Below, one piece after another: positions 1 to 64,000 of a stretch of DNA of 64,000 nt. The notes beneath the pieces are model-generated. The model was not told where the DNA came from. It did no database searches and saw nothing but the letters and a program-made list of their open reading frames with translations. This stretch comes from a virus. The first letter of the stretch is position 1; every line of letters begins with the position of its first letter. The translations under genes were made by a program, and so were the position numbers. Location: IMG/VR virus record IMGVR_UViG_3300046804_003503, positions 62,001 through 126,000 of that record. The stretch is one strand, 5' to 3'.

Positions 1-2
1 TA

Positions 3-1613
3 CAATCAAATCCAGATAGATTCATTAATCAAATTACAGCTAAAGACTTTTTTGATTCTTACAAAGTGCTTGGTGAAAACATTGACGATGATATTTCAAA
101 ATGGAAACTTGGTGCATTCAAAATATGTCAATTTTCTCCATCATTTGATCGTTATACTAAGAGAGAAGGTAAAGACTACATTACTTTTAGTTTAAATCAC
201 CATGGATCTGGTTACTCTCAATATACTGATAAACTATTGCCATCAAACATATATTTATCTGGAGTTTCATACCATACTCAAATTGAAAATGACTTTTTAA
301 GACTAGATCTATCTAATATAGATGATTTAGATATAAATAGATTCCATGCTATAGCTCCAAGAATTTCTAAAAATTTACCAAAAGGATACAATTTCAAAGA
401 AAAAGCTTTATTTGTTGACACGGTAATAGAACATGAAACAAATAATGACTTTATATGGCCAGATAACAATGTTGGCGCAAAATTAATAATCAGTTTGTAT
501 ACGCCAACAAAAGATAACCCATATATGAAAAGCAAGTCTCTTGGACTTGTCAATAGATCAATTCATTATCTAGAGCCATCTGGTTGCATAAGGAAGATTA
601 CTAGTAGATTAACTTTTGATGATATTCTTGATAAATCTGAACCATGGGCTATTTTTACTGAAGAAATATATAGCAAAGAATTCAAAGAAACATATTTTGT
701 AGATGACATTAATCAAATGTTTTTACAATATGATGTTGTATATCCATCTGGCGCACCATATAAATCTAAGATTAAAATACATAATACTAATATTAGATCT
801 GATAATGCTATCTTTTTAGGTGAATACTCCAGCACCGTCACTCCATTATCTCTACATGTGAGTGGAGCATATTATCAATTTGGAATAATGAATTTGTTTG
901 CTCCAGAAGATGGCACGGTAATTGAAGCTAGTCCAAATTATATAAATCTGGTCACTAAGGGTCATTTACCCATACCACTAAATGATAGGCTAAATATTTT
1001 TCTTGATAGCAGTGGATTTTATGTACCACCGAAAACACTAAATTTATTTACTATTGGCAATGGCGTTGTTGATAGTAGTGAACAAATATTCGCTGGACTA
1101 TTTGGATCATCTCCACTCAAGGGTATGTCGCTATATGTTAGTGGAGAGTTCATGACTGAAAGCACCTTACCACTATATACCAGCGGCATGGCATTTAGTG
1201 CAAGCAATTCCTTGAATTTCGTCGCATTAAGTCCAACTGGATCTGTGATTATAGATGATAATATATCTCTTAGAATTAAAGGTATTAATAAATCTATAAA
1301 TGCATACCCATTTTCAACTATGCCATTATATGTGTATAATAATGATGTAATAGTAAATAATGCCAGCGGATCAATTGGGCTACACCTTTCTGGATTCATT
1401 CCAGATTTATTTAATGCGTCTGGTAATTTACCGCTGGTTACACTCAATTATCCAATATCAGATTCATTAGCTTCTACCAGCGCAACTATTAAGTGGGATA
1501 GCGATAATATTGGTCAAGGTATTACATCTGTGGATAATGTTTATGCATATGTTGATTCTGATGATAACATAAGAGGAACGGATTTGATCTGCTACGGAGG
1601 TTGTAAACAATGA
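3..1613 (+). CDS. Virion fibre/tail protein with short beta repeats (5' end outside window)
   Basis: The reading frame is open to the left edge of the window, so the gene starts upstream; the GTG at 66 is an internal codon, not a credible start. No enzymatic domain is recognised. From about position 840 to 1460 the product carries a loose tandem repeat with a hydrophobic pair, an aromatic residue and a Ser-Gly turn (LPLYTSG, MSLYVSG, LNLFTIG, IGLHLSG), spaced roughly 25-35 residues apart, which suggests stacked beta strands as in phage fibres. The same motif recurs at the C-terminus of the next gene. The stop overlaps the next start as ATGA at 1610-1613, so the two are translationally coupled. 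Role as a tail or fibre component is inferred from the repeats and the neighbouring giant genes. Confidence 0.75.
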   Translation, partial: QSNPDRFINQITAKDFFDSYKVLGENIDDDISKWKLGAFKICQFSPSFDRYTKREGKDYITFSLNHHGSGYSQYTDKLLPSNIYLSGVSYHTQIENDFLRLDLSNIDDLDINRFHAIAPRISKNLPKGYNFKEKALFVDTVIEHETNNDFIWPDNNVGAKLIISLYTPTKDNPYMKSKSLGLVNRSIHYLEPSGCIRKITSRLTFDDILDKSEPWAIFTEEIYSKEFKETYFVDDINQMFLQYDVVYPSGAPYKSKIKIHNTNIRSDNAIFLGEYSSTVTPLSLHVSGAYYQFGIMNLFAPEDGTVIEASPNYINLVTKGHLPIPLNDRLNIFLDSSGFYVPPKTLNLFTIGNGVVDSSEQIFAGLFGSSPLKGMSLYVSGEFMTESTLPLYTSGMAFSASNSLNFVALSPTGSVIIDDNISLRIKGINKSINAYPFSTMPLYVYNNDVIVNNASGSIGLHLSGFIPDLFNASGNLPLVTLNYPISDSLASTSATIKWDSDNIGQGITSVDNVYAYVDSDDNIRGTDLICYGGCKQ

Positions 1614-4600
1614 GTCGCTGCACAGAGGCCATAGTTGATATTCATGGTGTTAAATGGTATTATCCAGAAATTTGTGTTGACGGTGGAGTATTTCGTCCTA
1701 AGAACACATATACTAATCTTTCTTTTGCTAGTGGTTTTAAGCATACTGAAAACGGCACCACTATCTACGAACCATTTTCGTACAGCGGACACTTTTATGG
1801 AATAAGAAAATACAGCGGATTGGCTCCAAATCTTCCTTACGTTGTTAATATAACCGGTAAATCTGGTTCAGAAGCTGCAATAAAAATACCAACAGAAATC
1901 ATAGAAGTAGAATATAATAAAAACCCAGATGATAAAATAAGTTCTGATTACTCAGGATTTAGAATAGACAGTAACACTATTCAAGGTGGAGAATTTGCAA
2001 AATCAATAGCATCAAAAGAAGATCTTCTTGCTGTTGGGTGTCCAAAAATTCCCGTTACTTCTGGTGGAGTTATTTTTGAAAATGCTGGTAAAGTATTCTT
2101 ATATCGTAGAAATCCTCGTCCAAACACAATAGATTGGCCATTAGATAACTATAAATCATCTTGGATACTTGAAAAAGAATTAACATTACCATCTGGACTA
2201 TTTGGAGATTATGGGATAGAACAAAAAATTCAAATAAATGGTTTACCATCAAATTTTGAAGGAATTCAAACTTCATGGCATGTTGGTCAAGACGGAAGGC
2301 AGTTCGGTCATTCAGTAGATGTTTCAATCAATGATAAGATAAAATCTATAGGAGAAAATAGACAAGAAATTGTTGTAGTCGGCGGGGTCGGTGCTAGATG
2401 GACACGTACATTTGAAGAAGACGAGCCAACACCAGTATCTGTTGGTATAATGTTATTTGTAGATAATTCTGAATTCAAACATGAAATACCTGTTATAATA
2501 AAACAAAGTCTGGTATATTTTACATATGATACTGTTCTTAAGCATTTGTATACAAAAGATGTTGTATTTAAATACTTTGCAACTCCTAGAGTAAGATTTG
2601 ATCTTAAAATAGTGATTTATGCAGTTACCAATGATCCCAATGAGCCAGACGCTCAATTTCCAGATATGCCATCATTTATCACGCTCAAGCGAATCAAAAA
2701 AAATGAAGGATATCCACTATCACAAGAAACAATACTAAACACTTTTAGTGGTATAAAATCTGGATTTTTAGAAGCTTTTCCTTATTCAAATACTGCTATT
2801 AATAGTGGATTGCCACCATTACTAGGAATTGCCTACGATGGAAGCAACGGGGTTGGCGGAAAAGAAGCTTTGCAGCCAGCAATTGACAATTTTATTGATT
2901 TTTACAAACAATATACTTTTTCTAGTGGTGTCAAAGATTTTTTTGGAGTCCCCGCTTCCGGTTATGTGGCAGAATTTGAGACAGAAGGAGACATAGATTG
3001 GATCGAAATGTCTCAATATATAATAGATGAAGTATTAGACACTGGAAAATTAGTTCAAAAAAATCAAGCTAAATTATTTTCTACTAATGTTGGACAATTC
3101 AACAAGTATGACAAAAATTTTAACATTCCACCAGACAGTGGAGGTAAGGTTTATATTTTTGAGAAAGAAAGTGGCGCATGGAATTTGATACAAGAAATTA
3201 GATCCCCCAATATTTCATCAGAATATTATGATAGATTTGGTCATGCTGTTAGTATTAGTGACAATGGAGAAGTAATTGCAATAGGATCTCCATACATATC
3301 ACAAGCCGTAAAAATATATGAAAGAGATTATGAAGCTAGAGAAAGACTGTTTGACGATGCGTTAATACCATGGGTAGAAAGTAAAAGAAAACAGAAATAT
3401 TTTCAACAATTAGAAAAATATTATGCTAATGCCGCACAGGGAATAAAAGCAAAACATGAATTATATTTATCCTTGGATCAAGAAGATAAATTTTTTGTCA
3501 GATTAGATAATGACATACAAGAATACAAAAATGTTCATAATTTTTCATATAGTAATATTCAAGCTTTGGGTAGTTGGAAATTTATTACAGATACATATGC
3601 ACCTACGGCGAGATTAGGATACAGCGTAGATGTAAATGAAGACGGTAGCGTTGTAGTTGCTGGTGCGCCAACTGATAGCTTAAATCTATATAATGATACT
3701 GATGTATATTATACTGATGGGTCTTATGGCGGTAAAAGTTATTCTGCTACATATTTAGATCCAGATCCAGATAGCAATTTAGCAGGAAAAATTACACCTT
3801 CATGGGCGTCTAGTTTATACGCCGGTTCTGCCCATATATTTGAATCTCGTAAATATTATCCACATAGCACTGCTATTGAATACGGTGCTTTTGGAAATTT
3901 ACACGAAAATATTAGTGCAAATACTGCTGACTCTGGATGTTTTGGATATTTAAGTGGTATATTTGTAGATAAAAACTTTACTAAAACTCCATTCCAAGAA
4001 AATTTGAATATACCCCGAGAAGCTGGATTAGTTTTTATTATTACCCCAGCCGAAGATAGGTTAAGTGACACTATTTTTGAAAGTATAGAGAGCTGGTTGG
4101 CTTTAGGTGATAGGCACTTAGTTCTTGTTGGCAATGATCCAAGATGGGAAGCTAGTGGAATTTATGCTAAATCTAATGATATTATTAACAAGTTATTAGC
4201 ACGATTAAAATCAAATATGAGAATTGTTCCGGCTAGAAACCAATATGAATCTTTGCCAGATGGATATACTACATTTAATAATATAGTTCCATCATTTATA
4301 CCAAGAGGATCTACTTCAACTTATATAAAACGTTCACCAGTTAGGGGTAGTGGTGTAGCAGATATAAAAATAGTATTTGATTACGACGAGGAAATGCCAT
4401 GTGAAGAAGTTTCATTGTGCGATCCGATGTCACCAGAAAAGGTACAGATTCAAACTAAATGTCAAATGCCACTCAGAAATTATGGTGATTTAAGAGCAGA
4501 ATGGAATGAACTCTGTTGCAAACAAACAGTTAGAGGTTCAGTTCCAGTAATTTATCAAAAAAATTGGCCATTTATTTTTGGATCTTATGTTCCAGACTGT

Positions 4601-7600
4601 AGCGTAAATAATTCTCCAGATTCTCCAACAAAGAATCAAGAACCTATACCATTATTAGCAGCTGCCGAAAAAGTAGATCAAGAAATAATATATCCAGCTA
4701 TTCCAGCTATTTCCGGTATCAGAATAGAGTATGAAACCGTAACAGATGGAGCTACGGTATATTATGACTTGGGTAGTCCTATCAATGATCAAGCTAATTT
4801 TTCTTATAGTCTAGATAGTGAAGAAGGTATTGATTATAATTTTGTAGAATATAATATAACTGGCAGAACAGATGCCAACTTATTTTACAAACCATCTGAT
4901 GAACTTGGTGGCGTACTACAGGCAAAAGCAACTCCAAAAGTTGATATTATTCCATATATACAAAAAGAAGAATTATCAGATAAAATTTATCTTGTTCTAG
5001 AATATTCTTACAAACAAAATACTAGTTCTAAAATTGTTGTTATACCAAATGTAAAAGTTGAAGCCGATTTAAAACAAGGTTTTAATGATGACAACATATT
5101 ATTTTATCAAAATCTAGTATCTTCATCTCGTTCTAGGTTTGGTGAATCTAATATAGCACAATTGAATTGGAATGGTCGCACATCTTTTGTGGACGGATAT
5201 GAACGTTCACTATTGAGAGATGCGTTGAATGCATGGAATAATGTAGACTTAAATGTATCAACACTATTTAACAAGTATAATGTTGCTTGGCTACCAAACA
5301 TAAACGGCGAGATATCAGAGTCTCAATTGAGAAATTTAAGTACTTGGTTGTCAGCTGGAAACAAAAAATTAGTTATTACTACCGAAGATACTATAGATGG
5401 TATTAATCATGCCAAAAATTTATGCTCATTGCTAGGGATCCAATTAGAATTGATACAAAAATATGATTTTTCATATCACAAACACTTTTTTGGTTTATTA
5501 TGGGTTAACACTGATCATCAAGTTGGTGGAGATTCTTTCATAAATGTTTCTAAGAGTAAATCTACGAACTATTTTATTAGCACTACTCCATATATGGGAA
5601 TGTATGCTTTCAAAAAAAATGAAGGTGCGGTTCCACTCATTTATTATGATAAGCCTCTATACGATGAAATTCCAAGAGAATATAACAGCAATAATTGGGA
5701 ATTAAATCCCGGCATAGTTCAGATTAACTTTCCAGTTTTACCCGGATCTGGATATAGACTATTTATTACTACAGATTCTCAAAATCCAAATGAATATGAA
5801 TATTTATCAGCCGACGTAGAAGATGCATCTGCATTTGCAGATTCTCCATATCCAGATATTATACTTAGAGATATAGTAGAATTAGATACGGACAGACAAC
5901 CGTATGGATCTAGATATATTAGATCTAGCGTTCCTACTATAAAATGTGATAGTTCATGCTATGCTGATTTACAGGTTGGAGATACTGATAATATTAGTGT
6001 CTATATTTCATGCGTAAGAGCAAGATTAAGTAATGACCGACAGCCAAAGAGCGTAAGACTTATTGGAGTATCTGGTACATTAATTCCAATATATCAAAAA
6101 GCTGTTCCAAATAATAAATCAATACCGGTTGGAGTATCATACTATATAGAATCAGAAGCAAAACCAGAATACAAAGAGACTATTAAAGTAATTAGAAGTA
6201 TAAGTACTGATAATACTAAATACTGTACTAAAAGTTGCCAATTCTTAGGACATAAATTGATAGAAGATGGCCCAGTTGTTGCCGCACAACAGATGGAAAC
6301 ATTTTCTCAATTTGATGCTGGTTATGCCAGATCTAGAATAACTGTTATAACTGACTCAAGTATTTTACAAGGTAGATATGTTTTAGGAGAAGACAATCGA
6401 CTTCCACAAGATACGTATGAATTTTTAAGAAGTCTTTATCCAGAAACTGAATTTACATCTTTAGAATATGGTAGACACTTTGATGTTTACAATAAAATAA
6501 TTTCTCCACAAAGAGGAAGTCCAAGCAAATATCATTTAAATTCTCCAGAATTAGGACTTAATAAAAATTTTGGAAATTCATCTGATGCGCCCTTAAATGC
6601 AATTAATCCCTATGAATCTAGATATTTATTTGATAATGTTAAGCGACCAGAATTACCATGGGAAGATGTACAAGATGATAAAATTCGTGCATATATAAAA
6701 AACATTTTTATTAGCGGGTTTTTAGTTAGTCAAACCAAATATTCTGCTACATCTAGAATTAGTGGAGTAATAGATGGGAAAACTTATTACGATGCTTCTA
6801 TAGGAGGCGGATTACCACTTATATTACACGAAAAGGGATATGATTATCTTGATTTTGACAAATTCCCATCTGGATATCCCGGAGATTTATTTGGATATTC
6901 AGTATGTGTGCGCGGTGAAAAAGTATTAATTGGATCTCCATTCTCGGCATTTACTGAAGATTCATTATCACCTTGGTATAGCGGCATTCCTCTTAGTTTA
7001 GGAAATGATGGGGGTGCTGGTGCTGTATACATGTTTGATAAATCAATAAATAACAAATGGTTAGCAACATCTAAATTAAAACCATCATCACTCAAAGGAC
7101 AACTCAGCGGAATAAATACATATTCTGATCAATTTGGTCATTCTGTAGATATGCAATATGATACCATCATTGTTGGCGCTCCAAACCATAGTTATAATAG
7201 TTATTATGAAAATATATATTCACAAGGATCATTTGCCAGAAAAAATTTCAATCCTCAATTTGATATACCAAAAAGAAATATATATGATTTAGGATATTCT
7301 GGCATTAGAGATTCTTTATCTATTAATGACGCATATCAACACAATATGGGTGCAATATATCTATACGAAAATAAAATTTCAGATTGGGAAAATAAACAAC
7401 AATCTTGGAAGTTAGTTGAAAAAGTGGTATCATTGCATGATCAACCCAGTGGAGAAAGATTTGGCAGAACTGTTTATTTGACTAGGCCAACTAAGCCATA
7501 CAGAAGTGATGCAGATTATTGTATATTTGCTGGATGTAATTTTGCATCTGGGACTGTTACAAATGTTGGTGTTGCATACGCAAAAGACATCATGCTAAAA

Positions 7601-8140
7601 TCACAAAAGCCTTCTTTGCCAAGCACTGGGGCTTGGATATCCGCAAAAGTATTTGGATATAGAGATGTTAATAATAATCCCACAGTTCCTCTACAATTTT
7701 CTAATATAGGTAATAATGTTAAATATTATAATAGTGGAATTGTAGTAACTACGTCAAAAGGCGAAATATTTATAGAAGTTTCTGGACAAGATTTTGCCCC
7801 AAAAGGCTTTATATCACATAGGCCATATATTGAATCTGTTTATGGGCATTATCAATATGGAAAATTGGTTGATGATTCTCTTTCTTTACGTGTGGATTGT
7901 GGCCATATACCACCAAGTTCACAATTACCATTAATTATAGATGTGGAAAATTCTGCATATGTGTATAATACATTAGGACTGTACAATTATGTAAAATCCG
8001 GTGATATTTCTGCATCTCCATCTGGATTGAATTTATTCGCAGAATGTGCATCTGGATCTTCTATAGAGTATTTGAATTTATATTCTAGCGGGATAGGAAG
8101 TCTAATCGACGTTCTTAACTTAAGTGTAAGAGGTAAATAA
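1610..8140 (+). CDS. Giant virion protein with FG-GAP propeller repeats and GATase-like inserts
   Basis: A 2176-residue protein. I count seven FG-GAP-like repeats (FGHSVD...VVGAP type): residues about 127-170, 227-262, 538-573, 666-690, 1757-1782, 1839-1862 and 1946-1980. Several are followed by the usual GKVYIFE-type strand. FG-GAP repeats form integrin-like beta-propeller blades. Between repeats four and five lie about 1060 residues containing two related segments (about 804-880 and 1222-1285) with the pattern WLxxGxxxLVxxxxD, resembling class I glutamine-amidotransferase-like folds; no catalytic Cys-His pair is evident. The last 150 residues carry LNLYSSG-type repeats shared with the preceding gene. 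No signal peptide is seen. It is most likely a tail-tip, fibre or adhesin component that contacts the host; the exact position in the virion is unknown. Confidence 0.8.
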   Translation: MSRCTEAIVDIHGVKWYYPEICVDGGVFRPKNTYTNLSFASGFKHTENGTTIYEPFSYSGHFYGIRKYSGLAPNLPYVVNITGKSGSEAAIKIPTEIIEVEYNKNPDDKISSDYSGFRIDSNTIQGGEFAKSIASKEDLLAVGCPKIPVTSGGVIFENAGKVFLYRRNPRPNTIDWPLDNYKSSWILEKELTLPSGLFGDYGIEQKIQINGLPSNFEGIQTSWHVGQDGRQFGHSVDVSINDKIKSIGENRQEIVVVGGVGARWTRTFEEDEPTPVSVGIMLFVDNSEFKHEIPVIIKQSLVYFTYDTVLKHLYTKDVVFKYFATPRVRFDLKIVIYAVTNDPNEPDAQFPDMPSFITLKRIKKNEGYPLSQETILNTFSGIKSGFLEAFPYSNTAINSGLPPLLGIAYDGSNGVGGKEALQPAIDNFIDFYKQYTFSSGVKDFFGVPASGYVAEFETEGDIDWIEMSQYIIDEVLDTGKLVQKNQAKLFSTNVGQFNKYDKNFNIPPDSGGKVYIFEKESGAWNLIQEIRSPNISSEYYDRFGHAVSISDNGEVIAIGSPYISQAVKIYERDYEARERLFDDALIPWVESKRKQKYFQQLEKYYANAAQGIKAKHELYLSLDQEDKFFVRLDNDIQEYKNVHNFSYSNIQALGSWKFITDTYAPTARLGYSVDVNEDGSVVVAGAPTDSLNLYNDTDVYYTDGSYGGKSYSATYLDPDPDSNLAGKITPSWASSLYAGSAHIFESRKYYPHSTAIEYGAFGNLHENISANTADSGCFGYLSGIFVDKNFTKTPFQENLNIPREAGLVFIITPAEDRLSDTIFESIESWLALGDRHLVLVGNDPRWEASGIYAKSNDIINKLLARLKSNMRIVPARNQYESLPDGYTTFNNIVPSFIPRGSTSTYIKRSPVRGSGVADIKIVFDYDEEMPCEEVSLCDPMSPEKVQIQTKCQMPLRNYGDLRAEWNELCCKQTVRGSVPVIYQKNWPFIFGSYVPDCSVNNSPDSPTKNQEPIPLLAAAEKVDQEIIYPAIPAISGIRIEYETVTDGATVYYDLGSPINDQANFSYSLDSEEGIDYNFVEYNITGRTDANLFYKPSDELGGVLQAKATPKVDIIPYIQKEELSDKIYLVLEYSYKQNTSSKIVVIPNVKVEADLKQGFNDDNILFYQNLVSSSRSRFGESNIAQLNWNGRTSFVDGYERSLLRDALNAWNNVDLNVSTLFNKYNVAWLPNINGEISESQLRNLSTWLSAGNKKLVITTEDTIDGINHAKNLCSLLGIQLELIQKYDFSYHKHFFGLLWVNTDHQVGGDSFINVSKSKSTNYFISTTPYMGMYAFKKNEGAVPLIYYDKPLYDEIPREYNSNNWELNPGIVQINFPVLPGSGYRLFITTDSQNPNEYEYLSADVEDASAFADSPYPDIILRDIVELDTDRQPYGSRYIRSSVPTIKCDSSCYADLQVGDTDNISVYISCVRARLSNDRQPKSVRLIGVSGTLIPIYQKAVPNNKSIPVGVSYYIESEAKPEYKETIKVIRSISTDNTKYCTKSCQFLGHKLIEDGPVVAAQQMETFSQFDAGYARSRITVITDSSILQGRYVLGEDNRLPQDTYEFLRSLYPETEFTSLEYGRHFDVYNKIISPQRGSPSKYHLNSPELGLNKNFGNSSDAPLNAINPYESRYLFDNVKRPELPWEDVQDDKIRAYIKNIFISGFLVSQTKYSATSRISGVIDGKTYYDASIGGGLPLILHEKGYDYLDFDKFPSGYPGDLFGYSVCVRGEKVLIGSPFSAFTEDSLSPWYSGIPLSLGNDGGAGAVYMFDKSINNKWLATSKLKPSSLKGQLSGINTYSDQFGHSVDMQYDTIIVGAPNHSYNSYYENIYSQGSFARKNFNPQFDIPKRNIYDLGYSGIRDSLSINDAYQHNMGAIYLYENKISDWENKQQSWKLVEKVVSLHDQPSGERFGRTVYLTRPTKPYRSDADYCIFAGCNFASGTVTNVGVAYAKDIMLKSQKPSLPSTGAWISAKVFGYRDVNNNPTVPLQFSNIGNNVKYYNSGIVVTTSKGEIFIEVSGQDFAPKGFISHRPYIESVYGHYQYGKLVDDSLSLRVDCGHIPPSSQLPLIIDVENSAYVYNTLGLYNYVKSGDISASPSGLNLFAECASGSSIEYLNLYSSGIGSLIDVLNLSVRGK

Positions 8141-9966
8141 TGCTAGCTATATATTATAATGGAACCGCATTAGTTCTTCGCCCAGCTCCATTTATTTCTA
8201 TTACACAGAATGCTATCAGAAATAAATCTGGTATGCTTGGTAGTTATTATAGTATTGTTTTAAATGGTACTATATTGCCAGATGAAGGTAGCCCATTTTA
8301 TACACAAGGTGGATATACACCTACGAGTCCCGCAGGAAGTTTTAAAACTGATTACGAAAGACCGCCTAAAGAAAGTGTGCATGTAGACAATGCTATGGGG
8401 TCTATAATACACAAACAAAATTTGATCAGAGAAGTTTTCAAAAAAGATGGGCAATTAATAGAATTATTACCAGCCAGTGCTTCTAATGCTTCTGATTCTA
8501 TTATGTCAGATAATCCCGTATTGAAATTCTATCCTATTGTTGAATCTATCAGTTTTGAAGAGGGGCCATATGTTACTAATTGTAAATACACAATCAATCT
8601 ACGCGCAGAAGTTTTATTAGACAACTCTAACAATATAATTTCTGACGGACTTACAAATTCTACTTCTCGACCCGTAGATGCGGCTGGCACTCCAATCAGA
8701 AATGAAAATAGAATTTCTTTGACCACGGCATTAAGTGCTAGCGGTTTCGTAGAAGACTTTAGTGAAAATTGGTCTTTAGAAGTAGACGAAGGAAATGGAA
8801 CCACAAATACTTCAGTAGCAAATCCTACTTATTTAGATGACAATCATATTTCTTCTAGACGTACATATAGACTCACGCGCAGCATTAGTGCGACAGGTAG
8901 GACTATGTATTATGGAACTGCATCCGATATAAAGCGCAAAGAGGCGTGGCAACAAGCAAAAAGTTATATTTACAACTATATACTTAAAGACACAGATAAT
9001 ACCTCAACAAATAACTCAACTGGATATGAACAATTTCCAGAACATAGTTTAGGACCATATTTTGGTAGTGGATTTTTAAATATCGCAAAAGATATATGGG
9101 GTGGATATAATCATCTTCGTACAGAATCTATTGATACTACAGCTGGCACAGTTACGTTAAATGATACATGGCTATTGTCTAGTGGTAATTCTTATGAAAA
9201 TTATAATACTTCTGTTTCTAAGAGTGCTGATACCGCAATACATAAAGTAAATATAAATGGTACTATCAAAGGATTGTCTAGTGTTCACGCTGGTTCTACT
9301 CAATATGGAGGATCTAATACTAGTACTGCTACTCAATATGGATTTGCCCCACTAAACACATCATATCAAAATGCTTTATATAAATGGCATCAGATAAGCA
9401 ATACTGGGGTATATGGTCCAAATTGCTATTTATTCCGTCGCGCACAATCTTTAACGCATTTATCATTAAATTATATTCCACTGTCGATATCTTTAGCATC
9501 TAACGAATTTACTGGTGAAATTACTTATGATATAGAATATGATACTAGAATACAGAATATTGTGAGCGGCGCGCTTTCAGAAAGTATAACGTGCAGTGAT
9601 ACATATCCCGGCGACGTATTTGCTGTAATACCAGTATTAGGTAGACAAACTGGACCAGTATTACAATATATTGGTGGCAGAACGGAATATCAACGAAGTT
9701 TAAATATAGATTTAGTAATGGATAGATATTACTCAGAAGGTACAGGTGGAACACTGACGAGTAGAATAAGAAACAGATCTGTTTTATCTAAGCCGAGTCT
9801 TAATGAGCCATTTAAAAGTCAAATTAATTCTATAATTCACGCATATAGTCCAATCCAAGAGGCCGGAATTAGAAAATATTTTATTAGTCCACCGCAGGAA
9901 AGTTGGGATCCAAATAGTGGTAGATATTCTTTACAAATTAATTGGACATACGAGATTAATAGATAA
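8140..9966 (+). CDS. Virion structural protein, probable tail component
   Basis: A 608-residue protein starting at the ATG that shares one base with the preceding stop (TAATG at 8138-8142), which supports this start and coupling. It is rich in Asn, Ser, Thr and Tyr with almost no Cys, as is typical of beta-rich virion proteins. No catalytic motif is visible. A central segment has the form HKVNINGTIKGL and the C-terminus ends in a strand-like RYSLQINWTYEI. I do not recognise a named family. Its place between two very large structural genes in a single plus-strand late operon makes tail, baseplate or fibre assembly the likely role. A clean stop is followed after two bases by the next gene. Confidence 0.7.
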   Translation: MLAIYYNGTALVLRPAPFISITQNAIRNKSGMLGSYYSIVLNGTILPDEGSPFYTQGGYTPTSPAGSFKTDYERPPKESVHVDNAMGSIIHKQNLIREVFKKDGQLIELLPASASNASDSIMSDNPVLKFYPIVESISFEEGPYVTNCKYTINLRAEVLLDNSNNIISDGLTNSTSRPVDAAGTPIRNENRISLTTALSASGFVEDFSENWSLEVDEGNGTTNTSVANPTYLDDNHISSRRTYRLTRSISATGRTMYYGTASDIKRKEAWQQAKSYIYNYILKDTDNTSTNNSTGYEQFPEHSLGPYFGSGFLNIAKDIWGGYNHLRTESIDTTAGTVTLNDTWLLSSGNSYENYNTSVSKSADTAIHKVNINGTIKGLSSVHAGSTQYGGSNTSTATQYGFAPLNTSYQNALYKWHQISNTGVYGPNCYLFRRAQSLTHLSLNYIPLSISLASNEFTGEITYDIEYDTRIQNIVSGALSESITCSDTYPGDVFAVIPVLGRQTGPVLQYIGGRTEYQRSLNIDLVMDRYYSEGTGGTLTSRIRNRSVLSKPSLNEPFKSQINSIIHAYSPIQEAGIRKYFISPPQESWDPNSGRYSLQINWTYEINR

Positions 9967-9968
9967 TC

Positions 9969-10307
9969 ATGCCAACAAATGCAGAAACAAATAACAATCC
10001 ATCTGAATTTTTACCATCTAATAGCAGAGCAATATCTAAACCAATTACGGATAATGTTTCTGGCTTGACATATGGTTTAACATATACGCCAAATGCTAGT
10101 AATCGTAGCGCATTATCTCCAACAAATCTTGTTTTTGATCAAGGAACTGGCATATCCAATGGTTACGCTTCGCGAGTAAATGGTATAACTGATTTTACAG
10201 CCTACAATCAATATATACATCATTCACAAGGTTTTAGGTACAATGTTTTTCCAAATTTAATAAAAGCCAACTTTAGATTTGAAATATATAGTAGGCAATA
10301 TAGGTAG
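9969..10307 (+). CDS. Small virion-module protein of unknown function
   Basis: A 112-residue protein, ATG start two bases after the previous stop. It is polar, rich in Asn, Ser and Tyr, and has no Cys, no membrane segment and no motif I recognise. It ends in a basic, aromatic tail (FRFEIYSRQYR). The stop lies four bases before the ATG of the 1553-residue gene at 10312, so the two are probably translationally coupled. Size and position would fit a small tail or baseplate connector or an assembly partner of the following giant protein, but this is inference from context only. Confidence 0.6.
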   Translation: MPTNAETNNNPSEFLPSNSRAISKPITDNVSGLTYGLTYTPNASNRSALSPTNLVFDQGTGISNGYASRVNGITDFTAYNQYIHHSQGFRYNVFPNLIKANFRFEIYSRQYR

Positions 10308-10311
10308 TAAT

Positions 10312-13300
10312 ATGCATAGAACACAATTAACATCCGGTATCTATGGCAATCCCAATCTAACTCCATCTGTTTATAATGGAATTAACGGATTATCTATAAG
10401 ACAACCAAGTGGTTATTATGGCACTAGCTGGCCAGTACAAAGCGGAAGTGTTATACCGCAAGGTATTTCTACTGGCGGATGGGGTTTGGATCCTACTACT
10501 CCAAAAACATACGATAGAGGATATCCACAACAAACATTTTTAGGTGCTTCTATACGTAATTTTAGTATGAATGGTGGTTTTGGCGATTCTAGTTCTACAT
10601 TATCTATTGATTTAGTAGTTGATGAATACAATAAATCTGATAATACCGCTCAAGGAGCGGGTGATGACGTTTATCATAGTGGAAATGGAGATGGTTTTGT
10701 CCCACCAATTGCTGGTAGTCCTGTATTTTTTAAATTTGGTCAAAATTTTGCAACAGTTGAAGAAGCGTATAGAGCTACATTTGACAGTCTTTATCGAATC
10801 AATACATTGACTTCAGTTAATATAACTAATATTGGATCATTTGATAAGAACAATTTTACTTCTTTAAATCCGTATAATTACGTTAATTTGGCTGCAAGCA
10901 GTATACTTGATTTTAGTAGCTATTATAGAGATGCTGGCCGTGGATCTGGGCATATAGTATTTGGTGGAATTTTACAATCATATATACAAAATCGAGGACC
11001 AGCCGGAAATCCCACATATTCTGTTCAAGTTGTAGATCCTCGCGAGATATTATCTAACGTTGTTCTTATATTGAATAATTACGCTGGAAGCTCATTTGGT
11101 ACTAAAAATATTTTTAATGTTTATGGATTTTTAGAACACAATTTTAGCACAACAACTTCTGGTATTCTTAATTCTACATTTGGTCCATTTAATATGCTCC
11201 AAAAATATGTAGATAACGCCACCGGCGCTGTCACTTATAGTGGCTCTATTAGTTCTACTAGTCCTGTAGATTGTTGGGTGGGAAGTGCTTCTGGAATGTT
11301 TGGATCTCCAGCTAAATTTTTTCCATTTACGGGAACAGGAATGTCTAGAAGAAGTCCACAAGGGATTCCGTATTACAGAGTCGCCCAAGCTATGAGAGCT
11401 TTATTATCTGTTGACGCACCGTTACCACAAGAATATATAAATAAATCATATGGTGGCACTATCAATTTTCGTGGCTATAATTATGTAATTGATTTTTCTG
11501 GCTTGCCAACTTTGCCAGCTTTGTATTTTTTGGATTTTGATCAAATCAATCTCTTGGATCTTGCTTTAGAAATTTGTGAGATTACTAGTAGAGATTTGTA
11601 TGTTTCTTTGTTGCCAGTAATCAATCATCCAGCTTGTAGTCAAATATATTCTCAAAATGGTACAAATCTATCTGATCCCACAAAATTTATCGCTGGCATA
11701 ATAAGACTTGATGCTATAGATAGATCTACGCCCCCATCATATGGTTCAATTAAAAGATATATAGACAGATTAGCAGCTAGCGGGGGAATATATGTTGAAA
11801 ATCAAGATGTCGGTTACGAATTATCTAATTTAGTAACGGATAAATTTGTTGTTGGCGCACAAGAAGTAGATATGTATTGTTTTTCTACTAATGCTGACAG
11901 AGATTTTATAGAAGTAAAAGGCAATAGAACTGGCGAACCAGCTACCGATGGTAGTTGGCGACAATGGACTCTGGAAAAACAATTAACACAACAAGTATTG
12001 CCATATTACGGTCAATTAGGACAAAATGCTGTGACAATACCAAAAGGTTGGGGAGCATATCAACAAATTCTATTAGATACCACAGGATTAAACGCTAAAG
12101 GTGTTGGGTCTTACTATGTTGCGACAGAAATGGAATTGAGGTCTGCTTCTATATCATATGAATGTTGGAAAAATTTCTTAGCACAATATAATGATATATA
12201 TTTAGAATCTATAGAGGAAGATGATAGTCAACAATCAGCAGCATTAAGCCAAACGATGAATTTTGGTGGAGTTCCGGGAGCAATATCTGATAAATATGTT
12301 GTTACTGTACCGAGATCTGTTTTTCGCTCATATCCCGGTAGTGGTTCACTATTTGGTCCAGATGAATTACCATCTAGCCCATGTAATCCTCCATATGGAT
12401 ATCCCCTATATTATAAGCGTATGACAAAATTAGGGATACCAGAGGGCGGATTAACTAAATTACAATCTAGAATAACTGGACTTATTACTGGTGGTGCTGC
12501 TATTCGCGGTGCTGATGCTAACTCTTGGGATGATATAAAAAACTCACAACTTTCACAACTTGAAGAAATAAATTATGGTGAATTAACACCAGCGGAACAA
12601 ATTTATTATACTGCTATATCGGGGGCATTAAATAGTACTCCACCAGATATAGAATTACTTAATAATGTAGAAGAAAATTTACATCAAATTGGAGCTATAT
12701 TACCACGCTTGGCTAAAAAAGGAACAGAAAATGCATTAAAAGTATATAATTTTTTAAAAAAAATTGCTGATGAAAATCTTGGTAAAAAATTTTTAGTAAG
12801 AATACCAAACAAAGTAAACCTATTTTATGCAAAAGATATAGTAAAAAATAACAGTGATGAATATACAGCTGGACCATTTGGTTTTAGACCAAGACCGGTT
12901 ACGTCCGGCATATCAGAAGAATTTAGTAGCACTTTTATACAAAGCGTATCCCGAGATAGACCCGCATCCAAAAATGCTATGGAAAGTTTTTTATCTCACG
13001 AGCATGATCCAAATCAAGATAAATACGTTGGCGGATTGAGAGTAAATTTTAATCCTATGTCTGATAAATATGAATTTAATTATACGCCAACTAATCTTGG
13101 TGGATATTTTCCATTTGATTTATATACTAATACATTAACTTTTGATCAAATTAATGCACTTTCCTCATCAGCAAAACCGCTAGCTGTTTTACAACAACTT
13201 GCTCCACAAGATGCTACCAATTTTATAGATAAAGATGGAAGATTATCTGCATATGTCAGATTTGATAATAGTGAATATTTACATGTTGGATCCATGTCTC

Positions 13301-14973
13301 CAGAAGATTTTACTCAACAGTTGATAACTGCTCAAGGCATGATACCAGATTTATGTGAATTTTTGGATAATACTTCTGATGATGATGACTCATTCAATGA
13401 TGCAAATGCTGTAAATAGAGATAATACACCGCTTCCTAGACAGTGCCTTTTTGTTAAATGTACTGTAGATGAAAATTTCTATATGCCACCAAAAACTAGT
13501 GGTATTAGTTTATCTATTTATGGTGAACAGCCTAAGTATAGAACAAAAACTTCTAAACCTCGCAAAATATTTATACCTTGTTCTGGTTGGAAAGCGGGAT
13601 CAAATAGATCATCCAGAACAGATTTAGAGCCGGGAACCGGATGTTATGTTGATAGCTTTAGATTCCTTGAAGCGTCTTATTATCCAACGACCACAACACA
13701 GCGTAGTGTCAATAGATTAGATTTTCTTACTGAATATGTTCCAGAGCTTGGTGGGGATCTAATTAAAACTGGATTAAAAGATTTAGATACTAATTATGTT
13801 TATGCATTAATTACTCTGCCAGAAAGACTAATACCAACTAAAGACTCTAGATTTTTAGATTCTGTTAATCAACAATTTGATACTAAAACAATTAAACACT
13901 ATATTACTGCTGATGTTGTAAAAGGATTGCCAGAATTCAATTCTGTACCGCGAGGAGGACCAGATGGCACTCCTAAATCTCCACCAATTACAGCATTTCC
14001 GGCAGAAGTTAACAGTAAAGCTTGGATGGCTGCAAAGCAAGCCAAAAGGCAATTGCAATTTGCTTTACCATATCAAATCAATATGGCCGCTCCATCTCCA
14101 GTATATCCTAATCTAGTAGTATTACCTTTGATATCTAACGAAAGATGTTATGGTCCATGGATATCTTCTCAAGTCGATCCCCAAAGCAACGCATACACAA
14201 ATGTTGGTGGTAGGGTAGAATTCATAAAAGATGAAAATCTCGCTCCGTGGAATTATGGTGGTTATGAACTTCTAAATCAAGCTGGAGTATTGCAAGCTCA
14301 ATTTGCTAATAGCCTATTTTTATTTTCTGAGCGTGGTGGATTTTCTTTTCCCGGAATACCTGACAGGTCACTTTGTCAAGCTCTAGAGGTCGGTGGGCCA
14401 TTAGTAACAAACATAAGCGTGGATGTGTCTGAAAACGGTTTAAGAACTACATATAAATTAGATTTGTATACATCTAGTTTTGGCAAATTACAAAAACAGA
14501 AACAAGATATGATTTCTAAGATAAGTAGAGAAAGACAAAAATTACGCGACGAAAGAAATTCTTTGATTAGAAAGGGTCTTGGAAAATCTCAGGCAGTAAA
14601 TAATATAGGAAGTTTTAATTTATTTGCCAATAATGGTACACCAATGTCTTCTACACCAAATAATTATATTGCTTTATCAGTTAATCAATACGAAACTAAA
14701 TCTTATTCACCAATTCTTGGTTCTAGCACATCAGAAGAAAATATTACTGACTATAATTTTGCTGGAGGTCTTACATCTGAATCTGAAATCATAAATACAA
14801 TGAATATGATGACAGGAGACAAAGGAAATGTATTGTACAATGAACGTTCCTATAAATCTGGTGGTGCATCAATTAATGAATTATTCAGCCCATTCTCTAA
14901 AGAATACAATCCATATATGCCAAATGTATTAAATGTTAATCATGATCAAACAAGACTTCAATTCTTTGAATAG
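10312..14973 (+). CDS. Very large virion protein, baseplate/tail-hub-like
   Basis: A 1553-residue protein. An upstream in-frame TTG at 10279 would overlap the previous gene; the ATG at 10312, four bases after that gene's stop, is preferred. Around residues 385-520 there is a region (LLDLALEICEITSRDLYVS and following) reminiscent of hub or tail-tip proteins that carry a late-control-D-like fold, but the resemblance is weak. Near the C-terminus (about residues 1380-1430) a segment of the form GLRTTYKLDLYTSSFGKLQKQ runs into a basic, heptad-like helix (SKISRERQKLRDERNSLIRK) that looks like a coiled coil. Only scattered Cys residues. The operon position among other giant structural genes supports a baseplate, hub or tail-fibre-attachment role. 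No enzymatic motif was seen. Confidence 0.72.
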   Translation: MHRTQLTSGIYGNPNLTPSVYNGINGLSIRQPSGYYGTSWPVQSGSVIPQGISTGGWGLDPTTPKTYDRGYPQQTFLGASIRNFSMNGGFGDSSSTLSIDLVVDEYNKSDNTAQGAGDDVYHSGNGDGFVPPIAGSPVFFKFGQNFATVEEAYRATFDSLYRINTLTSVNITNIGSFDKNNFTSLNPYNYVNLAASSILDFSSYYRDAGRGSGHIVFGGILQSYIQNRGPAGNPTYSVQVVDPREILSNVVLILNNYAGSSFGTKNIFNVYGFLEHNFSTTTSGILNSTFGPFNMLQKYVDNATGAVTYSGSISSTSPVDCWVGSASGMFGSPAKFFPFTGTGMSRRSPQGIPYYRVAQAMRALLSVDAPLPQEYINKSYGGTINFRGYNYVIDFSGLPTLPALYFLDFDQINLLDLALEICEITSRDLYVSLLPVINHPACSQIYSQNGTNLSDPTKFIAGIIRLDAIDRSTPPSYGSIKRYIDRLAASGGIYVENQDVGYELSNLVTDKFVVGAQEVDMYCFSTNADRDFIEVKGNRTGEPATDGSWRQWTLEKQLTQQVLPYYGQLGQNAVTIPKGWGAYQQILLDTTGLNAKGVGSYYVATEMELRSASISYECWKNFLAQYNDIYLESIEEDDSQQSAALSQTMNFGGVPGAISDKYVVTVPRSVFRSYPGSGSLFGPDELPSSPCNPPYGYPLYYKRMTKLGIPEGGLTKLQSRITGLITGGAAIRGADANSWDDIKNSQLSQLEEINYGELTPAEQIYYTAISGALNSTPPDIELLNNVEENLHQIGAILPRLAKKGTENALKVYNFLKKIADENLGKKFLVRIPNKVNLFYAKDIVKNNSDEYTAGPFGFRPRPVTSGISEEFSSTFIQSVSRDRPASKNAMESFLSHEHDPNQDKYVGGLRVNFNPMSDKYEFNYTPTNLGGYFPFDLYTNTLTFDQINALSSSAKPLAVLQQLAPQDATNFIDKDGRLSAYVRFDNSEYLHVGSMSPEDFTQQLITAQGMIPDLCEFLDNTSDDDDSFNDANAVNRDNTPLPRQCLFVKCTVDENFYMPPKTSGISLSIYGEQPKYRTKTSKPRKIFIPCSGWKAGSNRSSRTDLEPGTGCYVDSFRFLEASYYPTTTTQRSVNRLDFLTEYVPELGGDLIKTGLKDLDTNYVYALITLPERLIPTKDSRFLDSVNQQFDTKTIKHYITADVVKGLPEFNSVPRGGPDGTPKSPPITAFPAEVNSKAWMAAKQAKRQLQFALPYQINMAAPSPVYPNLVVLPLISNERCYGPWISSQVDPQSNAYTNVGGRVEFIKDENLAPWNYGGYELLNQAGVLQAQFANSLFLFSERGGFSFPGIPDRSLCQALEVGGPLVTNISVDVSENGLRTTYKLDLYTSSFGKLQKQKQDMISKISRERQKLRDERNSLIRKGLGKSQAVNNIGSFNLFANNGTPMSSTPNNYIALSVNQYETKSYSPILGSSTSEENITDYNFAGGLTSESEIINTMNMMTGDKGNVLYNERSYKSGGASINELFSPFSKEYNPYMPNVLNVNHDQTRLQFFE

Positions 14974-14981
14974 GATAATAT

Positions 14982-17900
14982 ATGACAAAGTTTTTTGACT
15001 CTAGATCTGGATTTTCTGTAAAAAATTACTATTATTATGTTCCATCTGACACAAAACTTCATGATATTGGATTAGCTTCATATACTAGAAATAGTTTAGT
15101 AAATTTTGGTAAAACAAAAGCGCGCACCCCAAATGCGCAATGGCAATGGCATCCAGATATTCAAGAATTTTTTGGAACTAGCATTGGTAATCTTCAAAAT
15201 ATTTTACTTGGAGATAGTGCGGTTGTTCATATGCAAAGATTCGATAAAGATGGAAAAAGATATTTGGATACTACAAGCGATGGGCAAGAAGAAAATAATA
15301 TTTTTTGGACTCCAAGTGGAACTACCGGTAGTGAAGGTGGTGGAATTGCATTTACTCAATTAAAAATCTTTCAAAATAAATTTGATTTATATCAAAAAGG
15401 ATTTATTAAAGCCGATTCTACTTTGCTCACAGAAAAGCTTGATGCATACAATGTAAAATATATTTGGTCTAAAATTATTAACAGCCGCGAAGGATGTCTT
15501 ACATTCTCAGCAGCGGGATATAACGTATTAGGATTAGCTGCAAGTGGAGACATTAAAATATTTTTTCAATCTAAATCTGATGGTAGTGATAGGAGCGTTG
15601 CTTTGCAGCCACCAGTTATTGCTGGTGTAGCACGTACAGCAACCGGAAAAGAACATGCATTTGCCATCAGTGAAACTCTTCCAATTGGTGCATTTTCTGC
15701 GCCAGATGTTGGTGGAATAAAAAATCCAAATAATACAGTAGCTGGTCCACTAAAAGTTAGTTTTAATAGAGGAACTGGAGAGTGGGAATCTGGAACAACT
15801 CAAGTATATTGCAGACTACTGGACGATATCGCTGGAGTATCTTTAGATGATCTCCCAGAAAATGTAGATCTTGTTGACAATGAAAGTTTGAAAATACCGA
15901 CTGCTAGTGGATGGGGTATGCTTTTGCAAACAGAGAAGGGAAATCCTCATCTACTTGCGCCCGTTTCATTTGGTTGTGCTACTTCTTCCAAAGAAAGAAT
16001 TCTTTTAATAAATAGAAGCACACGGGCATTCACAAAAGGGGAAATAGTCATAGCTAGTCAAATAAATGGAGATTATGTTCCTATTCCATTAGCTAATGGT
16101 GTTTCTGTAGCAAAAAAATTAACCATTGAGTGGTCACAAATACAAAAATATATAGTAAATGCAAAAGGATTTTTTAGAAATGATTCTGATACATCGTTCA
16201 TAGAACCTCAAGATTATATAGCCGCAGTAAGAGCCAAATTTTATGATAGTCTTACTTCTGCTACTTATGCACCACTTGTGAGTGGATTGCAATATAATAT
16301 TATTCCGCGATTACGAGAATGGAATTTAGTTACTATGGATGATGCTGATTATTCTCTTAATACTAATGGGTCTGTTCAAGATCCATCATCAAGTGAAGTA
16401 AACGATGCAGTAACTATCGCAAATCGCAATAAATCAATATTACCTAATTTTTTTAATTATCATACATTTTATGATGCAGATATGTTACCAAAGGACATTG
16501 GTGGAAATAACAGTAGTCCAACCAAGTTAAAAAATACCGTTATAAAAAGAACAACTCCATATAGTGATACTATGGGGGTGGCGGCTGAAGATGTGCCAAC
16601 TAGTTGGGGTATGTATTTTCCAGATGGATATAGTTCTTTGAGTGTAAGACGAACCAAGTCTACAAGATCTGTATCCCAAGTAGCTTCTTCAAATGGAAGA
16701 GTTGTATATCAAGGCGGAACGCTAAATTTTACACCATATACTAATCTGGTTGGCACTACTTTCAATCTAAAAGATTCATATTTTTATCATCTGCCTGCCC
16801 AGATAGCATTAAATTCTTCTGGCAATCAAAGTATAGATCCTGTTTTTATGATGAGTGCATATTATGGTAACACTTGTGATAGTTATGTTCAATATTTACA
16901 CCAACAAATAAAGGGATATTATCTTAACAATTCTTCTAATAAGCCAGCTTATGGATTGACACCTATAAATTCAACATTCGTACAATTTACACCTTTATCA
17001 TTAGAACTCGCTCTGTCAACTACACAAATTGATAATTTTGGCCTTGGTGCCCAAACGGCTCTAAATGAAGGATACTCTGATTTAAAATTGGCTTTACAAC
17101 GCGCTGGCACATATGGTGGAGATTATTTTGGTGGAGCTTGGAGCAGAATTGGCATTAATAATGCCGTAAATTTAGAACCAGATGGAAGTGTAAGGGCAAA
17201 GCTATCATTTGCTAATAAATTAATTAATTATGCAATTCAAAATCCAACTGCTGCAATTAATATTGGACCTCCAGCAAGAGGCGACAAACCTGACGGTGGA
17301 CCAGAAATGATTCCTATGGTTAATGCCGTAGAGAGTTCTAATGTCATTGGCATATTAGCAGCAAAAGGTACATTTCCAATGACAAAAGGCGGGATTGTTG
17401 AATTCAAGACCAATCAATATCTTGGATTATTAACGTATACAACATACACAATTTCTCAAACTAATATTAGCATAAGTCCAATATTAGGTTTTGCGCAAGA
17501 TTTAAGTGGTAGATCTATGGGTGTAGAACATATCAAGTGGGGAGGTAGTCTAGGTGCAGAACAAGTGAAAGAATTAGGAACAACTGCCCTATGGTGCGCT
17601 GTATATGATCATTCTCCAAATACTATATATGATGGTAGATTTTTTGCCCCGTTGCAGTTTAATCCTTCTGGTGCAGAAATGGATTTTGAAGAAGTATTTC
17701 TACAAACCGGTACAATTTTGACATCTGGATCTCCCAAGTTTGATACTATAAAAAATAAAGTAAGAAGAAATATGTTGTTATCAGATGGTGGATTTGCATA
17801 TGCTCAAAAATATATAGGTCTTGATACAACATCTATCAAGATTAACAAGCCTGGAACTGGATATGCAGATTTTGATAAAGTAAAAGTTAATATTGGCGGT

Positions 17901-18398
17901 AAACCGGCACATTTAGTTGTTACCGGATTAACAAATAATGGTGGTATTTCTCAGCTTAGTATAGATGAAGAATTATTAAAGTCAATAGATGTTGGACCGG
18001 GTTATATATACGGGGAAACTGCAAATAATGGTACTGTAAATCCATTTAAGTATGGTCCAACTGCAAATGCTACAATACAGAGCGTTAATGGTACTGGGGC
18101 GGAAATAGTATTTACCAGAGGTAAAGTATATGAAAGATTAAAAGTAGACAAATCACAATTCTATGGAATTAAAAAATTGACCCATGAAGATAATAATGGT
18201 GAAGGAAATTCGAAGGGATTTATTACTGGTACTAAAACTACCACTTTTACATTGGAGCCAAATAGTACTGGAAAGTATGACGTTTTCTTCTTTTTTGTTA
18301 GCGATATAGCTAATTATCCAGAAGGAGGAGTGATTTTTGGAGAGGGTTCAGATGTTCCAGCTGCCAGATATGTAGAGCTAGAAATAACCAGTACATAA
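14982..18398 (+). CDS. Large virion protein with GTGY-type repeat near C-terminus
   Basis: An 1138-residue protein, ATG at 14982 preceded by AGGATAAT, eight bases after the previous stop. It is rich in Asn, Gly, Ser and Thr. Near residues 950-1020 it contains a segment of the type KPGTGYADFDKVKVNIGG...NNGGISQLSI...GPGY, a short repeat often seen in phage fibre and appendage proteins (Gly-x-Gly-Tyr followed by beta strands). No catalytic residues or membrane segments are evident. The extreme C-terminus (about 1080-1138) looks like a small beta domain. Together with the flanking genes this suggests a fibre, spike or baseplate wedge. Family assignment is not possible by eye. Confidence 0.7.
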   Translation: MTKFFDSRSGFSVKNYYYYVPSDTKLHDIGLASYTRNSLVNFGKTKARTPNAQWQWHPDIQEFFGTSIGNLQNILLGDSAVVHMQRFDKDGKRYLDTTSDGQEENNIFWTPSGTTGSEGGGIAFTQLKIFQNKFDLYQKGFIKADSTLLTEKLDAYNVKYIWSKIINSREGCLTFSAAGYNVLGLAASGDIKIFFQSKSDGSDRSVALQPPVIAGVARTATGKEHAFAISETLPIGAFSAPDVGGIKNPNNTVAGPLKVSFNRGTGEWESGTTQVYCRLLDDIAGVSLDDLPENVDLVDNESLKIPTASGWGMLLQTEKGNPHLLAPVSFGCATSSKERILLINRSTRAFTKGEIVIASQINGDYVPIPLANGVSVAKKLTIEWSQIQKYIVNAKGFFRNDSDTSFIEPQDYIAAVRAKFYDSLTSATYAPLVSGLQYNIIPRLREWNLVTMDDADYSLNTNGSVQDPSSSEVNDAVTIANRNKSILPNFFNYHTFYDADMLPKDIGGNNSSPTKLKNTVIKRTTPYSDTMGVAAEDVPTSWGMYFPDGYSSLSVRRTKSTRSVSQVASSNGRVVYQGGTLNFTPYTNLVGTTFNLKDSYFYHLPAQIALNSSGNQSIDPVFMMSAYYGNTCDSYVQYLHQQIKGYYLNNSSNKPAYGLTPINSTFVQFTPLSLELALSTTQIDNFGLGAQTALNEGYSDLKLALQRAGTYGGDYFGGAWSRIGINNAVNLEPDGSVRAKLSFANKLINYAIQNPTAAINIGPPARGDKPDGGPEMIPMVNAVESSNVIGILAAKGTFPMTKGGIVEFKTNQYLGLLTYTTYTISQTNISISPILGFAQDLSGRSMGVEHIKWGGSLGAEQVKELGTTALWCAVYDHSPNTIYDGRFFAPLQFNPSGAEMDFEEVFLQTGTILTSGSPKFDTIKNKVRRNMLLSDGGFAYAQKYIGLDTTSIKINKPGTGYADFDKVKVNIGGKPAHLVVTGLTNNGGISQLSIDEELLKSIDVGPGYIYGETANNGTVNPFKYGPTANATIQSVNGTGAEIVFTRGKVYERLKVDKSQFYGIKKLTHEDNNGEGNSKGFITGTKTTTFTLEPNSTGKYDVFFFFVSDIANYPEGGVIFGEGSDVPAARYVELEITST

Positions 18399-18444
18399 TA
18401 AAAGTGTATATTACAATGTAATCCACCAATATAGGGAGAATTCT
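18399..18444 (+). promoter_or_regulatory. Intergenic leader with 13-bp palindrome and ribosome binding site
   Basis: This is the only spacer of more than ten bases between the plus-strand genes. It holds a perfect odd palindrome ATTACAATGTAAT (18410-18422) and a good ribosome binding site, AGGGAGAA (18434-18441), for the gene at 18445. An AT-rich TATATT lies at 18407-18412 but there is no convincing -35 partner. The spacer may allow separate control of the last late gene; the palindrome could be an operator or chance in AT-rich DNA. Confidence 0.35.
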
Positions 18445-19167
18445 ATGGCTGAAATCAAATTTTATGGTAATTTCTTGAGTGCCAGCGATGACAATCTAAT
18501 TAGGCATGATCTTGGATCTGGTATAGGTTTTTATGGTTTGGACTTTGGTATTTCTGTTCCAGTTGGATCTCAACAAAGTACCACATGGATTACTAATGCT
18601 GACGGTACGGTTGCCGGTCCAAAGCTCCATAATACGGCTAAAGTTGCCAGCGGAATACCCGGAGTAGAAATGGGTACAGTAAGTGTAGATGGCAGTTCTA
18701 GTCCTATAACTTTAGACAAACTATCTAATTATCTATGCCCATTAAATATTAGATTTACTCATAGTTCTCCAGTAAAAGTGCAAAACGGCAAACTTCGTAT
18801 ATTTGCTAGAGATCATGGTATTAGTAAACCGGCTAGCGGAGTTACTACTTGGGTTTACGAGGCCCGCAAACCATCGTCAACTCCAAGTACAACTAGCCTA
18901 AGTCATCGCGGCATAACACACTTCGTATGGACAGAATTTGAACCTTTAGCTGCACAGCTAGATTTACCACTCACTCCATCTCCGGGTATGAGTGGTCAAA
19001 ATACATCAACAGCAGATACCGATGCTGATCTTCTCAAATTTACTTCCCAAAGCGGGCAGGCACTTGAATCATCTAGACACGATTGGTATATTGCTCTGAG
19101 TTCTGAGCCAGAAGGTATTGGAAGCAAAACTAATTATGGACTTTATTATACAGTAGAATACCTATGA
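18445..19167 (+). CDS. Virion structural protein, last gene of late operon
   Basis: A 240-residue protein with a strong ribosome binding site. The product is neutral, Ser/Thr/Gly-rich and Cys-poor, with a compact beta-type composition. The C-terminal segment (HDWYIALSSEPEGIGS...LYYTVEYL) looks like the end of an edge-stranded virion domain. The codon and base content is somewhat more GC-rich than in the giant genes upstream, which in phages often accompanies high expression. It has its own leader and ends just before a terminator, so it could be made in larger amounts than its neighbours, for example as a repeated structural or decoration subunit. The family is not recognised. Confidence 0.68.
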   Translation: MAEIKFYGNFLSASDDNLIRHDLGSGIGFYGLDFGISVPVGSQQSTTWITNADGTVAGPKLHNTAKVASGIPGVEMGTVSVDGSSSPITLDKLSNYLCPLNIRFTHSSPVKVQNGKLRIFARDHGISKPASGVTTWVYEARKPSSTPSTTSLSHRGITHFVWTEFEPLAAQLDLPLTPSPGMSGQNTSTADTDADLLKFTSQSGQALESSRHDWYIALSSEPEGIGSKTNYGLYYTVEYL

Positions 19168-19171
19168 AAAA

Positions 19172-19189
19172 GGGGCGGTTTCCCGCCCC
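19172..19189 (-). terminator. Rho-independent terminator between convergent operons
   Basis: GGGGCGG (19172-19178) and CCGCCCC (19183-19189) form a perfect seven-base-pair GC stem around a four-base loop. Read on the minus strand, the stem is followed by a run of five T, which is the classic order for ending the long minus-strand transcript. On the plus strand the following bases are AT-rich but lack a T run, so termination of the late operon here would be weaker. Confidence 0.85.
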
Positions 19190-19197
19190 ATATCTCA

Positions 19198-19482
19198 TCA
19201 GTACTTCCAGCACCTATGTCGATATTCAATTACCGGCATAGGTGTTGTTGTATAATAAGGATATCCCCAATATATTCGTTGATCAACAACTGGTTGAGGA
19301 TATAAAACAATAGGAACTGGCACAGTGACTACTATGCTAGGTGCTTGATATACCATAGTTTGAGTCACAACAACTTGTTGCAATACAACTGGTTGTGGCA
19401 CTGTATACGCAACTGGTAAACCATTAGCAATACCATCTTTGGATACTGCTATTAGCATAAATAAGGCAACTAAATACTTCAT
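19198..19482 (-). CDS. Small secreted Val/Pro/Gln/Tyr-rich protein
   Basis: A 94-residue protein with a typical N-terminal signal peptide: Lys at position 3, a hydrophobic core (YLVALFMLIAV) and a probable cleavage site near GIANG (about residue 20). The mature part is very rich in Val, Pro, Gln, Thr and Tyr (VPVPIVLYPQPVV and similar) and nearly lacks charges until the last residues. Such low-complexity exported proteins occur in bacterial envelopes, but I recognise no family. It is the last gene of the minus-strand operon, overlapping its upstream neighbour by four bases (ATGA). A role at the host envelope is inferred from the signal peptide only; it may also be a gene taken from a host. 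Confidence 0.65.
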   Translation of the reverse strand: MKYLVALFMLIAVSKDGIANGLPVAYTVPQPVVLQQVVVTQTMVYQAPSIVVTVPVPIVLYPQPVVDQRIYWGYPYYTTTPMPVIEYRHRCWKY

Positions 19483-19814
19483 TCAGACTTCTCCGTTTTT
19501 GGATTCCATTTCACCCAGCCACCATCTGGTAGCCAATTTCCTTCTGAATCCTTACGCTTTGGGAATAACCCGCCACCCTTCTTATTAACACCGAATGCTA
19601 ACCTAGCACCGCACTTCATGCAACGAAGTTCATAATACTGATTATCATCCACTGTCCTGACTACAAATCTTACATCTTCAGAACCACACTTTCCGCAAGT
19701 AGTTTCCTCAAATACTTCTTGGAATTTACTTAATTCAGTAAACAAATCTTTCTGTGACTCACCCTCTAGTTCTGCCTGTAATCTGCCATTTTTTGTTGTA
19801 TATACAATCTTCAT
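19479..19814 (-). CDS. Zinc-ribbon protein
   Basis: A 111-residue protein containing a four-cysteine zinc ribbon: CGKCGSEDVRF near residue 40 and LRCMKCGARL near residue 65. The N-terminal 35 residues form a short alpha/beta segment and the C-terminus is polar with Trp residues and Gly. It overlaps the upstream annealing-protein candidate by four bases (ATGA). Small zinc-ribbon proteins next to phage single-strand annealing proteins are known from several phages, which suggests a role in DNA recombination, but no biochemical function is shown by the sequence. Confidence 0.75.
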   Translation of the reverse strand: MKIVYTTKNGRLQAELEGESQKDLFTELSKFQEVFEETTCGKCGSEDVRFVVRTVDDNQYYELRCMKCGARLAFGVNKKGGGLFPKRKDSEGNWLPDGGWVKWNPKTEKSE

Positions 19815-20566
19815 TTACGCCACTCCTGTTGATAGCCTATTATATCTTGTGGAATTGAACTCTTGTCACGTTGGTAATCGTTTAGCGAATCAATGATATC
19901 ACTAGCGATTTTCTTAGAAACCTTCTTTCCGCCATCTACCTTAAAGGTAGCAAATAGCTTCTCTCCATCAATATTGAGTTGTTTACACTTTACATCAATA
20001 AAGTTGTATTGTGCATCACTCATTCTATCCTGCTCATTATACTCACCAGCACTAGAATCCTTAACAGAAGAAATCTGTCTTACAATCTTTGCTGTATCTT
20101 TCTTGGTCAATTCTTCTGCCGCAACGCCCTTAATCTTTAAAGCTTTGCGTAAAGCTCTTGCTTCTGCTCTGGTACTTGCAATAGCAACAGCATACGCACA
20201 GAATGTATCATCCGTATTGCCTTCCCATGAATCTGCTACTTCAGAGTATCTTACTCCATTGGCGAATTCAATAGTAAACACTACAGTCGCACGACCATGA
20301 TGATCATCACGCTGTACTGGAAAGACCTGTGTTGGACCACTGAAAACAATTGTGCCTAGCACAGCCTCTGCTACACGCCTTAAACCGGCAACTAGAGGAT
20401 GACCATCGACCATTTCTGTTTCGTGAAATAGTGTCATAGCATAGTCATGCCACTCATGACTAAGCATTGAAGGTTCATTTGACATAACTACATCCTTAAC
20501 TGAAGTATCTGTATTACTAGGAGTTGCTAATTCAACACCTTCAAAAATAGTTTCAACATCGTTCAT
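19811..20566 (-). CDS. Putative single-strand annealing / Rad52-like recombination protein
   Basis: A 251-residue protein. The central part (about residues 70-155) ends in a stretch of the form FCAYAVAIASTRAEARALRKAL, similar to the helix of Rad52/ERF-type phage annealing proteins in which a TRAEARALRKAL motif is typical. A C-terminal segment (MSDAQYNFIDVKCKQLNID and after) resembles the accessory tail of such proteins. If correct, it anneals complementary single strands during phage recombination, together with the SSBs and the RecA-like protein encoded in the window. The zinc-ribbon gene follows with ATGA overlap. The assignment rests on motif resemblance, so it is moderate. Confidence 0.55.
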   Translation of the reverse strand: MNDVETIFEGVELATPSNTDTSVKDVVMSNEPSMLSHEWHDYAMTLFHETEMVDGHPLVAGLRRVAEAVLGTIVFSGPTQVFPVQRDDHHGRATVVFTIEFANGVRYSEVADSWEGNTDDTFCAYAVAIASTRAEARALRKALKIKGVAAEELTKKDTAKIVRQISSVKDSSAGEYNEQDRMSDAQYNFIDVKCKQLNIDGEKLFATFKVDGGKKVSKKIASDIIDSLNDYQRDKSSIPQDIIGYQQEWRK

Positions 20567-21330
20567 ATTTCAATCTCTATATACCTTTCTGATTTTTTGG
20601 GGAATGACTTATCTATTGTACCCAAGCAATTCAAAATGTCAAGTCTCAACTTTTCTCTATCGGCTAAACATACTGAGTCAGATAAATTTTTTATTCGTAT
20701 AATGACCATCCCCTTACTTAATATAAGCCCACTTTTTTGTGTGTCGGCTTTGATTTGTTTTTGTAATTTTTCTTCACCCCAAATTGGCAGGAAGTGAGAA
20801 GGGCCGTCTACTTCTATTATAGTCTTGATCGACGGTATGTACATATCCAGTTCAAGGTCTTGGTTCTGGATAAGTTGTTTTTTGTGATATTCTACTTTAT
20901 ATCCAGCCCGAGTTATTTCTTCATACAAAAACTTTTCTAATTTAGAACCTTCTTTTCCAGCGACTTGTATGCTTTTAATGGCTGCACTCATCATTTTGTC
21001 TTTTTCTACATCGGACATTGTATTCCATCGTTTTTTTGATTGCTCAACCCTGCTAGAATACATTTCATCAGACATATTTTCCCAATATTTTTTTAGGCCC
21101 GAACTGATCTTAAGTTTTTCTTCTTTAGTTCTTGTTTTGCCATCGGTCGGATGTTTTGCAGTTCCATTTTCAATAGCATTTTTCTGAGCTTCACTTTTAG
21201 TTTTTAGCTCTACCCCACTCTTTATTAAAATGCGTCTAATGCGATTTGGATAAGTATTAAATTGTTCAGCAATTTCATATGTACTTTTATGCTGTTTGGT
21301 ATACATCATTACTATTTGATTTGTATTCAT
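20563..21330 (-). CDS. HTH plus PD-(D/E)XK/Vsr-like endonuclease, possible homing endonuclease
   Basis: A 255-residue protein. Residues about 8-40 form a helix-turn-helix (KSTYEIAEQFNTYPNRIRRIL). A basic, Lys-rich linker with NUMOD-like character follows (KTRTKEEKLKISSGLKKYWE). The C-terminal domain has a Vsr/DUF559-like nuclease core: an early Glu (SKLEKFLYEEI), a strand Asp (LELDMYIPS) and the hallmark IIEVDGPSHF. This architecture is that of free-standing phage endonucleases that promote their own spread. The start has AGGA seven bases upstream and overlaps the preceding gene by 44 bases, which is longer than its neighbours and fits an inserted gene. It sits between the annealing-protein gene and the glycosylation cluster. 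Confidence 0.7.
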   Translation of the reverse strand: MNTNQIVMMYTKQHKSTYEIAEQFNTYPNRIRRILIKSGVELKTKSEAQKNAIENGTAKHPTDGKTRTKEEKLKISSGLKKYWENMSDEMYSSRVEQSKKRWNTMSDVEKDKMMSAAIKSIQVAGKEGSKLEKFLYEEITRAGYKVEYHKKQLIQNQDLELDMYIPSIKTIIEVDGPSHFLPIWGEEKLQKQIKADTQKSGLILSKGMVIIRIKNLSDSVCLADREKLRLDILNCLGTIDKSFPKKSERYIEIEI

Positions 21331-21772
21331 CTTTGCATCCTAATATTAAGTTGATTATGTCTTTAAAATTATCAGATATTCCGATTGGTTTCACTCCAGT
21401 TAATCTGTAGATCTCTTTTTCATCTTTTTCTGATCTACATATAATTTTGGCATTTTGTATAGATAGAATTAATCTAAGTATATTTGGATTTTCTTCCCAT
21501 CCATGATAGTAAAAAATATTAATGTTGTTAATTACTTTTAATGAGGTTATTAGAGAATCCAAGGAGGTTGTTATCAAATTTCCATTGAAACTCCACAGAT
21601 CTGCTGCATTAAACATTCCACATCTAGTATTATGTGGATTAAAGTCCACATCGTCATAAAATATACTCAGATCGCGTATGTCTTTATTGTGGACACTGTT
21701 TTGGACTAATTCGCTTATATGTCCTAGCTGTTCTCTGTCGGATAAACTAGATATGTATATTCCTAAATTCAT
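21287..21772 (-). CDS. Unknown protein at edge of glycosylation cluster
   Basis: A 161-residue protein. An ATG nine bases upstream (21781) also exists, but 21772 gives an ATGA overlap with the preceding gene like most neighbours. The sequence alternates hydrophobic strands and helices (LGIYISSLSD, NINIFYYHGW, AKIICRSEKDEKEIYRLTG), suggesting a Rossmann-like alpha/beta fold of the kind seen in GT-B N-terminal halves, but no nucleotide-binding motif is visible. No membrane segment. It is the last member of a run of sugar-transfer genes and may serve in that pathway; function is otherwise unknown. Confidence 0.6.
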   Translation of the reverse strand: MNLGIYISSLSDREQLGHISELVQNSVHNKDIRDLSIFYDDVDFNPHNTRCGMFNAADLWSFNGNLITTSLDSLITSLKVINNINIFYYHGWEENPNILRLILSIQNAKIICRSEKDEKEIYRLTGVKPIGISDNFKDIINLILGCKDEYKSNSNDVYQTA

Positions 21773-22503
21773 TGATCCCATGCTCCTGTCATTGTAGAAA
21801 AATAATTGTGTCCTATGTGATATTGTCTTTCAAAACCAGCCGATTGTAAGAATGGGTTTAAAGTAGACCCAATATCTAGATATGTATTTTCTGGATTATG
21901 TTCCGTTAACTGGTGACATAATATATTACCAAATGGACCGCAACAAAACAAAAATAATGCATTTTTTATCATACTTGAAACTTTTTTATATGTATCTATC
22001 ATATCCCAATTATATTCCCATGCATTGTTTTCTACTTTGCAAACCATATATGGAGCAAATGGTAGATTTTCTATTATTCCTTTACTGTTGCAGAATAACA
22101 CGACTTGTCTACTTTTATAAATAGGAACTATATTACTTAAATAATATTTATAATTGCTATTTACCCATATATCGGCCCAAGTCAAATGGTCTTCTTTCTG
22201 TTGACATACAGTTTTCATTTGTCTATGAGTTTCTAAACCAAATACATTGGTACATGTTATCCCTACAAAGTATCTTTCATTTTTGTACTGAAATGCATCT
22301 ATTAAAGCTTTTCTTTTAGATTGATCCATTGAATTAGATGGATCAAACCAAAATTCTTTATTGTTTATTTGCTGGTTACATATTACTGACCATTCACCAT
22401 CACAAAACTTAGAAAAACTAATATTTTCATTATTTTTGATTGCAGTTTCCAAAACTTTGATATCATCTCTATAATTTTTATTTGGCGGTGTAGTAAACCT
22501 CAT
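21769..22503 (-). CDS. GT-D fold (DUF1792-like) glycosyltransferase
   Basis: A 244-residue protein. Near residue 30 it has FSKFCDGEWSV, matching the FGDGE signature of the DUF1792 / GT-D glycosyltransferase domain, and near residue 195 it has FCCGPFGNILCHQL...TYLDIGS, matching the second conserved block (GP...IDIG) of that family. Known GT-D enzymes add sugars to glycoprotein glycans in Gram-positive bacteria. Here the acceptor is unknown. It is flanked by ATGA overlaps on both sides and belongs to a continuous cluster of sugar and methyl transferases. Confidence 0.65.
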   Translation of the reverse strand: MRFTTPPNKNYRDDIKVLETAIKNNENISFSKFCDGEWSVICNQQINNKEFWFDPSNSMDQSKRKALIDAFQYKNERYFVGITCTNVFGLETHRQMKTVCQQKEDHLTWADIWVNSNYKYYLSNIVPIYKSRQVVLFCNSKGIIENLPFAPYMVCKVENNAWEYNWDMIDTYKKVSSMIKNALFLFCCGPFGNILCHQLTEHNPENTYLDIGSTLNPFLQSAGFERQYHIGHNYFSTMTGAWDQ

Positions 22504-23141
22504 GTTACTTTTCTCTTTAATAGCAATTCTCTATTATCAAATCTTCCGGGGAATGATTTATTTCCATAAATCAAATCATGAGTACTGAGTATATAATCTA
22601 TAAGTTCGTTAAATTTTTGTTCTCCCATCTGCCAATGCATTTCTATAGCCAAATAATTGATTGGTGTTAAATCTTGATTCATAAAAATATCATATTCACT
22701 TATTTCGCAATCACACTTGCAATAATCAATATTTCTAAAGTTTACATGACTATAAATATCTTGAAGCGTAATACTATATACATCATTTATGCTATTATTG
22801 TCACTATTGTGTTCTAAGCTTATAATTTCCTTGCCCAAACAACTAGCGGCAGAAGATCCTGCTAATCTGTTTTCATGCATTAGCATAGTACAAAGCCCTC
22901 TAGTTTTTGATACGGCGTTGTTGTATCCATGTATATGACTATGATTTATACTGAAATCTTGACAAATATCAAAACAAGCTTTAATTGGTTCATAGTAATA
23001 AATTTCACTAAATATGTGATAACTTTGTTTTAGAAATGATCCAACATTGCTTCCAATATCTATAGCCAAGCCCCCCGCCACATCTCTTGGTATGATGTAA
23101 TTTCCTAGATTGTTTTTTGGTATTTGTAATAATTTATTCAT
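22500..23141 (-). CDS. FkbM-like SAM-dependent methyltransferase
   Basis: A 213-residue protein with a clear SAM-binding motif I near residue 27 (LAIDIGSNVGSFLK), followed by the acidic end of the second strand (YYYEPIKACF) and a later strand IDYCKCDCE. This arrangement matches the FkbM family, which O-methylates sugars or polyketides. Four bases overlap the next gene and eight bases overlap the previous one. In this context it probably methylates a glycan being assembled by the surrounding glycosyltransferases; methylation of another target cannot be excluded. Confidence 0.68.
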   Translation of the reverse strand: MNKLLQIPKNNLGNYIIPRDVAGGLAIDIGSNVGSFLKQSYHIFSEIYYYEPIKACFDICQDFSINHSHIHGYNNAVSKTRGLCTMLMHENRLAGSSAASCLGKEIISLEHNSDNNSINDVYSITLQDIYSHVNFRNIDYCKCDCEISEYDIFMNQDLTPINYLAIEMHWQMGEQKFNELIDYILSTHDLIYGNKSFPGRFDNRELLLKRKVT

Positions 23142-23892
23142 TTTCAGTTCCTCTAAGCGGTTTGTATCCTTGACTTAAAATAAAATTCCAATATGTATTC
23201 ATTCCGCGATTTGCTTCGTGGTTCCAAGAGATAGCAAATTGATCTTCTCCATATTGTTTGCCAGTATCTGGCTGAGAACCCCACAATGATTTGTCTTCTT
23301 TGGGATGAGGAGGAACATATGTTCCAAGTCCAAAATGCTTTTGTGCTACATAAGACAAATGCATATCTTCTCCATAATTCATTGGCAATTCAAATGGAGC
23401 TTCCGCCCAAAAAGCCCGTAGTATATCTTTATGGAAAAACCAGCAATGACAACCAATATCCACCTTGACAACATTTTCATTTGGATTGCACCATCCATAC
23501 GCGGTGTAACTATCTGGACCGGGATAATAATCTATTTTGCTTGGATTGGCTATAACACCCCTAGTTGTTAAAATTCCATTATATTTTTCTATTGTTGATA
23601 GACAATTTTCTATCCATCTTAATCCCGGTATTGTATCATCATCAATTATACATATGTAGTCGGTCCTAGCATTCAATGCTATGGAGAATCTCCCCCAAAC
23701 ACCATAATTCTCGCTAGATCTTATATATTTGCATCTAGACGTTACGCTTGGTGGAAATTCTATTTTTTTATCAGAATCATTGTGCCAAAAAATTATGTCA
23801 GAAGGTTTCTGAGTTTGATTTATTATAGCATTGTATTGTTGTTGTGCCGAATATGGGCGTTTGAACCCACTTAATATTACTGTTACGTTCAT
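23134..23892 (-). CDS. GT2-family (GT-A) glycosyltransferase
   Basis: A 252-residue protein with the GT2 layout: an N-terminal VTVILSGFKRP strand, a QxxYNAII helix, a WHNDSD segment, the metal and nucleotide-sugar binding IIDDDTIPG motif near residue 82, and a later LPMNYGEDMHLSYVAQK region that supplies the ED-type acceptor/base motif. GT2 enzymes transfer a sugar from a nucleotide sugar to an acceptor. No membrane segment is present, so it is cytoplasmic. The gene sits in the sugar-modification cluster and overlaps both neighbours slightly. Confidence 0.8.
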   Translation of the reverse strand: MNVTVILSGFKRPYSAQQQYNAIINQTQKPSDIIFWHNDSDKKIEFPPSVTSRCKYIRSSENYGVWGRFSIALNARTDYICIIDDDTIPGLRWIENCLSTIEKYNGILTTRGVIANPSKIDYYPGPDSYTAYGWCNPNENVVKVDIGCHCWFFHKDILRAFWAEAPFELPMNYGEDMHLSYVAQKHFGLGTYVPPHPKEDKSLWGSQPDTGKQYGEDQFAISWNHEANRGMNTYWNFILSQGYKPLRGTENE

Positions 23893-24692
23893 AATTTCTC
23901 GATATAACTTTCTAATTTACTAGAGATGTTTTTTGAAACTTGTGAAAGCATAGACTTCACTCTATTTAAACATGTATGTTTAGCCTTGACCGATGTTAAT
24001 AATTTTTGTTTTTTGAATATGCTATCTATTTTTTCTAAATCTTCATTTTTGTTTGTATCAAATGTTACTTTCGTTCCACTATAAATAGCATCAAATGACA
24101 ACTGTGTTCCTATGTAACTACTACCGCAAAAAACAATTTCATTATAATTACTGAATAAATTGCTCAACATAGTAATTGGCATAATAAAATCTACTTTATT
24201 TGTTAATTCCGTATTGTGAGAAGTAATATGATAAGTTCCACCATATTCTTTAATTTGATCTTCACTATCTACAAAAATCAATTTTTCTATGCTATATTTT
24301 TTTGAATCGCGGTTGAGAAATATATCAGCACCAGCAGGAATCAATATATTTTTGACTTTAGAACTAGCAATTTCATTTTGCCCAAAAAATACATAGTTTA
24401 TCTTATTGCTCTCTAAAAATTTCATTAATTTTTCGGCATCATCTTTTCCAACACCCGTTGTACTAATTAATAGCTTGATTTCTTTGTTTTCTATTAGATA
24501 AGAGATTAGATCTTTGGAAATATGCCCAGCATGAGTAATAAATACATCGGGCTTGAATGAGTCAAATGCGTCATATAAACTTTGATTGCTATCTAATATA
24601 CTAGATGTTTCATTGATCATATTCAGAGTAGCATTGACATAAAATGGTTCAGTTATCCAAGGTGTACTATAATTAGATATTAAAAATTTCAT
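23889..24692 (-). CDS. Probable GT-B-like glycosyltransferase
   Basis: A 267-residue protein with alternating strands and helices. The N-terminal half contains KPDVFITHAGHISKDLISYL, which looks like the first Rossmann half of a GT-B glycosyltransferase, and the C-terminal half contains EIVFCGSSYIGTQLSFDAIYSGTKVTFDTN, resembling the second half where the nucleotide sugar binds. The usual EX7E motif is not evident, so identification is tentative. It overlaps both neighbours in the sugar cluster. It could also be a polysaccharide biosynthesis protein of unknown chemistry. Confidence 0.5.
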   Translation of the reverse strand: MKFLISNYSTPWITEPFYVNATLNMINETSSILDSNQSLYDAFDSFKPDVFITHAGHISKDLISYLIENKEIKLLISTTGVGKDDAEKLMKFLESNKINYVFFGQNEIASSKVKNILIPAGADIFLNRDSKKYSIEKLIFVDSEDQIKEYGGTYHITSHNTELTNKVDFIMPITMLSNLFSNYNEIVFCGSSYIGTQLSFDAIYSGTKVTFDTNKNEDLEKIDSIFKKQKLLTSVKAKHTCLNRVKSMLSQVSKNISSKLESYIEKL

Positions 24693-25434
24693 GATTGTCC
24701 TTTATACTGTGATAGGTTTTTATATTGTTTATTTTATATATTGGAAATTTGTTTTCTATGCAAAAAATACTATGATTGTTTTTTAATAAGTCATTAATAG
24801 CCTCAAAAATAAATTTCTTTTTGCTATCTTGATTGTTCAAAAATTTCCTTAAAGTTTCTATTATTTCCTCTCCGCACAAGTACATTATTTCTGACCAAGT
24901 TTTATATGCACCAAACGAAAAATGTTCTGCAATATTATTTTGGTTAATATTTATTCCTATCTCTAGATTTTCTGACGGGTTTTTTTCTACTATAGCGCAT
25001 GTTTTATGGGTATCTATTAATGACAATGTTTTTTTGTTCACCAGCAAATTGCCATCTATGATTAATATTTTTTTGTTAAAAGTATTATTTATTGATATTC
25101 GTAATCCCTCGCAAGAATTGCATATATTAAACAGTTGATTTTCTACAATTCTAATATTATGATTTTTGTATTTTGATCTTATATATTTAGATATCTTTTC
25201 TCCATCAAATCCAACGCATAAAATAATTTCATTATTTGGAAAACACTTTTTTAGACAATCAAGCTGTGTATCTATCAATAATTTTTTGTCAATTTTTACC
25301 AATGAAGTTGGGCCATATGATTTCATTCTATATCCGGGTAAATCACACAAAATTACTATTGTTATTAATTCATCTATAGCATTAACAGGGTTTTCTGCTT
25401 TTGTACGTTTCTTTTTGTGTTTTATTTTAGTCAT
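24673..25434 (-). CDS. Sugar nucleotidyltransferase-like protein
   Basis: A 253-residue protein; an in-frame TTG at 25446 lies inside the preceding gene, so the ATG at 25434 is used. After a basic N-terminus it shows the layout of sugar-1-phosphate nucleotidyltransferases: a strand IVILCDLPGYRMKSYGPTSLVKIDKKLLIDTQLDCL (activation loop followed by the P-K-x-hydrophobic region), then NEIILCVGFDGEKI, and a central ILIIDGNLLV with the expected acidic residue. The loop is degenerate relative to the canonical GxGTRL, so activity is uncertain. If active it would supply an activated sugar to the neighbouring glycosyltransferases. Confidence 0.6.
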   Translation of the reverse strand: MTKIKHKKKRTKAENPVNAIDELITIVILCDLPGYRMKSYGPTSLVKIDKKLLIDTQLDCLKKCFPNNEIILCVGFDGEKISKYIRSKYKNHNIRIVENQLFNICNSCEGLRISINNTFNKKILIIDGNLLVNKKTLSLIDTHKTCAIVEKNPSENLEIGININQNNIAEHFSFGAYKTWSEIMYLCGEEIIETLRKFLNNQDSKKKFIFEAINDLLKNNHSIFCIENKFPIYKINNIKTYHSIKDNHEIFNI

Positions 25435-25435
25435 A

Positions 25436-26170
25436 TCAAAACTCAATATATAAATTACTTTTCTTGATTTGTGCTTCGACGTTAGTAAAGTTGATTTTAT
25501 AATCCATATATAAATTTGGATATAATAATCTACAGGCTAAAGTTGAGATAGCTATTTTATTATCTTGTTTGAAAATAATTCCTCTAATTAAATCATCATT
25601 TATTGCCTTGTTTATATTAGCTATAAAATCTAATATGCCCACATAGTTTGTTTCGTCTAAAATGATATGAAACATCCCTTTGCTTTTAGACAATATGGAA
25701 TATATATACTTTATTTTTTCAAGATACATAGAGATATTAATATTTGGACAACCATAAATAATATTTTTAATCAATTCTTTTTGACTGTGTTCCAAGTTAT
25801 ACGAATAAAATATGTTAATTTTACATCCGCTAGATGCTAATTTAGCAATATTTTGTATGTACTTCAACATATCGACATTTATATTATCACAATTTATTAA
25901 GATATCAAATTTGATTTTACATTCTTCTTTAGCCTTTTGTAGATTTTTTTCCCCATTGTTCCATGTTTCTGGTCTATATAAAGTACATGCTCTATTTATT
26001 ACGTAAAATTCTTTGTCATCATCGTATGCTGCTACAACGTTGTTTTTAAATTTTTCTATTCTATTGTCAAGACAACCAATTTGAGTCTTGTTTTTGTAAA
26101 TAGCAAATATGCATTCTTTACAACTGGTATGACTTGTATCACTAATTTTGTCTGATGGCATGTAATTCAT
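25436..26170 (-). CDS. Cys-motif protein with glycosyltransferase-like body
   Basis: A 244-residue protein. The first 65 residues carry four Cys in the pattern CKEC...GC...CTLYRPETW, probably binding a metal. The rest looks like a GT-A-type alpha/beta domain (IKFDILINCDNINVDMLKYIQNIAK, then GCKINIFYSYN and FHIILDETNYVGILDFIA), but lacks an obvious DXD motif. I recall similar Cys-headed proteins accompanying glycosyltransferases in environmental phages, though I cannot name the family. The start has AGGGA eight bases upstream; overlap with the previous gene is 29 bases. Confidence 0.5.
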   Translation of the reverse strand: MNYMPSDKISDTSHTSCKECIFAIYKNKTQIGCLDNRIEKFKNNVVAAYDDDKEFYVINRACTLYRPETWNNGEKNLQKAKEECKIKFDILINCDNINVDMLKYIQNIAKLASSGCKINIFYSYNLEHSQKELIKNIIYGCPNINISMYLEKIKYIYSILSKSKGMFHIILDETNYVGILDFIANINKAINDDLIRGIIFKQDNKIAISTLACRLLYPNLYMDYKINFTNVEAQIKKSNLYIEF

Positions 26171-26558
26171 ACGTAGATCCCTTTAGTGTTACTCTTTCTA
26201 CTTGAATGCCAACATCATTCAACTTATCAGCTAGCTCACTGCAATCATAAATGCTTTTTCTATTATGTAATATTCCATTGAATGTTGCACAATTTATATT
26301 CTTATTAATTAAATCCCTGCACATGCAATTTACTTCTATACCAGTTATTGTGACACTTCCATTGATCCTTAACAATGTTCTTATCTTTTTTATGATCTTG
26401 TCTATATTTTCATATGGGATTTGTTCTATTACATCTATCATTAATATATTGCTTATTGAATTATTTGGTGCATCTATATTTAGATCACCGTCATTCAAAA
26501 ACACAGGATTGTAACCGTCAATACAATCTGAAATATCATTTAATATTTGTATCTTCAT
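26142..26558 (-). CDS. Truncated class I methyltransferase-like protein
   Basis: A 138-residue protein resembling the second half of a class I SAM methyltransferase: ILMIDVIEQIPYENIDKIIKKIRTLL corresponds to the strand and helix after the post-I motif, and LRINGSVTITGIE to the next strand. The glycine-rich SAM-binding motif I is absent, so it may be a degenerate or accessory protein rather than an active enzyme. It overlaps both neighbours, consistent with being a functioning gene of the cluster. Function is uncertain. Confidence 0.5.
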   Translation of the reverse strand: MKIQILNDISDCIDGYNPVFLNDGDLNIDAPNNSISNILMIDVIEQIPYENIDKIIKKIRTLLRINGSVTITGIEVNCMCRDLINKNINCATFNGILHNRKSIYDCSELADKLNDVGIQVERVTLKGSTYELHAIRQN

Positions 26559-27550
26559 TTTGTTGATTCCTCATAAGCTAAATTAAATACTCCATTCCAA
26601 TTATCGATAAAAACTGTTTCAGCAAAATTTTGCTCTATAGTATGTCTTGCATTTTTTCCAATGTTTGATCTTAAGTCTTGATCATTTAACAATAATTCAA
26701 TATAAGATCTAAGCTCTTGTTCGTCATTAGATATGAATCCATTATATCCATTTTTGATTATTTCTGGTATCATACATGTTGCCGTAGAAACTACTGCACA
26801 TCCGCAAGACATAGCTTCTAATAAAGACATTGGTATAGGACTAAGAGTAGAACTATTAAAATATACAGAACATGAATTATATTCATCCGCTAATTCATCT
26901 ATATCTTTTGCCGCTTTAGACAGTCCAGCAGTATCACCAATCAATTTAACTTTTAAATCTTTAGTAACTCTTTTCCAACCGCTAAAGTTTAAACAATAGT
27001 CTCTATTTTGAAAATCATTTGCTACAGTAAGAACGCATCCATTTTTTTCTTTTACATCATTGGGCTTGAATTGATTTGTATCTATCCCGTGACGTATTAC
27101 GGATCCTTTAATGCCCCAAGCGGATCTTGAAAATTCAGAAATAAATACATTAATATTTCCCACCATCTGTTTCATATCATTTATTTGATTATTAGACATA
27201 GTAGATGGAGTTGGAAGAGTATGTTCTAAGCATATTATTGGAATACCAAGATGTCGATTTATATTTTGCGCCATTTGAAATTGACCAAATTTACTTTGAA
27301 CCAACAAAATGTCAAAGTTTAAAAATGGACACAATTGATTCTCTGGTAATATATGATAATTTATAGGAACACTAGTCTGATTAGTATTCCATTTTTTGCT
27401 ATTCGGCAGATTCAAAGCATAAAATTCATGGCCCGTTTTGCATAGTTCAGTTTCATATCTTTCATGCGTTGGAAAAGTAAGTATATTGTATTTATCTTTT
27501 TTTAATCTGTTGGCTGAATTTATTATAGTACTAGCATTTGTATTAATCAT
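26555..27550 (-). CDS. GT1/GT4-family (GT-B) glycosyltransferase
   Basis: A 331-residue protein with the C-terminal nucleotide-sugar domain of GT4 enzymes: MSLLEAMSCGCAVVSTATCMIPEIIKNGYNGFI near residue 235, containing the EX7E-type motif, and ending in a helix LRSNIGKNARHTIEQNF. The N-terminal half has a long acceptor domain (FDILLVQSKFGQFQMAQNI). Cytoplasmic retaining glycosyltransferase. It overlaps the neighbouring genes and belongs to a block of three GT-B genes in a row. Confidence 0.82.
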   Translation of the reverse strand: MINTNASTIINSANRLKKDKYNILTFPTHERYETELCKTGHEFYALNLPNSKKWNTNQTSVPINYHILPENQLCPFLNFDILLVQSKFGQFQMAQNINRHLGIPIICLEHTLPTPSTMSNNQINDMKQMVGNINVFISEFSRSAWGIKGSVIRHGIDTNQFKPNDVKEKNGCVLTVANDFQNRDYCLNFSGWKRVTKDLKVKLIGDTAGLSKAAKDIDELADEYNSCSVYFNSSTLSPIPMSLLEAMSCGCAVVSTATCMIPEIIKNGYNGFISNDEQELRSYIELLLNDQDLRSNIGKNARHTIEQNFAETVFIDNWNGVFNLAYEESTK

Positions 27551-28652
27551 TTAATAGTTCCTTTATCATATTCCCTACGCTTTGATATGAAAATTTCTGA
27601 GCTATTTCTATACCTTTATTACGATTTATTGTATCTCTATTTTCGTAGTAAAATCTCATCGCATCCTTCGTTTCTTCTTCATCTGGTACAAACCAAGATT
27701 CTCTTCCAGTGAATATATTTGAAAATGCAGCATCCGTGTGTTCGCAGATATTATATATGCCATTTATTAGCGTACCGGCATTTTTATCTGAAATATACTC
27801 TTTGGGACCACCTTCGTTACTACATATTGGAGTTTTACCAAAACACATGGCATCAAATGATGGTATAGACCAACCTTCGCCGTGAGTAACATTTACCATG
27901 CAGTCACATGCTTGATGCAACATATCTATTTCATTAGATGTCATATCATCAGTAATTATAATCTCATCATGGTAATCTTCTATTTTAGGATATATTCTTA
28001 GCGTTTGTTTTATAGAATTACACATATTTTTTAGCTGTTTACGTAAATCATCTGGATTTGCTCCGAATTTTTTGATCTTAAGTACTAAAGATACTGGTTC
28101 ATATTTGTGAAATTCACTATGAAAACATTTTATAACAGACTCTATATTTTTTCTATCATTTATATCAGCTATATAATAAAACTTAAATGTTCCATTTTTT
28201 TGACCAAAATTTATTTTTTTGTCATTTACACTATATTTGTCTAAATTAAATGCATGTGGTACATATCTTATGGATTTGAATCCATCTTTTGTCATGTTAT
28301 TTAATTGTGTATGATTAGGAACCCATATTTCATCCATAAGATCAAGACTAGATTTCCAATTGTTGTATTTCAATGTAGTAGACTCGCCCACGTAATATGC
28401 AATATTTTTTTTGAATTTTGATGTTCCAACTAGATGATGAGGCAAAAGATGTTGAATACAAAAATCAATATTATCTATTTTTTTAGACTCTAGTTCTTTT
28501 ATTTTTTCTGGTATATCAGAGAGTCTGGGCGTTAATTTTACATCTCTACATACTATGTCTATACCAGCTGAGTCAATAGCATGAATTAGGTCTATAGCTG
28601 CTTTTGACCAACCAGTTCCCTCTTTATAGTGGCCTATGTACAATACTTTCAT
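27543..28652 (-). CDS. GT4-family (GT-B) glycosyltransferase
   Basis: A 369-residue protein. A longer frame begins at 28697, but the ATG at 28652 forms ATGA with the preceding stop and begins with MKVLYIGHYKEGTGWSKAA, the typical GT-B start. Near residue 265 it has GEGWSIPSFDAMCFGKTPICSNEGGPKEYI, the donor-binding EX7E region. A central strand FKFYYIADINDRKNIESVIKCF begins the second Rossmann domain. It transfers a sugar to an unknown acceptor in the cytoplasm. It lies between two other GT-B genes. Confidence 0.82.
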   Translation of the reverse strand: MKVLYIGHYKEGTGWSKAAIDLIHAIDSAGIDIVCRDVKLTPRLSDIPEKIKELESKKIDNIDFCIQHLLPHHLVGTSKFKKNIAYYVGESTTLKYNNWKSSLDLMDEIWVPNHTQLNNMTKDGFKSIRYVPHAFNLDKYSVNDKKINFGQKNGTFKFYYIADINDRKNIESVIKCFHSEFHKYEPVSLVLKIKKFGANPDDLRKQLKNMCNSIKQTLRIYPKIEDYHDEIIITDDMTSNEIDMLHQACDCMVNVTHGEGWSIPSFDAMCFGKTPICSNEGGPKEYISDKNAGTLINGIYNICEHTDAAFSNIFTGRESWFVPDEEETKDAMRFYYENRDTINRNKGIEIAQKFSYQSVGNMIKELLND

Positions 28653-30319
28653 AGCATACCTCTGAGTTTTAGAATTTCCATTCTCTTGTTTTCCCAATAA
28701 TTTCTTCTATTGCATAGATATACCATTTGATCATACGCTATGTTAAAATCAAATGGATTTCTATTACTTTTTCCGTCGAACATAGCTGAACTTTCATTAA
28801 AATACATACCACCAGTTACTGATGTAGAATTATGATAAGTCAAGTCTCTTACCATTCTTGACTCAAAATAAGAATTTAATCTTTCTGGCTCATGAAGAAC
28901 TTCAGAAATTAACCATTTTGCTAGATTTTTGTGATTGATATTATCTGGAACTTTTTCTGGTTTTGGTGAGGGAGTTGCAATTCTTGGTGACATTTTCCAA
29001 TTTTCAAAATTGTTAGATATCTTTACACTATCAAAAAATTGTTCCCAAGCTTTTCCGCTCTTGTCCCATTGATAATGTTTTAGAAATGCTTGTCTAGTAT
29101 CAAAACCAAGTTTACTTCTAATACTAGAAGGTTGTTCTAAAAATTCTTTAAATTTGGCAGCAGCTAGGTGATTGTCAGGAACTGCTCTAAAACAACCAGT
29201 TTCTAATTCTTTATATAGAGCTTTTGGAGTAAGTGGAGTTCCTCCAAGATTTCTTACTACGCTCTCCATCGCTGAATAATCAGTAGCCATGATTGGAATC
29301 CCGCAAGCGGCAGCTTCAACCTGTGGTAATCCAAATCCTTCACAATTAGCGTACTGAACATACAAATCAAATAAGTTTATTATCTTTGCTAGATCTTCAT
29401 ATTCTACGCCATTTTTTACATTGGATAATGAAGCTCCAAACTGTCCAGTAAATGGAGATTGTGCCATTGCACCCTTAAATAATGATGGGAATGGTCGCCC
29501 AGTTTGCCCACATATATATGTAAAATATACTTTTGAAGACAATTGATATTGTTGTAATAATTCTGGTATATCCCATCCTAAATCTGGATAACTAGTGTGG
29601 CAATATAAGAAATACTTTGAGTTATCTTCGACGCTATCTAATAGAATTCTGAATGCTTGGAAAAGATCTGGATACAATTTTCTTCTTTGGTTACGCATGA
29701 CTGTACCAATTATTTTTGCTTCTGGGTCTATCCCCATGGACAGACGAAGACCGCTTTTGTCATTTATTGGCTGATATGCTGGATGTGCTGATGGTGGAGA
29801 AATACCAATATATTTTATTTTACCACCAGATTGTTGGTTCAATACTTCACCAGCCCACTCTGAATATGTTAAACAGGCATCTGCTGATTCATATGTCGCT
29901 ATCCACTGTCTAGCTTGAGGTCGTGCATCAACCGTTGGCATTATACACCATTTAAAATATGGCCTGAATGGAGATCTTTCTGCAAAGTCTAACATCCAAA
30001 AGTCTCTTATATCGCACACTATGTCTGGCATAAAATCCAAACATACGGATTCGAACATTAATTCGCCAAACTGTGCTATTGGATTTTGTGCGTATTGGTT
30101 TCGTTCTTCTTCTGAACAAGAATTATCTGGCACTACGCCATAAAATTTCCAAGGTATTTTTGATGCTCTTGGGTCATTACGTTCGCCGTATGATGCCATT
30201 TCGGCTAATTCATACTTGCCAGTACTATACAAATAATTTAATATTTCTCTAGTATACGTAGCATATCCAGTATTTAAAAATGTTGCTTCGCTACAAAATA
30301 ATACTCTTGGTTTTCTCAT
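28649..30319 (-). CDS. Large GT4-like glycosyltransferase
   Basis: A 556-residue protein, long for the family. It starts MRKPRVLFCSEATFLNTGYATY, a GT-B N-terminus, and carries the C-terminal donor-site motif NCEGFGLPQVEAAACGIPIMATDYSAME near residue 325. In addition a C-terminal extension of about 100 residues (HKNLAKWLISEVLHEPERLNSYFESRMVRDL onward) has no counterpart in the usual family and may bind an acceptor or partner. ATGA overlap with both neighbouring genes. Probably the largest cytoplasmic sugar transferase of the cluster. Confidence 0.82.
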   Translation of the reverse strand: MRKPRVLFCSEATFLNTGYATYTREILNYLYSTGKYELAEMASYGERNDPRASKIPWKFYGVVPDNSCSEEERNQYAQNPIAQFGELMFESVCLDFMPDIVCDIRDFWMLDFAERSPFRPYFKWCIMPTVDARPQARQWIATYESADACLTYSEWAGEVLNQQSGGKIKYIGISPPSAHPAYQPINDKSGLRLSMGIDPEAKIIGTVMRNQRRKLYPDLFQAFRILLDSVEDNSKYFLYCHTSYPDLGWDIPELLQQYQLSSKVYFTYICGQTGRPFPSLFKGAMAQSPFTGQFGASLSNVKNGVEYEDLAKIINLFDLYVQYANCEGFGLPQVEAAACGIPIMATDYSAMESVVRNLGGTPLTPKALYKELETGCFRAVPDNHLAAAKFKEFLEQPSSIRSKLGFDTRQAFLKHYQWDKSGKAWEQFFDSVKISNNFENWKMSPRIATPSPKPEKVPDNINHKNLAKWLISEVLHEPERLNSYFESRMVRDLTYHNSTSVTGGMYFNESSAMFDGKSNRNPFDFNIAYDQMVYLCNRRNYWENKRMEILKLRGML

Positions 30320-30981
30320 ACAAAAAATCCTGTTTCTTTATCTGTTCCGGGTGATGTTTTTTGGTAAGTTTGATATCTTGAAAATCCTATTAATGTATTT
30401 TTATATGTACAAGCCCATCTATTATTGAATGGAATTTCTTGTCCAATACTGATTAATTTGTTATTTTTGTTGTAATCTTTTGACACAATGTTTTCTTCAT
30501 TGAGATATGTTTTAATATTATTGTACATATCTCTGGTTGTATAATGAAATGTGTCATTGAATGATGATGGATCCATCAAATTTTTGATGCAATTTTTAAT
30601 AATGTCATGTTCCGCTTCACTATATAATAATGCTTGAAAAGTAGTATTTTTACAAGCCCCAGAATTAACGGTGAAGAATTCTAAGTTTTCTGGAATATAA
30701 TATGATATTGGTAATACATGTTCGATATCAATATCACAGTAATATCCACCGTACTTAAAGAGGTAACAATATCTAAAAAAATCTCCCTTATTACATCCAA
30801 GATTCAAGCTAGCAAAAAAATCACTATAAGAAGAATCGTACTCTTTTGAAAGAAATTTTACTGCGTCTTCATCTGTAAAAAATAAAATATTTTTGTCATT
30901 ATTTAGTCTTTTTATATTGTTAAGAACATAATTTGGGATATTATTGTCTTTATATGTCAGTATGATATTGTCTGGTATCAT
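30316..30981 (-). CDS. GT32-like (OCH1/capsular type) glycosyltransferase
   Basis: A 221-residue protein of the sugar-binding DXD family. The N-terminus (IPDNIILTYKDNNIPNYV) matches the IPKIIHQ-type start, and the core has CNKGDFFRYCYLFKYGGYYCDID near residues 80-100, where the DID is the DXD metal-binding motif. GT32 enzymes include mannosyl- and galactosyltransferases acting in capsule or O-glycan synthesis. Its ATG directly abuts the SSB stop, and it overlaps the next gene by four bases, so it starts the glycosylation block within the replication operon. Confidence 0.8.
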   Translation of the reverse strand: MIPDNIILTYKDNNIPNYVLNNIKRLNNDKNILFFTDEDAVKFLSKEYDSSYSDFFASLNLGCNKGDFFRYCYLFKYGGYYCDIDIEHVLPISYYIPENLEFFTVNSGACKNTTFQALLYSEAEHDIIKNCIKNLMDPSSFNDTFHYTTRDMYNNIKTYLNEENIVSKDYNKNNKLISIGQEIPFNNRWACTYKNTLIGFSRYQTYQKTSPGTDKETGFFV

Positions 30982-31293
30982 TCAATCCTCAAAATCATTA
31001 TGACAAAAATCAAACTCGTTTACTCTAAAAACTATATCTTGGTCATCTCTGCTGGGGTGTTTTGCTGATGCATTTATAACTAGTTTAGTACCTTTTGTAG
31101 CATATTTTTCTATAGTTTCTGCACCGGTATGCCACGCTTCGCACCGAATATAAGTTGGTATTCTATTTTTTTCACCATTCTTTGTTTTGCGGTATGTATA
31201 TACTACCATAACAAATTCAGCTAATACAACATCATCAACTATAGATATTCTTGGATTTTCTACTAGATATCCAGTGAAAGAACAAATATTCAT
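30982..31293 (-). CDS. ssb: Single-stranded DNA-binding protein (first copy)
   Basis: A 103-residue OB-fold protein. The N-terminus MNICSFTGYLVENPRIS and the following FVMVVYTYRKTKNGEKNRIPTYIRCEAWHTGAETIEKYATKGTKLVI are the typical SSB strands, including the WxxxAE and GxxlxxxG segments. It lacks the long acidic tail of bacterial SSB but ends in FDFCHNDFED, a short acidic aromatic tip like the tail that binds partner proteins. It lies immediately downstream of the polymerase genes. A second SSB gene is present at 59482-59814. Confidence 0.82.
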   Translation of the reverse strand: MNICSFTGYLVENPRISIVDDVVLAEFVMVVYTYRKTKNGEKNRIPTYIRCEAWHTGAETIEKYATKGTKLVINASAKHPSRDDQDIVFRVNEFDFCHNDFED

Positions 31294-31343
31294 TGTAATC
31301 TCCTCATCTTCATATTTTAGCAGTAACAGTCATAAAAAACAAC

Positions 31344-32915
31344 TCAAATTTCATGGATTGTATCTACGATAAATGATGTATCTTTTTCGCTGACAGTTCC
31401 GCAGAATATCAAGTTGTTACCTTCGTATAAAATATACTTGTATTTTTCTTTAATTTTAGGGAATACTATTACACTATCTAATATGCACGTATCATCTTCT
31501 ATGGTCAAAAATGACATAACTTGCCCTTTAGATTCGCCCTTGGTGATAGTATAATCTGAAACTCTTTGTATATTAGCGACAATGCATAAATTTTTGCCGC
31601 GTTTTCCATTTATAATTTCCTTGCATGTAGTATTTGCCGCAGATGTGTCAGATGTTTCCACTTTTGTTATGCTAACTGGGCATCCCAAGAACTTGACTTC
31701 TTGATCTATTACCCAGCTTGGATCGTCATCTAAATCATATGGTGGATTTATTAAGAGTTGTATTTCATTTTCAATAGCTTGTTTTCTATCTACTTTACTA
31801 GTACCGCCACCATCTTTTTTTATTGGGGCTAAGTCTTTGAGACAATCTACAAATGTTGTCCACTGTTTGGATTTGTAATTTTCAATGACCCACGACTGTT
31901 CCGCTTTAGTTAAAGTTCTATATATTTCATAATCATATAGTGCTTTGTTTCTAGTTATATTGCTTGTTTTGCCTCTAAAAAATCCTATTGAGGCTAAAGC
32001 CTTAAAAGCAGTAGAACTTATCTTGGATGATACAAATAATAATATTTCTAACCATGTAAACTTATCAATAGTTTTATTTAATTCCTTCTCAGCTAAACTT
32101 ATTACTTCTAAAAGCTTATCTCCTGTAGCGCCCGTCAAAGACTTTACATCTTTAATTCCAAAATATATCTTGTTGTCTTTAATATTGAATTTTTTCTGAA
32201 AATTAGATATATTTGGAGTCTTAGTCTCTATATCAAACAATTTTGCTTCAGATATAAGTTCATATACTTCTTTCTGTGGATCTTGCTTTTCATTAGCATA
32301 ATACAAATATGATAAAAAGAACTCCTTTGTGTTGTGGGCTTTATAGTATGCACTCCAATAAGAACAGACGGCATAGGAAACGCTGTGAGATTTATTGAAT
32401 GCATAGCGAGAAGATTTTTCGATCCATCCAAATATCTGCTCTGCATCTTCTTTAGAAACAATTCCTACACGTTCTGCTCCTGCTAGGAATGATTTTTTTA
32501 CTTCATTCATGAGATCGGCCTTTTTCTTTCCAATGGCTTTACGCAGAACATCAGCCTCTTGTAAGTTAAATCCAGCTACTTTCTCTGCTATACGCATAGA
32601 TTGCTCTTGATATACTAATACTCCATATGTTGATTTTAATATATCCTCTAATATTGGATGTAAATAAGTCACATCTTCCCGACCGTGTTTTCTATCTACA
32701 TAGTGCTGGGTCATGCTTTTTCCATCTACAAAAGCTTTTAATGTTCCGGGTCTTATAATAGCTATTAATGCAGATAGTTCTTCTATATTCGTTGGAGCAA
32801 CTTTTTTAGCCCAAGATTTTCCAAGATTGCTTTCTAATTGAAAAACACCTTTTGTCTTACCTTCTGCAAACAATTTCCAAGTATCTTTATCGTCATAAGA
32901 TAAATTATTTGACAT
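31344..32915 (-). CDS. dnaE: DNA polymerase III alpha subunit, C-terminal half (split DnaE)
   Basis: A 523-residue protein corresponding to the part of DnaE after the palm's last catalytic Asp. It begins LSYDDKDTWKLFAEG and GVFQLES (residue about 22), followed by IIRPG, RKHGRE (about 72), YGVLVYQEQ, the GKKK fingers helix and FNKSHSVSYA (about 171), all hallmark DnaE segments. The last 90 residues form an OB-type domain. The tau-binding C-terminal domain is missing. The start at 32915 is set by GGTGAA just upstream; two earlier in-frame starts lie inside the exonuclease gene. Must act with the N-terminal half encoded at 33572-35203, since neither half alone holds both palm and fingers. No intein sequence is seen at the join. 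Confidence 0.9.
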   Translation of the reverse strand: MSNNLSYDDKDTWKLFAEGKTKGVFQLESNLGKSWAKKVAPTNIEELSALIAIIRPGTLKAFVDGKSMTQHYVDRKHGREDVTYLHPILEDILKSTYGVLVYQEQSMRIAEKVAGFNLQEADVLRKAIGKKKADLMNEVKKSFLAGAERVGIVSKEDAEQIFGWIEKSSRYAFNKSHSVSYAVCSYWSAYYKAHNTKEFFLSYLYYANEKQDPQKEVYELISEAKLFDIETKTPNISNFQKKFNIKDNKIYFGIKDVKSLTGATGDKLLEVISLAEKELNKTIDKFTWLEILLFVSSKISSTAFKALASIGFFRGKTSNITRNKALYDYEIYRTLTKAEQSWVIENYKSKQWTTFVDCLKDLAPIKKDGGGTSKVDRKQAIENEIQLLINPPYDLDDDPSWVIDQEVKFLGCPVSITKVETSDTSAANTTCKEIINGKRGKNLCIVANIQRVSDYTITKGESKGQVMSFLTIEDDTCILDSVIVFPKIKEKYKYILYEGNNLIFCGTVSEKDTSFIVDTIHEI

Positions 32916-33585
32916 ATAATTCACCATTAGCAAAGGCTTTGTCAAAATTCATATTTTGGTAAACAGCACGGTGGGTTTTCATGATTTTAATAAAAATATT
33001 AGCTTCATCTTTTACATCTTGTAGAGCATCATGAGCATTTTCCATATCTAGACCCATTCGCTGTCTCAATGAATCCATGCTTATTGATCTAACACTAGGA
33101 TCACTTTCTGTCCAAGCAAATATACTATCCATTATATCTATTTTGTAAACCTTACTAAAAAGTTTTTGCTGCTCTCTTTCCTTGTCCCAAGGTCCAAATT
33201 CTTTACAAAGTCTATTTATGATTATCATATCAAATCCAATAATATTAAATCCAACTGGTATTGGATTGTAAAATGCATCGCCCTTCCAGTTATATTGATC
33301 CACAAACTTTGTGAATTTAGACCATACTGATTTTAAAGATGGTGCTTCTTCTAGTTGCTCTCTAGTCTTTTTAGTTATCTTTAATGCTTCATTTTCTATC
33401 GGATCAAGTCCAGCTGCTATAGCTTTTTCATCATCAAATATTGGTTTGATTTCACTATTAAATTGACCTTTCATATGCAATGTGCGACCATCTAAAGCAA
33501 TTGCGGCTATTTGTGTTGGTTGTGTTCTATGTGGGTTGCGTGATCCAGTTTCAAAATCAAAAATAATATAATCACGATTTGCCAT
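32905..33585 (-). CDS. DnaQ-like 3'-5' proofreading exonuclease (DEDDh)
   Basis: A 226-residue exonuclease. Motif I is FDFETG (Asp10, Glu12), motif II is GFNIIGFD (Asn114, Asp119), and motif III is AHDALQD (His185, Asp190), giving a complete DEDDh active site. It is encoded between the two halves of DnaE, overlapping the upstream half by 14 bases and the downstream half by 11. Its role is presumably proofreading for that polymerase, as epsilon does for bacterial Pol III, with all three made from one transcript in order N-half, exonuclease, C-half. The degenerate PHP domain of the N-half makes a separate proofreading protein more important. Confidence 0.88.
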   Translation of the reverse strand: MANRDYIIFDFETGSRNPHRTQPTQIAAIALDGRTLHMKGQFNSEIKPIFDDEKAIAAGLDPIENEALKITKKTREQLEEAPSLKSVWSKFTKFVDQYNWKGDAFYNPIPVGFNIIGFDMIIINRLCKEFGPWDKEREQQKLFSKVYKIDIMDSIFAWTESDPSVRSISMDSLRQRMGLDMENAHDALQDVKDEANIFIKIMKTHRAVYQNMNFDKAFANGELYVK

Positions 33586-35203
33586 TATTATCTCCAGTTA
33601 ATTGTTCAATTTTCATTATTTTATCAAGCAAATTTATGCCCAATACATCAAATTTTACATGACCCAATGCTTCCAGATCTGACATTTCCAGACCGGCTAT
33701 TTTTTCATTAGATCCTTTTTGTTTAACCATTGGGCATACTTTTTGAAGAGGGTCAGCTGAGATTACAACTCCAGCAGCATGTTTACCTTGCGTTTTGAAG
33801 GTTCCTTCTATTTTTATCGCTTGATCGAAGTACTCAGCGTATTCTCCTTCTAATGATCCATCGTCATTGAGTCTACAAAAATCTCTTAGTTCATCAGCAT
33901 TATTCATTAATGCCCATCTGATGATAGATCTATCTTCGTCATCCATTTCTGCCAATTGATCTGAAATTCTAGCTTCATCTGGTATACAATTGCTGATAGC
34001 ATTCATTTCTGCAAAAGAACACGCTTCATTTATGCGTAATACCTCTTTTATTGCACTTTTACCTTGAAGTCTTCCAAATGTCAACATTTGACTAACTCTT
34101 TCATTCCCATATTTATCTTTTAGATAAGATATTATCTCATCTCGTTTTGTACCGGGGACATCCATATCAATATCTGGCAAAGATATATGATCAGCGGTAT
34201 TTCTACCGGCATTGTAAAAACGTGCAAATAGAAGGTCAAATTCAATTGGATCTATCTTAGTAATTCCTATCAAGTAAGATATTAAGCACCCTGCCGCAGA
34301 TCCTCTTCCGGGACCGGAGAGCCAACCGCGATCATTTACATACTTGATGATATCTTGAACAATCAAAAAATAACCGAATAAATTGGCGTCTTTGATTACG
34401 TCGAATTCTTCTTTAAATCTATCAAGATACTTTTGCTTGGAATCTTCATTGGACACTTTATTGCCGTCTATGAGCAATTCTTTCCACCCCTTACGGCATA
34501 ATTCTTTAAGATATTCTTCTTCTGTTAACCCATTTGGGCAAGAGAATTTTGGTAATATTGGTTTACTTAATATATCATAGTCTTTACACTGATCATAAAT
34601 ATCTTTTAACTTTGACGTATCTAAATTGCTGGATTCGTTCTTGTCTTTTATATAGAAATTATCTTGCATAAAATATGTTAACTTATCAGCATGTTCGCTA
34701 GGAAACTTAGCATCTATATTTATTCCACCCTTATTGTCTGGTCTAACAGACTTAAATATTTTGGGTAATGTGGTTTTCATATCTGAACACAATAGAACTC
34801 TGTGAAGTTTTGCATCTTCACGATTGGTATAATAGCTAATAGGCATATCATCAGTTGAACCTTTATAAACACTAACGAGATTTTTGCTAATGTCTATATT
34901 GTCATAACGTTCTGGTAATTTTCCATTTTCATCTAATGAAGAAACCATTTCTATCAATTCATACCAACCTTGCTTATTTTTAGCAAATAGAATGGCAAAA
35001 TCAAATGAACATCCAATTATTGGTTTTATGCCTACCTTTTTACAAGCTTTATAAAAAGCTACTGCACCAGATAATGTTTTGTAATCGCATATTCCACAGG
35101 CTGGATATCCATTATCTTTGCACTTTTGTGCCAGTTCTTCTGGTTTAGAATATCCACGAAGAAGACTGTAATGTGTAAAATTCTTCAATGGGAACCAATT
35201 CAT
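33572..35203 (-). CDS. dnaE: DNA polymerase III alpha subunit, N-terminal half (split DnaE)
   Basis: A 543-residue protein. The first 80 residues align with the PHP domain (KPEELAQKCKDNGYPACGICDYKTLSGAVAFYKACKKVGIKPIIG) but the metal-binding HxH and Asp-His pairs are replaced (NFTHYS, CDY), so PHP is probably inactive. The palm follows: GPGRGSAAGCLISYLIG (about residue 295), PDIDMD (about 340) and VKFDVLG (about 515), giving all three catalytic Asp. The protein ends about 25 residues later. The fingers and later domains are encoded separately at 31344-32915. ATG at 35203 has AGGAAA upstream and lies about 30 bases after a strong promoter. Confidence 0.92.
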   Translation of the reverse strand: MNWFPLKNFTHYSLLRGYSKPEELAQKCKDNGYPACGICDYKTLSGAVAFYKACKKVGIKPIIGCSFDFAILFAKNKQGWYELIEMVSSLDENGKLPERYDNIDISKNLVSVYKGSTDDMPISYYTNREDAKLHRVLLCSDMKTTLPKIFKSVRPDNKGGINIDAKFPSEHADKLTYFMQDNFYIKDKNESSNLDTSKLKDIYDQCKDYDILSKPILPKFSCPNGLTEEEYLKELCRKGWKELLIDGNKVSNEDSKQKYLDRFKEEFDVIKDANLFGYFLIVQDIIKYVNDRGWLSGPGRGSAAGCLISYLIGITKIDPIEFDLLFARFYNAGRNTADHISLPDIDMDVPGTKRDEIISYLKDKYGNERVSQMLTFGRLQGKSAIKEVLRINEACSFAEMNAISNCIPDEARISDQLAEMDDEDRSIIRWALMNNADELRDFCRLNDDGSLEGEYAEYFDQAIKIEGTFKTQGKHAAGVVISADPLQKVCPMVKQKGSNEKIAGLEMSDLEALGHVKFDVLGINLLDKIMKIEQLTGDNNGKS

Positions 35204-35239
35204 ACATTTTCCTTGTCAATACTAAGAGATCAACACTTT

Positions 35240-35268
35240 ATTATACCCATCAGAAGGCAATTAGTCAA
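35240..35268 (-). promoter_or_regulatory. Strong sigma70-like promoter for the polymerase operon
   Basis: On the minus strand, TTGACT (35268-35263) and a perfect TATAAT (35245-35240) are separated by exactly 17 bases. Transcription would start near 35233, about 30 bases before the DnaE N-half start codon, leaving room for its AGGAAA ribosome binding site. It is the best promoter in the minus-strand region and would drive the polymerase, SSB and glycosylation genes. Its near-consensus form suggests use of the host vegetative RNA polymerase. Confidence 0.85.
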
Positions 35269-35286
35269 CTAACTGCCTTTTCTGAT
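35249..35286. repeat. Inverted repeat overlapping the -35 box
   Basis: Arms at 35249-35264 (ATCAGAAGGCAATTAG) and 35269-35286 are inverted complements, apart from a two-base bulge and one mismatch, around a four-base loop. The repeat covers the -35 hexamer and most of the spacer of the promoter at 35240-35268. It lies just after the stop of the ferritin-like gene, so it may end that transcript, though no T run follows on the minus strand; alternatively it is an operator. Both readings are inference. Confidence 0.6.
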
Positions 35287-35295
35287 GAGAAAAAA

Positions 35296-35817
35296 TCACA
35301 CTTGCAAAGTTAAGAAATTATCCAAACCCATTTGTTCAATCATCTTTAAAAATCCTTCATAGAGCTTGATACCGTCTTCGCTTCCTTGTAGTAATGGGAT
35401 CATTGTGTTAGCAGTGATCTCATCACCAACCGACCTCGCAGCAACAATGGTTGCCCTTTCTGCTAGCGATGCTTCTTGAACAGAATTCAGATTATATTGT
35501 ATCATAGCTAACATATCATGCCTTGTCCAAGTCGGAGGAGATACTGTTAATGGTTGATAATCTATATCAAAAAATTCTAATCTTTCTATATTTACAGCAG
35601 CATGTTCGTGTTCTTGTTGAGCATCTTCTTTTATAATAGCAGCGAGCTTTTTATATCCCCATCTTTCAAGATGAACAGCCTGTGCTGTTAATACGGTTGT
35701 CTGCTGCCAATGAATATTTAATGATTTTTTTAGTAGTTCTATTACTTGTTCACTAGAATAGTTTGTTACATCCTGTGCTATACTTTGCTTGCTTAATAAG
35801 TCATCTATTTTATTCAT
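35296..35817 (-). CDS. Bacterioferritin-like four-helix protein
   Basis: A 173-residue, Cys-free helical protein. By eye it aligns with bacterioferritin along its length: ...LERWGYKKLAAIIKEDAQQEHEHAAVNIERLEFF matches the second helix, and the end MIEQMGLDNFLTLQV matches the LIQKMGLQNYLQAQ C-terminus of E. coli Bfr. Bfr-type proteins oxidise and store iron at a diiron site. Here the second-helix Glu and His (EHEH) are kept, but the positions equal to Glu18, Glu94, Glu127 and His130 appear changed, so the ferroxidase centre is incomplete. The start has AGGAGA seven bases upstream. It is the last gene before the polymerase promoter. Role in iron binding, DNA protection or a non-enzymatic scaffold is open. 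Confidence 0.7.
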   Translation of the reverse strand: MNKIDDLLSKQSIAQDVTNYSSEQVIELLKKSLNIHWQQTTVLTAQAVHLERWGYKKLAAIIKEDAQQEHEHAAVNIERLEFFDIDYQPLTVSPPTWTRHDMLAMIQYNLNSVQEASLAERATIVAARSVGDEITANTMIPLLQGSEDGIKLYEGFLKMIEQMGLDNFLTLQV

Positions 35818-35826
35818 CTTTGTCTC

Positions 35827-36249
35827 CTATTTTTTTATTGGACCGCCGGTTATCCATGCATCACAAGTTCTTTCTCCAGCGCACTTGAAATCAAATAATT
35901 CACAATAACCTAAATTAGCTTTGTCTATTATGTCAATTGCTATTTGATCTTCGCTTATTTCTGATGCTATGCCTTTTTCTATGCAATTCATCATTTTTTC
36001 TTTTTGTATGAATGCTGCACAATTTTTACATCTCATAGTTTTAGCTTCGTCTATGGATGTTTTAAATAGATCTGCTTTACCTTGCCAAAAATCTTCATTT
36101 GGAAGATCTGGATTTGCTGGTCCATAGTTTGCTTTTTCTACACATATTTTTCTATTAGCTAAGTTAATAGTAATATCTTGAGTAGCTGGAGGACACTCTA
36201 TTTTAGCTTGAACTGATTGTAATAATTCTTCTGCTCTAGATTTTTTCAT
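35827..36249 (-). CDS. Cysteine-rich phage protein, possible metal or Fe-S binding
   Basis: A 140-residue protein. The C-terminal 70 residues have Cys in the order MRCKNCAAF...MNCIEKG...LGYCELFDFKC...ERTCDAW followed by GGPI. This spacing (CxxC, then single Cys, then YCxxxxFxC and TCDAW) recurs in uncharacterised phage and bacterial proteins and would suit a metal or small Fe-S cluster. The N-terminal part has no recognised domain. It sits nine bases upstream of the ferritin-like gene, so a metal-related function for the pair is possible but unproven. Confidence 0.6.
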   Translation of the reverse strand: MKKSRAEELLQSVQAKIECPPATQDITINLANRKICVEKANYGPANPDLPNEDFWQGKADLFKTSIDEAKTMRCKNCAAFIQKEKMMNCIEKGIASEISEDQIAIDIIDKANLGYCELFDFKCAGERTCDAWITGGPIKK

Positions 36250-36261
36250 TTGTGTTTCTCC

Positions 36262-37233
36262 TTACCAGCTTTTGCAGGCCCAGTAACGAGCTTTATATTT
36301 GGGACCGGGATTGTCGCAATTATGCCTCGCTCTAAAACTCTTGCGTCTTTCTGGAATATTTTTCTTTATCTTCATATTTGGATCACCAAATCGTACAATA
36401 ACTACATTACCACTTTCATTTTTGACATAAACTGCAAATTTCTTTGGTCCACCGGGAGTTCTGAATGGTTTATTTAATGTCACTTTACGACCTTGATATT
36501 CACTTCCTTCTCCCATATACATTAAAATTCGACCATCTTTTTCATAATATCCTTTACGTCTATAAGTATAGACTTCTCCAGTTTTTGGATCTTGATATTC
36601 ATATGAACTATATGATTCTTCTGTATCATCTTCATATTTACCGGGTTCATAGTACGTTACAAAATCATGTATGTTTTGAATATATACTTCAGCTTTAGAA
36701 ATCATATCCTTAGTCCAATCTTGAAATTCTAAAGACATTGACATATTTTTTAACTTAGATACTATGTCTACTAATTGATCGTGCATTTTTTGTAACTGCT
36801 CTATAGCCATTTCGCTATCACCATTTGATTGAGCCTTTTTCCATGACTTTGGATCTGGTCTATCTGGATCTCCCGGTTTAGCTGGTTTATATTTTTTGCC
36901 CATACGCTCTTTTTTCTTGCGAATATTTTCCCATAATCCGGGTTTTTCTGCTGCTATATCAAATTCTTCAGTTTCTTCACCAAAGTCTTCATATTCTGCT
37001 TCTAGTGGAATATATACATTATCTTCATTGAGTTCTTCTTCATAGCCAAACGCTTCCATTTGTAGTCTAAAGTCAGCAGCTTCTATGCATCCACAGTCTG
37101 CCGTTGCCTGATCTATACAAATAGCCACTCTCTGTTTGGAATCTGGATATTCTTTTTGCATAGTTTCATTACTCATGCAACGTGACACAAATTTATCCTT
37201 ATTCTCATCTTTGTTTCTACTTGGAAGTGGCAT
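36262..37233 (-). CDS. Modular phage protein with conserved terminal boxes
   Basis: A 323-residue protein with two terminal modules I recognise from other phage proteins but cannot name. The N-terminus has KFVSRCMSNETMQKEYPDSKQRVAICIDQA, and the C-terminus has FAVYVKNESGNVVIVRFGDPNM, RRKSFRARHNCDNPGPKYKARYWACKSW. In other phages the C-terminal box accompanies head or prohead-protease proteins. Between them lie acidic and basic linkers, a coiled-coil-prone helix (AIEQLQKMHDQLVDIVSKL) and a Tyr-rich stretch. The conserved Cys, His and Arg residues suggest a metal-binding fold. The gene is on the early strand, away from the visible virion genes, so a virion role is unproven. Confidence 0.6.
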   Translation of the reverse strand: MPLPSRNKDENKDKFVSRCMSNETMQKEYPDSKQRVAICIDQATADCGCIEAADFRLQMEAFGYEEELNEDNVYIPLEAEYEDFGEETEEFDIAAEKPGLWENIRKKKERMGKKYKPAKPGDPDRPDPKSWKKAQSNGDSEMAIEQLQKMHDQLVDIVSKLKNMSMSLEFQDWTKDMISKAEVYIQNIHDFVTYYEPGKYEDDTEESYSSYEYQDPKTGEVYTYRRKGYYEKDGRILMYMGEGSEYQGRKVTLNKPFRTPGGPKKFAVYVKNESGNVVIVRFGDPNMKIKKNIPERRKSFRARHNCDNPGPKYKARYWACKSW

Positions 37234-38089
37234 GATTTTCTCCTAATATTGTTTTTTTAGCTTCAAGAAAGATGTTATCTAAACTTTCTCTTGGTATTTT
37301 ATTTCGAAAGTAATTGTATATACTCAGAACCATTATGTCATTTGGATCTTTGGTAATTTCTAACCATCCTATGAAATAGTTCCATATTCTGTCTTCTAAT
37401 ATTAATCTATATTTTACACCATCGGGTCTTCCAAATCTATGATTCCACTTTAAGTATGGAAGACAAATATTTTTACCACCATTTCTTCTAAATTTTTCTG
37501 CTATATATCCTTCTTCTGCTCCAAATCCTTTAAAATTATTATTTATTCCTGTCCAAGCAGATTTTTCAAACGCCATTAATCCCATACCTTGCATTTGTAT
37601 TTCAAAGGGTAGCCCTTTATCATATTCGTTTTTATTTGTTCCCCATATGCCAAACATATCTCCACGCCACACTGGATCAAAATGCGTTGATATGTTTTTT
37701 AAATCATCATACCATAATGGACCCTGTATTAAATTTTTGCAATCTGGATTCTCTTGAAAATATTGTAATAATTTAGATATTCCATCTTTTTCTATTAAAA
37801 CGTGACAATCTATTATTAAAATATACTTTCCTGTAGCGTATTCTACTATTTTGTACTTATTAAATGAGCTATTTACACCATCATATGCTATGTATTTACC
37901 ATGGACTTGATGCTCTATATATGATTTACAAGCTTTTCCATGTTCACTAGATGGATTTCCATCAAGTACAATAAACTCCACCTGTTCTGTATTGCATATT
38001 TCGTGGAACATCCTTAATGACTGTATGGAGAAAAATACTCCATTATAGTCATCATATGTTGCCATACCGATAGTTAATAATTTACTCAT
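37217..38089 (-). CDS. GT-A glycosyltransferase, GT2/GT27-like
   Basis: A 290-residue protein beginning LTIGMATYDDYNGVFFSIQSL as in GT2 enzymes. It has a DXH-type metal motif (ILIIDCHV, about residue 95) instead of DXD, and later an acidic and aromatic block FKGFGAEEGYIAEKFRRNGGKNICLPYLKWNHRFGR. This order, DXH then (W)GxEE...R..GG...P....HR, resembles polypeptide GalNAc-transferases (GT27). Whether it glycosylates a protein is inference. It is separated by 7 kb from the main glycosylation cluster and lies just downstream of the RecB-like nuclease gene. Confidence 0.7.
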   Translation of the reverse strand: MSKLLTIGMATYDDYNGVFFSIQSLRMFHEICNTEQVEFIVLDGNPSSEHGKACKSYIEHQVHGKYIAYDGVNSSFNKYKIVEYATGKYILIIDCHVLIEKDGISKLLQYFQENPDCKNLIQGPLWYDDLKNISTHFDPVWRGDMFGIWGTNKNEYDKGLPFEIQMQGMGLMAFEKSAWTGINNNFKGFGAEEGYIAEKFRRNGGKNICLPYLKWNHRFGRPDGVKYRLILEDRIWNYFIGWLEITKDPNDIMVLSIYNYFRNKIPRESLDNIFLEAKKTILGENHATSK

Positions 38090-38093
38090 ATTT

Positions 38094-39113
38094 TCACCCC
38101 GGAGCAGAATAAAATCCTATGTCAAATCCCTGTCTGGTACAATCCTCTATTGTCTTTTGTATACCGTGTGTTTTTATACTGTTCTCTACATATATACACA
38201 TGTTCTGATCTGTTCCCGGCCAGTTGTGCTTACAATAGTGGCATAATTTGGTACATTTCCAATTATCCCTATTTTGTGAAATTGGCTGGGGATTATTATT
38301 ACTTTTTATGTCTAAAAACCTATTTTTGAGCATTTTAATGAACTTTTGCTGGTCAAGTTCGTCAAAGCACATAGAAAATGGACCACCATCTTTTATAAAG
38401 AAAATACTCATTATCGACTGTTTATATTGCGGGAATAATTTAGATATTGCATAGTTATATAGCAATAATTGTGGATCTGCACATAATTTGTCGTATGTCT
38501 TTTCTTCACCCGTTGCCCAATCTAGCCTTTTGCCAGTTTTCCAATCAATTACCTCTATAATTCCTTCTTCTGTCTCTGTTACGAGATCTATGGTCCCTTT
38601 TATCGCAAGTTGCCCTTTGATCTTTTGACCATTTACTTCATATTCATAAAAAGCCCAATCTTCGTCTATTGGTATGTCAAAATGTGGTTCTGCTGCCACT
38701 ATTTTTCTATATCTTGGATCAAATTGTCCATCATTATAATTCAAAGTGTCCCATACTAACTTAGAGCATGAATCTTTGTCACCTTTTGTAAATGAATGCT
38801 TGGATGATCCAGTATAAAATTCAAAACTCTTAGAAAGTAAACTGTCTACTAATGAGCTAGTAAATAATTCATTTTTTTTGATTGATATTGTTTGGAGGGC
38901 ATCATCTTCTATGACTAGATTTAATTTACGTGGATTATCTTGATGAAATTTCTTTAAACTGGCCAATACTTCCATTACTTTATGTACTATTGTTCCTAAT
39001 TCAGCTTTTTTGCCACTATCTGGCTGATGGCCCAAAACATAAGTCATAAAATATTGCATTTGACAATAAGCATAATTATTATAACTAGAAGATCTTATAT
39101 ATGTAACTAACAT
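38094..39113 (-). CDS. RecB/Cas4-like PD-(D/E)XK exonuclease
   Basis: A 339-residue protein. The ATG at 39113 shares a base with the preceding stop (TAATG) and has GGAGG five bases upstream. Domains: an N-terminal Cys in SYNNYAYCQMQYFMTYV, the conserved GTIVHKVME helix, the strand GTIDLVTETEEGIIEVIDWKTGK (Asp, Glu and Lys of the nuclease core) and DPQLLLYNYAISKL. The C-terminus has KLCHYCKHNWPGTDQNMC, which with the first Cys could hold a 4Fe-4S cluster as in Cas4/AddB nucleases. Such nucleases process DNA ends in phage replication and recombination. Linked to dNMP kinase, primase and helicase. Confidence 0.82.
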   Translation of the reverse strand: MLVTYIRSSSYNNYAYCQMQYFMTYVLGHQPDSGKKAELGTIVHKVMEVLASLKKFHQDNPRKLNLVIEDDALQTISIKKNELFTSSLVDSLLSKSFEFYTGSSKHSFTKGDKDSCSKLVWDTLNYNDGQFDPRYRKIVAAEPHFDIPIDEDWAFYEYEVNGQKIKGQLAIKGTIDLVTETEEGIIEVIDWKTGKRLDWATGEEKTYDKLCADPQLLLYNYAISKLFPQYKQSIMSIFFIKDGGPFSMCFDELDQQKFIKMLKNRFLDIKSNNNPQPISQNRDNWKCTKLCHYCKHNWPGTDQNMCIYVENSIKTHGIQKTIEDCTRQGFDIGFYSAPG

Positions 39114-39856
39114 TAATTCCTCCAAAATGGATTGTTTCTTAGTTCATCGCACAAGACCTCTAGCGTCATGTTATGATTATCAATAACCATATCGAAATTT
39201 GACCAAGAAAATTGTTCACTATCTAAAGCACATTCTGATTCCGAATCACTATTAAAAATGTCTCTTGTTAATCTTATTACCATCCCCCCATTGTCTTTTA
39301 TCGCCTTAACCTCATTGGGAAATCTAACATCTGGTACTATAGCTATCTCAGATTGCTCAAACACAATTTTTTTTAGTGTATATTCAGACCATGCATTATT
39401 CTTTATTTTTCTTACAACTTTAGTGCCAAAATGTTCTAAAAATTCTCTGTATGTCATTCTGTCTTCTTTATTTGAGTCATTATCTGGCATATTCTCCCAT
39501 CTTAGATCAGTTTTTTCATTTTTTTGATCATTTGTGCCATATATATTTTCTGGATTTAATCCAAATAAATTGATAGACATTTCTTTTAGCGGATCAGCAA
39601 AATGGTATACTTTTATGTAGGGCCATAGTTCTCGTTCTGCATAATCTATGAAAATGTTATCTTTTCTAGTGACATCAAATATGCCATACCCACTTGTACC
39701 AGTAATATCACTAGTATTGATTAACAATTCTCCATTATCATTTATAGAGAAATCATTTATCATCGATTTAGACTTTAAAATGTCTCCGTTGATATAGTTT
39801 GCTACAGTATTCTTTCCAGATTGTTTTCTACCAGAAATTCCAATAATTTTAACCAT
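39113..39856 (-). CDS. Deoxynucleoside monophosphate kinase (T4 gene 1-like)
   Basis: A 247-residue kinase. The P-loop is GISGRKQSGKNTVA (about residues 6-19). Typical of the phage dNMP kinase family are VYHFADPLKEMSINLFGL (about 90), YREFLEHFGTKVVRKI and IAIVPDVRFPNEVKAIKDNGGMVIRL. It phosphorylates dNMPs such as dTMP, dGMP or hydroxymethylated dCMP to diphosphates for DNA synthesis. It overlaps the primase gene by eight bases and the nuclease gene by one base. No sign that its substrate is a modified nucleotide. Confidence 0.85.
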   Translation of the reverse strand: MVKIIGISGRKQSGKNTVANYINGDILKSKSMINDFSINDNGELLINTSDITGTSGYGIFDVTRKDNIFIDYAERELWPYIKVYHFADPLKEMSINLFGLNPENIYGTNDQKNEKTDLRWENMPDNDSNKEDRMTYREFLEHFGTKVVRKIKNNAWSEYTLKKIVFEQSEIAIVPDVRFPNEVKAIKDNGGMVIRLTRDIFNSDSESECALDSEQFSWSNFDMVIDNHNMTLEVLCDELRNNPFWRN

Positions 39857-40874
39857 TGTTGCCTCTCAATTGCGGAACCAAGATTTTGTGTATTTGATCC
39901 ACCGTCATTTCTCCTACGTCTTTTGCTGGTATTCTAGGGAAAAACAATTTGTACATTCTATTTAATTGTCTTTGCAATTGCACTTTTGCTTCTCTACCAG
40001 CTTGATCATTATCCATTAATATCACTACTTTGGTAAGTGGCATAGTAGATAATTTGTATTCTTGTTCTTTTGATAATGTTCTTCCAAAGATGCTCATCAC
40101 ATTTTTGATTCCAGCTTCATGAAGTCTCCATATGTCACTTTGGCCTTCGACTAATATCAACGAAGAAGATGTATACACATAATCTATTGCTCTATGATAA
40201 TTGTAGAAAATGTACCTTTTGTCGAAACCTTTAGGGGTGATCAAGAATTTAGGACTTTTGTATTCTTTAATTGCTCTAGCTATAGATCCTATGATTTGTG
40301 TTCCATCTTCATTATGTATTGGTATAATTGATCTGTCATATAGCTTGGAAGATTTATCTGTGCAATCTCCAACTTCAAAAAATGATAATGTTTCTTTTTT
40401 AAATCCGCGATTGAGAAAGTAACAAGATGGAATAGAATTACATTCTAGTGTTATCGCTGAATATTGTGTTTCAATTTTTATATTACTATTAATAGTATTT
40501 ACTATACGCGAGAAATCACATTCTTCAGTCTTAACAGATTTAGAAATAACATTTGGACTTTTTGACACTCCAAGAAAAGAACAAGACCATTTAAGTGCCT
40601 CTGAAAAACCAACGTCTTCTCCGTGCTGTTTAGACAAAAACCCCCTTATGACTCCAAATATATCATTTTTATAGTGATACTGACAATCTCTAGTCCAACA
40701 TTTCCATATACCTTTATCTTTAGAAAATGAGAATGCCCGTGGGTTATCACTAGCCTCATGTGCTGGACAATTACAATATATGTTATCTCCTAATACCTCA
40801 TATTGCATACCCAAACTAGAGAATACTTCTTCTGCTCTTAAATTAAGACTATTCTTTATCTTCTGTAAGTCCAT
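39849..40874 (-). CDS. DnaG-like DNA primase (CHC2 zinc + Toprim)
   Basis: A 341-residue primase, shorter than bacterial DnaG. Residues about 30-65 form a CHC2-type zinc finger (NIYCNCPAHEASDNPRAFSFSKDKGIWKCWTRDCQ). The Toprim core follows: SLILVEGQSDIWRLHEAGI (Glu motif, about 230) and VVILMDNDQAGREA (DxD-type motif, about 280). The helicase-binding C-terminal domain of DnaG is absent. It makes RNA primers for lagging-strand synthesis by the DnaE-type polymerase. It overlaps the replicative helicase by 26 bases, matching the usual primase-helicase pairing. Confidence 0.88.
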   Translation of the reverse strand: MDLQKIKNSLNLRAEEVFSSLGMQYEVLGDNIYCNCPAHEASDNPRAFSFSKDKGIWKCWTRDCQYHYKNDIFGVIRGFLSKQHGEDVGFSEALKWSCSFLGVSKSPNVISKSVKTEECDFSRIVNTINSNIKIETQYSAITLECNSIPSCYFLNRGFKKETLSFFEVGDCTDKSSKLYDRSIIPIHNEDGTQIIGSIARAIKEYKSPKFLITPKGFDKRYIFYNYHRAIDYVYTSSSLILVEGQSDIWRLHEAGIKNVMSIFGRTLSKEQEYKLSTMPLTKVVILMDNDQAGREAKVQLQRQLNRMYKLFFPRIPAKDVGEMTVDQIHKILVPQLRGNNG

Positions 40875-42312
40875 TTTTTAGTTTGTCCAATGCTTCTTGG
40901 TTTACCATGCCAGTATCTCCAACCGGCTGATTTTTGAACTCATTGCGTGTTTTTAATTCTCTCAACTTGGCATGAGATCCTTGCATTACCATATTGATAT
41001 AGTCGCCGTCATCTAATCCAGCACCGTGTCGTGAGACTATTGGAACAAGTTTTCTATTACCAGCATTTGGTCCATCTTCTGCTAGTTCTTCTGGTGATTT
41101 TGCCTTGAATATAGTAAAAGATGTACATAACCATATTAACCTATCAGATCCAGAAACAGCGTCAGTACTTTCTTTAGTTATACCATCACGGTTCAATTGT
41201 ACAAATGATAAACATGGTATATCCAATTTTACACATAGATTATGCAAAGCGGTTATCTGAAAGCCTAAAGCTTGATATTCTTGAATATTATTTGTGATAG
41301 AATTAGATGACATTAATTTAAGATAATCATATATAATAAGACAATTATTTGTTTTGCCATTTTCATCCATCTTTACTTCTTGCATAATCCACCTTTTGAT
41401 TAAATTCAATATTTGTTCAAAAGGTTTTCCAGCAACACTAACGTAGCTATATGGTATTGATTCTATTTTGTCAATTGCTTCTTTGACTTTGATTCTTTTT
41501 TCTTCATCTTCAGTAAACTTTCCGGTAGCTATTTCGTTTATTGGAATGCCACTAATGTTAGCTAATAGTCTATTTAAGTGATCTTCTTTGCTCATTTCTG
41601 TATCTAACATCAATACAGGTATTCTTTTAGAAGATACATTCAATGCAACATTATCAGCAAATACGCTTTTACCAACTTTAGGACGAGCAGATATTAAGTC
41701 TACACATTTTCTGCGAAGACCGCCACCTATTGCTTCATCATATTTATTGAATCCCGTTGGTATGCCTATAATATCACATTTATTTTCTTCTAAAAAATCT
41801 AGATATTGCTGTATGTCTTTTCCTATTTTTTCTGGTAAATCTCCGCTATCATCTTCACGCAGAAAATCTGTTACTGGACTTTCTAAAATTTGTATAATTT
41901 CATTGATAGACTCAGATCCAGTAATGTCATCTATATCTTTATGTATTTTTGCTGTTAAATGTTTTATTTTTCTGGCGAACTCAAATTTTTTAAGTTGCAA
42001 TCCAAAGCTAAATACATTATCTTTATTAACCGGAAAATCAGATAAAGATTTGATATATTTTAATTCCTGATCAGTATTAATACTATCAGACAAATTAAGT
42101 TGTTCGGCAGCTGATAAAATAGACGGTATATCTACTTTTTGATCATTAGTAATAACTTTTTCTATGCACTTGTAAAGAATTTGGTTATTTACGTGACCAA
42201 AAGAGTCTTGACTAATAATATCAGATATATTTACATAAGCATCTATACCATGCTGAAATAATCCAGCGAGTACAGCACGTTCTGAACCTATATCTGTTAA
42301 TTTAGTATCCAT
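40849..42312 (-). CDS. dnaB: DnaB-like replicative helicase
   Basis: A 487-residue RecA-fold helicase. The start at 42312 is chosen because GGAAG lies just upstream and the previous stop ends two bases away; an earlier in-frame ATG lies inside the previous gene. The N-terminal domain (about 1-120) has DnaB's ERAVLAGLFQ layout. The core has IPTGFNKYDEAIGGGLRR, a Walker A in the form SARPKVGKSVFADN (about 210) where the first Gly is Ala, MLDTEMSKEDHLNRLLA, and the later LSFVQLNRDG segment. It unwinds DNA at the replication fork. Paired with the overlapping primase. Confidence 0.88.
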   Translation of the reverse strand: MDTKLTDIGSERAVLAGLFQHGIDAYVNISDIISQDSFGHVNNQILYKCIEKVITNDQKVDIPSILSAAEQLNLSDSINTDQELKYIKSLSDFPVNKDNVFSFGLQLKKFEFARKIKHLTAKIHKDIDDITGSESINEIIQILESPVTDFLREDDSGDLPEKIGKDIQQYLDFLEENKCDIIGIPTGFNKYDEAIGGGLRRKCVDLISARPKVGKSVFADNVALNVSSKRIPVLMLDTEMSKEDHLNRLLANISGIPINEIATGKFTEDEEKRIKVKEAIDKIESIPYSYVSVAGKPFEQILNLIKRWIMQEVKMDENGKTNNCLIIYDYLKLMSSNSITNNIQEYQALGFQITALHNLCVKLDIPCLSFVQLNRDGITKESTDAVSGSDRLIWLCTSFTIFKAKSPEELAEDGPNAGNRKLVPIVSRHGAGLDDGDYINMVMQGSHAKLRELKTRNEFKNQPVGDTGMVNQEALDKLKNGLTEDKE

Positions 42313-42313
42313 A

Positions 42314-42733
42314 TTATCTTCCAGTACACCTGTTGCATCTGTAATAATCACCATGTACATATCTTGGATCTTCTTTAAATGTTTTTCCGCATACATGGCA
42401 TTCTACTTCAACCTTTTTGTGCGGTTGACGCTTACGCGGAGTGCGTTCAAACTGAGGAGTTTCTATATCGCGAAATTCTCCTGTATCTTGCCACTCATTC
42501 TTTCTAGCTCTCACGGGTTCTTTTCTCCTGACATTAGAAGTATCTTCCTGCCTACGTATAGTAAAATCTTCATTTACGCTGGCAGTTGGCGTTGAAGACT
42601 TGATTGTTTTTATACTCTCTTGTTTTATTTCTGTTGGTACTGGTGCTACTGTTGGAGTATTCCCAATTAATGCTTTTAATAAAGCCTGTTTTTGCTCATC
42701 GTTGAGCATATTTATGAAATCGTTCATGCTCAT
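42314..42733 (-). CDS. Zinc-ribbon protein with disordered middle
   Basis: A 139-residue protein with a short helical N-terminus (MNDFINMLNDEQKQALLKALIG), a long basic and Thr/Pro-rich middle likely to be disordered, and a C-terminal four-Cys zinc ribbon (VECHVCGKTFKEDP...YRCNRCTGR). Such small proteins between recombination and helicase genes could load or regulate helicase, but there is no direct signature. Four-base overlap with the upstream gene and one-base gap to the helicase start. Confidence 0.7.
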   Translation of the reverse strand: MSMNDFINMLNDEQKQALLKALIGNTPTVAPVPTEIKQESIKTIKSSTPTASVNEDFTIRRQEDTSNVRRKEPVRARKNEWQDTGEFRDIETPQFERTPRKRQPHKKVEVECHVCGKTFKEDPRYVHGDYYRCNRCTGR

Positions 42734-43209
42734 GATCTTTTACCTCTCTCAAGAAGGATGTCTGCTTTTCTCTTCAATTCAAATACTTTGCCATCTAATG
42801 ATTGCAATCTAGCTTCAGCTATTTCTCTCATATTTTCTAGTGAAGCGGCGTATGAGTTATTTTGTGCTAGTATATATTTTTTTGACTCATGCTTAGTATA
42901 TTGACCAAAATCATTATTATGTTTAACTATTAACTTTTCTATTTGATCATGACACCAAGTTAATGCAACTTTATTTTTATTTATTTCATCTTGAATATAG
43001 GTAGCATATCCATATAATAGATATGCCGCATCAAATGCTTCTTGTTGTGTTGTTTTTTTAAGCTGGTCTAATGACAAATCTGCCACCATCAGATATTCTT
43101 CTCTAAATGATGAGAATTTAGTATTACTACTATTTATATAGTCATTGATTAGTGCTATATGTTCTGCTAATTTGTCAGATGCTTTTAATTCTTTTTCGCC
43201 ACTCATCAT
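42730..43209 (-). CDS. Helical protein, possible UvsY-like recombination mediator
   Basis: A 159-residue, mostly helical, highly charged protein with coiled-coil-prone segments (DEINKNKVALTWCHDQIEKLI and ARLQSLDGKVFELKRKADILLERGKR). Length, composition and its position two genes downstream of the RecA-like gene fit UvsY, the mediator that loads UvsX on ssDNA in T4, and the segment AAYLLYGYATYIQDEI resembles its helix pattern. This is an inference from context and weak similarity. Its ATG is preceded by a longer overlap with the Vsr-like gene. Confidence 0.5.
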   Translation of the reverse strand: MMSGEKELKASDKLAEHIALINDYINSSNTKFSSFREEYLMVADLSLDQLKKTTQQEAFDAAYLLYGYATYIQDEINKNKVALTWCHDQIEKLIVKHNNDFGQYTKHESKKYILAQNNSYAASLENMREIAEARLQSLDGKVFELKRKADILLERGKRS

Positions 43210-43597
43210 CGCTTTCTGAATATTTTAAGGTTATTAATTCAATATTATTCAATTCGCACCAAGATATTTTATCTTCATCTCGCACTTGGCTTTTTATGAA
43301 ATCTGCTTTGCTTTTGTGAAAAAATGGGTTGTACTCATAATGTTGTTGACCATGAACTTCAAAGGCTCTTTGTAGAGTTGGTATATAAAAGTCTAAATAT
43401 AAAACTGATTTTCTATGTAAAGCTGTACTGCCGGGAAGTTTAACCTCTTCTAATATTCTATAGCTATTGTAGATTTCTTTTAATAAGTTTCTTGCTCGCA
43501 AATGGTATCTAGATCTTTTACGAGCGTCATCATTGAATATATCATATCCAGTTAAATTCCAAGTATATTCTTTGCCATTGATTCCTTTGACTTTCAA
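43175..43597 (-). CDS. Vsr-like / DUF559-type PD-(D/E)XK endonuclease
   Basis: A 140-residue nuclease-like protein. It has an early helix with a basic region, LYLDFYIPTLQRAFEVHGQQHYEYNPFF (strand Asp plus the FEVHGxxHY variant of the EVDGxxH motif), and then SQVRDEDKISWCELNNIELITLKY, typical of the Vsr/DUF559 fold. The Asp of the usual EVDG is His here. It may be a small endonuclease for repair or a homing relict. Located between the RecA-like recombinase and the UvsY-like candidate with ATGA overlap, so it may be part of recombination. A second related nuclease is at 20563-21330. Confidence 0.68.
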   Translation of the reverse strand: MKVKGINGKEYTWNLTGYDIFNDDARKRSRYHLRARNLLKEIYNSYRILEEVKLPGSTALHRKSVLYLDFYIPTLQRAFEVHGQQHYEYNPFFHKSKADFIKSQVRDEDKISWCELNNIELITLKYSESDDEWRKRIKSI

Positions 43598-44700
43598 TGT
43601 AGTTCCTTTATCTTGTCATATATAAATTCTGACATCGATGGATTGTTATTCAAAAATTCCGATACATTATTCACACCTTGAAATTTAAAAAATCTTTCAA
43701 CTTCGTCTGAAGTGTTCCCAATACCGTTGTCTTCTAGTAATTTTACTATAATTGGATTAGCTTGATCATCAACGGCGCATTGTATGGTATACCACGCTCC
43801 AGCCGCTTTGATAAGTCTAAATTCGCAAGCAATTTGTACAATTTCTTGTACTTCATCAACTCCAGTTCCATATTTTATCCAACTTTCTGCCGTGCTGTTT
43901 GGTCTACCGCCAGCGTTAGAAGTTTTTATCACCCAATTTGCTATTTGGCCAACGTGTGGACCAGTATCCTTTGGAACTTGCCACTTACCACGATGAGTAA
44001 TGACCATATTAGTACCGGCCTGATATTGCAACATATTTCCACAATCTGCCATCTTTTGTGGGGCATATGGCGATCCACCAGTATTAGCAATATTATGAGT
44101 GATACAAATAAGAATTGTCTTATTTTTCATCAAAGTACCACTGATTCGCTTGAAAAACATTGATAGCAATCTTGGAAGTGCATTTCTTACGCCAGTTCTT
44201 ACTTCGCCTTCAAGTTCACACGCTGGAACCATGTTAGATAGTGAATCAGCAATGATTAAACATCCGGGATCATTATTGATATAATACTCAATAATGTTAA
44301 GAAAATCTTCTGCTGATAATACTCTTTCGTCAGTTGACTCTATTATTAAGATATTGTCTGGCTGAAGCCCCTTAATTCCATCAAAATTTTGTTTTGATAG
44401 TCTACCCTCAGTATTCACATATATAATGCGTTTTCCCTTTTGTTGGCATTTAGATGCAAAATGTAAAGCTGTTGTAGTTTTGCCACTTTTTGGATCTCCC
44501 GTCATCACCACGACAGAACCTTCTCTTATTCCACCGCCAAGTGCTATATCTAATGCTGGAGAAAGACCTATAACATTTAGACTATTTATACTTTCAAGAA
44601 CTTCTGTTCCGCTTCTGACAACATCTCCATATTTACTGACAATAGAATTGCTTATAGCGTCTTCAGAGAATTTTACATTGTTCTTTTTAACTTTGCTCAT
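43594..44700 (-). CDS. uvsX: RecA/UvsX-like recombinase
   Basis: A 368-residue RecA-family ATPase. The P-loop is GDPKSGKTTT (residues 68-77), followed by RIIYVNTEGRLS with the catalytic Glu, the Walker B strand CLIIADSLSNMVP and the DNA-binding region KISGTLMKNKTILICITHNIANTGG...TNMVITHRGKW. It catalyses strand exchange in recombination-dependent replication and repair. Length is close to RecA and UvsX. Neighbours are a Vsr-like nuclease and a UvsY-like candidate downstream, so this is the recombination block. ATGA overlaps on both sides. Confidence 0.88.
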   Translation of the reverse strand: MSKVKKNNVKFSEDAISNSIVSKYGDVVRSGTEVLESINSLNVIGLSPALDIALGGGIREGSVVVMTGDPKSGKTTTALHFASKCQQKGKRIIYVNTEGRLSKQNFDGIKGLQPDNILIIESTDERVLSAEDFLNIIEYYINNDPGCLIIADSLSNMVPACELEGEVRTGVRNALPRLLSMFFKRISGTLMKNKTILICITHNIANTGGSPYAPQKMADCGNMLQYQAGTNMVITHRGKWQVPKDTGPHVGQIANWVIKTSNAGGRPNSTAESWIKYGTGVDEVQEIVQIACEFRLIKAAGAWYTIQCAVDDQANPIIVKLLEDNGIGNTSDEVERFFKFQGVNNVSEFLNNNPSMSEFIYDKIKELH

Positions 44701-45212
44701 AGGTTCCTCAACTGGTTCATGGTGTTCTTTTTGTTATTATAGCCTGCTGACGCTCTAGTTTCAAGTGCCGGTTTTTCAATTGATACATCCATATTGATTT
44801 CAATTTTGTGTTTCTGATCTTCAATCTTTTGGTGATACTTTGCTATGATTTTTTCTGCCTCTGGATTTATTTTATATCCTCTGCCATTTTGCACTCCAAT
44901 AACTAATAATTTATCAAAATCTTTAGACTGTATAGCTTGTATAATGGCTTCTTCGCTATACTTCTTTTTTAATTGAAGTGCTGCTCCATGTTGCTTCTTC
45001 CATATCCAGTGTAGAGGATCGCCCTTTGTCCAAAATTTGTAAGATGGCTTACCTAAATTCAATTTTTCAGATCTCCTCAAAACGATATATTCAGCTACAT
45101 AAGCTTCAAATGTACAATATTCGCCAGTATGAATATGTTTATATTTATGAGTTTCTGACCATTCTTTTTGGTAGTTTTGGCTAAATAACTCTGGTTTATT
45201 TTTCTGTGGCAT
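44697..45212 (-). CDS. Unknown protein upstream of recombinase
   Basis: A 171-residue soluble, basic protein with no signature I can name. It includes a Trp- and Tyr-rich stretch (FWTKGDPLHWIWKKQHGAALQLKKKYSEEAI) and a helical, charged C-terminus. The Trp/Lys/His content suggests nucleic acid binding, but that is only compositional. The ATGA overlap with the recombinase supports a shared operon and possible functional link. Confidence 0.6.
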   Translation of the reverse strand: MPQKNKPELFSQNYQKEWSETHKYKHIHTGEYCTFEAYVAEYIVLRRSEKLNLGKPSYKFWTKGDPLHWIWKKQHGAALQLKKKYSEEAIIQAIQSKDFDKLLVIGVQNGRGYKINPEAEKIIAKYHQKIEDQKHKIEINMDVSIEKPALETRASAGYNNKKNTMNQLRNL

Positions 45213-45624
45213 AATTGTATATTATGGCTTCTTCAAAACATTGTTCAATATTATCTTCTTCTTCTAAGTGCTGTATCAATTCTGGTATAATCCATATTGT
45301 TTTTTTGACTTTATTTCCATACACTTTGCCAACTGTGTATGTATGTTTTTCATCTTTACCAAATGTGGCCAACATAGATCTTATCAAATAAACCGCATCT
45401 GTGCCAGAGGTATCAATTTCTATAGAACTTGATCTATATTGTAAACCTATTTTATTAATACAAAGTTTGTGTAATTTACAATAATTTTTTAGATCCATCC
45501 ATTCATTATAGTTTCTGAGATAAATTTCTTTACCATCATTTAAAATAGCACGAATCCAAGTATTATACTTGTCTTTTTTATATTCCTCAAGCCAATCAGT
45601 ATATGAAGTAATAAAATTATTCAT
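45196..45624 (-). CDS. Unknown protein of early region
   Basis: A 142-residue acidic/aromatic protein, with no domain I recognise. It has Trp, Tyr and Ile-rich segments and a run ELIQHLEEEDNIEQCFEEA near the end. Overlaps the next gene by 17 bases and the previous one by four bases. A role in recombination or replication is suggested only by the neighbours. Confidence 0.55.
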   Translation of the reverse strand: MNNFITSYTDWLEEYKKDKYNTWIRAILNDGKEIYLRNYNEWMDLKNYCKLHKLCINKIGLQYRSSSIEIDTSGTDAVYLIRSMLATFGKDEKHTYTVGKVYGNKVKKTIWIIPELIQHLEEEDNIEQCFEEAIIYNYATEK

Positions 45625-45908
45625 CGTATTTTGGTAACACAGCTAGGGTTTTTTCTGTTTGGTATAATTTTTTTTTGATCTATCATAGTAGATGCATTTT
45701 CTGTCATTATGGTTGCACCGCCCTGACGTACAAATTGTTGATCTACTATAGTTTTTGGTGCTTCTATCTTGCATTTCTTGATATATTTTTCAATAGCACC
45801 AACAGCTCTATCTAAATCTTGTGCAATCTGTTCAATACTATTACCAGATTTATATTTTTCTTCTACGTAAAAAGATTCAGCTTTACCGAGAGGTCCAGTT
45901 TTAGCCAT
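45621..45908 (-). CDS. Small helix-turn-helix protein
   Basis: A 95-residue protein with a probable helix-turn-helix in residues about 8-45 (KAESFYVEEKYKSGNSIEQIAQDLDRAVGAIEKYIKK), the pattern of small DNA-binding regulators and sigma-4-like folds. The rest is polar and probably disordered. It could act as a transcription modulator for the phage. ATGA overlap with the downstream gene, eight-base overlap with the upstream one. Confidence 0.6.
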   Translation of the reverse strand: MAKTGPLGKAESFYVEEKYKSGNSIEQIAQDLDRAVGAIEKYIKKCKIEAPKTIVDQQFVRQGGATIMTENASTMIDQKKIIPNRKNPSCVTKIR

Positions 45909-46245
45909 TGATAAAACTCCTTTGTGCCCTAGTCATATATAGAGAATTTTTACTTTTTAAATAAGATACATACATATCATGTGTTTGTTTGCTAACTTGT
46001 TTCAAACTGAGCGATAGTGTGGATTCTCTATGACTATCAATTCCATAGGGATCATACGGTTGGTTATTAAATACTAAAATTGCATATTTATTTTGACTAG
46101 GTATAGAATTTGTATTCCCAATTGTCTTGGCAAATATCTTTTCAGACTCATCGCTGATTGGTCTTCCCAGTTTATTTAGATTGATTTCAAATACATCTGT
46201 ATGGTTAATTTCAAATGCTTGATTTTCAGAATTGATAAATTTCAT
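45901..46245 (-). CDS. Unknown small protein
   Basis: A 114-residue protein with alternating polar and hydrophobic stretches and no recognisable motif, Cys or membrane segment. ATGA overlap with the FmdB-like gene upstream and eight-base overlap with the HTH gene downstream place it firmly in the operon. Nothing further can be said from sequence. Confidence 0.55.
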   Translation of the reverse strand: MKFINSENQAFEINHTDVFEINLNKLGRPISDESEKIFAKTIGNTNSIPSQNKYAILVFNNQPYDPYGIDSHRESTLSLSLKQVSKQTHDMYVSYLKSKNSLYMTRAQRSFING

Positions 46246-46592
46246 TTTTCACCTGTCATAATATATTTTGTTTTTTGTGCTTCTGTCATTTTGTTGATTT
46301 CTTTTTTAGATGCTGATCCAAAAGAAGAAAAGTACGAAGTTTCCTCCGTACTCTTCTTGGATTGTGATTCTATGTCGGATTTTTCGTAACTGCCCTTTTG
46401 TGACCAATTCTTTTCTGCCAGACTGCCTATCGTTTTACAGTCCTTCATAAAAGATGCTATGCCACCATATATTACTCTTCGTAGACCACTTTTTCCACAT
46501 GCTGGACAAGTGGTTAATGCATCATCCTTAATGGACTGATAAACATCTTTCATTTCATTATGGCATTCGTCACAAATATAATCATATAACAT
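46242..46592 (-). CDS. FmdB-like zinc-ribbon protein
   Basis: A 116-residue protein. The first 45 residues are a clear zinc ribbon of the FmdB type: MLYDYICDECHNEM...TTCPACGKSGLRRVI, with two CxxC pairs. The remainder is polar (GSLAEKNWSQKGSYEKSDIESQ) and probably disordered. FmdB-family ribbons occur widely in bacteria and phages with poorly known regulatory roles. Located downstream of PhoH and dUTPase in the early operon. Confidence 0.8.
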   Translation of the reverse strand: MLYDYICDECHNEMKDVYQSIKDDALTTCPACGKSGLRRVIYGGIASFMKDCKTIGSLAEKNWSQKGSYEKSDIESQSKKSTEETSYFSSFGSASKKEINKMTEAQKTKYIMTGEK

Positions 46593-46599
46593 ATAATCC

Positions 46600-47280
46600 T
46601 CAAGATTCTAAAGCGTGTAGAACAGCTCCTAAAATTCCATTTCTTTGTATATCTTCATATCCTAATCGACACATTCCTATACCATGAATATCTGTCAATT
46701 TTTCTATACATTCTAATAATCCATTCCCGCGATACAAATCTGTTTGTTTGGTATCACCATTTATCATTACTTTAGAATTTTCACCCATGCGTGTAATAAA
46801 CATTTTAATCTGCTCTAAGGTACAGTTCTGAGCTTCATCTAATATCATATAAGAATTGTGAAATGTTGATCCTCTCATAGTCTCAAGTGGCTCAAATTTA
46901 ATTCTGCGAGTATTGTAATATAAGCCAAACTTATCTCTACCCAAAAAGTATTTTAGATTTTCTTCCATAGGTTGTAGGTATGGCTTAATTTTTTCTCCCA
47001 ATTCTCCCGGTAATGATCCTATATCTTTTCCTGTGCATACTAACGGTCTTGTTACTATTATATTTTCAATTTTATCCTTTAATAAATGTTCAGCAGCAAC
47101 TCCTGCGGCAATAAAAGATTTACCAGTTCCAGATGGTCCGGTACAAAATATTATATCATTCTCAATGATTGATCTAATATAATCTTTTTGATTTTCTGTT
47201 TTTGCTACTAGTACATTTTGTTTTGGTTCTTGTTTAGATTTTTTGTTTTTTTTCGAATTGTTATTTGCCGCTGCTGCCAA
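46600..47280 (-). CDS. phoH: PhoH-like ATPase
   Basis: A 226-residue protein. After a basic Lys/Asn-rich N-terminus it has the PhoH Walker A FCTGPSGTGKSFIAAGVAAEH (about residues 43-55), IIVTRPLVCTGKDIGSLPGELGEKIKPYLQPMEE, and Walker B YMILDEAQNCTLEQIKMFITRMG with VMINGDTKQTDL. PhoH proteins are P-loop ATPases common in phages, related to RNA helicases. Overlaps the dUTPase by 20 bases. Confidence 0.88.
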   Translation of the reverse strand: MAAAANNNSKKNKKSKQEPKQNVLVAKTENQKDYIRSIIENDIIFCTGPSGTGKSFIAAGVAAEHLLKDKIENIIVTRPLVCTGKDIGSLPGELGEKIKPYLQPMEENLKYFLGRDKFGLYYNTRRIKFEPLETMRGSTFHNSYMILDEAQNCTLEQIKMFITRMGENSKVMINGDTKQTDLYRGNGLLECIEKLTDIHGIGMCRLGYEDIQRNGILGAVLHALES

Positions 47281-47689
47281 AGCCGTTTTCTCCCCGTTGC
47301 GAGGAACCTAACGATTCATGGACCTCCATAATTACGCGAGGAACCTCTTGGAATATAATCTGAGCGATTCTATCCCCGGTATGTATACTAACATTTTCAT
47401 CAGAAGTATTATATAGACATACCATTATTTCTCCTCTATATCCACTATCCACTACTCCAGCCAAAACATCGATACCATGTTTAACTGATAAACCCGATCT
47501 GGGCCAAATTAAACCAGCAAATTGTTCTGGCATTTGTATTGCTATCCCGGTACTGACAGTCTTGCGTTGTTTTGATGGTATGACGGTATCAATAGCAGAA
47601 TATAAATCAAATCCAGCGTCATTTATGTTTGCCTTAGTGGGAACTTTACCTTCAATTTTCAAAATTTGAACTTTTACTAAATTATTCAT
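47261..47689 (-). CDS. dut: dUTPase
   Basis: A 142-residue trimeric-type dUTPase. The five family motifs are visible: DAGFDLYSA, PRSGLSVKHGI, GVVDSGYRGEI, GDRIAQIIF and the C-terminal GSSQRGENGFGSSGK that closes over the active site. It hydrolyses dUTP to dUMP, keeping uracil out of phage DNA and feeding thymidylate synthesis. It overlaps NrdB by four bases (ATGA), so it is made together with ribonucleotide reductase. Confidence 0.93.
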   Translation of the reverse strand: MNNLVKVQILKIEGKVPTKANINDAGFDLYSAIDTVIPSKQRKTVSTGIAIQMPEQFAGLIWPRSGLSVKHGIDVLAGVVDSGYRGEIMVCLYNTSDENVSIHTGDRIAQIIFQEVPRVIMEVHESLGSSQRGENGFGSSGK

Positions 47690-48762
47690 AGCAGTCCTCC
47701 TAGCTCCATATCCTCTAAATCATTTTTGCTTGCACCAATTTTATATGATGTGATTTCATGTTCTTGTGGTGCTACTTGAACTGATTCACTATTCATCCAT
47801 GGATCGGTCCATCCAGAAATTGGATTTCTACACCCTTTATCGTATGGTAAACCAATAGTCTTTCTGCGACTCATGCATAACCAATCAATGTATTCTGCCA
47901 TTACTTTCTCATTAAGACCGATAATTGATCCATCTTTAAATAAATATTCTGACCATGCTTTTTCTTCATTGGCGGCAGATTCAAACATTTGAACCGCTTC
48001 ATCTTCGCACTCTTCTGCAATTTTAATAAATCCTTCATCTGGATTTGTACGTAAAATCTTAATTATTTCTTGCGTATTGTATAAGTGTAATGCTTCATCA
48101 CGTTTGATTAACTTGATAATATCAGCATTGCCCATCATTTTTTTATTTTCAGCAAACGCAAAAGCGCAGATAAATGAAACATAAAATCTAACTGCTTCAA
48201 GAATATTAACGCTTATAAGAGTTAGGTAAATCTGCTTTTTGATATCTTTAAGTTTGCCGGAATGACCTATTTCTCTTAATGCGTTATATTCCTTGATTGC
48301 TACATTAGCTCTTTTAAGTATTTCTTTGTCTGTTAAGCAACTGTCTAATATTTCACTTGGATTGCTGTATACGTTCTTGATAATATAGGTATAACTGTAG
48401 CTATGAATTTGTTCAAAGAACTGCCAAACATTCATACATGCTTCTAATTCTGGATTAGAAACATATTGAGTCAACGTAGGCACTCCTCTACAAATAACGC
48501 TATCCATCATAGTCTGATACTTTAAATTGGAAGTAAAAATAAACTTCTCATTTGCCGACATTACATCGTCATTTTTGAAGTCATTTCTATCTTTTTTAAG
48601 TTCTATTTCTTCTGGCCTCCAGAAGAATTCTATTTGTTTCTTATATAGATCAAAGAACACGGGATACTTAAACTTATCGTATCTCTGTAGGGATAGATCT
48701 TCGCCAAGGAATAATGGCTGAGAAAGATAATCTACATTATGTTTGTTCAATATTGTTTTCAT
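47686..48762 (-). CDS. nrdB: Ribonucleotide reductase, class Ia beta subunit
   Basis: A 358-residue protein. The start at 48762 gives ATGA with the NrdA stop; an in-frame codon nine bases upstream is less likely. The diiron ligands are seen in ELKKDRNDF (Asp), FEQIHSYSYTYII (Glu, His and the radical Tyr), and DEALHLYNTQEI (Glu, His). The C-terminus is short and acidic with a Leu-rich tip, as needed for docking to NrdA. It generates the tyrosyl radical for reduction of ribonucleotides. Confidence 0.93.
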   Translation of the reverse strand: MKTILNKHNVDYLSQPLFLGEDLSLQRYDKFKYPVFFDLYKKQIEFFWRPEEIELKKDRNDFKNDDVMSANEKFIFTSNLKYQTMMDSVICRGVPTLTQYVSNPELEACMNVWQFFEQIHSYSYTYIIKNVYSNPSEILDSCLTDKEILKRANVAIKEYNALREIGHSGKLKDIKKQIYLTLISVNILEAVRFYVSFICAFAFAENKKMMGNADIIKLIKRDEALHLYNTQEIIKILRTNPDEGFIKIAEECEDEAVQMFESAANEEKAWSEYLFKDGSIIGLNEKVMAEYIDWLCMSRRKTIGLPYDKGCRNPISGWTDPWMNSESVQVAPQEHEITSYKIGASKNDLEDMELGGLL

Positions 48763-50987
48763 ATAGCACAAGCCCCCGATTCACAATTGGTTTCTTTTTC
48801 TGTCGCACCGTCACCGTCAGGGGTATTACAGTAATAAAAGTTCTTTACACCATATTTATACCCGTAAATTTGATCTTTTATTAAGACGCTCAAGGGTATA
48901 TTGCCGTCTGGATAATGGGCATAATTATAGTACAGATTGACGCTAATACTCATATCAACAAACTTTTGAAGCACGGCACAGATATTTAAAATGGCCTTAT
49001 TATTTTCCATTTCCCAAGCCAAGCTGTAATAATTTTTTCTTGAAGCGTAATTTGGAACTAATTGTTTTAGAACTCCATTTTTTGCTTTTTTGTAGGACAT
49101 AAGATTGCGAACTGGCTCAATGCCATTTGTACTGTTCTGTATTACGCTTGACGATTCGCATGGCATAATTGCCGTGACGGTTGAATGTCTAAGACCAAAC
49201 TTTGCTATTCTAGATCGTAAACCTTCCCAATCCATAGTATATTCTGGAGCAACCAGTTCGTCAACTGTTTTTTTATACCAATCTATTGGTAATAATCCTC
49301 TAGAATATTTTGTCTCACCAAACTTAGAACATGGACCAAGCTTTTCAGCAAGCTTGCATGATTCATTTAGCAGATGCCACTGAATTTTTTCCATAGTTTG
49401 ATGTACTAATTTTAGAGTCTCAGCGTCTTCATACTTAAGTTTATGTTTTGCTAGAAACGCGGCAAAGTTTGTTATACCAATACCAAGCGATCTGCGATTC
49501 TTAGTAAAATTTCTTCCAGCCTCAACTGGATAGTCTTGATAGTCAATAATAGATTCTAATGACTTTACTGTTACCGAACAGGCTTGCTGTAAGTCTTTGT
49601 CATCCTCTATTTCAAGCAGGTTTAGTGCAGACAAAATACAAATGCCAATCTCGCCAACCTCATCGTCTATAGAAACTATTGGATTAGTTGGGTGGATAAT
49701 TTCCTGACAAAGATTACTCATATATACAGGTGCGTCCCAAGAACCATGTTCATTGGCGTTGTCAATGTTCATCACATAAATACGACCAGTTTCTAATCTT
49801 TCTTTTGTAAAGATTTCTGCTAATTTTCTGGCACTAATCTTTTTCTTCATCTTGACGTAACGAGCATTTTCGTACTTTTCGTATAGCTTTTTGAAGTCTT
49901 CATTGTTGTTCATAGCTGAATATAATCCGCCAGTTTCATGAGGACTCATAAGTGTGATATCTTCATTCTTTATTAAACGCTCATAAAAAAGCTTGTTGAA
50001 CTGTACAGAGTAATCTAGTTTTCTTACCCTATTATCGTCAGTTCCGGCGTTATTCTTTAGAACCATAATATCTTCAATTTCATAATGCCAAAATGGAATA
50101 TGTACAGTGGCAGACCCTCCGCGAATTCCGTTTTGACTTGTGGCCTTTACGGCAGACTCAAAGACTTTGAGATACGGTATCAAACCAGTATGAACTACTT
50201 CACCGCCCCTAATGCTTGAATTAATTGGTCTAATTCTACCAATATTTAATCCGATACCGGCTCTTCTTGCTGTATATTTACCAACCGCGTGTACGCTAGA
50301 GAATATAGAATCAAGATCGTCTTCTACGTCTACTAAGACACAGCTTGCAAATTGTTTAATCTTAGTCCTTACTCCAGCCATGATAGGTGTTGGCAGATTG
50401 ATTTTAAATGTGGAAAAACTTTCATATGCTTCTTCTACCTCTTCTATAGTATCAAACAAAGACATAGCAATACATATATAGGCAAACTGTGGTGTTTCAT
50501 ACATTTCGCCAGTAGAGCGGTTTTTAATTAGATATTTGTCTATCATCTGCTGTAAACCAGCGTATGTAAATAAATAGTCTCTATCGTGATCAATAAGTTT
50601 TTCTATCTGGCCGATCTGTTCTTCTGACCATTTAGACAATAGTTCATTGTCATACACTCCAGCCTTGACGTTCTCATATATATGAGAAAATAGACTTGGT
50701 GGCGAGTCATGTTTTTCCCAAAGGTCTTTTCTTAAAGACATATTGAGTAGTCTAGACGCCACATATTGATAATTTGGCTTACTTGGTGAGGTCAGGTCAT
50801 TTGCAGATTTAATGAGTATTTGATGTATTTCTTGTGTAGTAATACCATCCCTCAAAGATAAATTGGCGTTCATTTCTATGTCAGACCAAGAAACATTTGC
50901 AATATCTTTAATGGCCCATTCAACCACCTTATGTATTTTTTCAACTGTATAGACTTCGAAACTACCGTTCCTCTTTTGAACGCGCAT
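48759..50987 (-). CDS. nrdA: Ribonucleotide reductase, class Ia alpha subunit
   Basis: A 742-residue protein close in layout to E. coli NrdA. Residues 1-90 form an ATP-cone allosteric domain (MRVQKRNGSFEVYTVEKIHK). The active site has FASCVLVDVEDD (first Cys near residue 215), SNLCQEI (second, radical Cys with Asn and Glu), and GEIGICILSALNLL (third Cys). A Tyr pair for radical transfer lies in KNYYSLAWEM. It ends in CESGACAI, the redox-active Cys tail of class Ia enzymes. It converts NDPs to dNDPs for phage DNA synthesis. Followed with ATGA by NrdB. Confidence 0.94.
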   Translation of the reverse strand: MRVQKRNGSFEVYTVEKIHKVVEWAIKDIANVSWSDIEMNANLSLRDGITTQEIHQILIKSANDLTSPSKPNYQYVASRLLNMSLRKDLWEKHDSPPSLFSHIYENVKAGVYDNELLSKWSEEQIGQIEKLIDHDRDYLFTYAGLQQMIDKYLIKNRSTGEMYETPQFAYICIAMSLFDTIEEVEEAYESFSTFKINLPTPIMAGVRTKIKQFASCVLVDVEDDLDSIFSSVHAVGKYTARRAGIGLNIGRIRPINSSIRGGEVVHTGLIPYLKVFESAVKATSQNGIRGGSATVHIPFWHYEIEDIMVLKNNAGTDDNRVRKLDYSVQFNKLFYERLIKNEDITLMSPHETGGLYSAMNNNEDFKKLYEKYENARYVKMKKKISARKLAEIFTKERLETGRIYVMNIDNANEHGSWDAPVYMSNLCQEIIHPTNPIVSIDDEVGEIGICILSALNLLEIEDDKDLQQACSVTVKSLESIIDYQDYPVEAGRNFTKNRRSLGIGITNFAAFLAKHKLKYEDAETLKLVHQTMEKIQWHLLNESCKLAEKLGPCSKFGETKYSRGLLPIDWYKKTVDELVAPEYTMDWEGLRSRIAKFGLRHSTVTAIMPCESSSVIQNSTNGIEPVRNLMSYKKAKNGVLKQLVPNYASRKNYYSLAWEMENNKAILNICAVLQKFVDMSISVNLYYNYAHYPDGNIPLSVLIKDQIYGYKYGVKNFYYCNTPDGDGATEKETNCESGACAI

Positions 50988-51014
50988 TAATTACCCTTTC
51001 TGTTCAATCGTCAA

Positions 51015-51650
51015 TTATTCGTTAAATAGTTTTTTAAAGAGTCTTTCAAGCACAAATTTAAGCACAACAGGTAATACAACATAGATTAATAAAAATGTCA
51101 AAACGACAGATCCGTGGCGAACCTCTTCGTCATCTTTTACATTTGATATGACAAAATTTTTGCAATCTTTTTTGAGTTGTCTTCTGATATATCTGTCGCA
51201 TGAACCAAAATCTGTGCCGCTTTGGCTAACTATTGTAGCCCATTCATTGGCATAGTGCAAGCACTTTTTTGCTAAAAAGTTTTGTTCTTCATCTGGAAAT
51301 TCTGTATCAACTTGAAATTCTATATCGCTAACATCAAATGAGTTGCCAAATAATGACTCTGAATTGTCATCATAAGTAAAATTGATGTCTGGTAGGTACT
51401 TCAACTTAAGTGTACCACCGTCTTTGCCCAAAGTCAACCCCTGTACATAAGCACTTAATCTAACAAATTTTTTCCATGTTACTTTTGGTAATGATTCAGT
51501 GAAAGACAAGATGATATTTTCTGACGAGTCTTTTACAATTTTTATGTCTAGCGGCTGTGGAAAACTAATATTTAGATTTTTTATATCATATCCATTTTTA
51601 GAAAAAATGAAATCAACTATTTGTTTTATCTGAGAGATTGGTATAGCCAT
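51015..51650 (-). CDS. Membrane-anchored protein of unknown function
   Basis: A 211-residue protein. Most of it looks soluble and beta-rich (KIVKDSSENIILSFTESLPKVTWKKFV), with a Cys pair near residue 140-170 (GSCDRYIRRQLKKDCKNF). Near the C-terminus there is one hydrophobic span (SVVLTFLLIYVVLPVVLKFVLERLF) followed by a basic tip, so it is probably tail-anchored in the membrane. It is first in a block of exported or membrane genes. Function unknown; might take part in lysis or superinfection exclusion. Confidence 0.6.
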   Translation of the reverse strand: MAIPISQIKQIVDFIFSKNGYDIKNLNISFPQPLDIKIVKDSSENIILSFTESLPKVTWKKFVRLSAYVQGLTLGKDGGTLKLKYLPDINFTYDDNSESLFGNSFDVSDIEFQVDTEFPDEEQNFLAKKCLHYANEWATIVSQSGTDFGSCDRYIRRQLKKDCKNFVISNVKDDEEVRHGSVVLTFLLIYVVLPVVLKFVLERLFKKLFNE

Positions 51651-51653
51651 ATT

Positions 51654-52124
51654 TTACTTTCTTTGAATTAATAACCAAGCAAGTCCTAAAAATCTTTCTG
51701 ATATTTCAATTTTTTCTTGTTCAGTAAGTTTATGGTTTTCATCTCCACCACAGGCAGAAGTAATTAGATTAATAATTCTATCATCAAGTCCAACATATTT
51801 ATCGTTTATTGATCCTTGGAAAAACTCTCTTGCTGCAATTGATAAAATATCGTTCACTTGTTGTAACTGAACGTCATATTTTATGACTCTACTAGAAAAT
51901 TCTTGACTATAAATAGCTAATTTAGCTCTATCGGTTGGATCAGTAACAAGATTAGATGTAGATTTTGTTAATTCTATAATTCTGTCAGATGGTTTATCTA
52001 TGTTAAGTATAGCAACATCTGGTTTTGGTATTATTACTGGTAATACATTATTTATAGAACCACATAACGCCACTCCAATCAACATTATAGCTATTAAATT
52101 TTTTAATTTAAGAAACTTTTCCAT
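51654..52124 (-). CDS. Small exported or membrane-tethered protein
   Basis: A 156-residue protein. The ATG at 52124, with AGGATAAT upstream, is preferred to one four codons earlier. It starts with a basic end followed by a hydrophobic span (NLIAIMLIGVALCGSINNVLPVII) that is either a signal peptide or an anchor. The mature part is helical and polar (KYDVQLQQVNDILSIAAREFFQG; EKIEISERFLGLAWLLIQRK). It lies between two other membrane genes with small overlaps. Possible spanin-like or envelope function, unproven. Confidence 0.58.
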   Translation of the reverse strand: MEKFLKLKNLIAIMLIGVALCGSINNVLPVIIPKPDVAILNIDKPSDRIIELTKSTSNLVTDPTDRAKLAIYSQEFSSRVIKYDVQLQQVNDILSIAAREFFQGSINDKYVGLDDRIINLITSACGGDENHKLTEQEKIEISERFLGLAWLLIQRK

Positions 52125-52395
52125 TATTATCCTCAATTACCTTGTTTAAAAGTGGGAATACTTCATCAAGTTTATCGGAAGCTACATCAAGATTATGTTC
52201 GTCACATTTATTTTTTAGTTGATACCATAAACTGACAATTTCCAAAAATCCCTCTTGTTTGTTTTCGTCTTTTTCTATTAATTCTCTTGTTTTTGATTTA
52301 GAAACAAGCTTAGAAATTAAATATGGAATATCAATAAAATTTGTTGATAATATTAATAATCCCAAGCACAATAACACCATCTGCCAAAGTTCCAT
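52108..52395 (-). CDS. Single-span membrane protein with coiled-coil tail
   Basis: A 95-residue protein. The start at 52395 (AGAGGTAATAAA ATG) is chosen over the ATG at 52452 inside the lipoprotein gene. One N-terminal membrane span (MELWQMVLLCLGLLILSTNFI) is followed by a charged, helical domain (KSKTRELIEKDENKQEGFLEI) likely on the cytoplasmic or periplasmic face. Size and topology fit an inner-membrane spanin-type component next to the lipoprotein gene, but coding order and sequence do not prove it. Confidence 0.55.
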   Translation of the reverse strand: MELWQMVLLCLGLLILSTNFIDIPYLISKLVSKSKTRELIEKDENKQEGFLEIVSLWYQLKNKCDEHNLDVASDKLDEVFPLLNKVIEDNNGKVS

Positions 52396-52399
52396 TTTA

Positions 52400-52702
52400 T
52401 TACCTCTTATTAGTGGTCTTGCCGTGATATGGGCAAACAGTATTATGCCCATCTCCCTGTACGATTATTCCAGTACCCTTGCAGATACATTTTGCTGGAT
52501 CTGGATTAGTATCATCTACAACTGGTTTTGGTTGCGGTTTAAATACTTCTTGTTCAGCCGTATCAAATGCGTTCTTGCATTTCTCTTGCCATTCCGTTAC
52601 ATAAGAAGAATACATGTTTGTTATATCTTGTGGATTTACTGAACAATTTTGTTCGTTAATACATCCACATAATAAAAAGCAACATAAAAATATATATTTC
52701 AT
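52400..52702 (-). CDS. Lipoprotein with CxCxGxG-type motif
   Basis: A 100-residue protein with a lipobox signal peptide (MKYIFLCCFLLCGC), lipid-modified at the Cys of LLCGC. The mature part is polar and carries near the C-terminus ...AKCICKGTGIIVQGDGHNTVCPYH, a CxC-x-GxG pattern with another Cys and His suggesting a zinc knuckle. Together with the neighbouring membrane proteins it might form an outer-membrane part of a lysis (spanin) system, though this is inferred. The gene is followed closely by the next membrane gene. Confidence 0.65.
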   Translation of the reverse strand: MKYIFLCCFLLCGCINEQNCSVNPQDITNMYSSYVTEWQEKCKNAFDTAEQEVFKPQPKPVVDDTNPDPAKCICKGTGIIVQGDGHNTVCPYHGKTTNKR

Positions 52703-52709
52703 ATGATTC

Positions 52710-52841
52710 CTAAGATATTGTTGTTATAAGAAAAGCAATTTTTTTAGTTACATACGGATTTCCACTATCAACCATAACTAACAAATCGTCATTAGCTATA
52801 GAAGTTGACTCTGGCAATTCTGTTATTTTTACTATCGCCAC
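52710..52841 (-). CDS. Small 43-residue protein with fibre-type N-terminal motif
   Basis: Found by translating the gap. A GTG start at 52841 has AGGAG seven bases upstream; the frame ends in TAG at 52712-52710. The product starts MAIVKITELPESTSIAND and continues DLLVMVDSGNPYVTKKIAF. This matches a motif common at the N-terminus of phage fibre or appendage proteins (KITELPxxTxxxxxDLLVxVDxxxxxTKKI). Here the motif stands alone with nothing after it, so it may be a truncated or captured fragment, or a tiny adaptor. It is coding by frame, RBS and motif. Confidence 0.6.
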   Translation of the reverse strand: MAIVKITELPESTSIANDDLLVMVDSGNPYVTKKIAFLITTIS

Positions 52842-52854
52842 GTTATGCTCCTAA

Positions 52855-53091
52855 TCAATTACCACTACCGGTGGTATAATATGTAACATCATCAAATCTA
52901 TTTGTTAATCTAGTTTCATGACCTGTATATGAATAATTTTTGTCATATTCAAAATTACTAACTAAAGCTTGATAATTTCCACTTCCGCTGATTGGCACAC
53001 CTCTCCAGCAATAAACTATTGCGGAGCCATTCTGGATTGTTTCTCTTCCACTGACCACATTAGTAATTACATCTGTCGTTGTTATTGCCAT
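52855..53091 (-). CDS. Small protein of unknown function, virion-like composition
   Basis: A 78-residue protein, ATG preceded by AGAGGTGTAAA. It is Thr-, Ser-, Tyr-, Asn- and Gly-rich with alternating residues (ITTTDVITNVVSGRETIQNGSAIVYCWRGVPISG), which suits a beta-type virion or accessory protein. No membrane span and no catalytic motif. It lies immediately upstream of the small fibre-motif gene and downstream of the papain-like protease, so the two small genes may be a pair. Confidence 0.55.
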   Translation of the reverse strand: MAITTTDVITNVVSGRETIQNGSAIVYCWRGVPISGSGNYQALVSNFEYDKNYSYTGHETRLTNRFDDVTYYTTGSGN

Positions 53092-53103
53092 TTTACACCT
53101 CTT

Positions 53104-54021
53104 TTAGAATTGATCTTTTAATGTCCAAGTTACTTTTCTTGGGGGAAAACCATCTACATCGCTAAACACCCACGAACCATTTGATGCAAGCATTTCTGCT
53201 GCATCTCGTTCTCGTATCCAGAAACTACCATCTGGTTGATCTAAACGCTTTTCCCCATTATTCCAAATCCCCCAAGAATTTTGGACTAAGAATAAAGTTT
53301 CATTGTATATTTCATGAGTGTCATCCATACCTATCCAAGCCATGGCATGACTCCATGATCCAGAACGTGCTGCTATTCCATTTTTATCACGCCTAGAACT
53401 AAATCCAGACATTGAGCAAACGCTAATAGAATATCCATTAGCTAAAGCATCTCTAGCTTGATCTATAGTATTGATTAAGCTAATTGTTTTTACTTGATGT
53501 TTTTTTGCATATTGAACTAACTCGTCTGGTACTCCAGATCTGCCCCATTTGCCACCAATGGCATTATATTCAGATAGATCGTATTCTCCGTACTTTTGTC
53601 TTAATAATATACCGCCGGTTTCATGAACGAATCTTGCTGCACCAGCACAAGTCATACCTTCGCCGCCATGGCCGCGAGATCCGTATATGCCTTCCGTGGC
53701 ACCACGACAAACAAATTCTTCTCGTTGGCCGTCTACTATTTCACAGCTTCTAGTAACGTCTACAGCGTTTCGCGTAGCATGTGAAACACAATCTCCTTGA
53801 ATTTGCCTTTCCGATGGGCCAAAAGATGGATCAAACTTAAGTAAATTTTTAAATGGTAATGCTAACTTACCTTTACCGCTTCCATATAAATCATGAGCGG
53901 CCACACCAAATAAAGGATGTGGTAATTTACCTAAAAGTTTATCTAATTCTTTTGGATCACAATATGATCCTACAAAGCCTTCTTTATAAGCTTTTAAGAG
54001 ATCTTTTGGTGTTTTAAACAT
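53104..54021 (-). CDS. Papain-like (C1-fold) cysteine protease
   Basis: A 305-residue protein. The catalytic Cys is in ERQIQGDCVSHATRN (Cys78 with the oxyanion Gln just before it), the His in GSWSHAMAWIG (about residue 221) and the Asn in FLVQNSWGIWNNG (about 246), a complete papain triad. There is no signal peptide. It starts one base into the stop of the holin-like gene (TAATG), so it may leave the cell through the holin or be packaged. Targets could be a phage protein, the host envelope or peptidoglycan cross-bridges; none is indicated. Papain-like enzymes of this size are unusual in an early operon. Confidence 0.8.
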   Translation of the reverse strand: MFKTPKDLLKAYKEGFVGSYCDPKELDKLLGKLPHPLFGVAAHDLYGSGKGKLALPFKNLLKFDPSFGPSERQIQGDCVSHATRNAVDVTRSCEIVDGQREEFVCRGATEGIYGSRGHGGEGMTCAGAARFVHETGGILLRQKYGEYDLSEYNAIGGKWGRSGVPDELVQYAKKHQVKTISLINTIDQARDALANGYSISVCSMSGFSSRRDKNGIAARSGSWSHAMAWIGMDDTHEIYNETLFLVQNSWGIWNNGEKRLDQPDGSFWIRERDAAEMLASNGSWVFSDVDGFPPRKVTWTLKDQF

Positions 54022-54242
54022 TACTTTGTATTATCCTTGGCCCATTTTACTAATGTGTTTATCACTACTACCGTAACGGGTACAACTAGGGCTGTCATAT
54101 TTCCAAGATCTAATTTAGTTAAATTTTCGCCAACATAAGTTAGTACTGCGGCTAAACCTACTAATAGGGCATTTTTACCTACTGAAATCAGATCTGTTGT
54201 ATTTAATGCAAAGGGACCAGAACCACATTTGACTTCTGACAT
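54021..54242 (-). CDS. Holin-like small membrane protein
   Basis: A 73-residue protein with two predicted membrane spans (ALLVGLAAVLTYVG and ALVVPVTVVVINTLVKWA), short termini and a Lys-containing end. Size and topology fit class II holins that make the membrane lesion at lysis. It is followed (TAATG) by the papain-like protease and preceded by the membrane PAS gene, which supports a lysis or export cassette. No endolysin with a recognised muramidase or amidase domain is seen in the window. Confidence 0.62.
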   Translation of the reverse strand: MSEVKCGSGPFALNTTDLISVGKNALLVGLAAVLTYVGENLTKLDLGNMTALVVPVTVVVINTLVKWAKDNTK

Positions 54243-54244
54243 TG

Positions 54245-54838
54245 TTATATCTCCTTGAGTTGAGAAATGCTTACTAAAAATCCTCCATGCTCTTTTTCAT
54301 TTATCCTATAAGGAAAACCAGTAAACTTTACTAGTTTTCCATCTACCGTTTTTACTGTTTTTGCTAATTTTCTGTTCATTTCTAAACAGGATTTTAATTC
54401 ATCAAATAATTCTTCTCTTTGATTTTCTTGCACATAATTAAGCCAATCATATCCATCTACGCTATTTAATACATCTTGTGTTAATTCATAAAAATTATTA
54501 TTTGTCCACGTTAATCTGCCACTATCATCTATTTCGAATAAAGCGACATCGTTATAGTGTAGTGCGGCTTTTGTTCTTTGTTCTATAATTTTTTGTCTTT
54601 TTTCCATTCTGTTTATGGTAGAACGCAAATCTATTACAGTATCTTTTAAGCTATTTCCACCATTAGTTGTTAACTCTTTACGTATTGTTTCAAGAGAATG
54701 AGTTATTTCTTCTTGTCCTTTTACAAATTTTATCGTTGGTTTTACTATTTTTACCCAAACTAGGCTGCAAAAAGTGCCAATTGCTCCTAATATTCCCCAT
54801 ATTATGGGTATATTTTGTGGATCTTTTATGTCTAACAT
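54245..54838 (-). CDS. Membrane-anchored PAS-domain protein
   Basis: A 197-residue protein. The ATG at 54838 has GGAGG five bases upstream; the longer frame start at 54892 lies in the hairpin region and is rejected. One N-terminal membrane span (IPIIWGILGAIGTFCSLVWVKI), a coiled-coil linker (about residues 45-85, RSTINRMEKRQKIIEQRTKAAL), then a PAS domain (about 90-195): ALFEIDDSGRLTWTNNNFYELT and KTVDGKLVKFTGFPYRI...GGFLVSIS. PAS domains sense light, redox or small ligands, but no kinase or other output domain follows. Next to the holin-like gene, so it could tune lysis timing. Confidence 0.72.
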   Translation of the reverse strand: MLDIKDPQNIPIIWGILGAIGTFCSLVWVKIVKPTIKFVKGQEEITHSLETIRKELTTNGGNSLKDTVIDLRSTINRMEKRQKIIEQRTKAALHYNDVALFEIDDSGRLTWTNNNFYELTQDVLNSVDGYDWLNYVQENQREELFDELKSCLEMNRKLAKTVKTVDGKLVKFTGFPYRINEKEHGGFLVSISQLKEI

Positions 54839-54860
54839 AGTTGCCTCCAAGGATAAAGGT

Positions 54861-54899
54861 AAGATAAAGTGCCTAAGATTTCTCAAAGGCACTTATCTT
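54861..54899 (-). terminator. Stem-loop after the Gly/Ser/Thr-rich gene
   Basis: Arms at 54861-54874 and 54887-54899 form a 13-base-pair stem with a one-base bulge around a 12-base loop, lying just after the stop of the 209-residue gene on the minus strand. The bases after it are AT-rich but lack a strong T run, so it may be a partial terminator, attenuator or processing site that lowers expression of the PAS-holin-protease genes relative to the gene before it. Confidence 0.55.
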
Positions 54900-54912
54900 A
54901 AATAACGATTAA

Positions 54913-55542
54913 TTATTCGTTACTATCTTTAGCCTTGTAAGCTGTATTACGTGTAGGAACTGTGGAACCAAACATGTATGTAAGTTCACCGGGAACTGTT
55001 CTGCTTGTTGTAGCGGCATCATCAACAGCGGGATAATTACCACTAGTTGATGAGTAAGTTACAGCAGTACCAGCACCAGTACCTCTAGTTAAACCGGGGA
55101 AATTACCACTTGATGGTGTAGCTAAAACGTTGAAAGTCCTAGTAGCATATGTACCAACCTGTGTTGACTTCAAGTTTTTGTTGGTCATGAAGCCAGCAGC
55201 ACCGCCGGGAATGCCTAATACACCAGACAACGCTGGACTAGAAACACCATTAATACTGCTAGCATTATCACCGCCACCACGTACTAAAAAGTTTGTACCG
55301 GGGGCTGGTGTGTATGCAAATGTACCAGTGCTTTTAGCCTTAGTTACACCGTGTGGGTCAGTATAATCCAATGGTGCAGAAGGTGTATCCTGTACTACAA
55401 CTGTTCCATAGGCTGGAACTGAGGGAAGATTACCGATAATTGAAAGATCGGTTAAATTTTCTGATACATTGCCAGCTTGGATTATTACGCCGCCGTCGTT
55501 GTTTGGATTACCACCGGACTGTTTTGCTGATGTGGATGCCAT
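54913..55542 (-). CDS. Gly/Ser/Thr-rich protein, possible virion protein
   Basis: A 209-residue protein rich in Gly, Ser, Thr, Pro and Ala, with no Cys and no membrane span; it starts MASTSAKQSGGNPNNDGG. The base content is clearly higher in GC than in its neighbours, like the late gene at 18445. It has an 80-base leader with AGGAGAATAAT and a stem-loop at its end, so it may be expressed separately and strongly. Composition fits a beta-type virion, decoration or exported surface protein. It stands on the early strand, away from other virion genes. No family is recognised. Confidence 0.65.
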   Translation of the reverse strand: MASTSAKQSGGNPNNDGGVIIQAGNVSENLTDLSIIGNLPSVPAYGTVVVQDTPSAPLDYTDPHGVTKAKSTGTFAYTPAPGTNFLVRGGGDNASSINGVSSPALSGVLGIPGGAAGFMTNKNLKSTQVGTYATRTFNVLATPSSGNFPGLTRGTGAGTAVTYSSTSGNYPAVDDAATTSRTVPGELTYMFGSTVPTRNTAYKAKDSNE

Positions 55543-55623
55543 ATTATTCTCCTTTAATTTTTCATATGTAAAAAATATATGTCCGCATCCTTTTTAGTCC
55601 GATTCCTAGTTATATATACACAT
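55543..55623 (-). promoter_or_regulatory. Leader upstream of the Gly/Ser/Thr-rich gene
   Basis: An 81-base spacer with a strong ribosome binding site (AAAGGAGAATAAT before 55542). AT-rich boxes (TATATATAAC at about 55604-55613 on the minus strand) could serve as -10 of a phage-specific promoter but no matching -35 is present. A weak stem (CATAT...ATATG) is near 55565. I see no other element. Confidence 0.3.
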
Positions 55624-56103
55624 TTAGCAAAATTTGTTTCTTACTGAATCTGCTAATTTGTGTATTTTTCTCCTAACACTTTCTCTATTTTTCCCGTACT
55701 TATTAGATATTTCAGAGATAGTCATGTTGCTTAATCTATCATTGATTAAATTTTGATCATCTTCGTTTTTGAATTCGTCCATAAGATCAATATAAAAAAA
55801 TGGATTATTTTTAGATGGAATATTGTTGTGTAATTTATTAAATAATTTACTTTTATTTGAAAACTTTATCTCTTTCATGCACTCTATAAAAACACCTTTA
55901 TACAAATATGTAGTAAATTTTGCTCCCTTAGATGCATCATGGTGTAAAAATGTTTTCCATAAAGCATTTAATTGACAAGTTCTGATAGTATCAGAGTCTA
56001 ATTGATTTTTAAATCTTTTAGATGCTTTATTCATTATTTTAAGTATATTTTCATCTTTTAGGGCTTTATCCATCTTTTGGTTTAAGTCATTCAATTCAGT
56101 CAT
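55624..56103 (-). CDS. Small phage sigma factor (gp55/ECF-like)
   Basis: A 159-residue protein. The ATG at 56103 is used; the upstream TTG is not. Residues about 45-80 (LNALWKTFLHHDASKGAKFTTYLYKGVFIECMKEIKF) match sigma region 2, including the FTTYLYKGV core that contacts RNA polymerase and the -10 element. The C-terminal RLSNMTISEISNKYGKNRESVRRKIHKLADSVR forms a region 4-type helix-turn-helix. It probably directs RNA polymerase to phage middle or late promoters, as gp55 does in T4. Overlaps the upstream gene by eight bases. Confidence 0.78.
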   Translation of the reverse strand: MTELNDLNQKMDKALKDENILKIMNKASKRFKNQLDSDTIRTCQLNALWKTFLHHDASKGAKFTTYLYKGVFIECMKEIKFSNKSKLFNKLHNNIPSKNNPFFYIDLMDEFKNEDDQNLINDRLSNMTISEISNKYGKNRESVRRKIHKLADSVRNKFC

Positions 56104-56560
56104 CAATTTCTCCTTTTATAATTATTTTTTCAATGTCATATCTTACATTCTGAAAATCAAACATTTGACCAATACCTACAAAAAAACGATATCTACTAAA
56201 TATCTTAAGAACTTCTACTCCAGCTATCTTATTTAATTGATCGCGAATTTTGGGGGTAATATCAAAATTGGCGTGTCCAATCCAGCAATCAAAATTTGCC
56301 AATACTGAAATGTCATCAATGATTTGTGGTGTGAGTGGTAGCATTTTATGTATTACCATCGCTAAAGAACTTTTTTTATCTTCATCTTCATCGGCATAGG
56401 ATTCGTCCTCGTCCTCGCTATCATCTGAATTATCTTCTATTAAGTCTTCAGCAGTTGGAAACATACTTTGCAATATATTTTGCAACATTGGGCATGAAAG
56501 TTGTTTTTCAATATAATCTTCATATTTCTGCCATCCTATTTTTTTTACTAATTTGACCAT
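56096..56560 (-). CDS. Unknown protein with acidic linker
   Basis: A 154-residue protein with an N-terminal helical part (KKIGWQKYEDYIEKQLSCPMLQN), an extremely acidic linker DNSDDSEDEDESYADEDEDK, and a C-terminal mixed alpha/beta part (PQIIDDISVLANFDCWIGHANFDI). The acidic run might mimic DNA or contact RNA polymerase, which would suit its place directly ahead of the sigma factor; this is inference. No known domain. Confidence 0.55.
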   Translation of the reverse strand: MVKLVKKIGWQKYEDYIEKQLSCPMLQNILQSMFPTAEDLIEDNSDDSEDEDESYADEDEDKKSSLAMVIHKMLPLTPQIIDDISVLANFDCWIGHANFDITPKIRDQLNKIAGVEVLKIFSRYRFFVGIGQMFDFQNVRYDIEKIIIKGEIDD

Positions 56561-56573
56561 ATATTTACTCCCT

Positions 56574-56942
56574 TTATTTAAGAAACACTTCGGATGGTTT
56601 TATGCACGGTTCTTCCCTGTCGTTATATGAGTGTAATAATTTTGCTTTTGTGTTTACATGTAACTCGCTCAAAAGTTTAACTAAATATTCTTGCTTATCT
56701 TCGCTGACCATAGCATTTTTTATGATTTGTATAGTATCAGCTATACAAGTATCTTTTGATAATGCATCTATAATATAGCTTAGTTGCTGAACACATTCAT
56801 TATTATACTCTTTTAATTCTACATCGACTATTACTGAGTCTGAATCTTTCATTGCTACATAACTAATTCGTGCCAATATTTCACCATCATCAGATTGCTC
56901 TTGTAGATTATTGTTTTTATTTTTTAAGAAGTTGAATAGCAT
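56574..56942 (-). CDS. Unknown small helical protein
   Basis: A 122-residue soluble protein beginning MLFNFLKNKNNN, with a strand-rich middle (ILARISYVAMKDSDSVIVDVELKEYN) and a helical second half. No domain, Cys cluster or membrane span is recognised. It overlaps the glycosyltransferase gene upstream by 26 bases, showing it belongs to the same operon. Confidence 0.55.
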   Translation of the reverse strand: MLFNFLKNKNNNLQEQSDDGEILARISYVAMKDSDSVIVDVELKEYNNECVQQLSYIIDALSKDTCIADTIQIIKNAMVSEDKQEYLVKLLSELHVNTKAKLLHSYNDREEPCIKPSEVFLK

Positions 56943-58002
56943 TTAATATTTTCCTTCCTGTATTTTGCCAATTGAACCTGTTTGCTGTTTCAATACCAGA
57001 ATTATTAAGCAATAATTGATTATTTTGATGAGAGTTGTATATTTTTCTCATATGTTGTATAGCATATCCTCTGGCATTGTCATCTATTTTAGCCCAATTG
57101 CCCTGACCATGAAACCATTTTCCATCATAGGCGATTTCACTAGATTTTATTGGCATCAACAAAGCATTATCCTCATTGCAAAATTCTGTGTGTGCTGAGT
57201 AATTTGTTGTAATTACATGTTTTCCGCAGGCCATCATTTCCAATAATTCTAAATTCCATCCCTCTGCTCTTGCTGGAAATACACCACAATGCATGGTAGA
57301 CATAATATTATACACTTCATGTTGAGTATCTTGTCGTGGAATTATATGTATTTTATGTCCTAGTTTTGAGTTTTTGTATAGATTTATCCACTCTAATTCC
57401 TCTTGTTCTGAGCAAAAAGGATTAGTACACATCATGTGTAATTCAACATTATCATCTTCATTAAAGGCATCATTAAAAAGATTAACTAATAGATCATGCC
57501 CCTTTCTTATTTCCCATTTTCCACAATTAAAAAATTTAGTTGGGCCACCGTTTATCATTGTAGATGGTTTAAATATAGATAAATCTACGCCCAGTGGTAT
57601 AACAATGACTTTGTTTTTAGAAACAGATTTGATATTATTGCATATAACGCTTTTAGCCCATTCTGAACAAACAAATATTATATCTAGAGATGATAATTGA
57701 TGTTTTTCCAAACTATTAAATTGATCTAATTCAAATATTGGAAAACCAATTCTAGTTCCTCTACCGACAGATTGTGCCATATCATGCTGATGCCAAATCT
57801 TGATGCTGGGGGCATTAACATCAAAAAAATGAGAATTTTGTATACATTTAGATACAATGTCTGCATCCTCTTGGTTTGTCACTTGGGGTTGTCCTATCAT
57901 GAACAATGACACTTCTGCAAATTTAGATAGTTCTTTAACAATATTGAGCGACGTTATGCCGTAACCCAATTGATTTATCGGTCCAATTATATTAATATTC
58001 AT
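56917..58002 (-). CDS. GT4-family glycosyltransferase outside the main cluster
   Basis: A 361-residue GT-B enzyme. It starts MNINIIGPINQLGYGITSLNIVKEL, has a second Rossmann entry KFFNCGKWEIRKGHDLLVNLFNDAF and the donor motif EGWNLELLEMMACGKHVITTNYSAHTEF near residue 255. It is the fourth clear GT-B in the window and 26 kb away from the main cluster. It lies next to a deoxyribosyltransferase-like gene, so it could act on a nucleotide, a base or a glycan; the acceptor is unknown. Confidence 0.82.
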   Translation of the reverse strand: MNINIIGPINQLGYGITSLNIVKELSKFAEVSLFMIGQPQVTNQEDADIVSKCIQNSHFFDVNAPSIKIWHQHDMAQSVGRGTRIGFPIFELDQFNSLEKHQLSSLDIIFVCSEWAKSVICNNIKSVSKNKVIVIPLGVDLSIFKPSTMINGGPTKFFNCGKWEIRKGHDLLVNLFNDAFNEDDNVELHMMCTNPFCSEQEELEWINLYKNSKLGHKIHIIPRQDTQHEVYNIMSTMHCGVFPARAEGWNLELLEMMACGKHVITTNYSAHTEFCNEDNALLMPIKSSEIAYDGKWFHGQGNWAKIDDNARGYAIQHMRKIYNSHQNNQLLLNNSGIETANRFNWQNTGRKILNAIQLLKK

Positions 58003-58559
58003 TCTATGTACCCCACATTATTGTATTTAAAGAAAAACCATCTTTTGAGTTTAGTTATATTTCTTTCTTGATTGATATGATCTAAATAGTTTATTATTTC
58101 ACTGAGCGAACTAAATATATGCTCATGCGGCAGCATAAAAAATAACCAATTTGGTGCTTGCTTTTTTCCCTGTTTACACCATATCAAAACTGGCTTTTTT
58201 TGCCTATTTGCTGTCACTATTTCTTCATAAGTTCCGCAAGCGTGAACATCTAAATCAATATGTGCAATTATAAAATCTGAAACATCGACACATCTTAAAT
58301 CTGCACTTCTTATTACAGAGAATTTATTTTTGATTTTGTCGTATTGTTCTGTCTCCTTATAATAATCAATCCAGTGCCTAGTTTCTTCATCTTCAACAAT
58401 GCCATTTACAGGCTTATTACATGGATCTATTACAGTAATCCCTAGTTTCTCTAAGATTCCCGTTATTCTTTTTCTCCACGTAACACCACCGTCTGGTACT
58501 CTATCCATAGCACCAACTAAATATGTTCTCATACCTTTAAGATTATTCACTGAATCCAT
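57999..58559 (-). CDS. Nucleoside 2-deoxyribosyltransferase-like protein
   Basis: A 186-residue protein. The ATG at 58559 has GGAG eight bases upstream. It shows the fold pattern of nucleoside deoxyribosyltransferases: a start TYLVGAMD, IDPCNKP loop, SDFIIAHIDLDVHACGTYEEIVTANRQKKPVLIWCKQG, with the conserved GTYEE segment that supplies the catalytic Glu. Such enzymes swap bases on deoxyribose or hydrolyse deoxynucleotides. It adjoins a deaminase gene, and likely belongs to nucleotide salvage. The exact reaction is not certain. Confidence 0.62.
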   Translation of the reverse strand: MDSVNNLKGMRTYLVGAMDRVPDGGVTWRKRITGILEKLGITVIDPCNKPVNGIVEDEETRHWIDYYKETEQYDKIKNKFSVIRSADLRCVDVSDFIIAHIDLDVHACGTYEEIVTANRQKKPVLIWCKQGKKQAPNWLFFMLPHEHIFSSLSEIINYLDHINQERNITKLKRWFFFKYNNVGYIE

Positions 58560-58950
58560 TGTCAATGCTCCACCATATTTTATTTATGCCAAGTGACTGT
58601 ATAATCATATCGCAACGCTTGCACGGTTTGCTACAACGTAATTCACCCCGCTTGTTCAAACGAAGTATAACCATTTTTAGGCTATTATCTATATAGTATT
58701 TACCCCAGAGTCTAGAAATTAAGTCTGTCTCAGCATGAAAGTGAGGATGTTCCAAATTTGTATTAAATCTCTTAGCAAGCATTAATGCTTTGGTATGAGT
58801 TTTTTCTGGATTGTTTTGACCCATAGCCAAAAGCTTATTTCGTTTATAGGCAAAAGCAAAATGAAAAAACTTATTTTTTGTATTGCGGTCTTCTTTGGCT
58901 TTTGGTAAAAGACTTAATGCTATGTCTAAAGATTGGTGTAATATATTCAT
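58543..58950 (-). CDS. Cytidine/deoxycytidylate deaminase-like protein
   Basis: A 135-residue zinc deaminase. It has FHAETDLISRL (HAE) near residue 70 and CSKPCKRCDMII (PCxxC) near residue 110, the two zinc-binding motifs. It is shorter than the dCMP deaminase at 60563 and lacks its extended N-terminus. Substrate could be cytidine, deoxycytidine or a related nucleotide. It overlaps the following deoxyribosyltransferase gene by 17 bases and the preceding TM gene by four bases. Confidence 0.72.
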   Translation of the reverse strand: MNILHQSLDIALSLLPKAKEDRNTKNKFFHFAFAYKRNKLLAMGQNNPEKTHTKALMLAKRFNTNLEHPHFHAETDLISRLWGKYYIDNSLKMVILRLNKRGELRCSKPCKRCDMIIQSLGINKIWWSIDNGFSE

Positions 58951-59366
58951 TTAGTTTTTAGTGCCGTCAACAAGAAAGACTGTAGATTGTCTGGCATCGG
59001 GATTGTAGTCTCAAAGACAGTTTTAGTTGTTTGTCTTGCTTCTTTCTTCTTCATGCCCAACGCTACTAATGCATCAATACAGTCAGTATAAAATGGTTGT
59101 TTATCAATACTTTTGATACTATCTATTTCTTTTGACTTAGTAGGAACCGGGGTTTTTGGAGTGTTAGGATCAAATTTTTCAAAATCGTTTGGAGGATCAT
59201 TACGTTGAATGATGATTGGATCAGATTCTAAGTATCCAATTATAAAATTATCACTAATTTGAATAGTCTTGTTTTGATTAATGGCTTGAATTGTATAAAA
59301 TATAATCGATAAAACAAAAATAATTGCTACAACATTGCCGACTGTTGGATCTGGTTGCGGGTTCAT
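58947..59366 (-). CDS. Membrane protein with RuvA-III-like C-terminus
   Basis: A 139-residue protein with one N-terminal membrane span (VVAIIFVLSIIFYTIQAI), a linker rich in Pro and Asp, and a C-terminal helical domain DCIDALVALGMKKKEARQTTK that resembles RuvA domain III or a UBA-type helical bundle. A membrane link to a DNA-repair-type domain would be odd, so the similarity may be only of fold. It has its own promoter upstream. It could tether a complex to the membrane. Confidence 0.58.
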   Translation of the reverse strand: MNPQPDPTVGNVVAIIFVLSIIFYTIQAINQNKTIQISDNFIIGYLESDPIIIQRNDPPNDFEKFDPNTPKTPVPTKSKEIDSIKSIDKQPFYTDCIDALVALGMKKKEARQTTKTVFETTIPMPDNLQSFLLTALKTK

Positions 59367-59381
59367 AGTTTCCTCATACGA

Positions 59382-59409
59382 AGTATACAGTATGTATCGG
59401 AAAAGTCAA
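59382..59409 (-). promoter_or_regulatory. Sigma70-like promoter after the SSB terminator
   Basis: On the minus strand TTGACT (59409-59404) and TATACT (59387-59382) are 16 bases apart. A start near 59375 would give a very short leader with GAGGAAA before the ATG at 59366. It follows directly after a terminator for the SSB transcript, so it starts a new unit. Confidence 0.72.
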
Positions 59410-59425
59410 GCCCAGACTTAAAAAA

Positions 59426-59457
59426 AATGGCCCGCAGCATGATGCTAACGGGCCATT
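59426..59457 (-). terminator. Rho-independent terminator after the second SSB gene
   Basis: Arms AATGGCCCG (59426-59434) and CGGGCCATT (59449-59457) pair over nine bases, with an inner AGCAT/ATGCT pair as extended loop. On the minus strand the stem is followed by a run of eight T (A run at 59420-59427 on the plus strand). It ends the transcript with SSB and the genes upstream of it. Confidence 0.88.
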
Positions 59458-59481
59458 CTAAGATTAGACTAGAGGCAGAAT

Positions 59482-59814
59482 TCACTCTTTAGAATCTTGC
59501 CCTACAGTTCCAGACGGTCCTAAAGAAATTTCATCTGCCATTACGCAGATTGAATTCTTTTGATTACCATCCTTGTCTTGATAATCATCTATCTTTAACT
59601 TTCCTTGAACGCCAACTAGTCTACCTTTTTTTAGATGATCTTTTAATGCTTCAGCCATCTTTCCAAAGCATAAGATATTCAAAAAAAGAGTTTCTTCGTT
59701 TCTACGATCATTTACTGCCATACGAAATTTAGCCATTGAAGTACCCTTTTGTGTAGTACTAATTTCGGCATCTTTCGTTAATCTACCACAACCTAGCCAA
59801 GTGTTAATATTCAT
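59482..59814 (-). CDS. ssb: Single-stranded DNA-binding protein (second copy)
   Basis: A 110-residue OB-fold SSB. It starts MNINTWLGCGRLTKDAEI and continues FRMAVNDRRNEETLFLNILCFGKMAEALKDHLKKGRLVGVQGKL, the usual strands, including the FxxMAEAL segment, and ends in a Gly/Ser/Glu tail. It is distinct from the SSB at 30982. Its transcript ends at the following terminator. Protects ssDNA in replication and recombination. Confidence 0.88.
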   Translation of the reverse strand: MNINTWLGCGRLTKDAEISTTQKGTSMAKFRMAVNDRRNEETLFLNILCFGKMAEALKDHLKKGRLVGVQGKLKIDDYQDKDGNQKNSICVMADEISLGPSGTVGQDSKE

Positions 59815-59818
59815 GCTA

Positions 59819-60136
59819 TCATACCTCCAATGCTGAACGAATCCTACCTCTTAAAACCTGTGTGTTTCCGCGATTGTCAGACGCTAATGTGGCACTATAT
59901 ACATTTCTGGCAAATGTTCGTGGAATGCCAAGAAGTCTTGCTGCAAATTCGGTATCTTCTCTGTTATTGTTGAAAAAACCAAAACCAGACTTGTGGGCTA
60001 GTGCGGTGATTGGATTTAATGTAAAACCCTTGTAATTGCCACTTTGAATAGTTGCATTTACACGATTTTGGTTAATATCCCAATGATAAGCATTAGCAAT
60101 ATTAGACAACTTATTTAAGAATTCACTATAATTCAT
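59819..60136 (-). CDS. Unknown small protein upstream of SSB
   Basis: A 105-residue protein. The start at 60136 has AAGGAGATTGAA; an earlier frame start overlaps the previous gene. Composition is basic and Asn-rich; the sequence KGFTLNPITALAHKSGFGFFNNNREDTEFAARLLGIPRTFARNVY suggests an alpha/beta domain with a conserved Arg and Asn pattern. No family recognised. Its place next to SSB suggests a replication or repair role. Confidence 0.55.
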   Translation of the reverse strand: MNYSEFLNKLSNIANAYHWDINQNRVNATIQSGNYKGFTLNPITALAHKSGFGFFNNNREDTEFAARLLGIPRTFARNVYSATLASDNRGNTQVLRGRIRSALEV

Positions 60137-60137
60137 T

Positions 60138-60311
60138 TCAATCTCCTTCATTAACTTTGCTTTCATATGTTTGTATATCTTTTACGCCATTATCTACATA
60201 AACTTTGAGTTGTTCAATTTCTTTTTGTATTAGTCCCTGCTGCTTAGTCAAGTCCTCTATACGTTGAACAACATTTTGAAGATGAGCTTTAGCCATATCT
60301 ATTACTGTCAT
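60138..60311 (-). CDS. Small coiled-coil protein
   Basis: A 57-residue protein. An upstream ATG at 60377 is possible, but 60311 has GGAGGAG just before it and is preferred. The sequence HLQNVVQRIEDLTKQQGLIQKEIEQLKVYVDN has heptad spacing of hydrophobic residues, so it is an oligomerising coiled coil. No other clue. It could be an adaptor for the nearby SSB-linked gene. Confidence 0.55.
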   Translation of the reverse strand: MTVIDMAKAHLQNVVQRIEDLTKQQGLIQKEIEQLKVYVDNGVKDIQTYESKVNEGD

Positions 60312-60360
60312 ATCTCCTCCTTTGTTTGTCATATTATAGTTCTGTGCTGACACAAAAACA

Positions 60361-60579
60361 CTATGGTCTTTGTTCATATGTCAAATAATCTAAAACTTGT
60401 AAATGGGTCCAATTTGATTTGTAATTGTCATCCGTCGATATTCTTGCAATTTCAATATATTCACTTTCTAATTTAACTATTAATTGAGCAAGAAATTCTA
60501 GTTTATTGGAATGAATACATTCTTCTATAAAATCTAATGTCTCATTTATGGATCTATTTTTATTAGAACTCATTCTCAT
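60361..60579 (-). CDS. Small helical protein of unknown function
   Basis: A 72-residue helical, acidic protein (NETLDFIEECIHSNKLEFLAQLIVKLESEYIEIARI). Starts at 60579 or 60573 are both possible; ribosome binding sites are weak. It overlaps the end of the deaminase gene, as is common here. No domain is recognised. Confidence 0.5.
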   Translation of the reverse strand: MRMSSNKNRSINETLDFIEECIHSNKLEFLAQLIVKLESEYIEIARISTDDNYKSNWTHLQVLDYLTYEQRP

Positions 60580-61006
60580 ATTCCGTATATTCTATGTTTG
60601 CTTCTTTAAATAACGATAATGACAGTTCAAATTCTTCTGCCCATCTTTCATTAATGTTTTTATATGATACTATACGATTGATTCCAGTTTGTATAACCAT
60701 CGATGCACAACGTGGGCATGGCATAAAAGGATAAGTATATAAAGTACATCCTTCAAGCGATCTATTTGCAGATAAGATGGCATTCATTTCTCCATGAATA
60801 ATCATTTTATATTTTGTTTCTCTATTATTTAATCTGTCATCATCTGCAAGTTTTTTTGGGAATCCATTATATCCAAGTGATATAATTTTATTATCACTGT
60901 CTGTTATAACTGCACCAATTTTAGTAGATGGATCTTTAGACCAAGTTGATACAAGCTTTGCCAAATCTAAAAACCTTATATCCCATTTAAAGTTTTGTAA
61001 GTTCAT
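60563..61006 (-). CDS. dCMP deaminase
   Basis: A 147-residue deaminase. The ATG at 61006 is preferred over one ten codons upstream, which lies further inside the small gene ahead of it. Typical blocks: TWSKDPSTKIGAVITDSDNKIISLGYNGFP, IIHGEMNAIL (HGE zinc ligand and catalytic Glu), and FMPCPRCASMVIQTGINRIV (PCxxC zinc ligands). It converts dCMP to dUMP for dTMP synthesis and works with dUTPase and NrdAB. In phages HGE often replaces HAE. Confidence 0.88.
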   Translation of the reverse strand: MNLQNFKWDIRFLDLAKLVSTWSKDPSTKIGAVITDSDNKIISLGYNGFPKKLADDDRLNNRETKYKMIIHGEMNAILSANRSLEGCTLYTYPFMPCPRCASMVIQTGINRIVSYKNINERWAEEFELSLSLFKEANIEYTEYENEF

Positions 61007-61139
61007 ACCAAAGTAGTCCAAGGTTTGCAAAAACATATCCAGCCCACATTACACAGTGAGGCTTATCGTTTTGAATATAACAATTAATTGATGTAAATAA
61101 ATAACACAGCGTCGATATTATTATAGCAGGAATAGCCAT
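60987..61139 (-). CDS. Small two-span membrane protein
   Basis: A 50-residue gene found by reading the gap. Its ATG shares one base with the GMP reductase stop (TAATG) and the frame ends in TAA at 60989-60987. The product MAIPAIIISTLCYLFTSINC...VMWAGYVFANLGLLWYELTKL has two hydrophobic spans separated by a short polar loop with Cys and His. It overlaps the deaminase start by 20 bases. The coupling and clean frame support a real gene; the function is unknown. Confidence 0.55.
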   Translation of the reverse strand: MAIPAIIISTLCYLFTSINCYIQNDKPHCVMWAGYVFANLGLLWYELTKL

Positions 61140-62182
61140 TATACGCTCTTGTCAAAATGTACTCTATTGACTCTAACAAATTCTGCACACTTAGGCAGAT
61201 CTTTTAAACTATCTGCACCGACATAAGCACATGCACTACGTATACCACCAAGTATATCATCTATTATGTCTAAAGCTTCTCCTTTATATGGAATAGACTT
61301 TACTCTACCTTCACTAGCACGATAATTCTTAATTCCACCATATTTTTCTTGTGCTTCATGTGAACTCATTCCATAGAACTTTAATACTCTTCCCTCATTT
61401 GTCCAACTCCATTCTCCTTCGCATTGTTCTGTGCCAGCAAGCATACCACCAAGCATAACAAAGTCTGCCCCTGCCGCAAACGCTTTTACAACGTCTGATG
61501 GGGTTCTACAACCACCATCAGCACAGATTCTTCCCAAATATTTATCTTTAGCTTTTAATCCATGTGCGGCATGAGAACATTCATCAATAGCAGAAAGTTG
61601 AGGATATCCAATTCCTGTTTTTAGACGAGTTGTACACGCTGATCCCGGACCTATGCCAACTTTAACAATGTCAACGCCACCGTGCAAGATTAATTCATGA
61701 ACCATTTCTGGAGTGCATACATTGCCAGCCATTATTATAGTTCTAGTGCCAAACTTTTCTCTTATCATAGCACAGTGATCTACAAATTGATCAGTATATC
61801 CATTTGCAACATCAATACATATATTAGGAACGGCTTCAATAGAGTCAACAAGTTTTTTGAGTTTAGTGATTTCATCGTCACTAATTCCCATACTGTACCA
61901 AAATGTATTAAGATTTTGCATATTTAAAATGTAATCATTTACATTGTGGTGCTTATGTAGGCATGTTATGCAATCTCTCTTAGATAATGATTCAGCCATT
62001 TGAAAAGTACCAGTGGTATCCATATTAGAAGATATTATAGGAGTACCGCTCCACTCCAAAGATGAATGGAAAAATTTGAATGTTCTTTTTAGATCGACCA
62101 AGGACCGTGAAGCGGCTCGGGATCGCTGTGGAACGAGTAATACATCGTCAAAGTCAAGTTTAATGTCATTATTAATATTCAT
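61139..62182 (-). CDS. guaC: GMP reductase
   Basis: A 347-residue TIM-barrel enzyme. It matches GuaC rather than IMP dehydrogenase: LDFDDVLLVPQRS at the start, ICIDVANGYTDQFV, the substrate loop VGIGPGSACTTRLKTGIGYPQLSAI with catalytic Cys183, DGGCRTPSDVVKAFAAGADFVMLGGM, and FYGMSSHEAQEKYGG...DILGGIRSACAYVGA. There is no CBS domain. It makes IMP from GMP using NADPH, linking guanine and adenine nucleotide pools. It is rare in phages. The next small gene is coupled by TAATG. Confidence 0.9.
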   Translation of the reverse strand: MNINNDIKLDFDDVLLVPQRSRAASRSLVDLKRTFKFFHSSLEWSGTPIISSNMDTTGTFQMAESLSKRDCITCLHKHHNVNDYILNMQNLNTFWYSMGISDDEITKLKKLVDSIEAVPNICIDVANGYTDQFVDHCAMIREKFGTRTIIMAGNVCTPEMVHELILHGGVDIVKVGIGPGSACTTRLKTGIGYPQLSAIDECSHAAHGLKAKDKYLGRICADGGCRTPSDVVKAFAAGADFVMLGGMLAGTEQCEGEWSWTNEGRVLKFYGMSSHEAQEKYGGIKNYRASEGRVKSIPYKGEALDIIDDILGGIRSACAYVGADSLKDLPKCAEFVRVNRVHFDKSV

Positions 62183-62201
62183 TTATATCTCCACGAAAAA
62201 A

Positions 62202-62229
62202 CCGACAGGGGAATTTCTTCCCCCATCGG
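62202..62229 (-). terminator. Rho-independent terminator after rIIB
   Basis: Arms 62202-62213 and 62218-62229 pair over twelve positions (two as G-U in the minus-strand RNA) around a GAAA loop, followed on the minus strand by a six-T run. It ends the rIIB transcript just before the GMP reductase gene. Confidence 0.88.
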
Positions 62230-62244
62230 CTTCAACACACACAC

Positions 62245-63123
62245 TCAAACACTCACTGTCTGCATACGCCTTGAGAGAACTTTATTAAGGCGTTCAATCT
62301 TTGCGGTGACTTCAACAATCCATTCACGATTACGCTTCTGACGTTGAACGTGAGCAATATCGTCGCTAGTCATATGAACAACCTTATCAAAAATACTATC
62401 GAATTCAGCTACAACTTCATACTGGCAGCAACGAAGCTTCTGAAATTTAGAATCAGTAGGAACGCTGACTACATCGCGTGGATTGACCTTGCAAATCATA
62501 AGACGATTTCCACCATCATTCCCACCGCCATCAATATCATCAAGATCAATGCCGCCATAACTCTTTGCATAATCAATCGCACCAACGTGCAAACCGTGTC
62601 CGCATCCATTGCTACGATTGCTGTCTACAGCACTACGAGGCACAGAACAAATATCACCAACATTATTATTGAAAGTACCAGAGTAAATATCCTTATAGTC
62701 ATTGCGAACAGCCTTGTATGCCAAGAAATGACCATCGTAAGTAATAGGCATGTTCTTGTTTTCCATAAAATCAAACAGTTCTACAACTGCGTGATCAGAA
62801 GGGTTCTGGCTCAGATTGTCAAGAAAGTTAAGCATTGGTTCAAAAGGAAAGCCCTGCTTAATCATATCAAGAATTGTTCCAGTGAACATATCTGGCATCT
62901 TAATACCATCCCAGCTAAGACTACCATCTTGGCAATTTACATATCCCTCACAGTAAGAATTTACCTTAGAGATAATATCATAGGCCGCTTCAAAATGTTC
63001 AACATTATTAGTCTTAAGATAACCAATAAGCTTATTATAATTAGGATGAGACTTGCCAAAGCAATATGTCTGACCACTAACAACCGCAGTAACCGTACCA
63101 TCATTTGCAATAATGTATTTCAT
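62245..63123 (-). CDS. rIIB: rIIB-like protein
   Basis: A 292-residue protein with the rIIB layout: it begins MKYIIANDGTVTAVVSGQTYCF, then has FLDNLSQNPSDHAVVELFDFME, MPITYDGHFLAYKAVRNDYKDIYSGTF, VPRSAVDSNRSNGCGHGLHVGAIDYAKSYGG and RLMICKVNPRDVVSVPTD, all conserved in T4-type rIIB relatives. T4 rIIA and rIIB sit at the inner membrane and are needed for growth in lambda lysogens; their molecular role is not fully known. The gene has AGGAGAC upstream, a likely promoter and its own terminator. Confidence 0.88.
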   Translation of the reverse strand: MKYIIANDGTVTAVVSGQTYCFGKSHPNYNKLIGYLKTNNVEHFEAAYDIISKVNSYCEGYVNCQDGSLSWDGIKMPDMFTGTILDMIKQGFPFEPMLNFLDNLSQNPSDHAVVELFDFMENKNMPITYDGHFLAYKAVRNDYKDIYSGTFNNNVGDICSVPRSAVDSNRSNGCGHGLHVGAIDYAKSYGGIDLDDIDGGGNDGGNRLMICKVNPRDVVSVPTDSKFQKLRCCQYEVVAEFDSIFDKVVHMTSDDIAHVQRQKRNREWIVEVTAKIERLNKVLSRRMQTVSV

Positions 63124-63142
63124 TTGTGTGTCTCCTTAGTGT

Positions 63143-63151
63143 ATTATAGCA
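63143..63151 (-). promoter_or_regulatory. Extended -10 promoter ahead of rIIB
   Basis: On the minus strand TGCTATAAT (63151-63143) is a perfect extended -10 element; no good -35 is seen, which is common for extended -10 promoters. Transcription would begin near 63136, giving a short leader with AGGAGA before the rIIB start at 63123. It lies directly after the stop of the preceding gene. Confidence 0.55.
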
Positions 63152-64000
63152 TCACATAGCGTTCAAAACATTCATCGCGTTAGCACCGACGTTTACAGTG
63201 TCGATGTAATCTGCAACAAGTTTCCTATCTTGATCTGACCAAACATTGGAAAGAAGTCGAAGCATAGGATACCTCTTAATCTCTTCGTCAAACCTAGCAG
63301 AATACCTAGTATCATCCAACTTGATTCCAGACAAATTGATAGATTCAATTGAAGGGAATCTGTGCGATGCCTCGTAGATGTAGTTCATATCTTGACGAAT
63401 GGCATTGAGTTCCTTTGCGTGAGCATCATGCTCAAGAACAATCCTTTTAAGTTCATTGTCTGTAGTAGTCATCATGATGCAATCCTTCCAGCGATCATGA
63501 CGCTGACTAGAGAGATAATACCTCTTCTGGCACTCAATAATATTCTTCTTGTTCGCAATAGCCGCCTTGTTAAGAATATTTCCAATCAGAGAAGCACCGT
63601 CAAACCAATTATCACGCTCTTCAAGCTTCCTGTTTTTGATAACAGAAGGCTTGATGATATAAAATGTGGCATCACCGATCATATCTGCATAATTCTTGTG
63701 TACATAACCAAGAATACCCTCAAGATAATGCACAGCGACTTCAGAGTTTACAAGATTAACAGTCTCTTTAGACTCTTTGAAATAATGTGCATTCTCATAC
63801 TTTACACTCATCTTGCACTCTTCAAAGTGTCCAGTTTCTTCATTAAAAACTTGAACTTGAACAACCGGTTCGGAACTTCCGCCAATACTCCTAGTACGAT
63901 TATAGTTCACCTTATCAAGAGTAGATGTAAGAATAACATCTTCCCTAGAGGCATTACCCATCATAACAAGGAGATTGGAGTTGTCAACAGTCTCATTATC
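63152..64000 (-). CDS. C-terminal part of probable rIIA-like protein (5' end outside window)
   Basis: The frame is open to the right edge, so only 282 residues of the C-terminus are seen; the ATG at 63964 is probably internal. The segment is alpha/beta and soluble (VVQVQVFNEETGHFEECKMSVKYEN, then VHYLEGILGYVHKNYADMIGDATFYIIKPSVI and later KELNAIRQDMNYIYEA). In T4-like phages rIIA lies immediately upstream of rIIB, as here, and has a long C-terminal domain after its GHKL ATPase. That order is the main argument; the ATPase part would lie outside the window. Sequence resemblance to rIIA could not be confirmed. Confidence 0.55.
   Translation of the reverse strand, partial: DNETVDNSNLLVMMGNASREDVILTSTLDKVNYNRTRSIGGSSEPVVQVQVFNEETGHFEECKMSVKYENAHYFKESKETVNLVNSEVAVHYLEGILGYVHKNYADMIGDATFYIIKPSVIKNRKLEERDNWFDGASLIGNILNKAAIANKKNIIECQKRYYLSSQRHDRWKDCIMMTTTDNELKRIVLEHDAHAKELNAIRQDMNYIYEASHRFPSIESINLSGIKLDDTRYSARFDEEIKRYPMLRLLSNVWSDQDRKLVADYIDTVNVGANAMNVLNAM

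Follow-up and report, generated by a model that had tools for sequence, protein, structure and literature searches.

A probable glycan-assembly island placed with the replication genes in a family of uncultured phages

Phage glycosyltransferases are usually regarded as optional extras. A run of such genes lying among replication genes in the virus record IMGVR_UViG_3300046804_003503 raises the question of whether the run is a lasting part of the genome, what it makes, and on what acceptor. We analyzed a window of 64,000 nucleotides (positions 62,001 to 126,000 of that record), in which a sequence-only reading had described an eleven-gene cluster for sugar activation, glycosyl transfer and methyl transfer.

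Layout and gene content of the locus

The interval 21287-30981 is a real run of overlapping minus-strand genes between SSB and a nuclease-like gene (Table 1). It is filled by twelve ORFs rather than eleven, and neighboring ORFs are indeed tightly packed, with gaps of 0 to -49 bp. The longest stop-free runs in the island reach 562 codons, versus a maximum of 126 across 200 shuffles. SSB and two polymerase ORFs lie on the same strand, with the island directly downstream. Two further glycosyltransferase genes occur in the window away from the island, at 37217 and 56917.

Table 1. Island genes and their two borders, listed from the SSB side (coordinates in the window)
Feature	Coordinates	Strand	Evidence and occurrence
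SSB, left-hand border	30982..31293	-	Pfam SSB E 3.7e-9; precedes GT556 in nearly all loci
GT32-type glycosyltransferase (DXD), accessory, SSB/GT556 slot	30316..30981	-	Pfam Gly_transf_sug E 4.9e-11
GT556, GT4-type GT-B with conserved C-terminal extension, core	28649..30319	-	Pfam Glycos_transf_1 E 3e-10
GT384, GT4-type GT-B, core	27543..28697	-	Pfam E 2.2e-10; 93/93 loci
GT331, GT4-type GT-B, core	26555..27550	-	Pfam E 2.3e-19; 93/93 loci
MT138 (MTlike138), short class-I methyltransferase-like, core	26142..26558	-	Weak Pfam matches; 93/93 loci
CYS, four-cysteine N-terminus and weak GT-A-like C-terminal domain, core in most relatives	25436..26170	-	
NTASE (NTlike), nucleotidyltransferase-like, DUF6564 (nucleotide-sugar-like), core	24673..25446	-	Pfam E 6.6e-8
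GTBL (GTlike267), conserved 267-aa protein, core	23889..24692	-	93/93 loci
GT2 glycosyltransferase (DDD), common accessory	23134..23892	-	Pfam E 8e-8
FkbM-type methyltransferase, accessory	22500..23141	-	Pfam Methyltransf_21 30.8 bits vs cut-off 22.7
GT-D-like glycosyltransferase, accessory	21769..22503	-	GT-D type PDB profile matches; 16/70 distinct loci
S164, conserved 164-aa protein beside nuclease gene	21287..21781	-	34/70 distinct loci
nuc255, weakly DUF559/nuclease-like, right-hand border	20563..21330	-	Pfam DUF559 E 0.07 only; adjoins island in relatives

Family assignments above curated cut-offs were obtained for the ORFs at 30316, 28649, 27543, 26555, 23134, 22500 and 24673, which include the GT32, the GT2, the three GT-B enzymes and the FkbM methyltransferase named in the sequence-only reading. 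GT556 (556 aa) retains an invariant EX7E motif (68/68) and is the most conserved core gene; its predicted structure, of moderate quality (pLDDT 65.5), resembles MshA, BshA and the chlorovirus protein 3oy2, and we propose that it is the first, priming transferase. The EX7E positions are mostly kept in GT384 (E in 58/70, then D or E in 68/70), and in GT331 the first Glu is replaced by Ser (66/70) and the second is kept (67/70). NTASE falls in DUF6564 and matches IspD, LicC and GlmU in PDB profiles; of a nucleotidyltransferase it shows the fold signature only. Its canonical catalytic residues are not conserved: the Lys position after the GxGxRM loop is I, T, L or V, with K in only 2 of 71 sequences, and 25 of 71 have the metal-binding Asp. 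The proposal that the phage has its own sugar activation is thus unsupported for this gene.

The product of MT138 had been taken for a truncated methyltransferase. It measures 138-144 aa in every relative and is therefore a conserved short protein, not the remnant of a decayed gene; SAM-binding motif I is absent both from the window protein and from the alignment of relatives, and PDB profiles match it weakly (E 0.13 and up). CYS carries four cysteines that are invariant where aligned, and its predicted structure (pLDDT 79) matches GT-A and cytidylyltransferase folds in Foldseek (E 4e-5); kinship with NTASE was rejected, with no profile similarity between the two. Neither candidate for a further GT-B-like protein sustains that label, since GTBL has no Pfam or PDB match, S164 has no family match, and the two show no mutual similarity. 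Of the seven core proteins, three lack a confirmed catalytic role.

A fixed core and exchangeable cassettes

The island is a fixed part of the genome in a family of phages that are uncultured and, for the most part, water-borne. GT556 directly follows SSB in 65/65 polymerase relatives with enough downstream DNA, drawn from the nearest 80 of the 419 polymerase relatives found, so that no close relative that could be assessed is missing the cluster. Gene order is shared as well: GT556-GT384-GT331-MT138-(CYS)-NTASE-GTBL is identical in the 93 loci (68 distinct) that span GT556 to GTBL, with CYS present in 87/93 and absent or relocated in 7. Mean pairwise identity puts GT556 (68.7%) level with the polymerase (63.9% for polymerase C); SSB stands at 55.0%, and the other six core proteins are more variable (24-53%). 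The sequence-only reading of an extended pathway for glycan synthesis and methylation among the replication genes is supported, and in this family the cluster is obligate.

DNA-level and tblastn searches with the region, GT556 or NTASE returned no related isolated phage, and the terminase is only ~25-28% identical to its counterparts in Microcystis phage MaeS and Bacillus phages. SAR202 and Verrucomicrobiales were considered as hosts and rejected; the matching MAG contigs look like binned phage contigs, and we therefore claim no host.

By contrast with the core, the GT32, GT2, GT-D and FkbM genes are exchangeable between relatives. NTASE served to define a set of 87 viral relatives. Among 70 distinct NTASE loci, GT32 occurs in 3 (and in several polymerase-selected loci), GT2 in 26 and FkbM in 2. 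The DDD motif of GT2 is kept in 27/27, and the FkbM assignment is also made by NCBIfam (fkbM_fam, 44.6 versus a cut-off of 37.7). The gene at 21769 had been called a GT-D enzyme: its DGE motif is invariant (17/17), and its profile, run against every PDB sequence, matched only 4pfx/4phr GalT1, both GT-D, but at E 0.02 and with no Pfam match, and we retain it as GT-D-like. In relatives the slots are filled by FkbM and TylF methyltransferases, other glycosyltransferases, UDP-GlcNAc 2-epimerase, CMP-sugar synthetases and sugar aminotransferases. Slot length ranges from 378 to 6754 bp across loci, and the 335 accessory ORFs form 108 clusters, many in glycan or sugar-nucleotide families (GT2, FkbM, TylF, CTP_transf_3, DegT, Epimerase_2, GT11, FdtA).

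A proposed pathway and its acceptor

These results support a multi-step glycan-building and methylating cluster sited with the replication genes, and we consider it very probable that the locus is a glycan-assembly island. On the best reading, soluble enzymes would assemble a heteroglycan that is methylated and varies between strains. The island enzymes would work in the cytoplasm of the infected cell, where GT556, the slowest-evolving of them, would put the first sugar on an invariant phage acceptor. GT384 and GT331, together with MT138, CYS, NTASE and GTBL, would lengthen a shared inner chain or help to build it, and the cassette genes (here GT32, GT2, GT-D and FkbM) would finish a strain-specific, often methylated outer part. 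In relatives this finishing may fall to epimerases, CMP-sugar synthetases, aminotransferases and O-methyltransferases, families that are directly recognized and whose reactions are presumed. Nucleotide sugars would be mostly host-supplied, with Gmd (GDP-mannose 4,6-dehydratase) coming from elsewhere in the phage genome: a second sugar cluster outside the window encodes Gmd, two GT2 and one methyltransferase. Gmd was found in the phage's own genome and in 6 relatives (E 1e-167 or better); no partner reductase forming GDP-fucose or GDP-rhamnose was seen.

The sequence-only reading had named virion proteins, hypermodified bases and the host surface as possible targets; we favor the first and disfavor the other two. 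That the acceptor is a virion protein, suggested by elimination and analogy, we regard as about evenly balanced. If so, the glycan would serve as a variable coat or shield, as in chloroviruses, in which soluble, early-expressed glycosyltransferases, GMD and O-methyltransferases produce a capsid-protein glycan with a conserved core oligosaccharide and variable ends (PMC9614988). Compared with the PBCV-1 set (A064R, A061L, A111/114R, A118R GMD, A295L GMER), the phage likewise encodes soluble glycosyltransferases, methyltransferases and GDP-mannose 4,6-dehydratase, and one of the solved structures closest to the GT556 model is a chlorovirus GT-B, 3oy2. The two systems differ in realm and host, their enzymes are mostly non-homologous by sequence, and no GMER partner was seen in the phage; the chlorovirus acceptor is capsid protein, whereas a virion acceptor in the phage is a candidate. 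Were the glycan on virions, it would be the phage equivalent of the glycans on chlorovirus capsids and would give rise to particle serotypes. More tentatively, the island could be a phage serotype locus: every family member would carry a virion glycan with a universal inner chain and swappable cassettes, a cytoplasm-made, O-antigen-like coat kept as strictly as the replisome. Counting against a virion acceptor are the position of the island among early replication genes and not virion genes, a sugar module at such a location in RB69 that serves DNA arabinosylation (PMC6024577), the absence of any observed Gmd partner, and the three core proteins without confirmed catalysis.

It is unlikely, in our view, that the oligosaccharide is instead placed on modified phage bases, during or just after replication, and blocks restriction and CRISPR. 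The island does lie between SSB/polymerase and recombination-like genes, as the RB69 module lies between polymerase and UvsX (PMC6024577); the phage encodes dNMP kinase, dCMP deaminase, dUTPase and RNR; GT556 matches the polymerase in conservation; and GT-B DNA transferases occur in other phages. However, PF00303, the thymidylate-synthase family that includes dCMP/dUMP hydroxymethylases, is absent from the phage's own record and from 14 relatives, and among 9 additional relatives it occurs only in the two without ThyX, where it is therefore probably thymidylate synthase (ThyA). This distribution disfavors hypermodified bases. No TET/JBP-type base hydroxylase was matched, in a search whose positive control did not work, and no other base-modification family was found among the genome ORFs scanned. 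T-even phages and RB69 share with the island GT-B transferases and a sugar module among replication genes, but the island has far more transferases, along with methyltransferases and variable cassettes. A DNA-borne glycan would have to be anchored by a chemistry that is as yet unknown.

The resemblance of the GT556 model to MshA and BshA, makers of small glycosides and its closest solved relatives, could point to glycosylation of a compatible solute or other small molecule, or to a modified non-structural macromolecule of host or phage (e.g., a regulatory protein or RNA). We find this rather improbable: many GT-B enzymes score alike against a model of only moderate quality, and seven core genes with variable methylation and deoxysugar genes far exceed the needs of a simple glycoside.

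Remodeling of host LPS or capsule to exclude other phages, the interpretation proposed for pelagimyophage glycosyltransferases (PMC7029224), would account for the resemblance of the accessory genes to O-antigen locus genes. We hold it to be quite improbable because membrane glycan machinery is missing: no cluster protein has a TM-like segment, only 8 of the 335 accessory ORFs have one, none of the ORFs of at least 120 aa in the stretches of the phage's own genome that were covered has three or more, and no flippase, glycan polymerase, export or lipid-priming phosphotransferase protein was seen. Such modules are, moreover, normally optional, whereas the island is fixed in the family. Bacterial O-antigen and capsule loci combine conserved genes with exchangeable glycosyltransferase, sugar-nucleotide and methyltransferase cassettes. 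The island shares that organization, but neither their TM flippase, polymerase, export and lipid-priming proteins nor the membrane flippase and membrane glycosyltransferases of Gtr-type serotype-converting modules were seen. A chance mosaic of unrelated auxiliary genes without one shared product, as the wide differences in accessory genes might suggest, is scarcely credible, being contradicted by the single order of the core in 93/93 loci (apart from CYS) and by intact catalytic motifs in the recognized transferases.

Relation to other aquatic phages

What sets this locus apart is that seven genes for a putative glycan core pass down the whole family together with the replication genes, while the finishing enzymes are swapped among relatives. 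The island family offers a catalog of new transferases and methyltransferases, and invariant GT556 provides a single enzyme handle for finding the acceptor, whichever reading holds. Pelagimyophages are aquatic phages with many glycosyltransferases and deoxysugar genes (PMC7029224), but in these T4-like phages and in cyanomyophages the glycosyltransferases occupy a hypervariable tail-fiber region or scattered small clusters, unlike the core described here, which is fixed within a Pol III-type replication module. Four glycosyltransferase orthogroups are among the core orthogroups of moraphages, which are large aquatic phages of different genome size and lineage, and the available portion of that report describes no ordered glycan island (PMC12619734). 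Gmd is known from cyanophages and lake phages (PMC10611076).

The island and its genes

The minus-strand run at 21287-30981, within a virus record of 161,058 bases, comprises twelve ORFs ranging in length from 138 to 556 codons, whose neighbours abut or share up to 49 bases; from these overlaps, the island genes are likely to be co-transcribed. The longest stop-free run is 562 codons, far above the maximum of 126 in shuffled sequence (n=200), and the ORFs are thus genes rather than chance. Families were called from Pfam matches above cut-offs.

Features of the island and its surroundings (window positions or ORF starts, except where record positions are stated)
Feature	Position	Strand	Remark
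Second SSB	59482-59814		distinct from island-side SSB
GT-B	56917-58002	-	same minus-strand gene block, outside island
GT2	37217-38089	-	same block, outside island; kept in most close relatives
Ferritin-like gene	35296-35817		limited to some close relatives
DNA polymerase III alpha subunit, two ORFs	33572-35203, 31344-32945	-	upstream of island; block 31344-35203
Exonuclease-like ORF	32905-33585		between the polymerase ORFs
SSB	30982	-	upstream of island
GT32 sugar-binding region	30316	-	Pfam
GT4-type GT-B (GT556, GT384, GT331)	28649, 27543, 26555	-	Pfam
MT138	26142	-	like part of a class-I methyltransferase
CYS	25436	-	four cysteines
NTASE	24673	-	DUF6564 (Pfam)
GTBL	23889	-	no family assignable
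GT2	23134	-	Pfam
FkbM methyltransferase	22500	-	Pfam
GT-D-like protein	21769	-	no Pfam match
Last island ORF	21287	-	no family assignable
Weakly nuclease-like gene	20563-21330		downstream of island
Recombination-like gene	19811		downstream of island
Second sugar cluster (L018)	record 14247-17165		next to terminase

Transferases, recognised or probable, thus account for six of the twelve ORFs and a recognised methyltransferase for one; the other five encode conserved proteins whose activity is uncertain. For the GT-D-like protein, a PDB profile search matched solely the two GT-D type structures (E 0.02), and the DGE motif holds in 17/17 relatives. MT138 lacks SAM motif I, and its constant length (138-144 aa in every relative) marks it as a conserved short protein. 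All four cysteines of CYS are invariant, and matches of its predicted model (pLDDT 79) are GT-A/cytidylyltransferase-like but weak (E 4e-5, TM about 0.4). The predicted model of GT556 (pLDDT 65.5) resembles MshA, BshA, one chlorovirus GT-B and other viral GT-Bs, likenesses that do not point to one acceptor.

NTASE bears a nucleotidyltransferase signature, with PDB profile matches to IspD, LicC and GlmU. The catalytic lysine position is occupied by Ile, Thr, Leu or Val (Lys in 2/71 sequences), and the metal aspartate is retained in 25/71. The motif RMKSYG is almost invariant, indicating that the protein is under selection, but not as a canonical pyrophosphorylase. The second sugar cluster of this genome, outside the window, contains a GDP-mannose 4,6-dehydratase, two GT2 and a methyltransferase; the dehydratase also occurs in six relatives (E 1e-167 or better). 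In two of the related records (G009 and G010), a single in-frame TAG interrupts the long frame of its gene, which is open elsewhere; error, decay or recoding may account for it.

A fixed core and exchangeable cassettes

Searching with the GT556 protein, we found 14 relatives in IMG/VR and three in MAG contigs. A terminase is common to 13 of the 14 relatives tested (68-92% identity; the last is a weak match at a contig end), and the GT556-bearing relatives therefore form one phage family, with genomes reaching about 176 kb. No isolated relative was found in the phage collection. The contigs carrying the same island in MAGs labelled SAR202 and Verrucomicrobiales (L021, L022, L023) probably derive from phages and were binned with those genomes.

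As an independent test, we began with the polymerase C ORF and took the 80 nearest of 419 matches. Of these, 15 have too little downstream DNA to score, and GT556 directly follows SSB in all 65 others. Polymerase-exonuclease-polymerase order (polN-exo-polC) is kept in 79 of 80 relatives. Pooling the first set with one based on NTASE (80 of 87 matches, and hence selected for NTASE presence) gave 93 loci spanning GT556 to GTBL, or 68 distinct loci once repeats were taken out. The order GT556-GT384-GT331-MT138-NTASE-GTBL is kept in 93/93, with CYS missing or moved in seven. Over the same locus pairs, mean identity is 68.7% for GT556; polymerase C reaches 63.9% and SSB 55.0%, and the other six core proteins lie at 24-53%.

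The interval from GTBL to the nuclease-like gene varies from 378 to 6754 bp. The 335 accessory ORFs of the distinct loci form 108 clusters, and Pfam matches among 97 cluster representatives include GT2, GT11, FkbM, Methyltransf_24, TylF, CTP_transf_3 (CMP-sugar synthetase type), DegT aminotransferase, UDP-GlcNAc 2-epimerase, NAD epimerases, FdtA, PRK-type kinase and class II aldolase. The accessories of the window recur unevenly across distinct NTASE loci (GT32 3/70, FkbM 2/70, GT-D 16/70, GT2 26/70). Some lineages have inserts of aldehyde and saccharopine-type dehydrogenases and a dTDP-glucose dehydratase-like SDR; in L012, L013 and L021, the aldehyde dehydrogenase and saccharopine-dehydrogenase-like genes lie between GT384 and GT331. 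The nuclease-like gene at the border of the variable slot, with weak DUF559 likeness, is highly conserved; speculatively, it might help cassette exchange.

Glycosyltransferase islands occur in pelagimyophages and cyanophages (PMC7029224), and in moraphages the core orthogroups include GTs (PMC12619734). In the open-licence literature, we found no phage family described as having a fixed glycan core of ordered, replication-linked genes.

Proposed pathway and acceptor

The gene set, its fixed order, the exchangeable cassettes and the intact catalytic motifs of GT556, GT2 and the GT-D-like protein are directly seen. Since GT556 is the sole core protein evolving like the replication enzymes, we suggest that it makes the first linkage; the remaining core proteins would elongate a shared inner chain or aid its synthesis, and cassette enzymes would decorate and methylate that chain. 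The island works like a virus-encoded autonomous glycosylation system, and is at most a candidate member of the chlorovirus, T-even, serotype-converting or O-antigen type.

The cluster proteins have no TM-like segment, 8/335 accessory ORFs have one, and the own-genome stretches examined contain no ORF of at least 120 aa with three or more. This scarcity makes it unlikely that phage proteins assemble the glycan on a lipid and export it. The glycan is probably attached to something soluble in the cytoplasm, either a phage protein or DNA.

A virion protein is the leading candidate, at about even chances, given the close functional parallel with chloroviruses, whose capsid protein carries a glycan with conserved core and variable ends, the work of early GTs that are soluble, together with GMD and O-methyltransferases (PMC9614988). 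Glycosylation of DNA, which the replication setting of the island would fit, as in the RB69 sugar module (PMC6024577), is rather improbable: a thymidylate-synthase-family enzyme is absent from this record and 14 relatives, and present in 2/9 further relatives, precisely the two without ThyX, and the other ORFs scanned include no base-modification family. A TET/JBP search, run without a working control, gave no match. A small molecule or other target is somewhat less probable still, modification of the host surface slightly less again, and other readings, including a chance mosaic, take the small remainder.

Across records G000-G025, ThyX and ThyA look mutually exclusive within the family. In G017, the match to ThyA is split inside a single 592-aa frame, suggestive of an insertion such as an intein.
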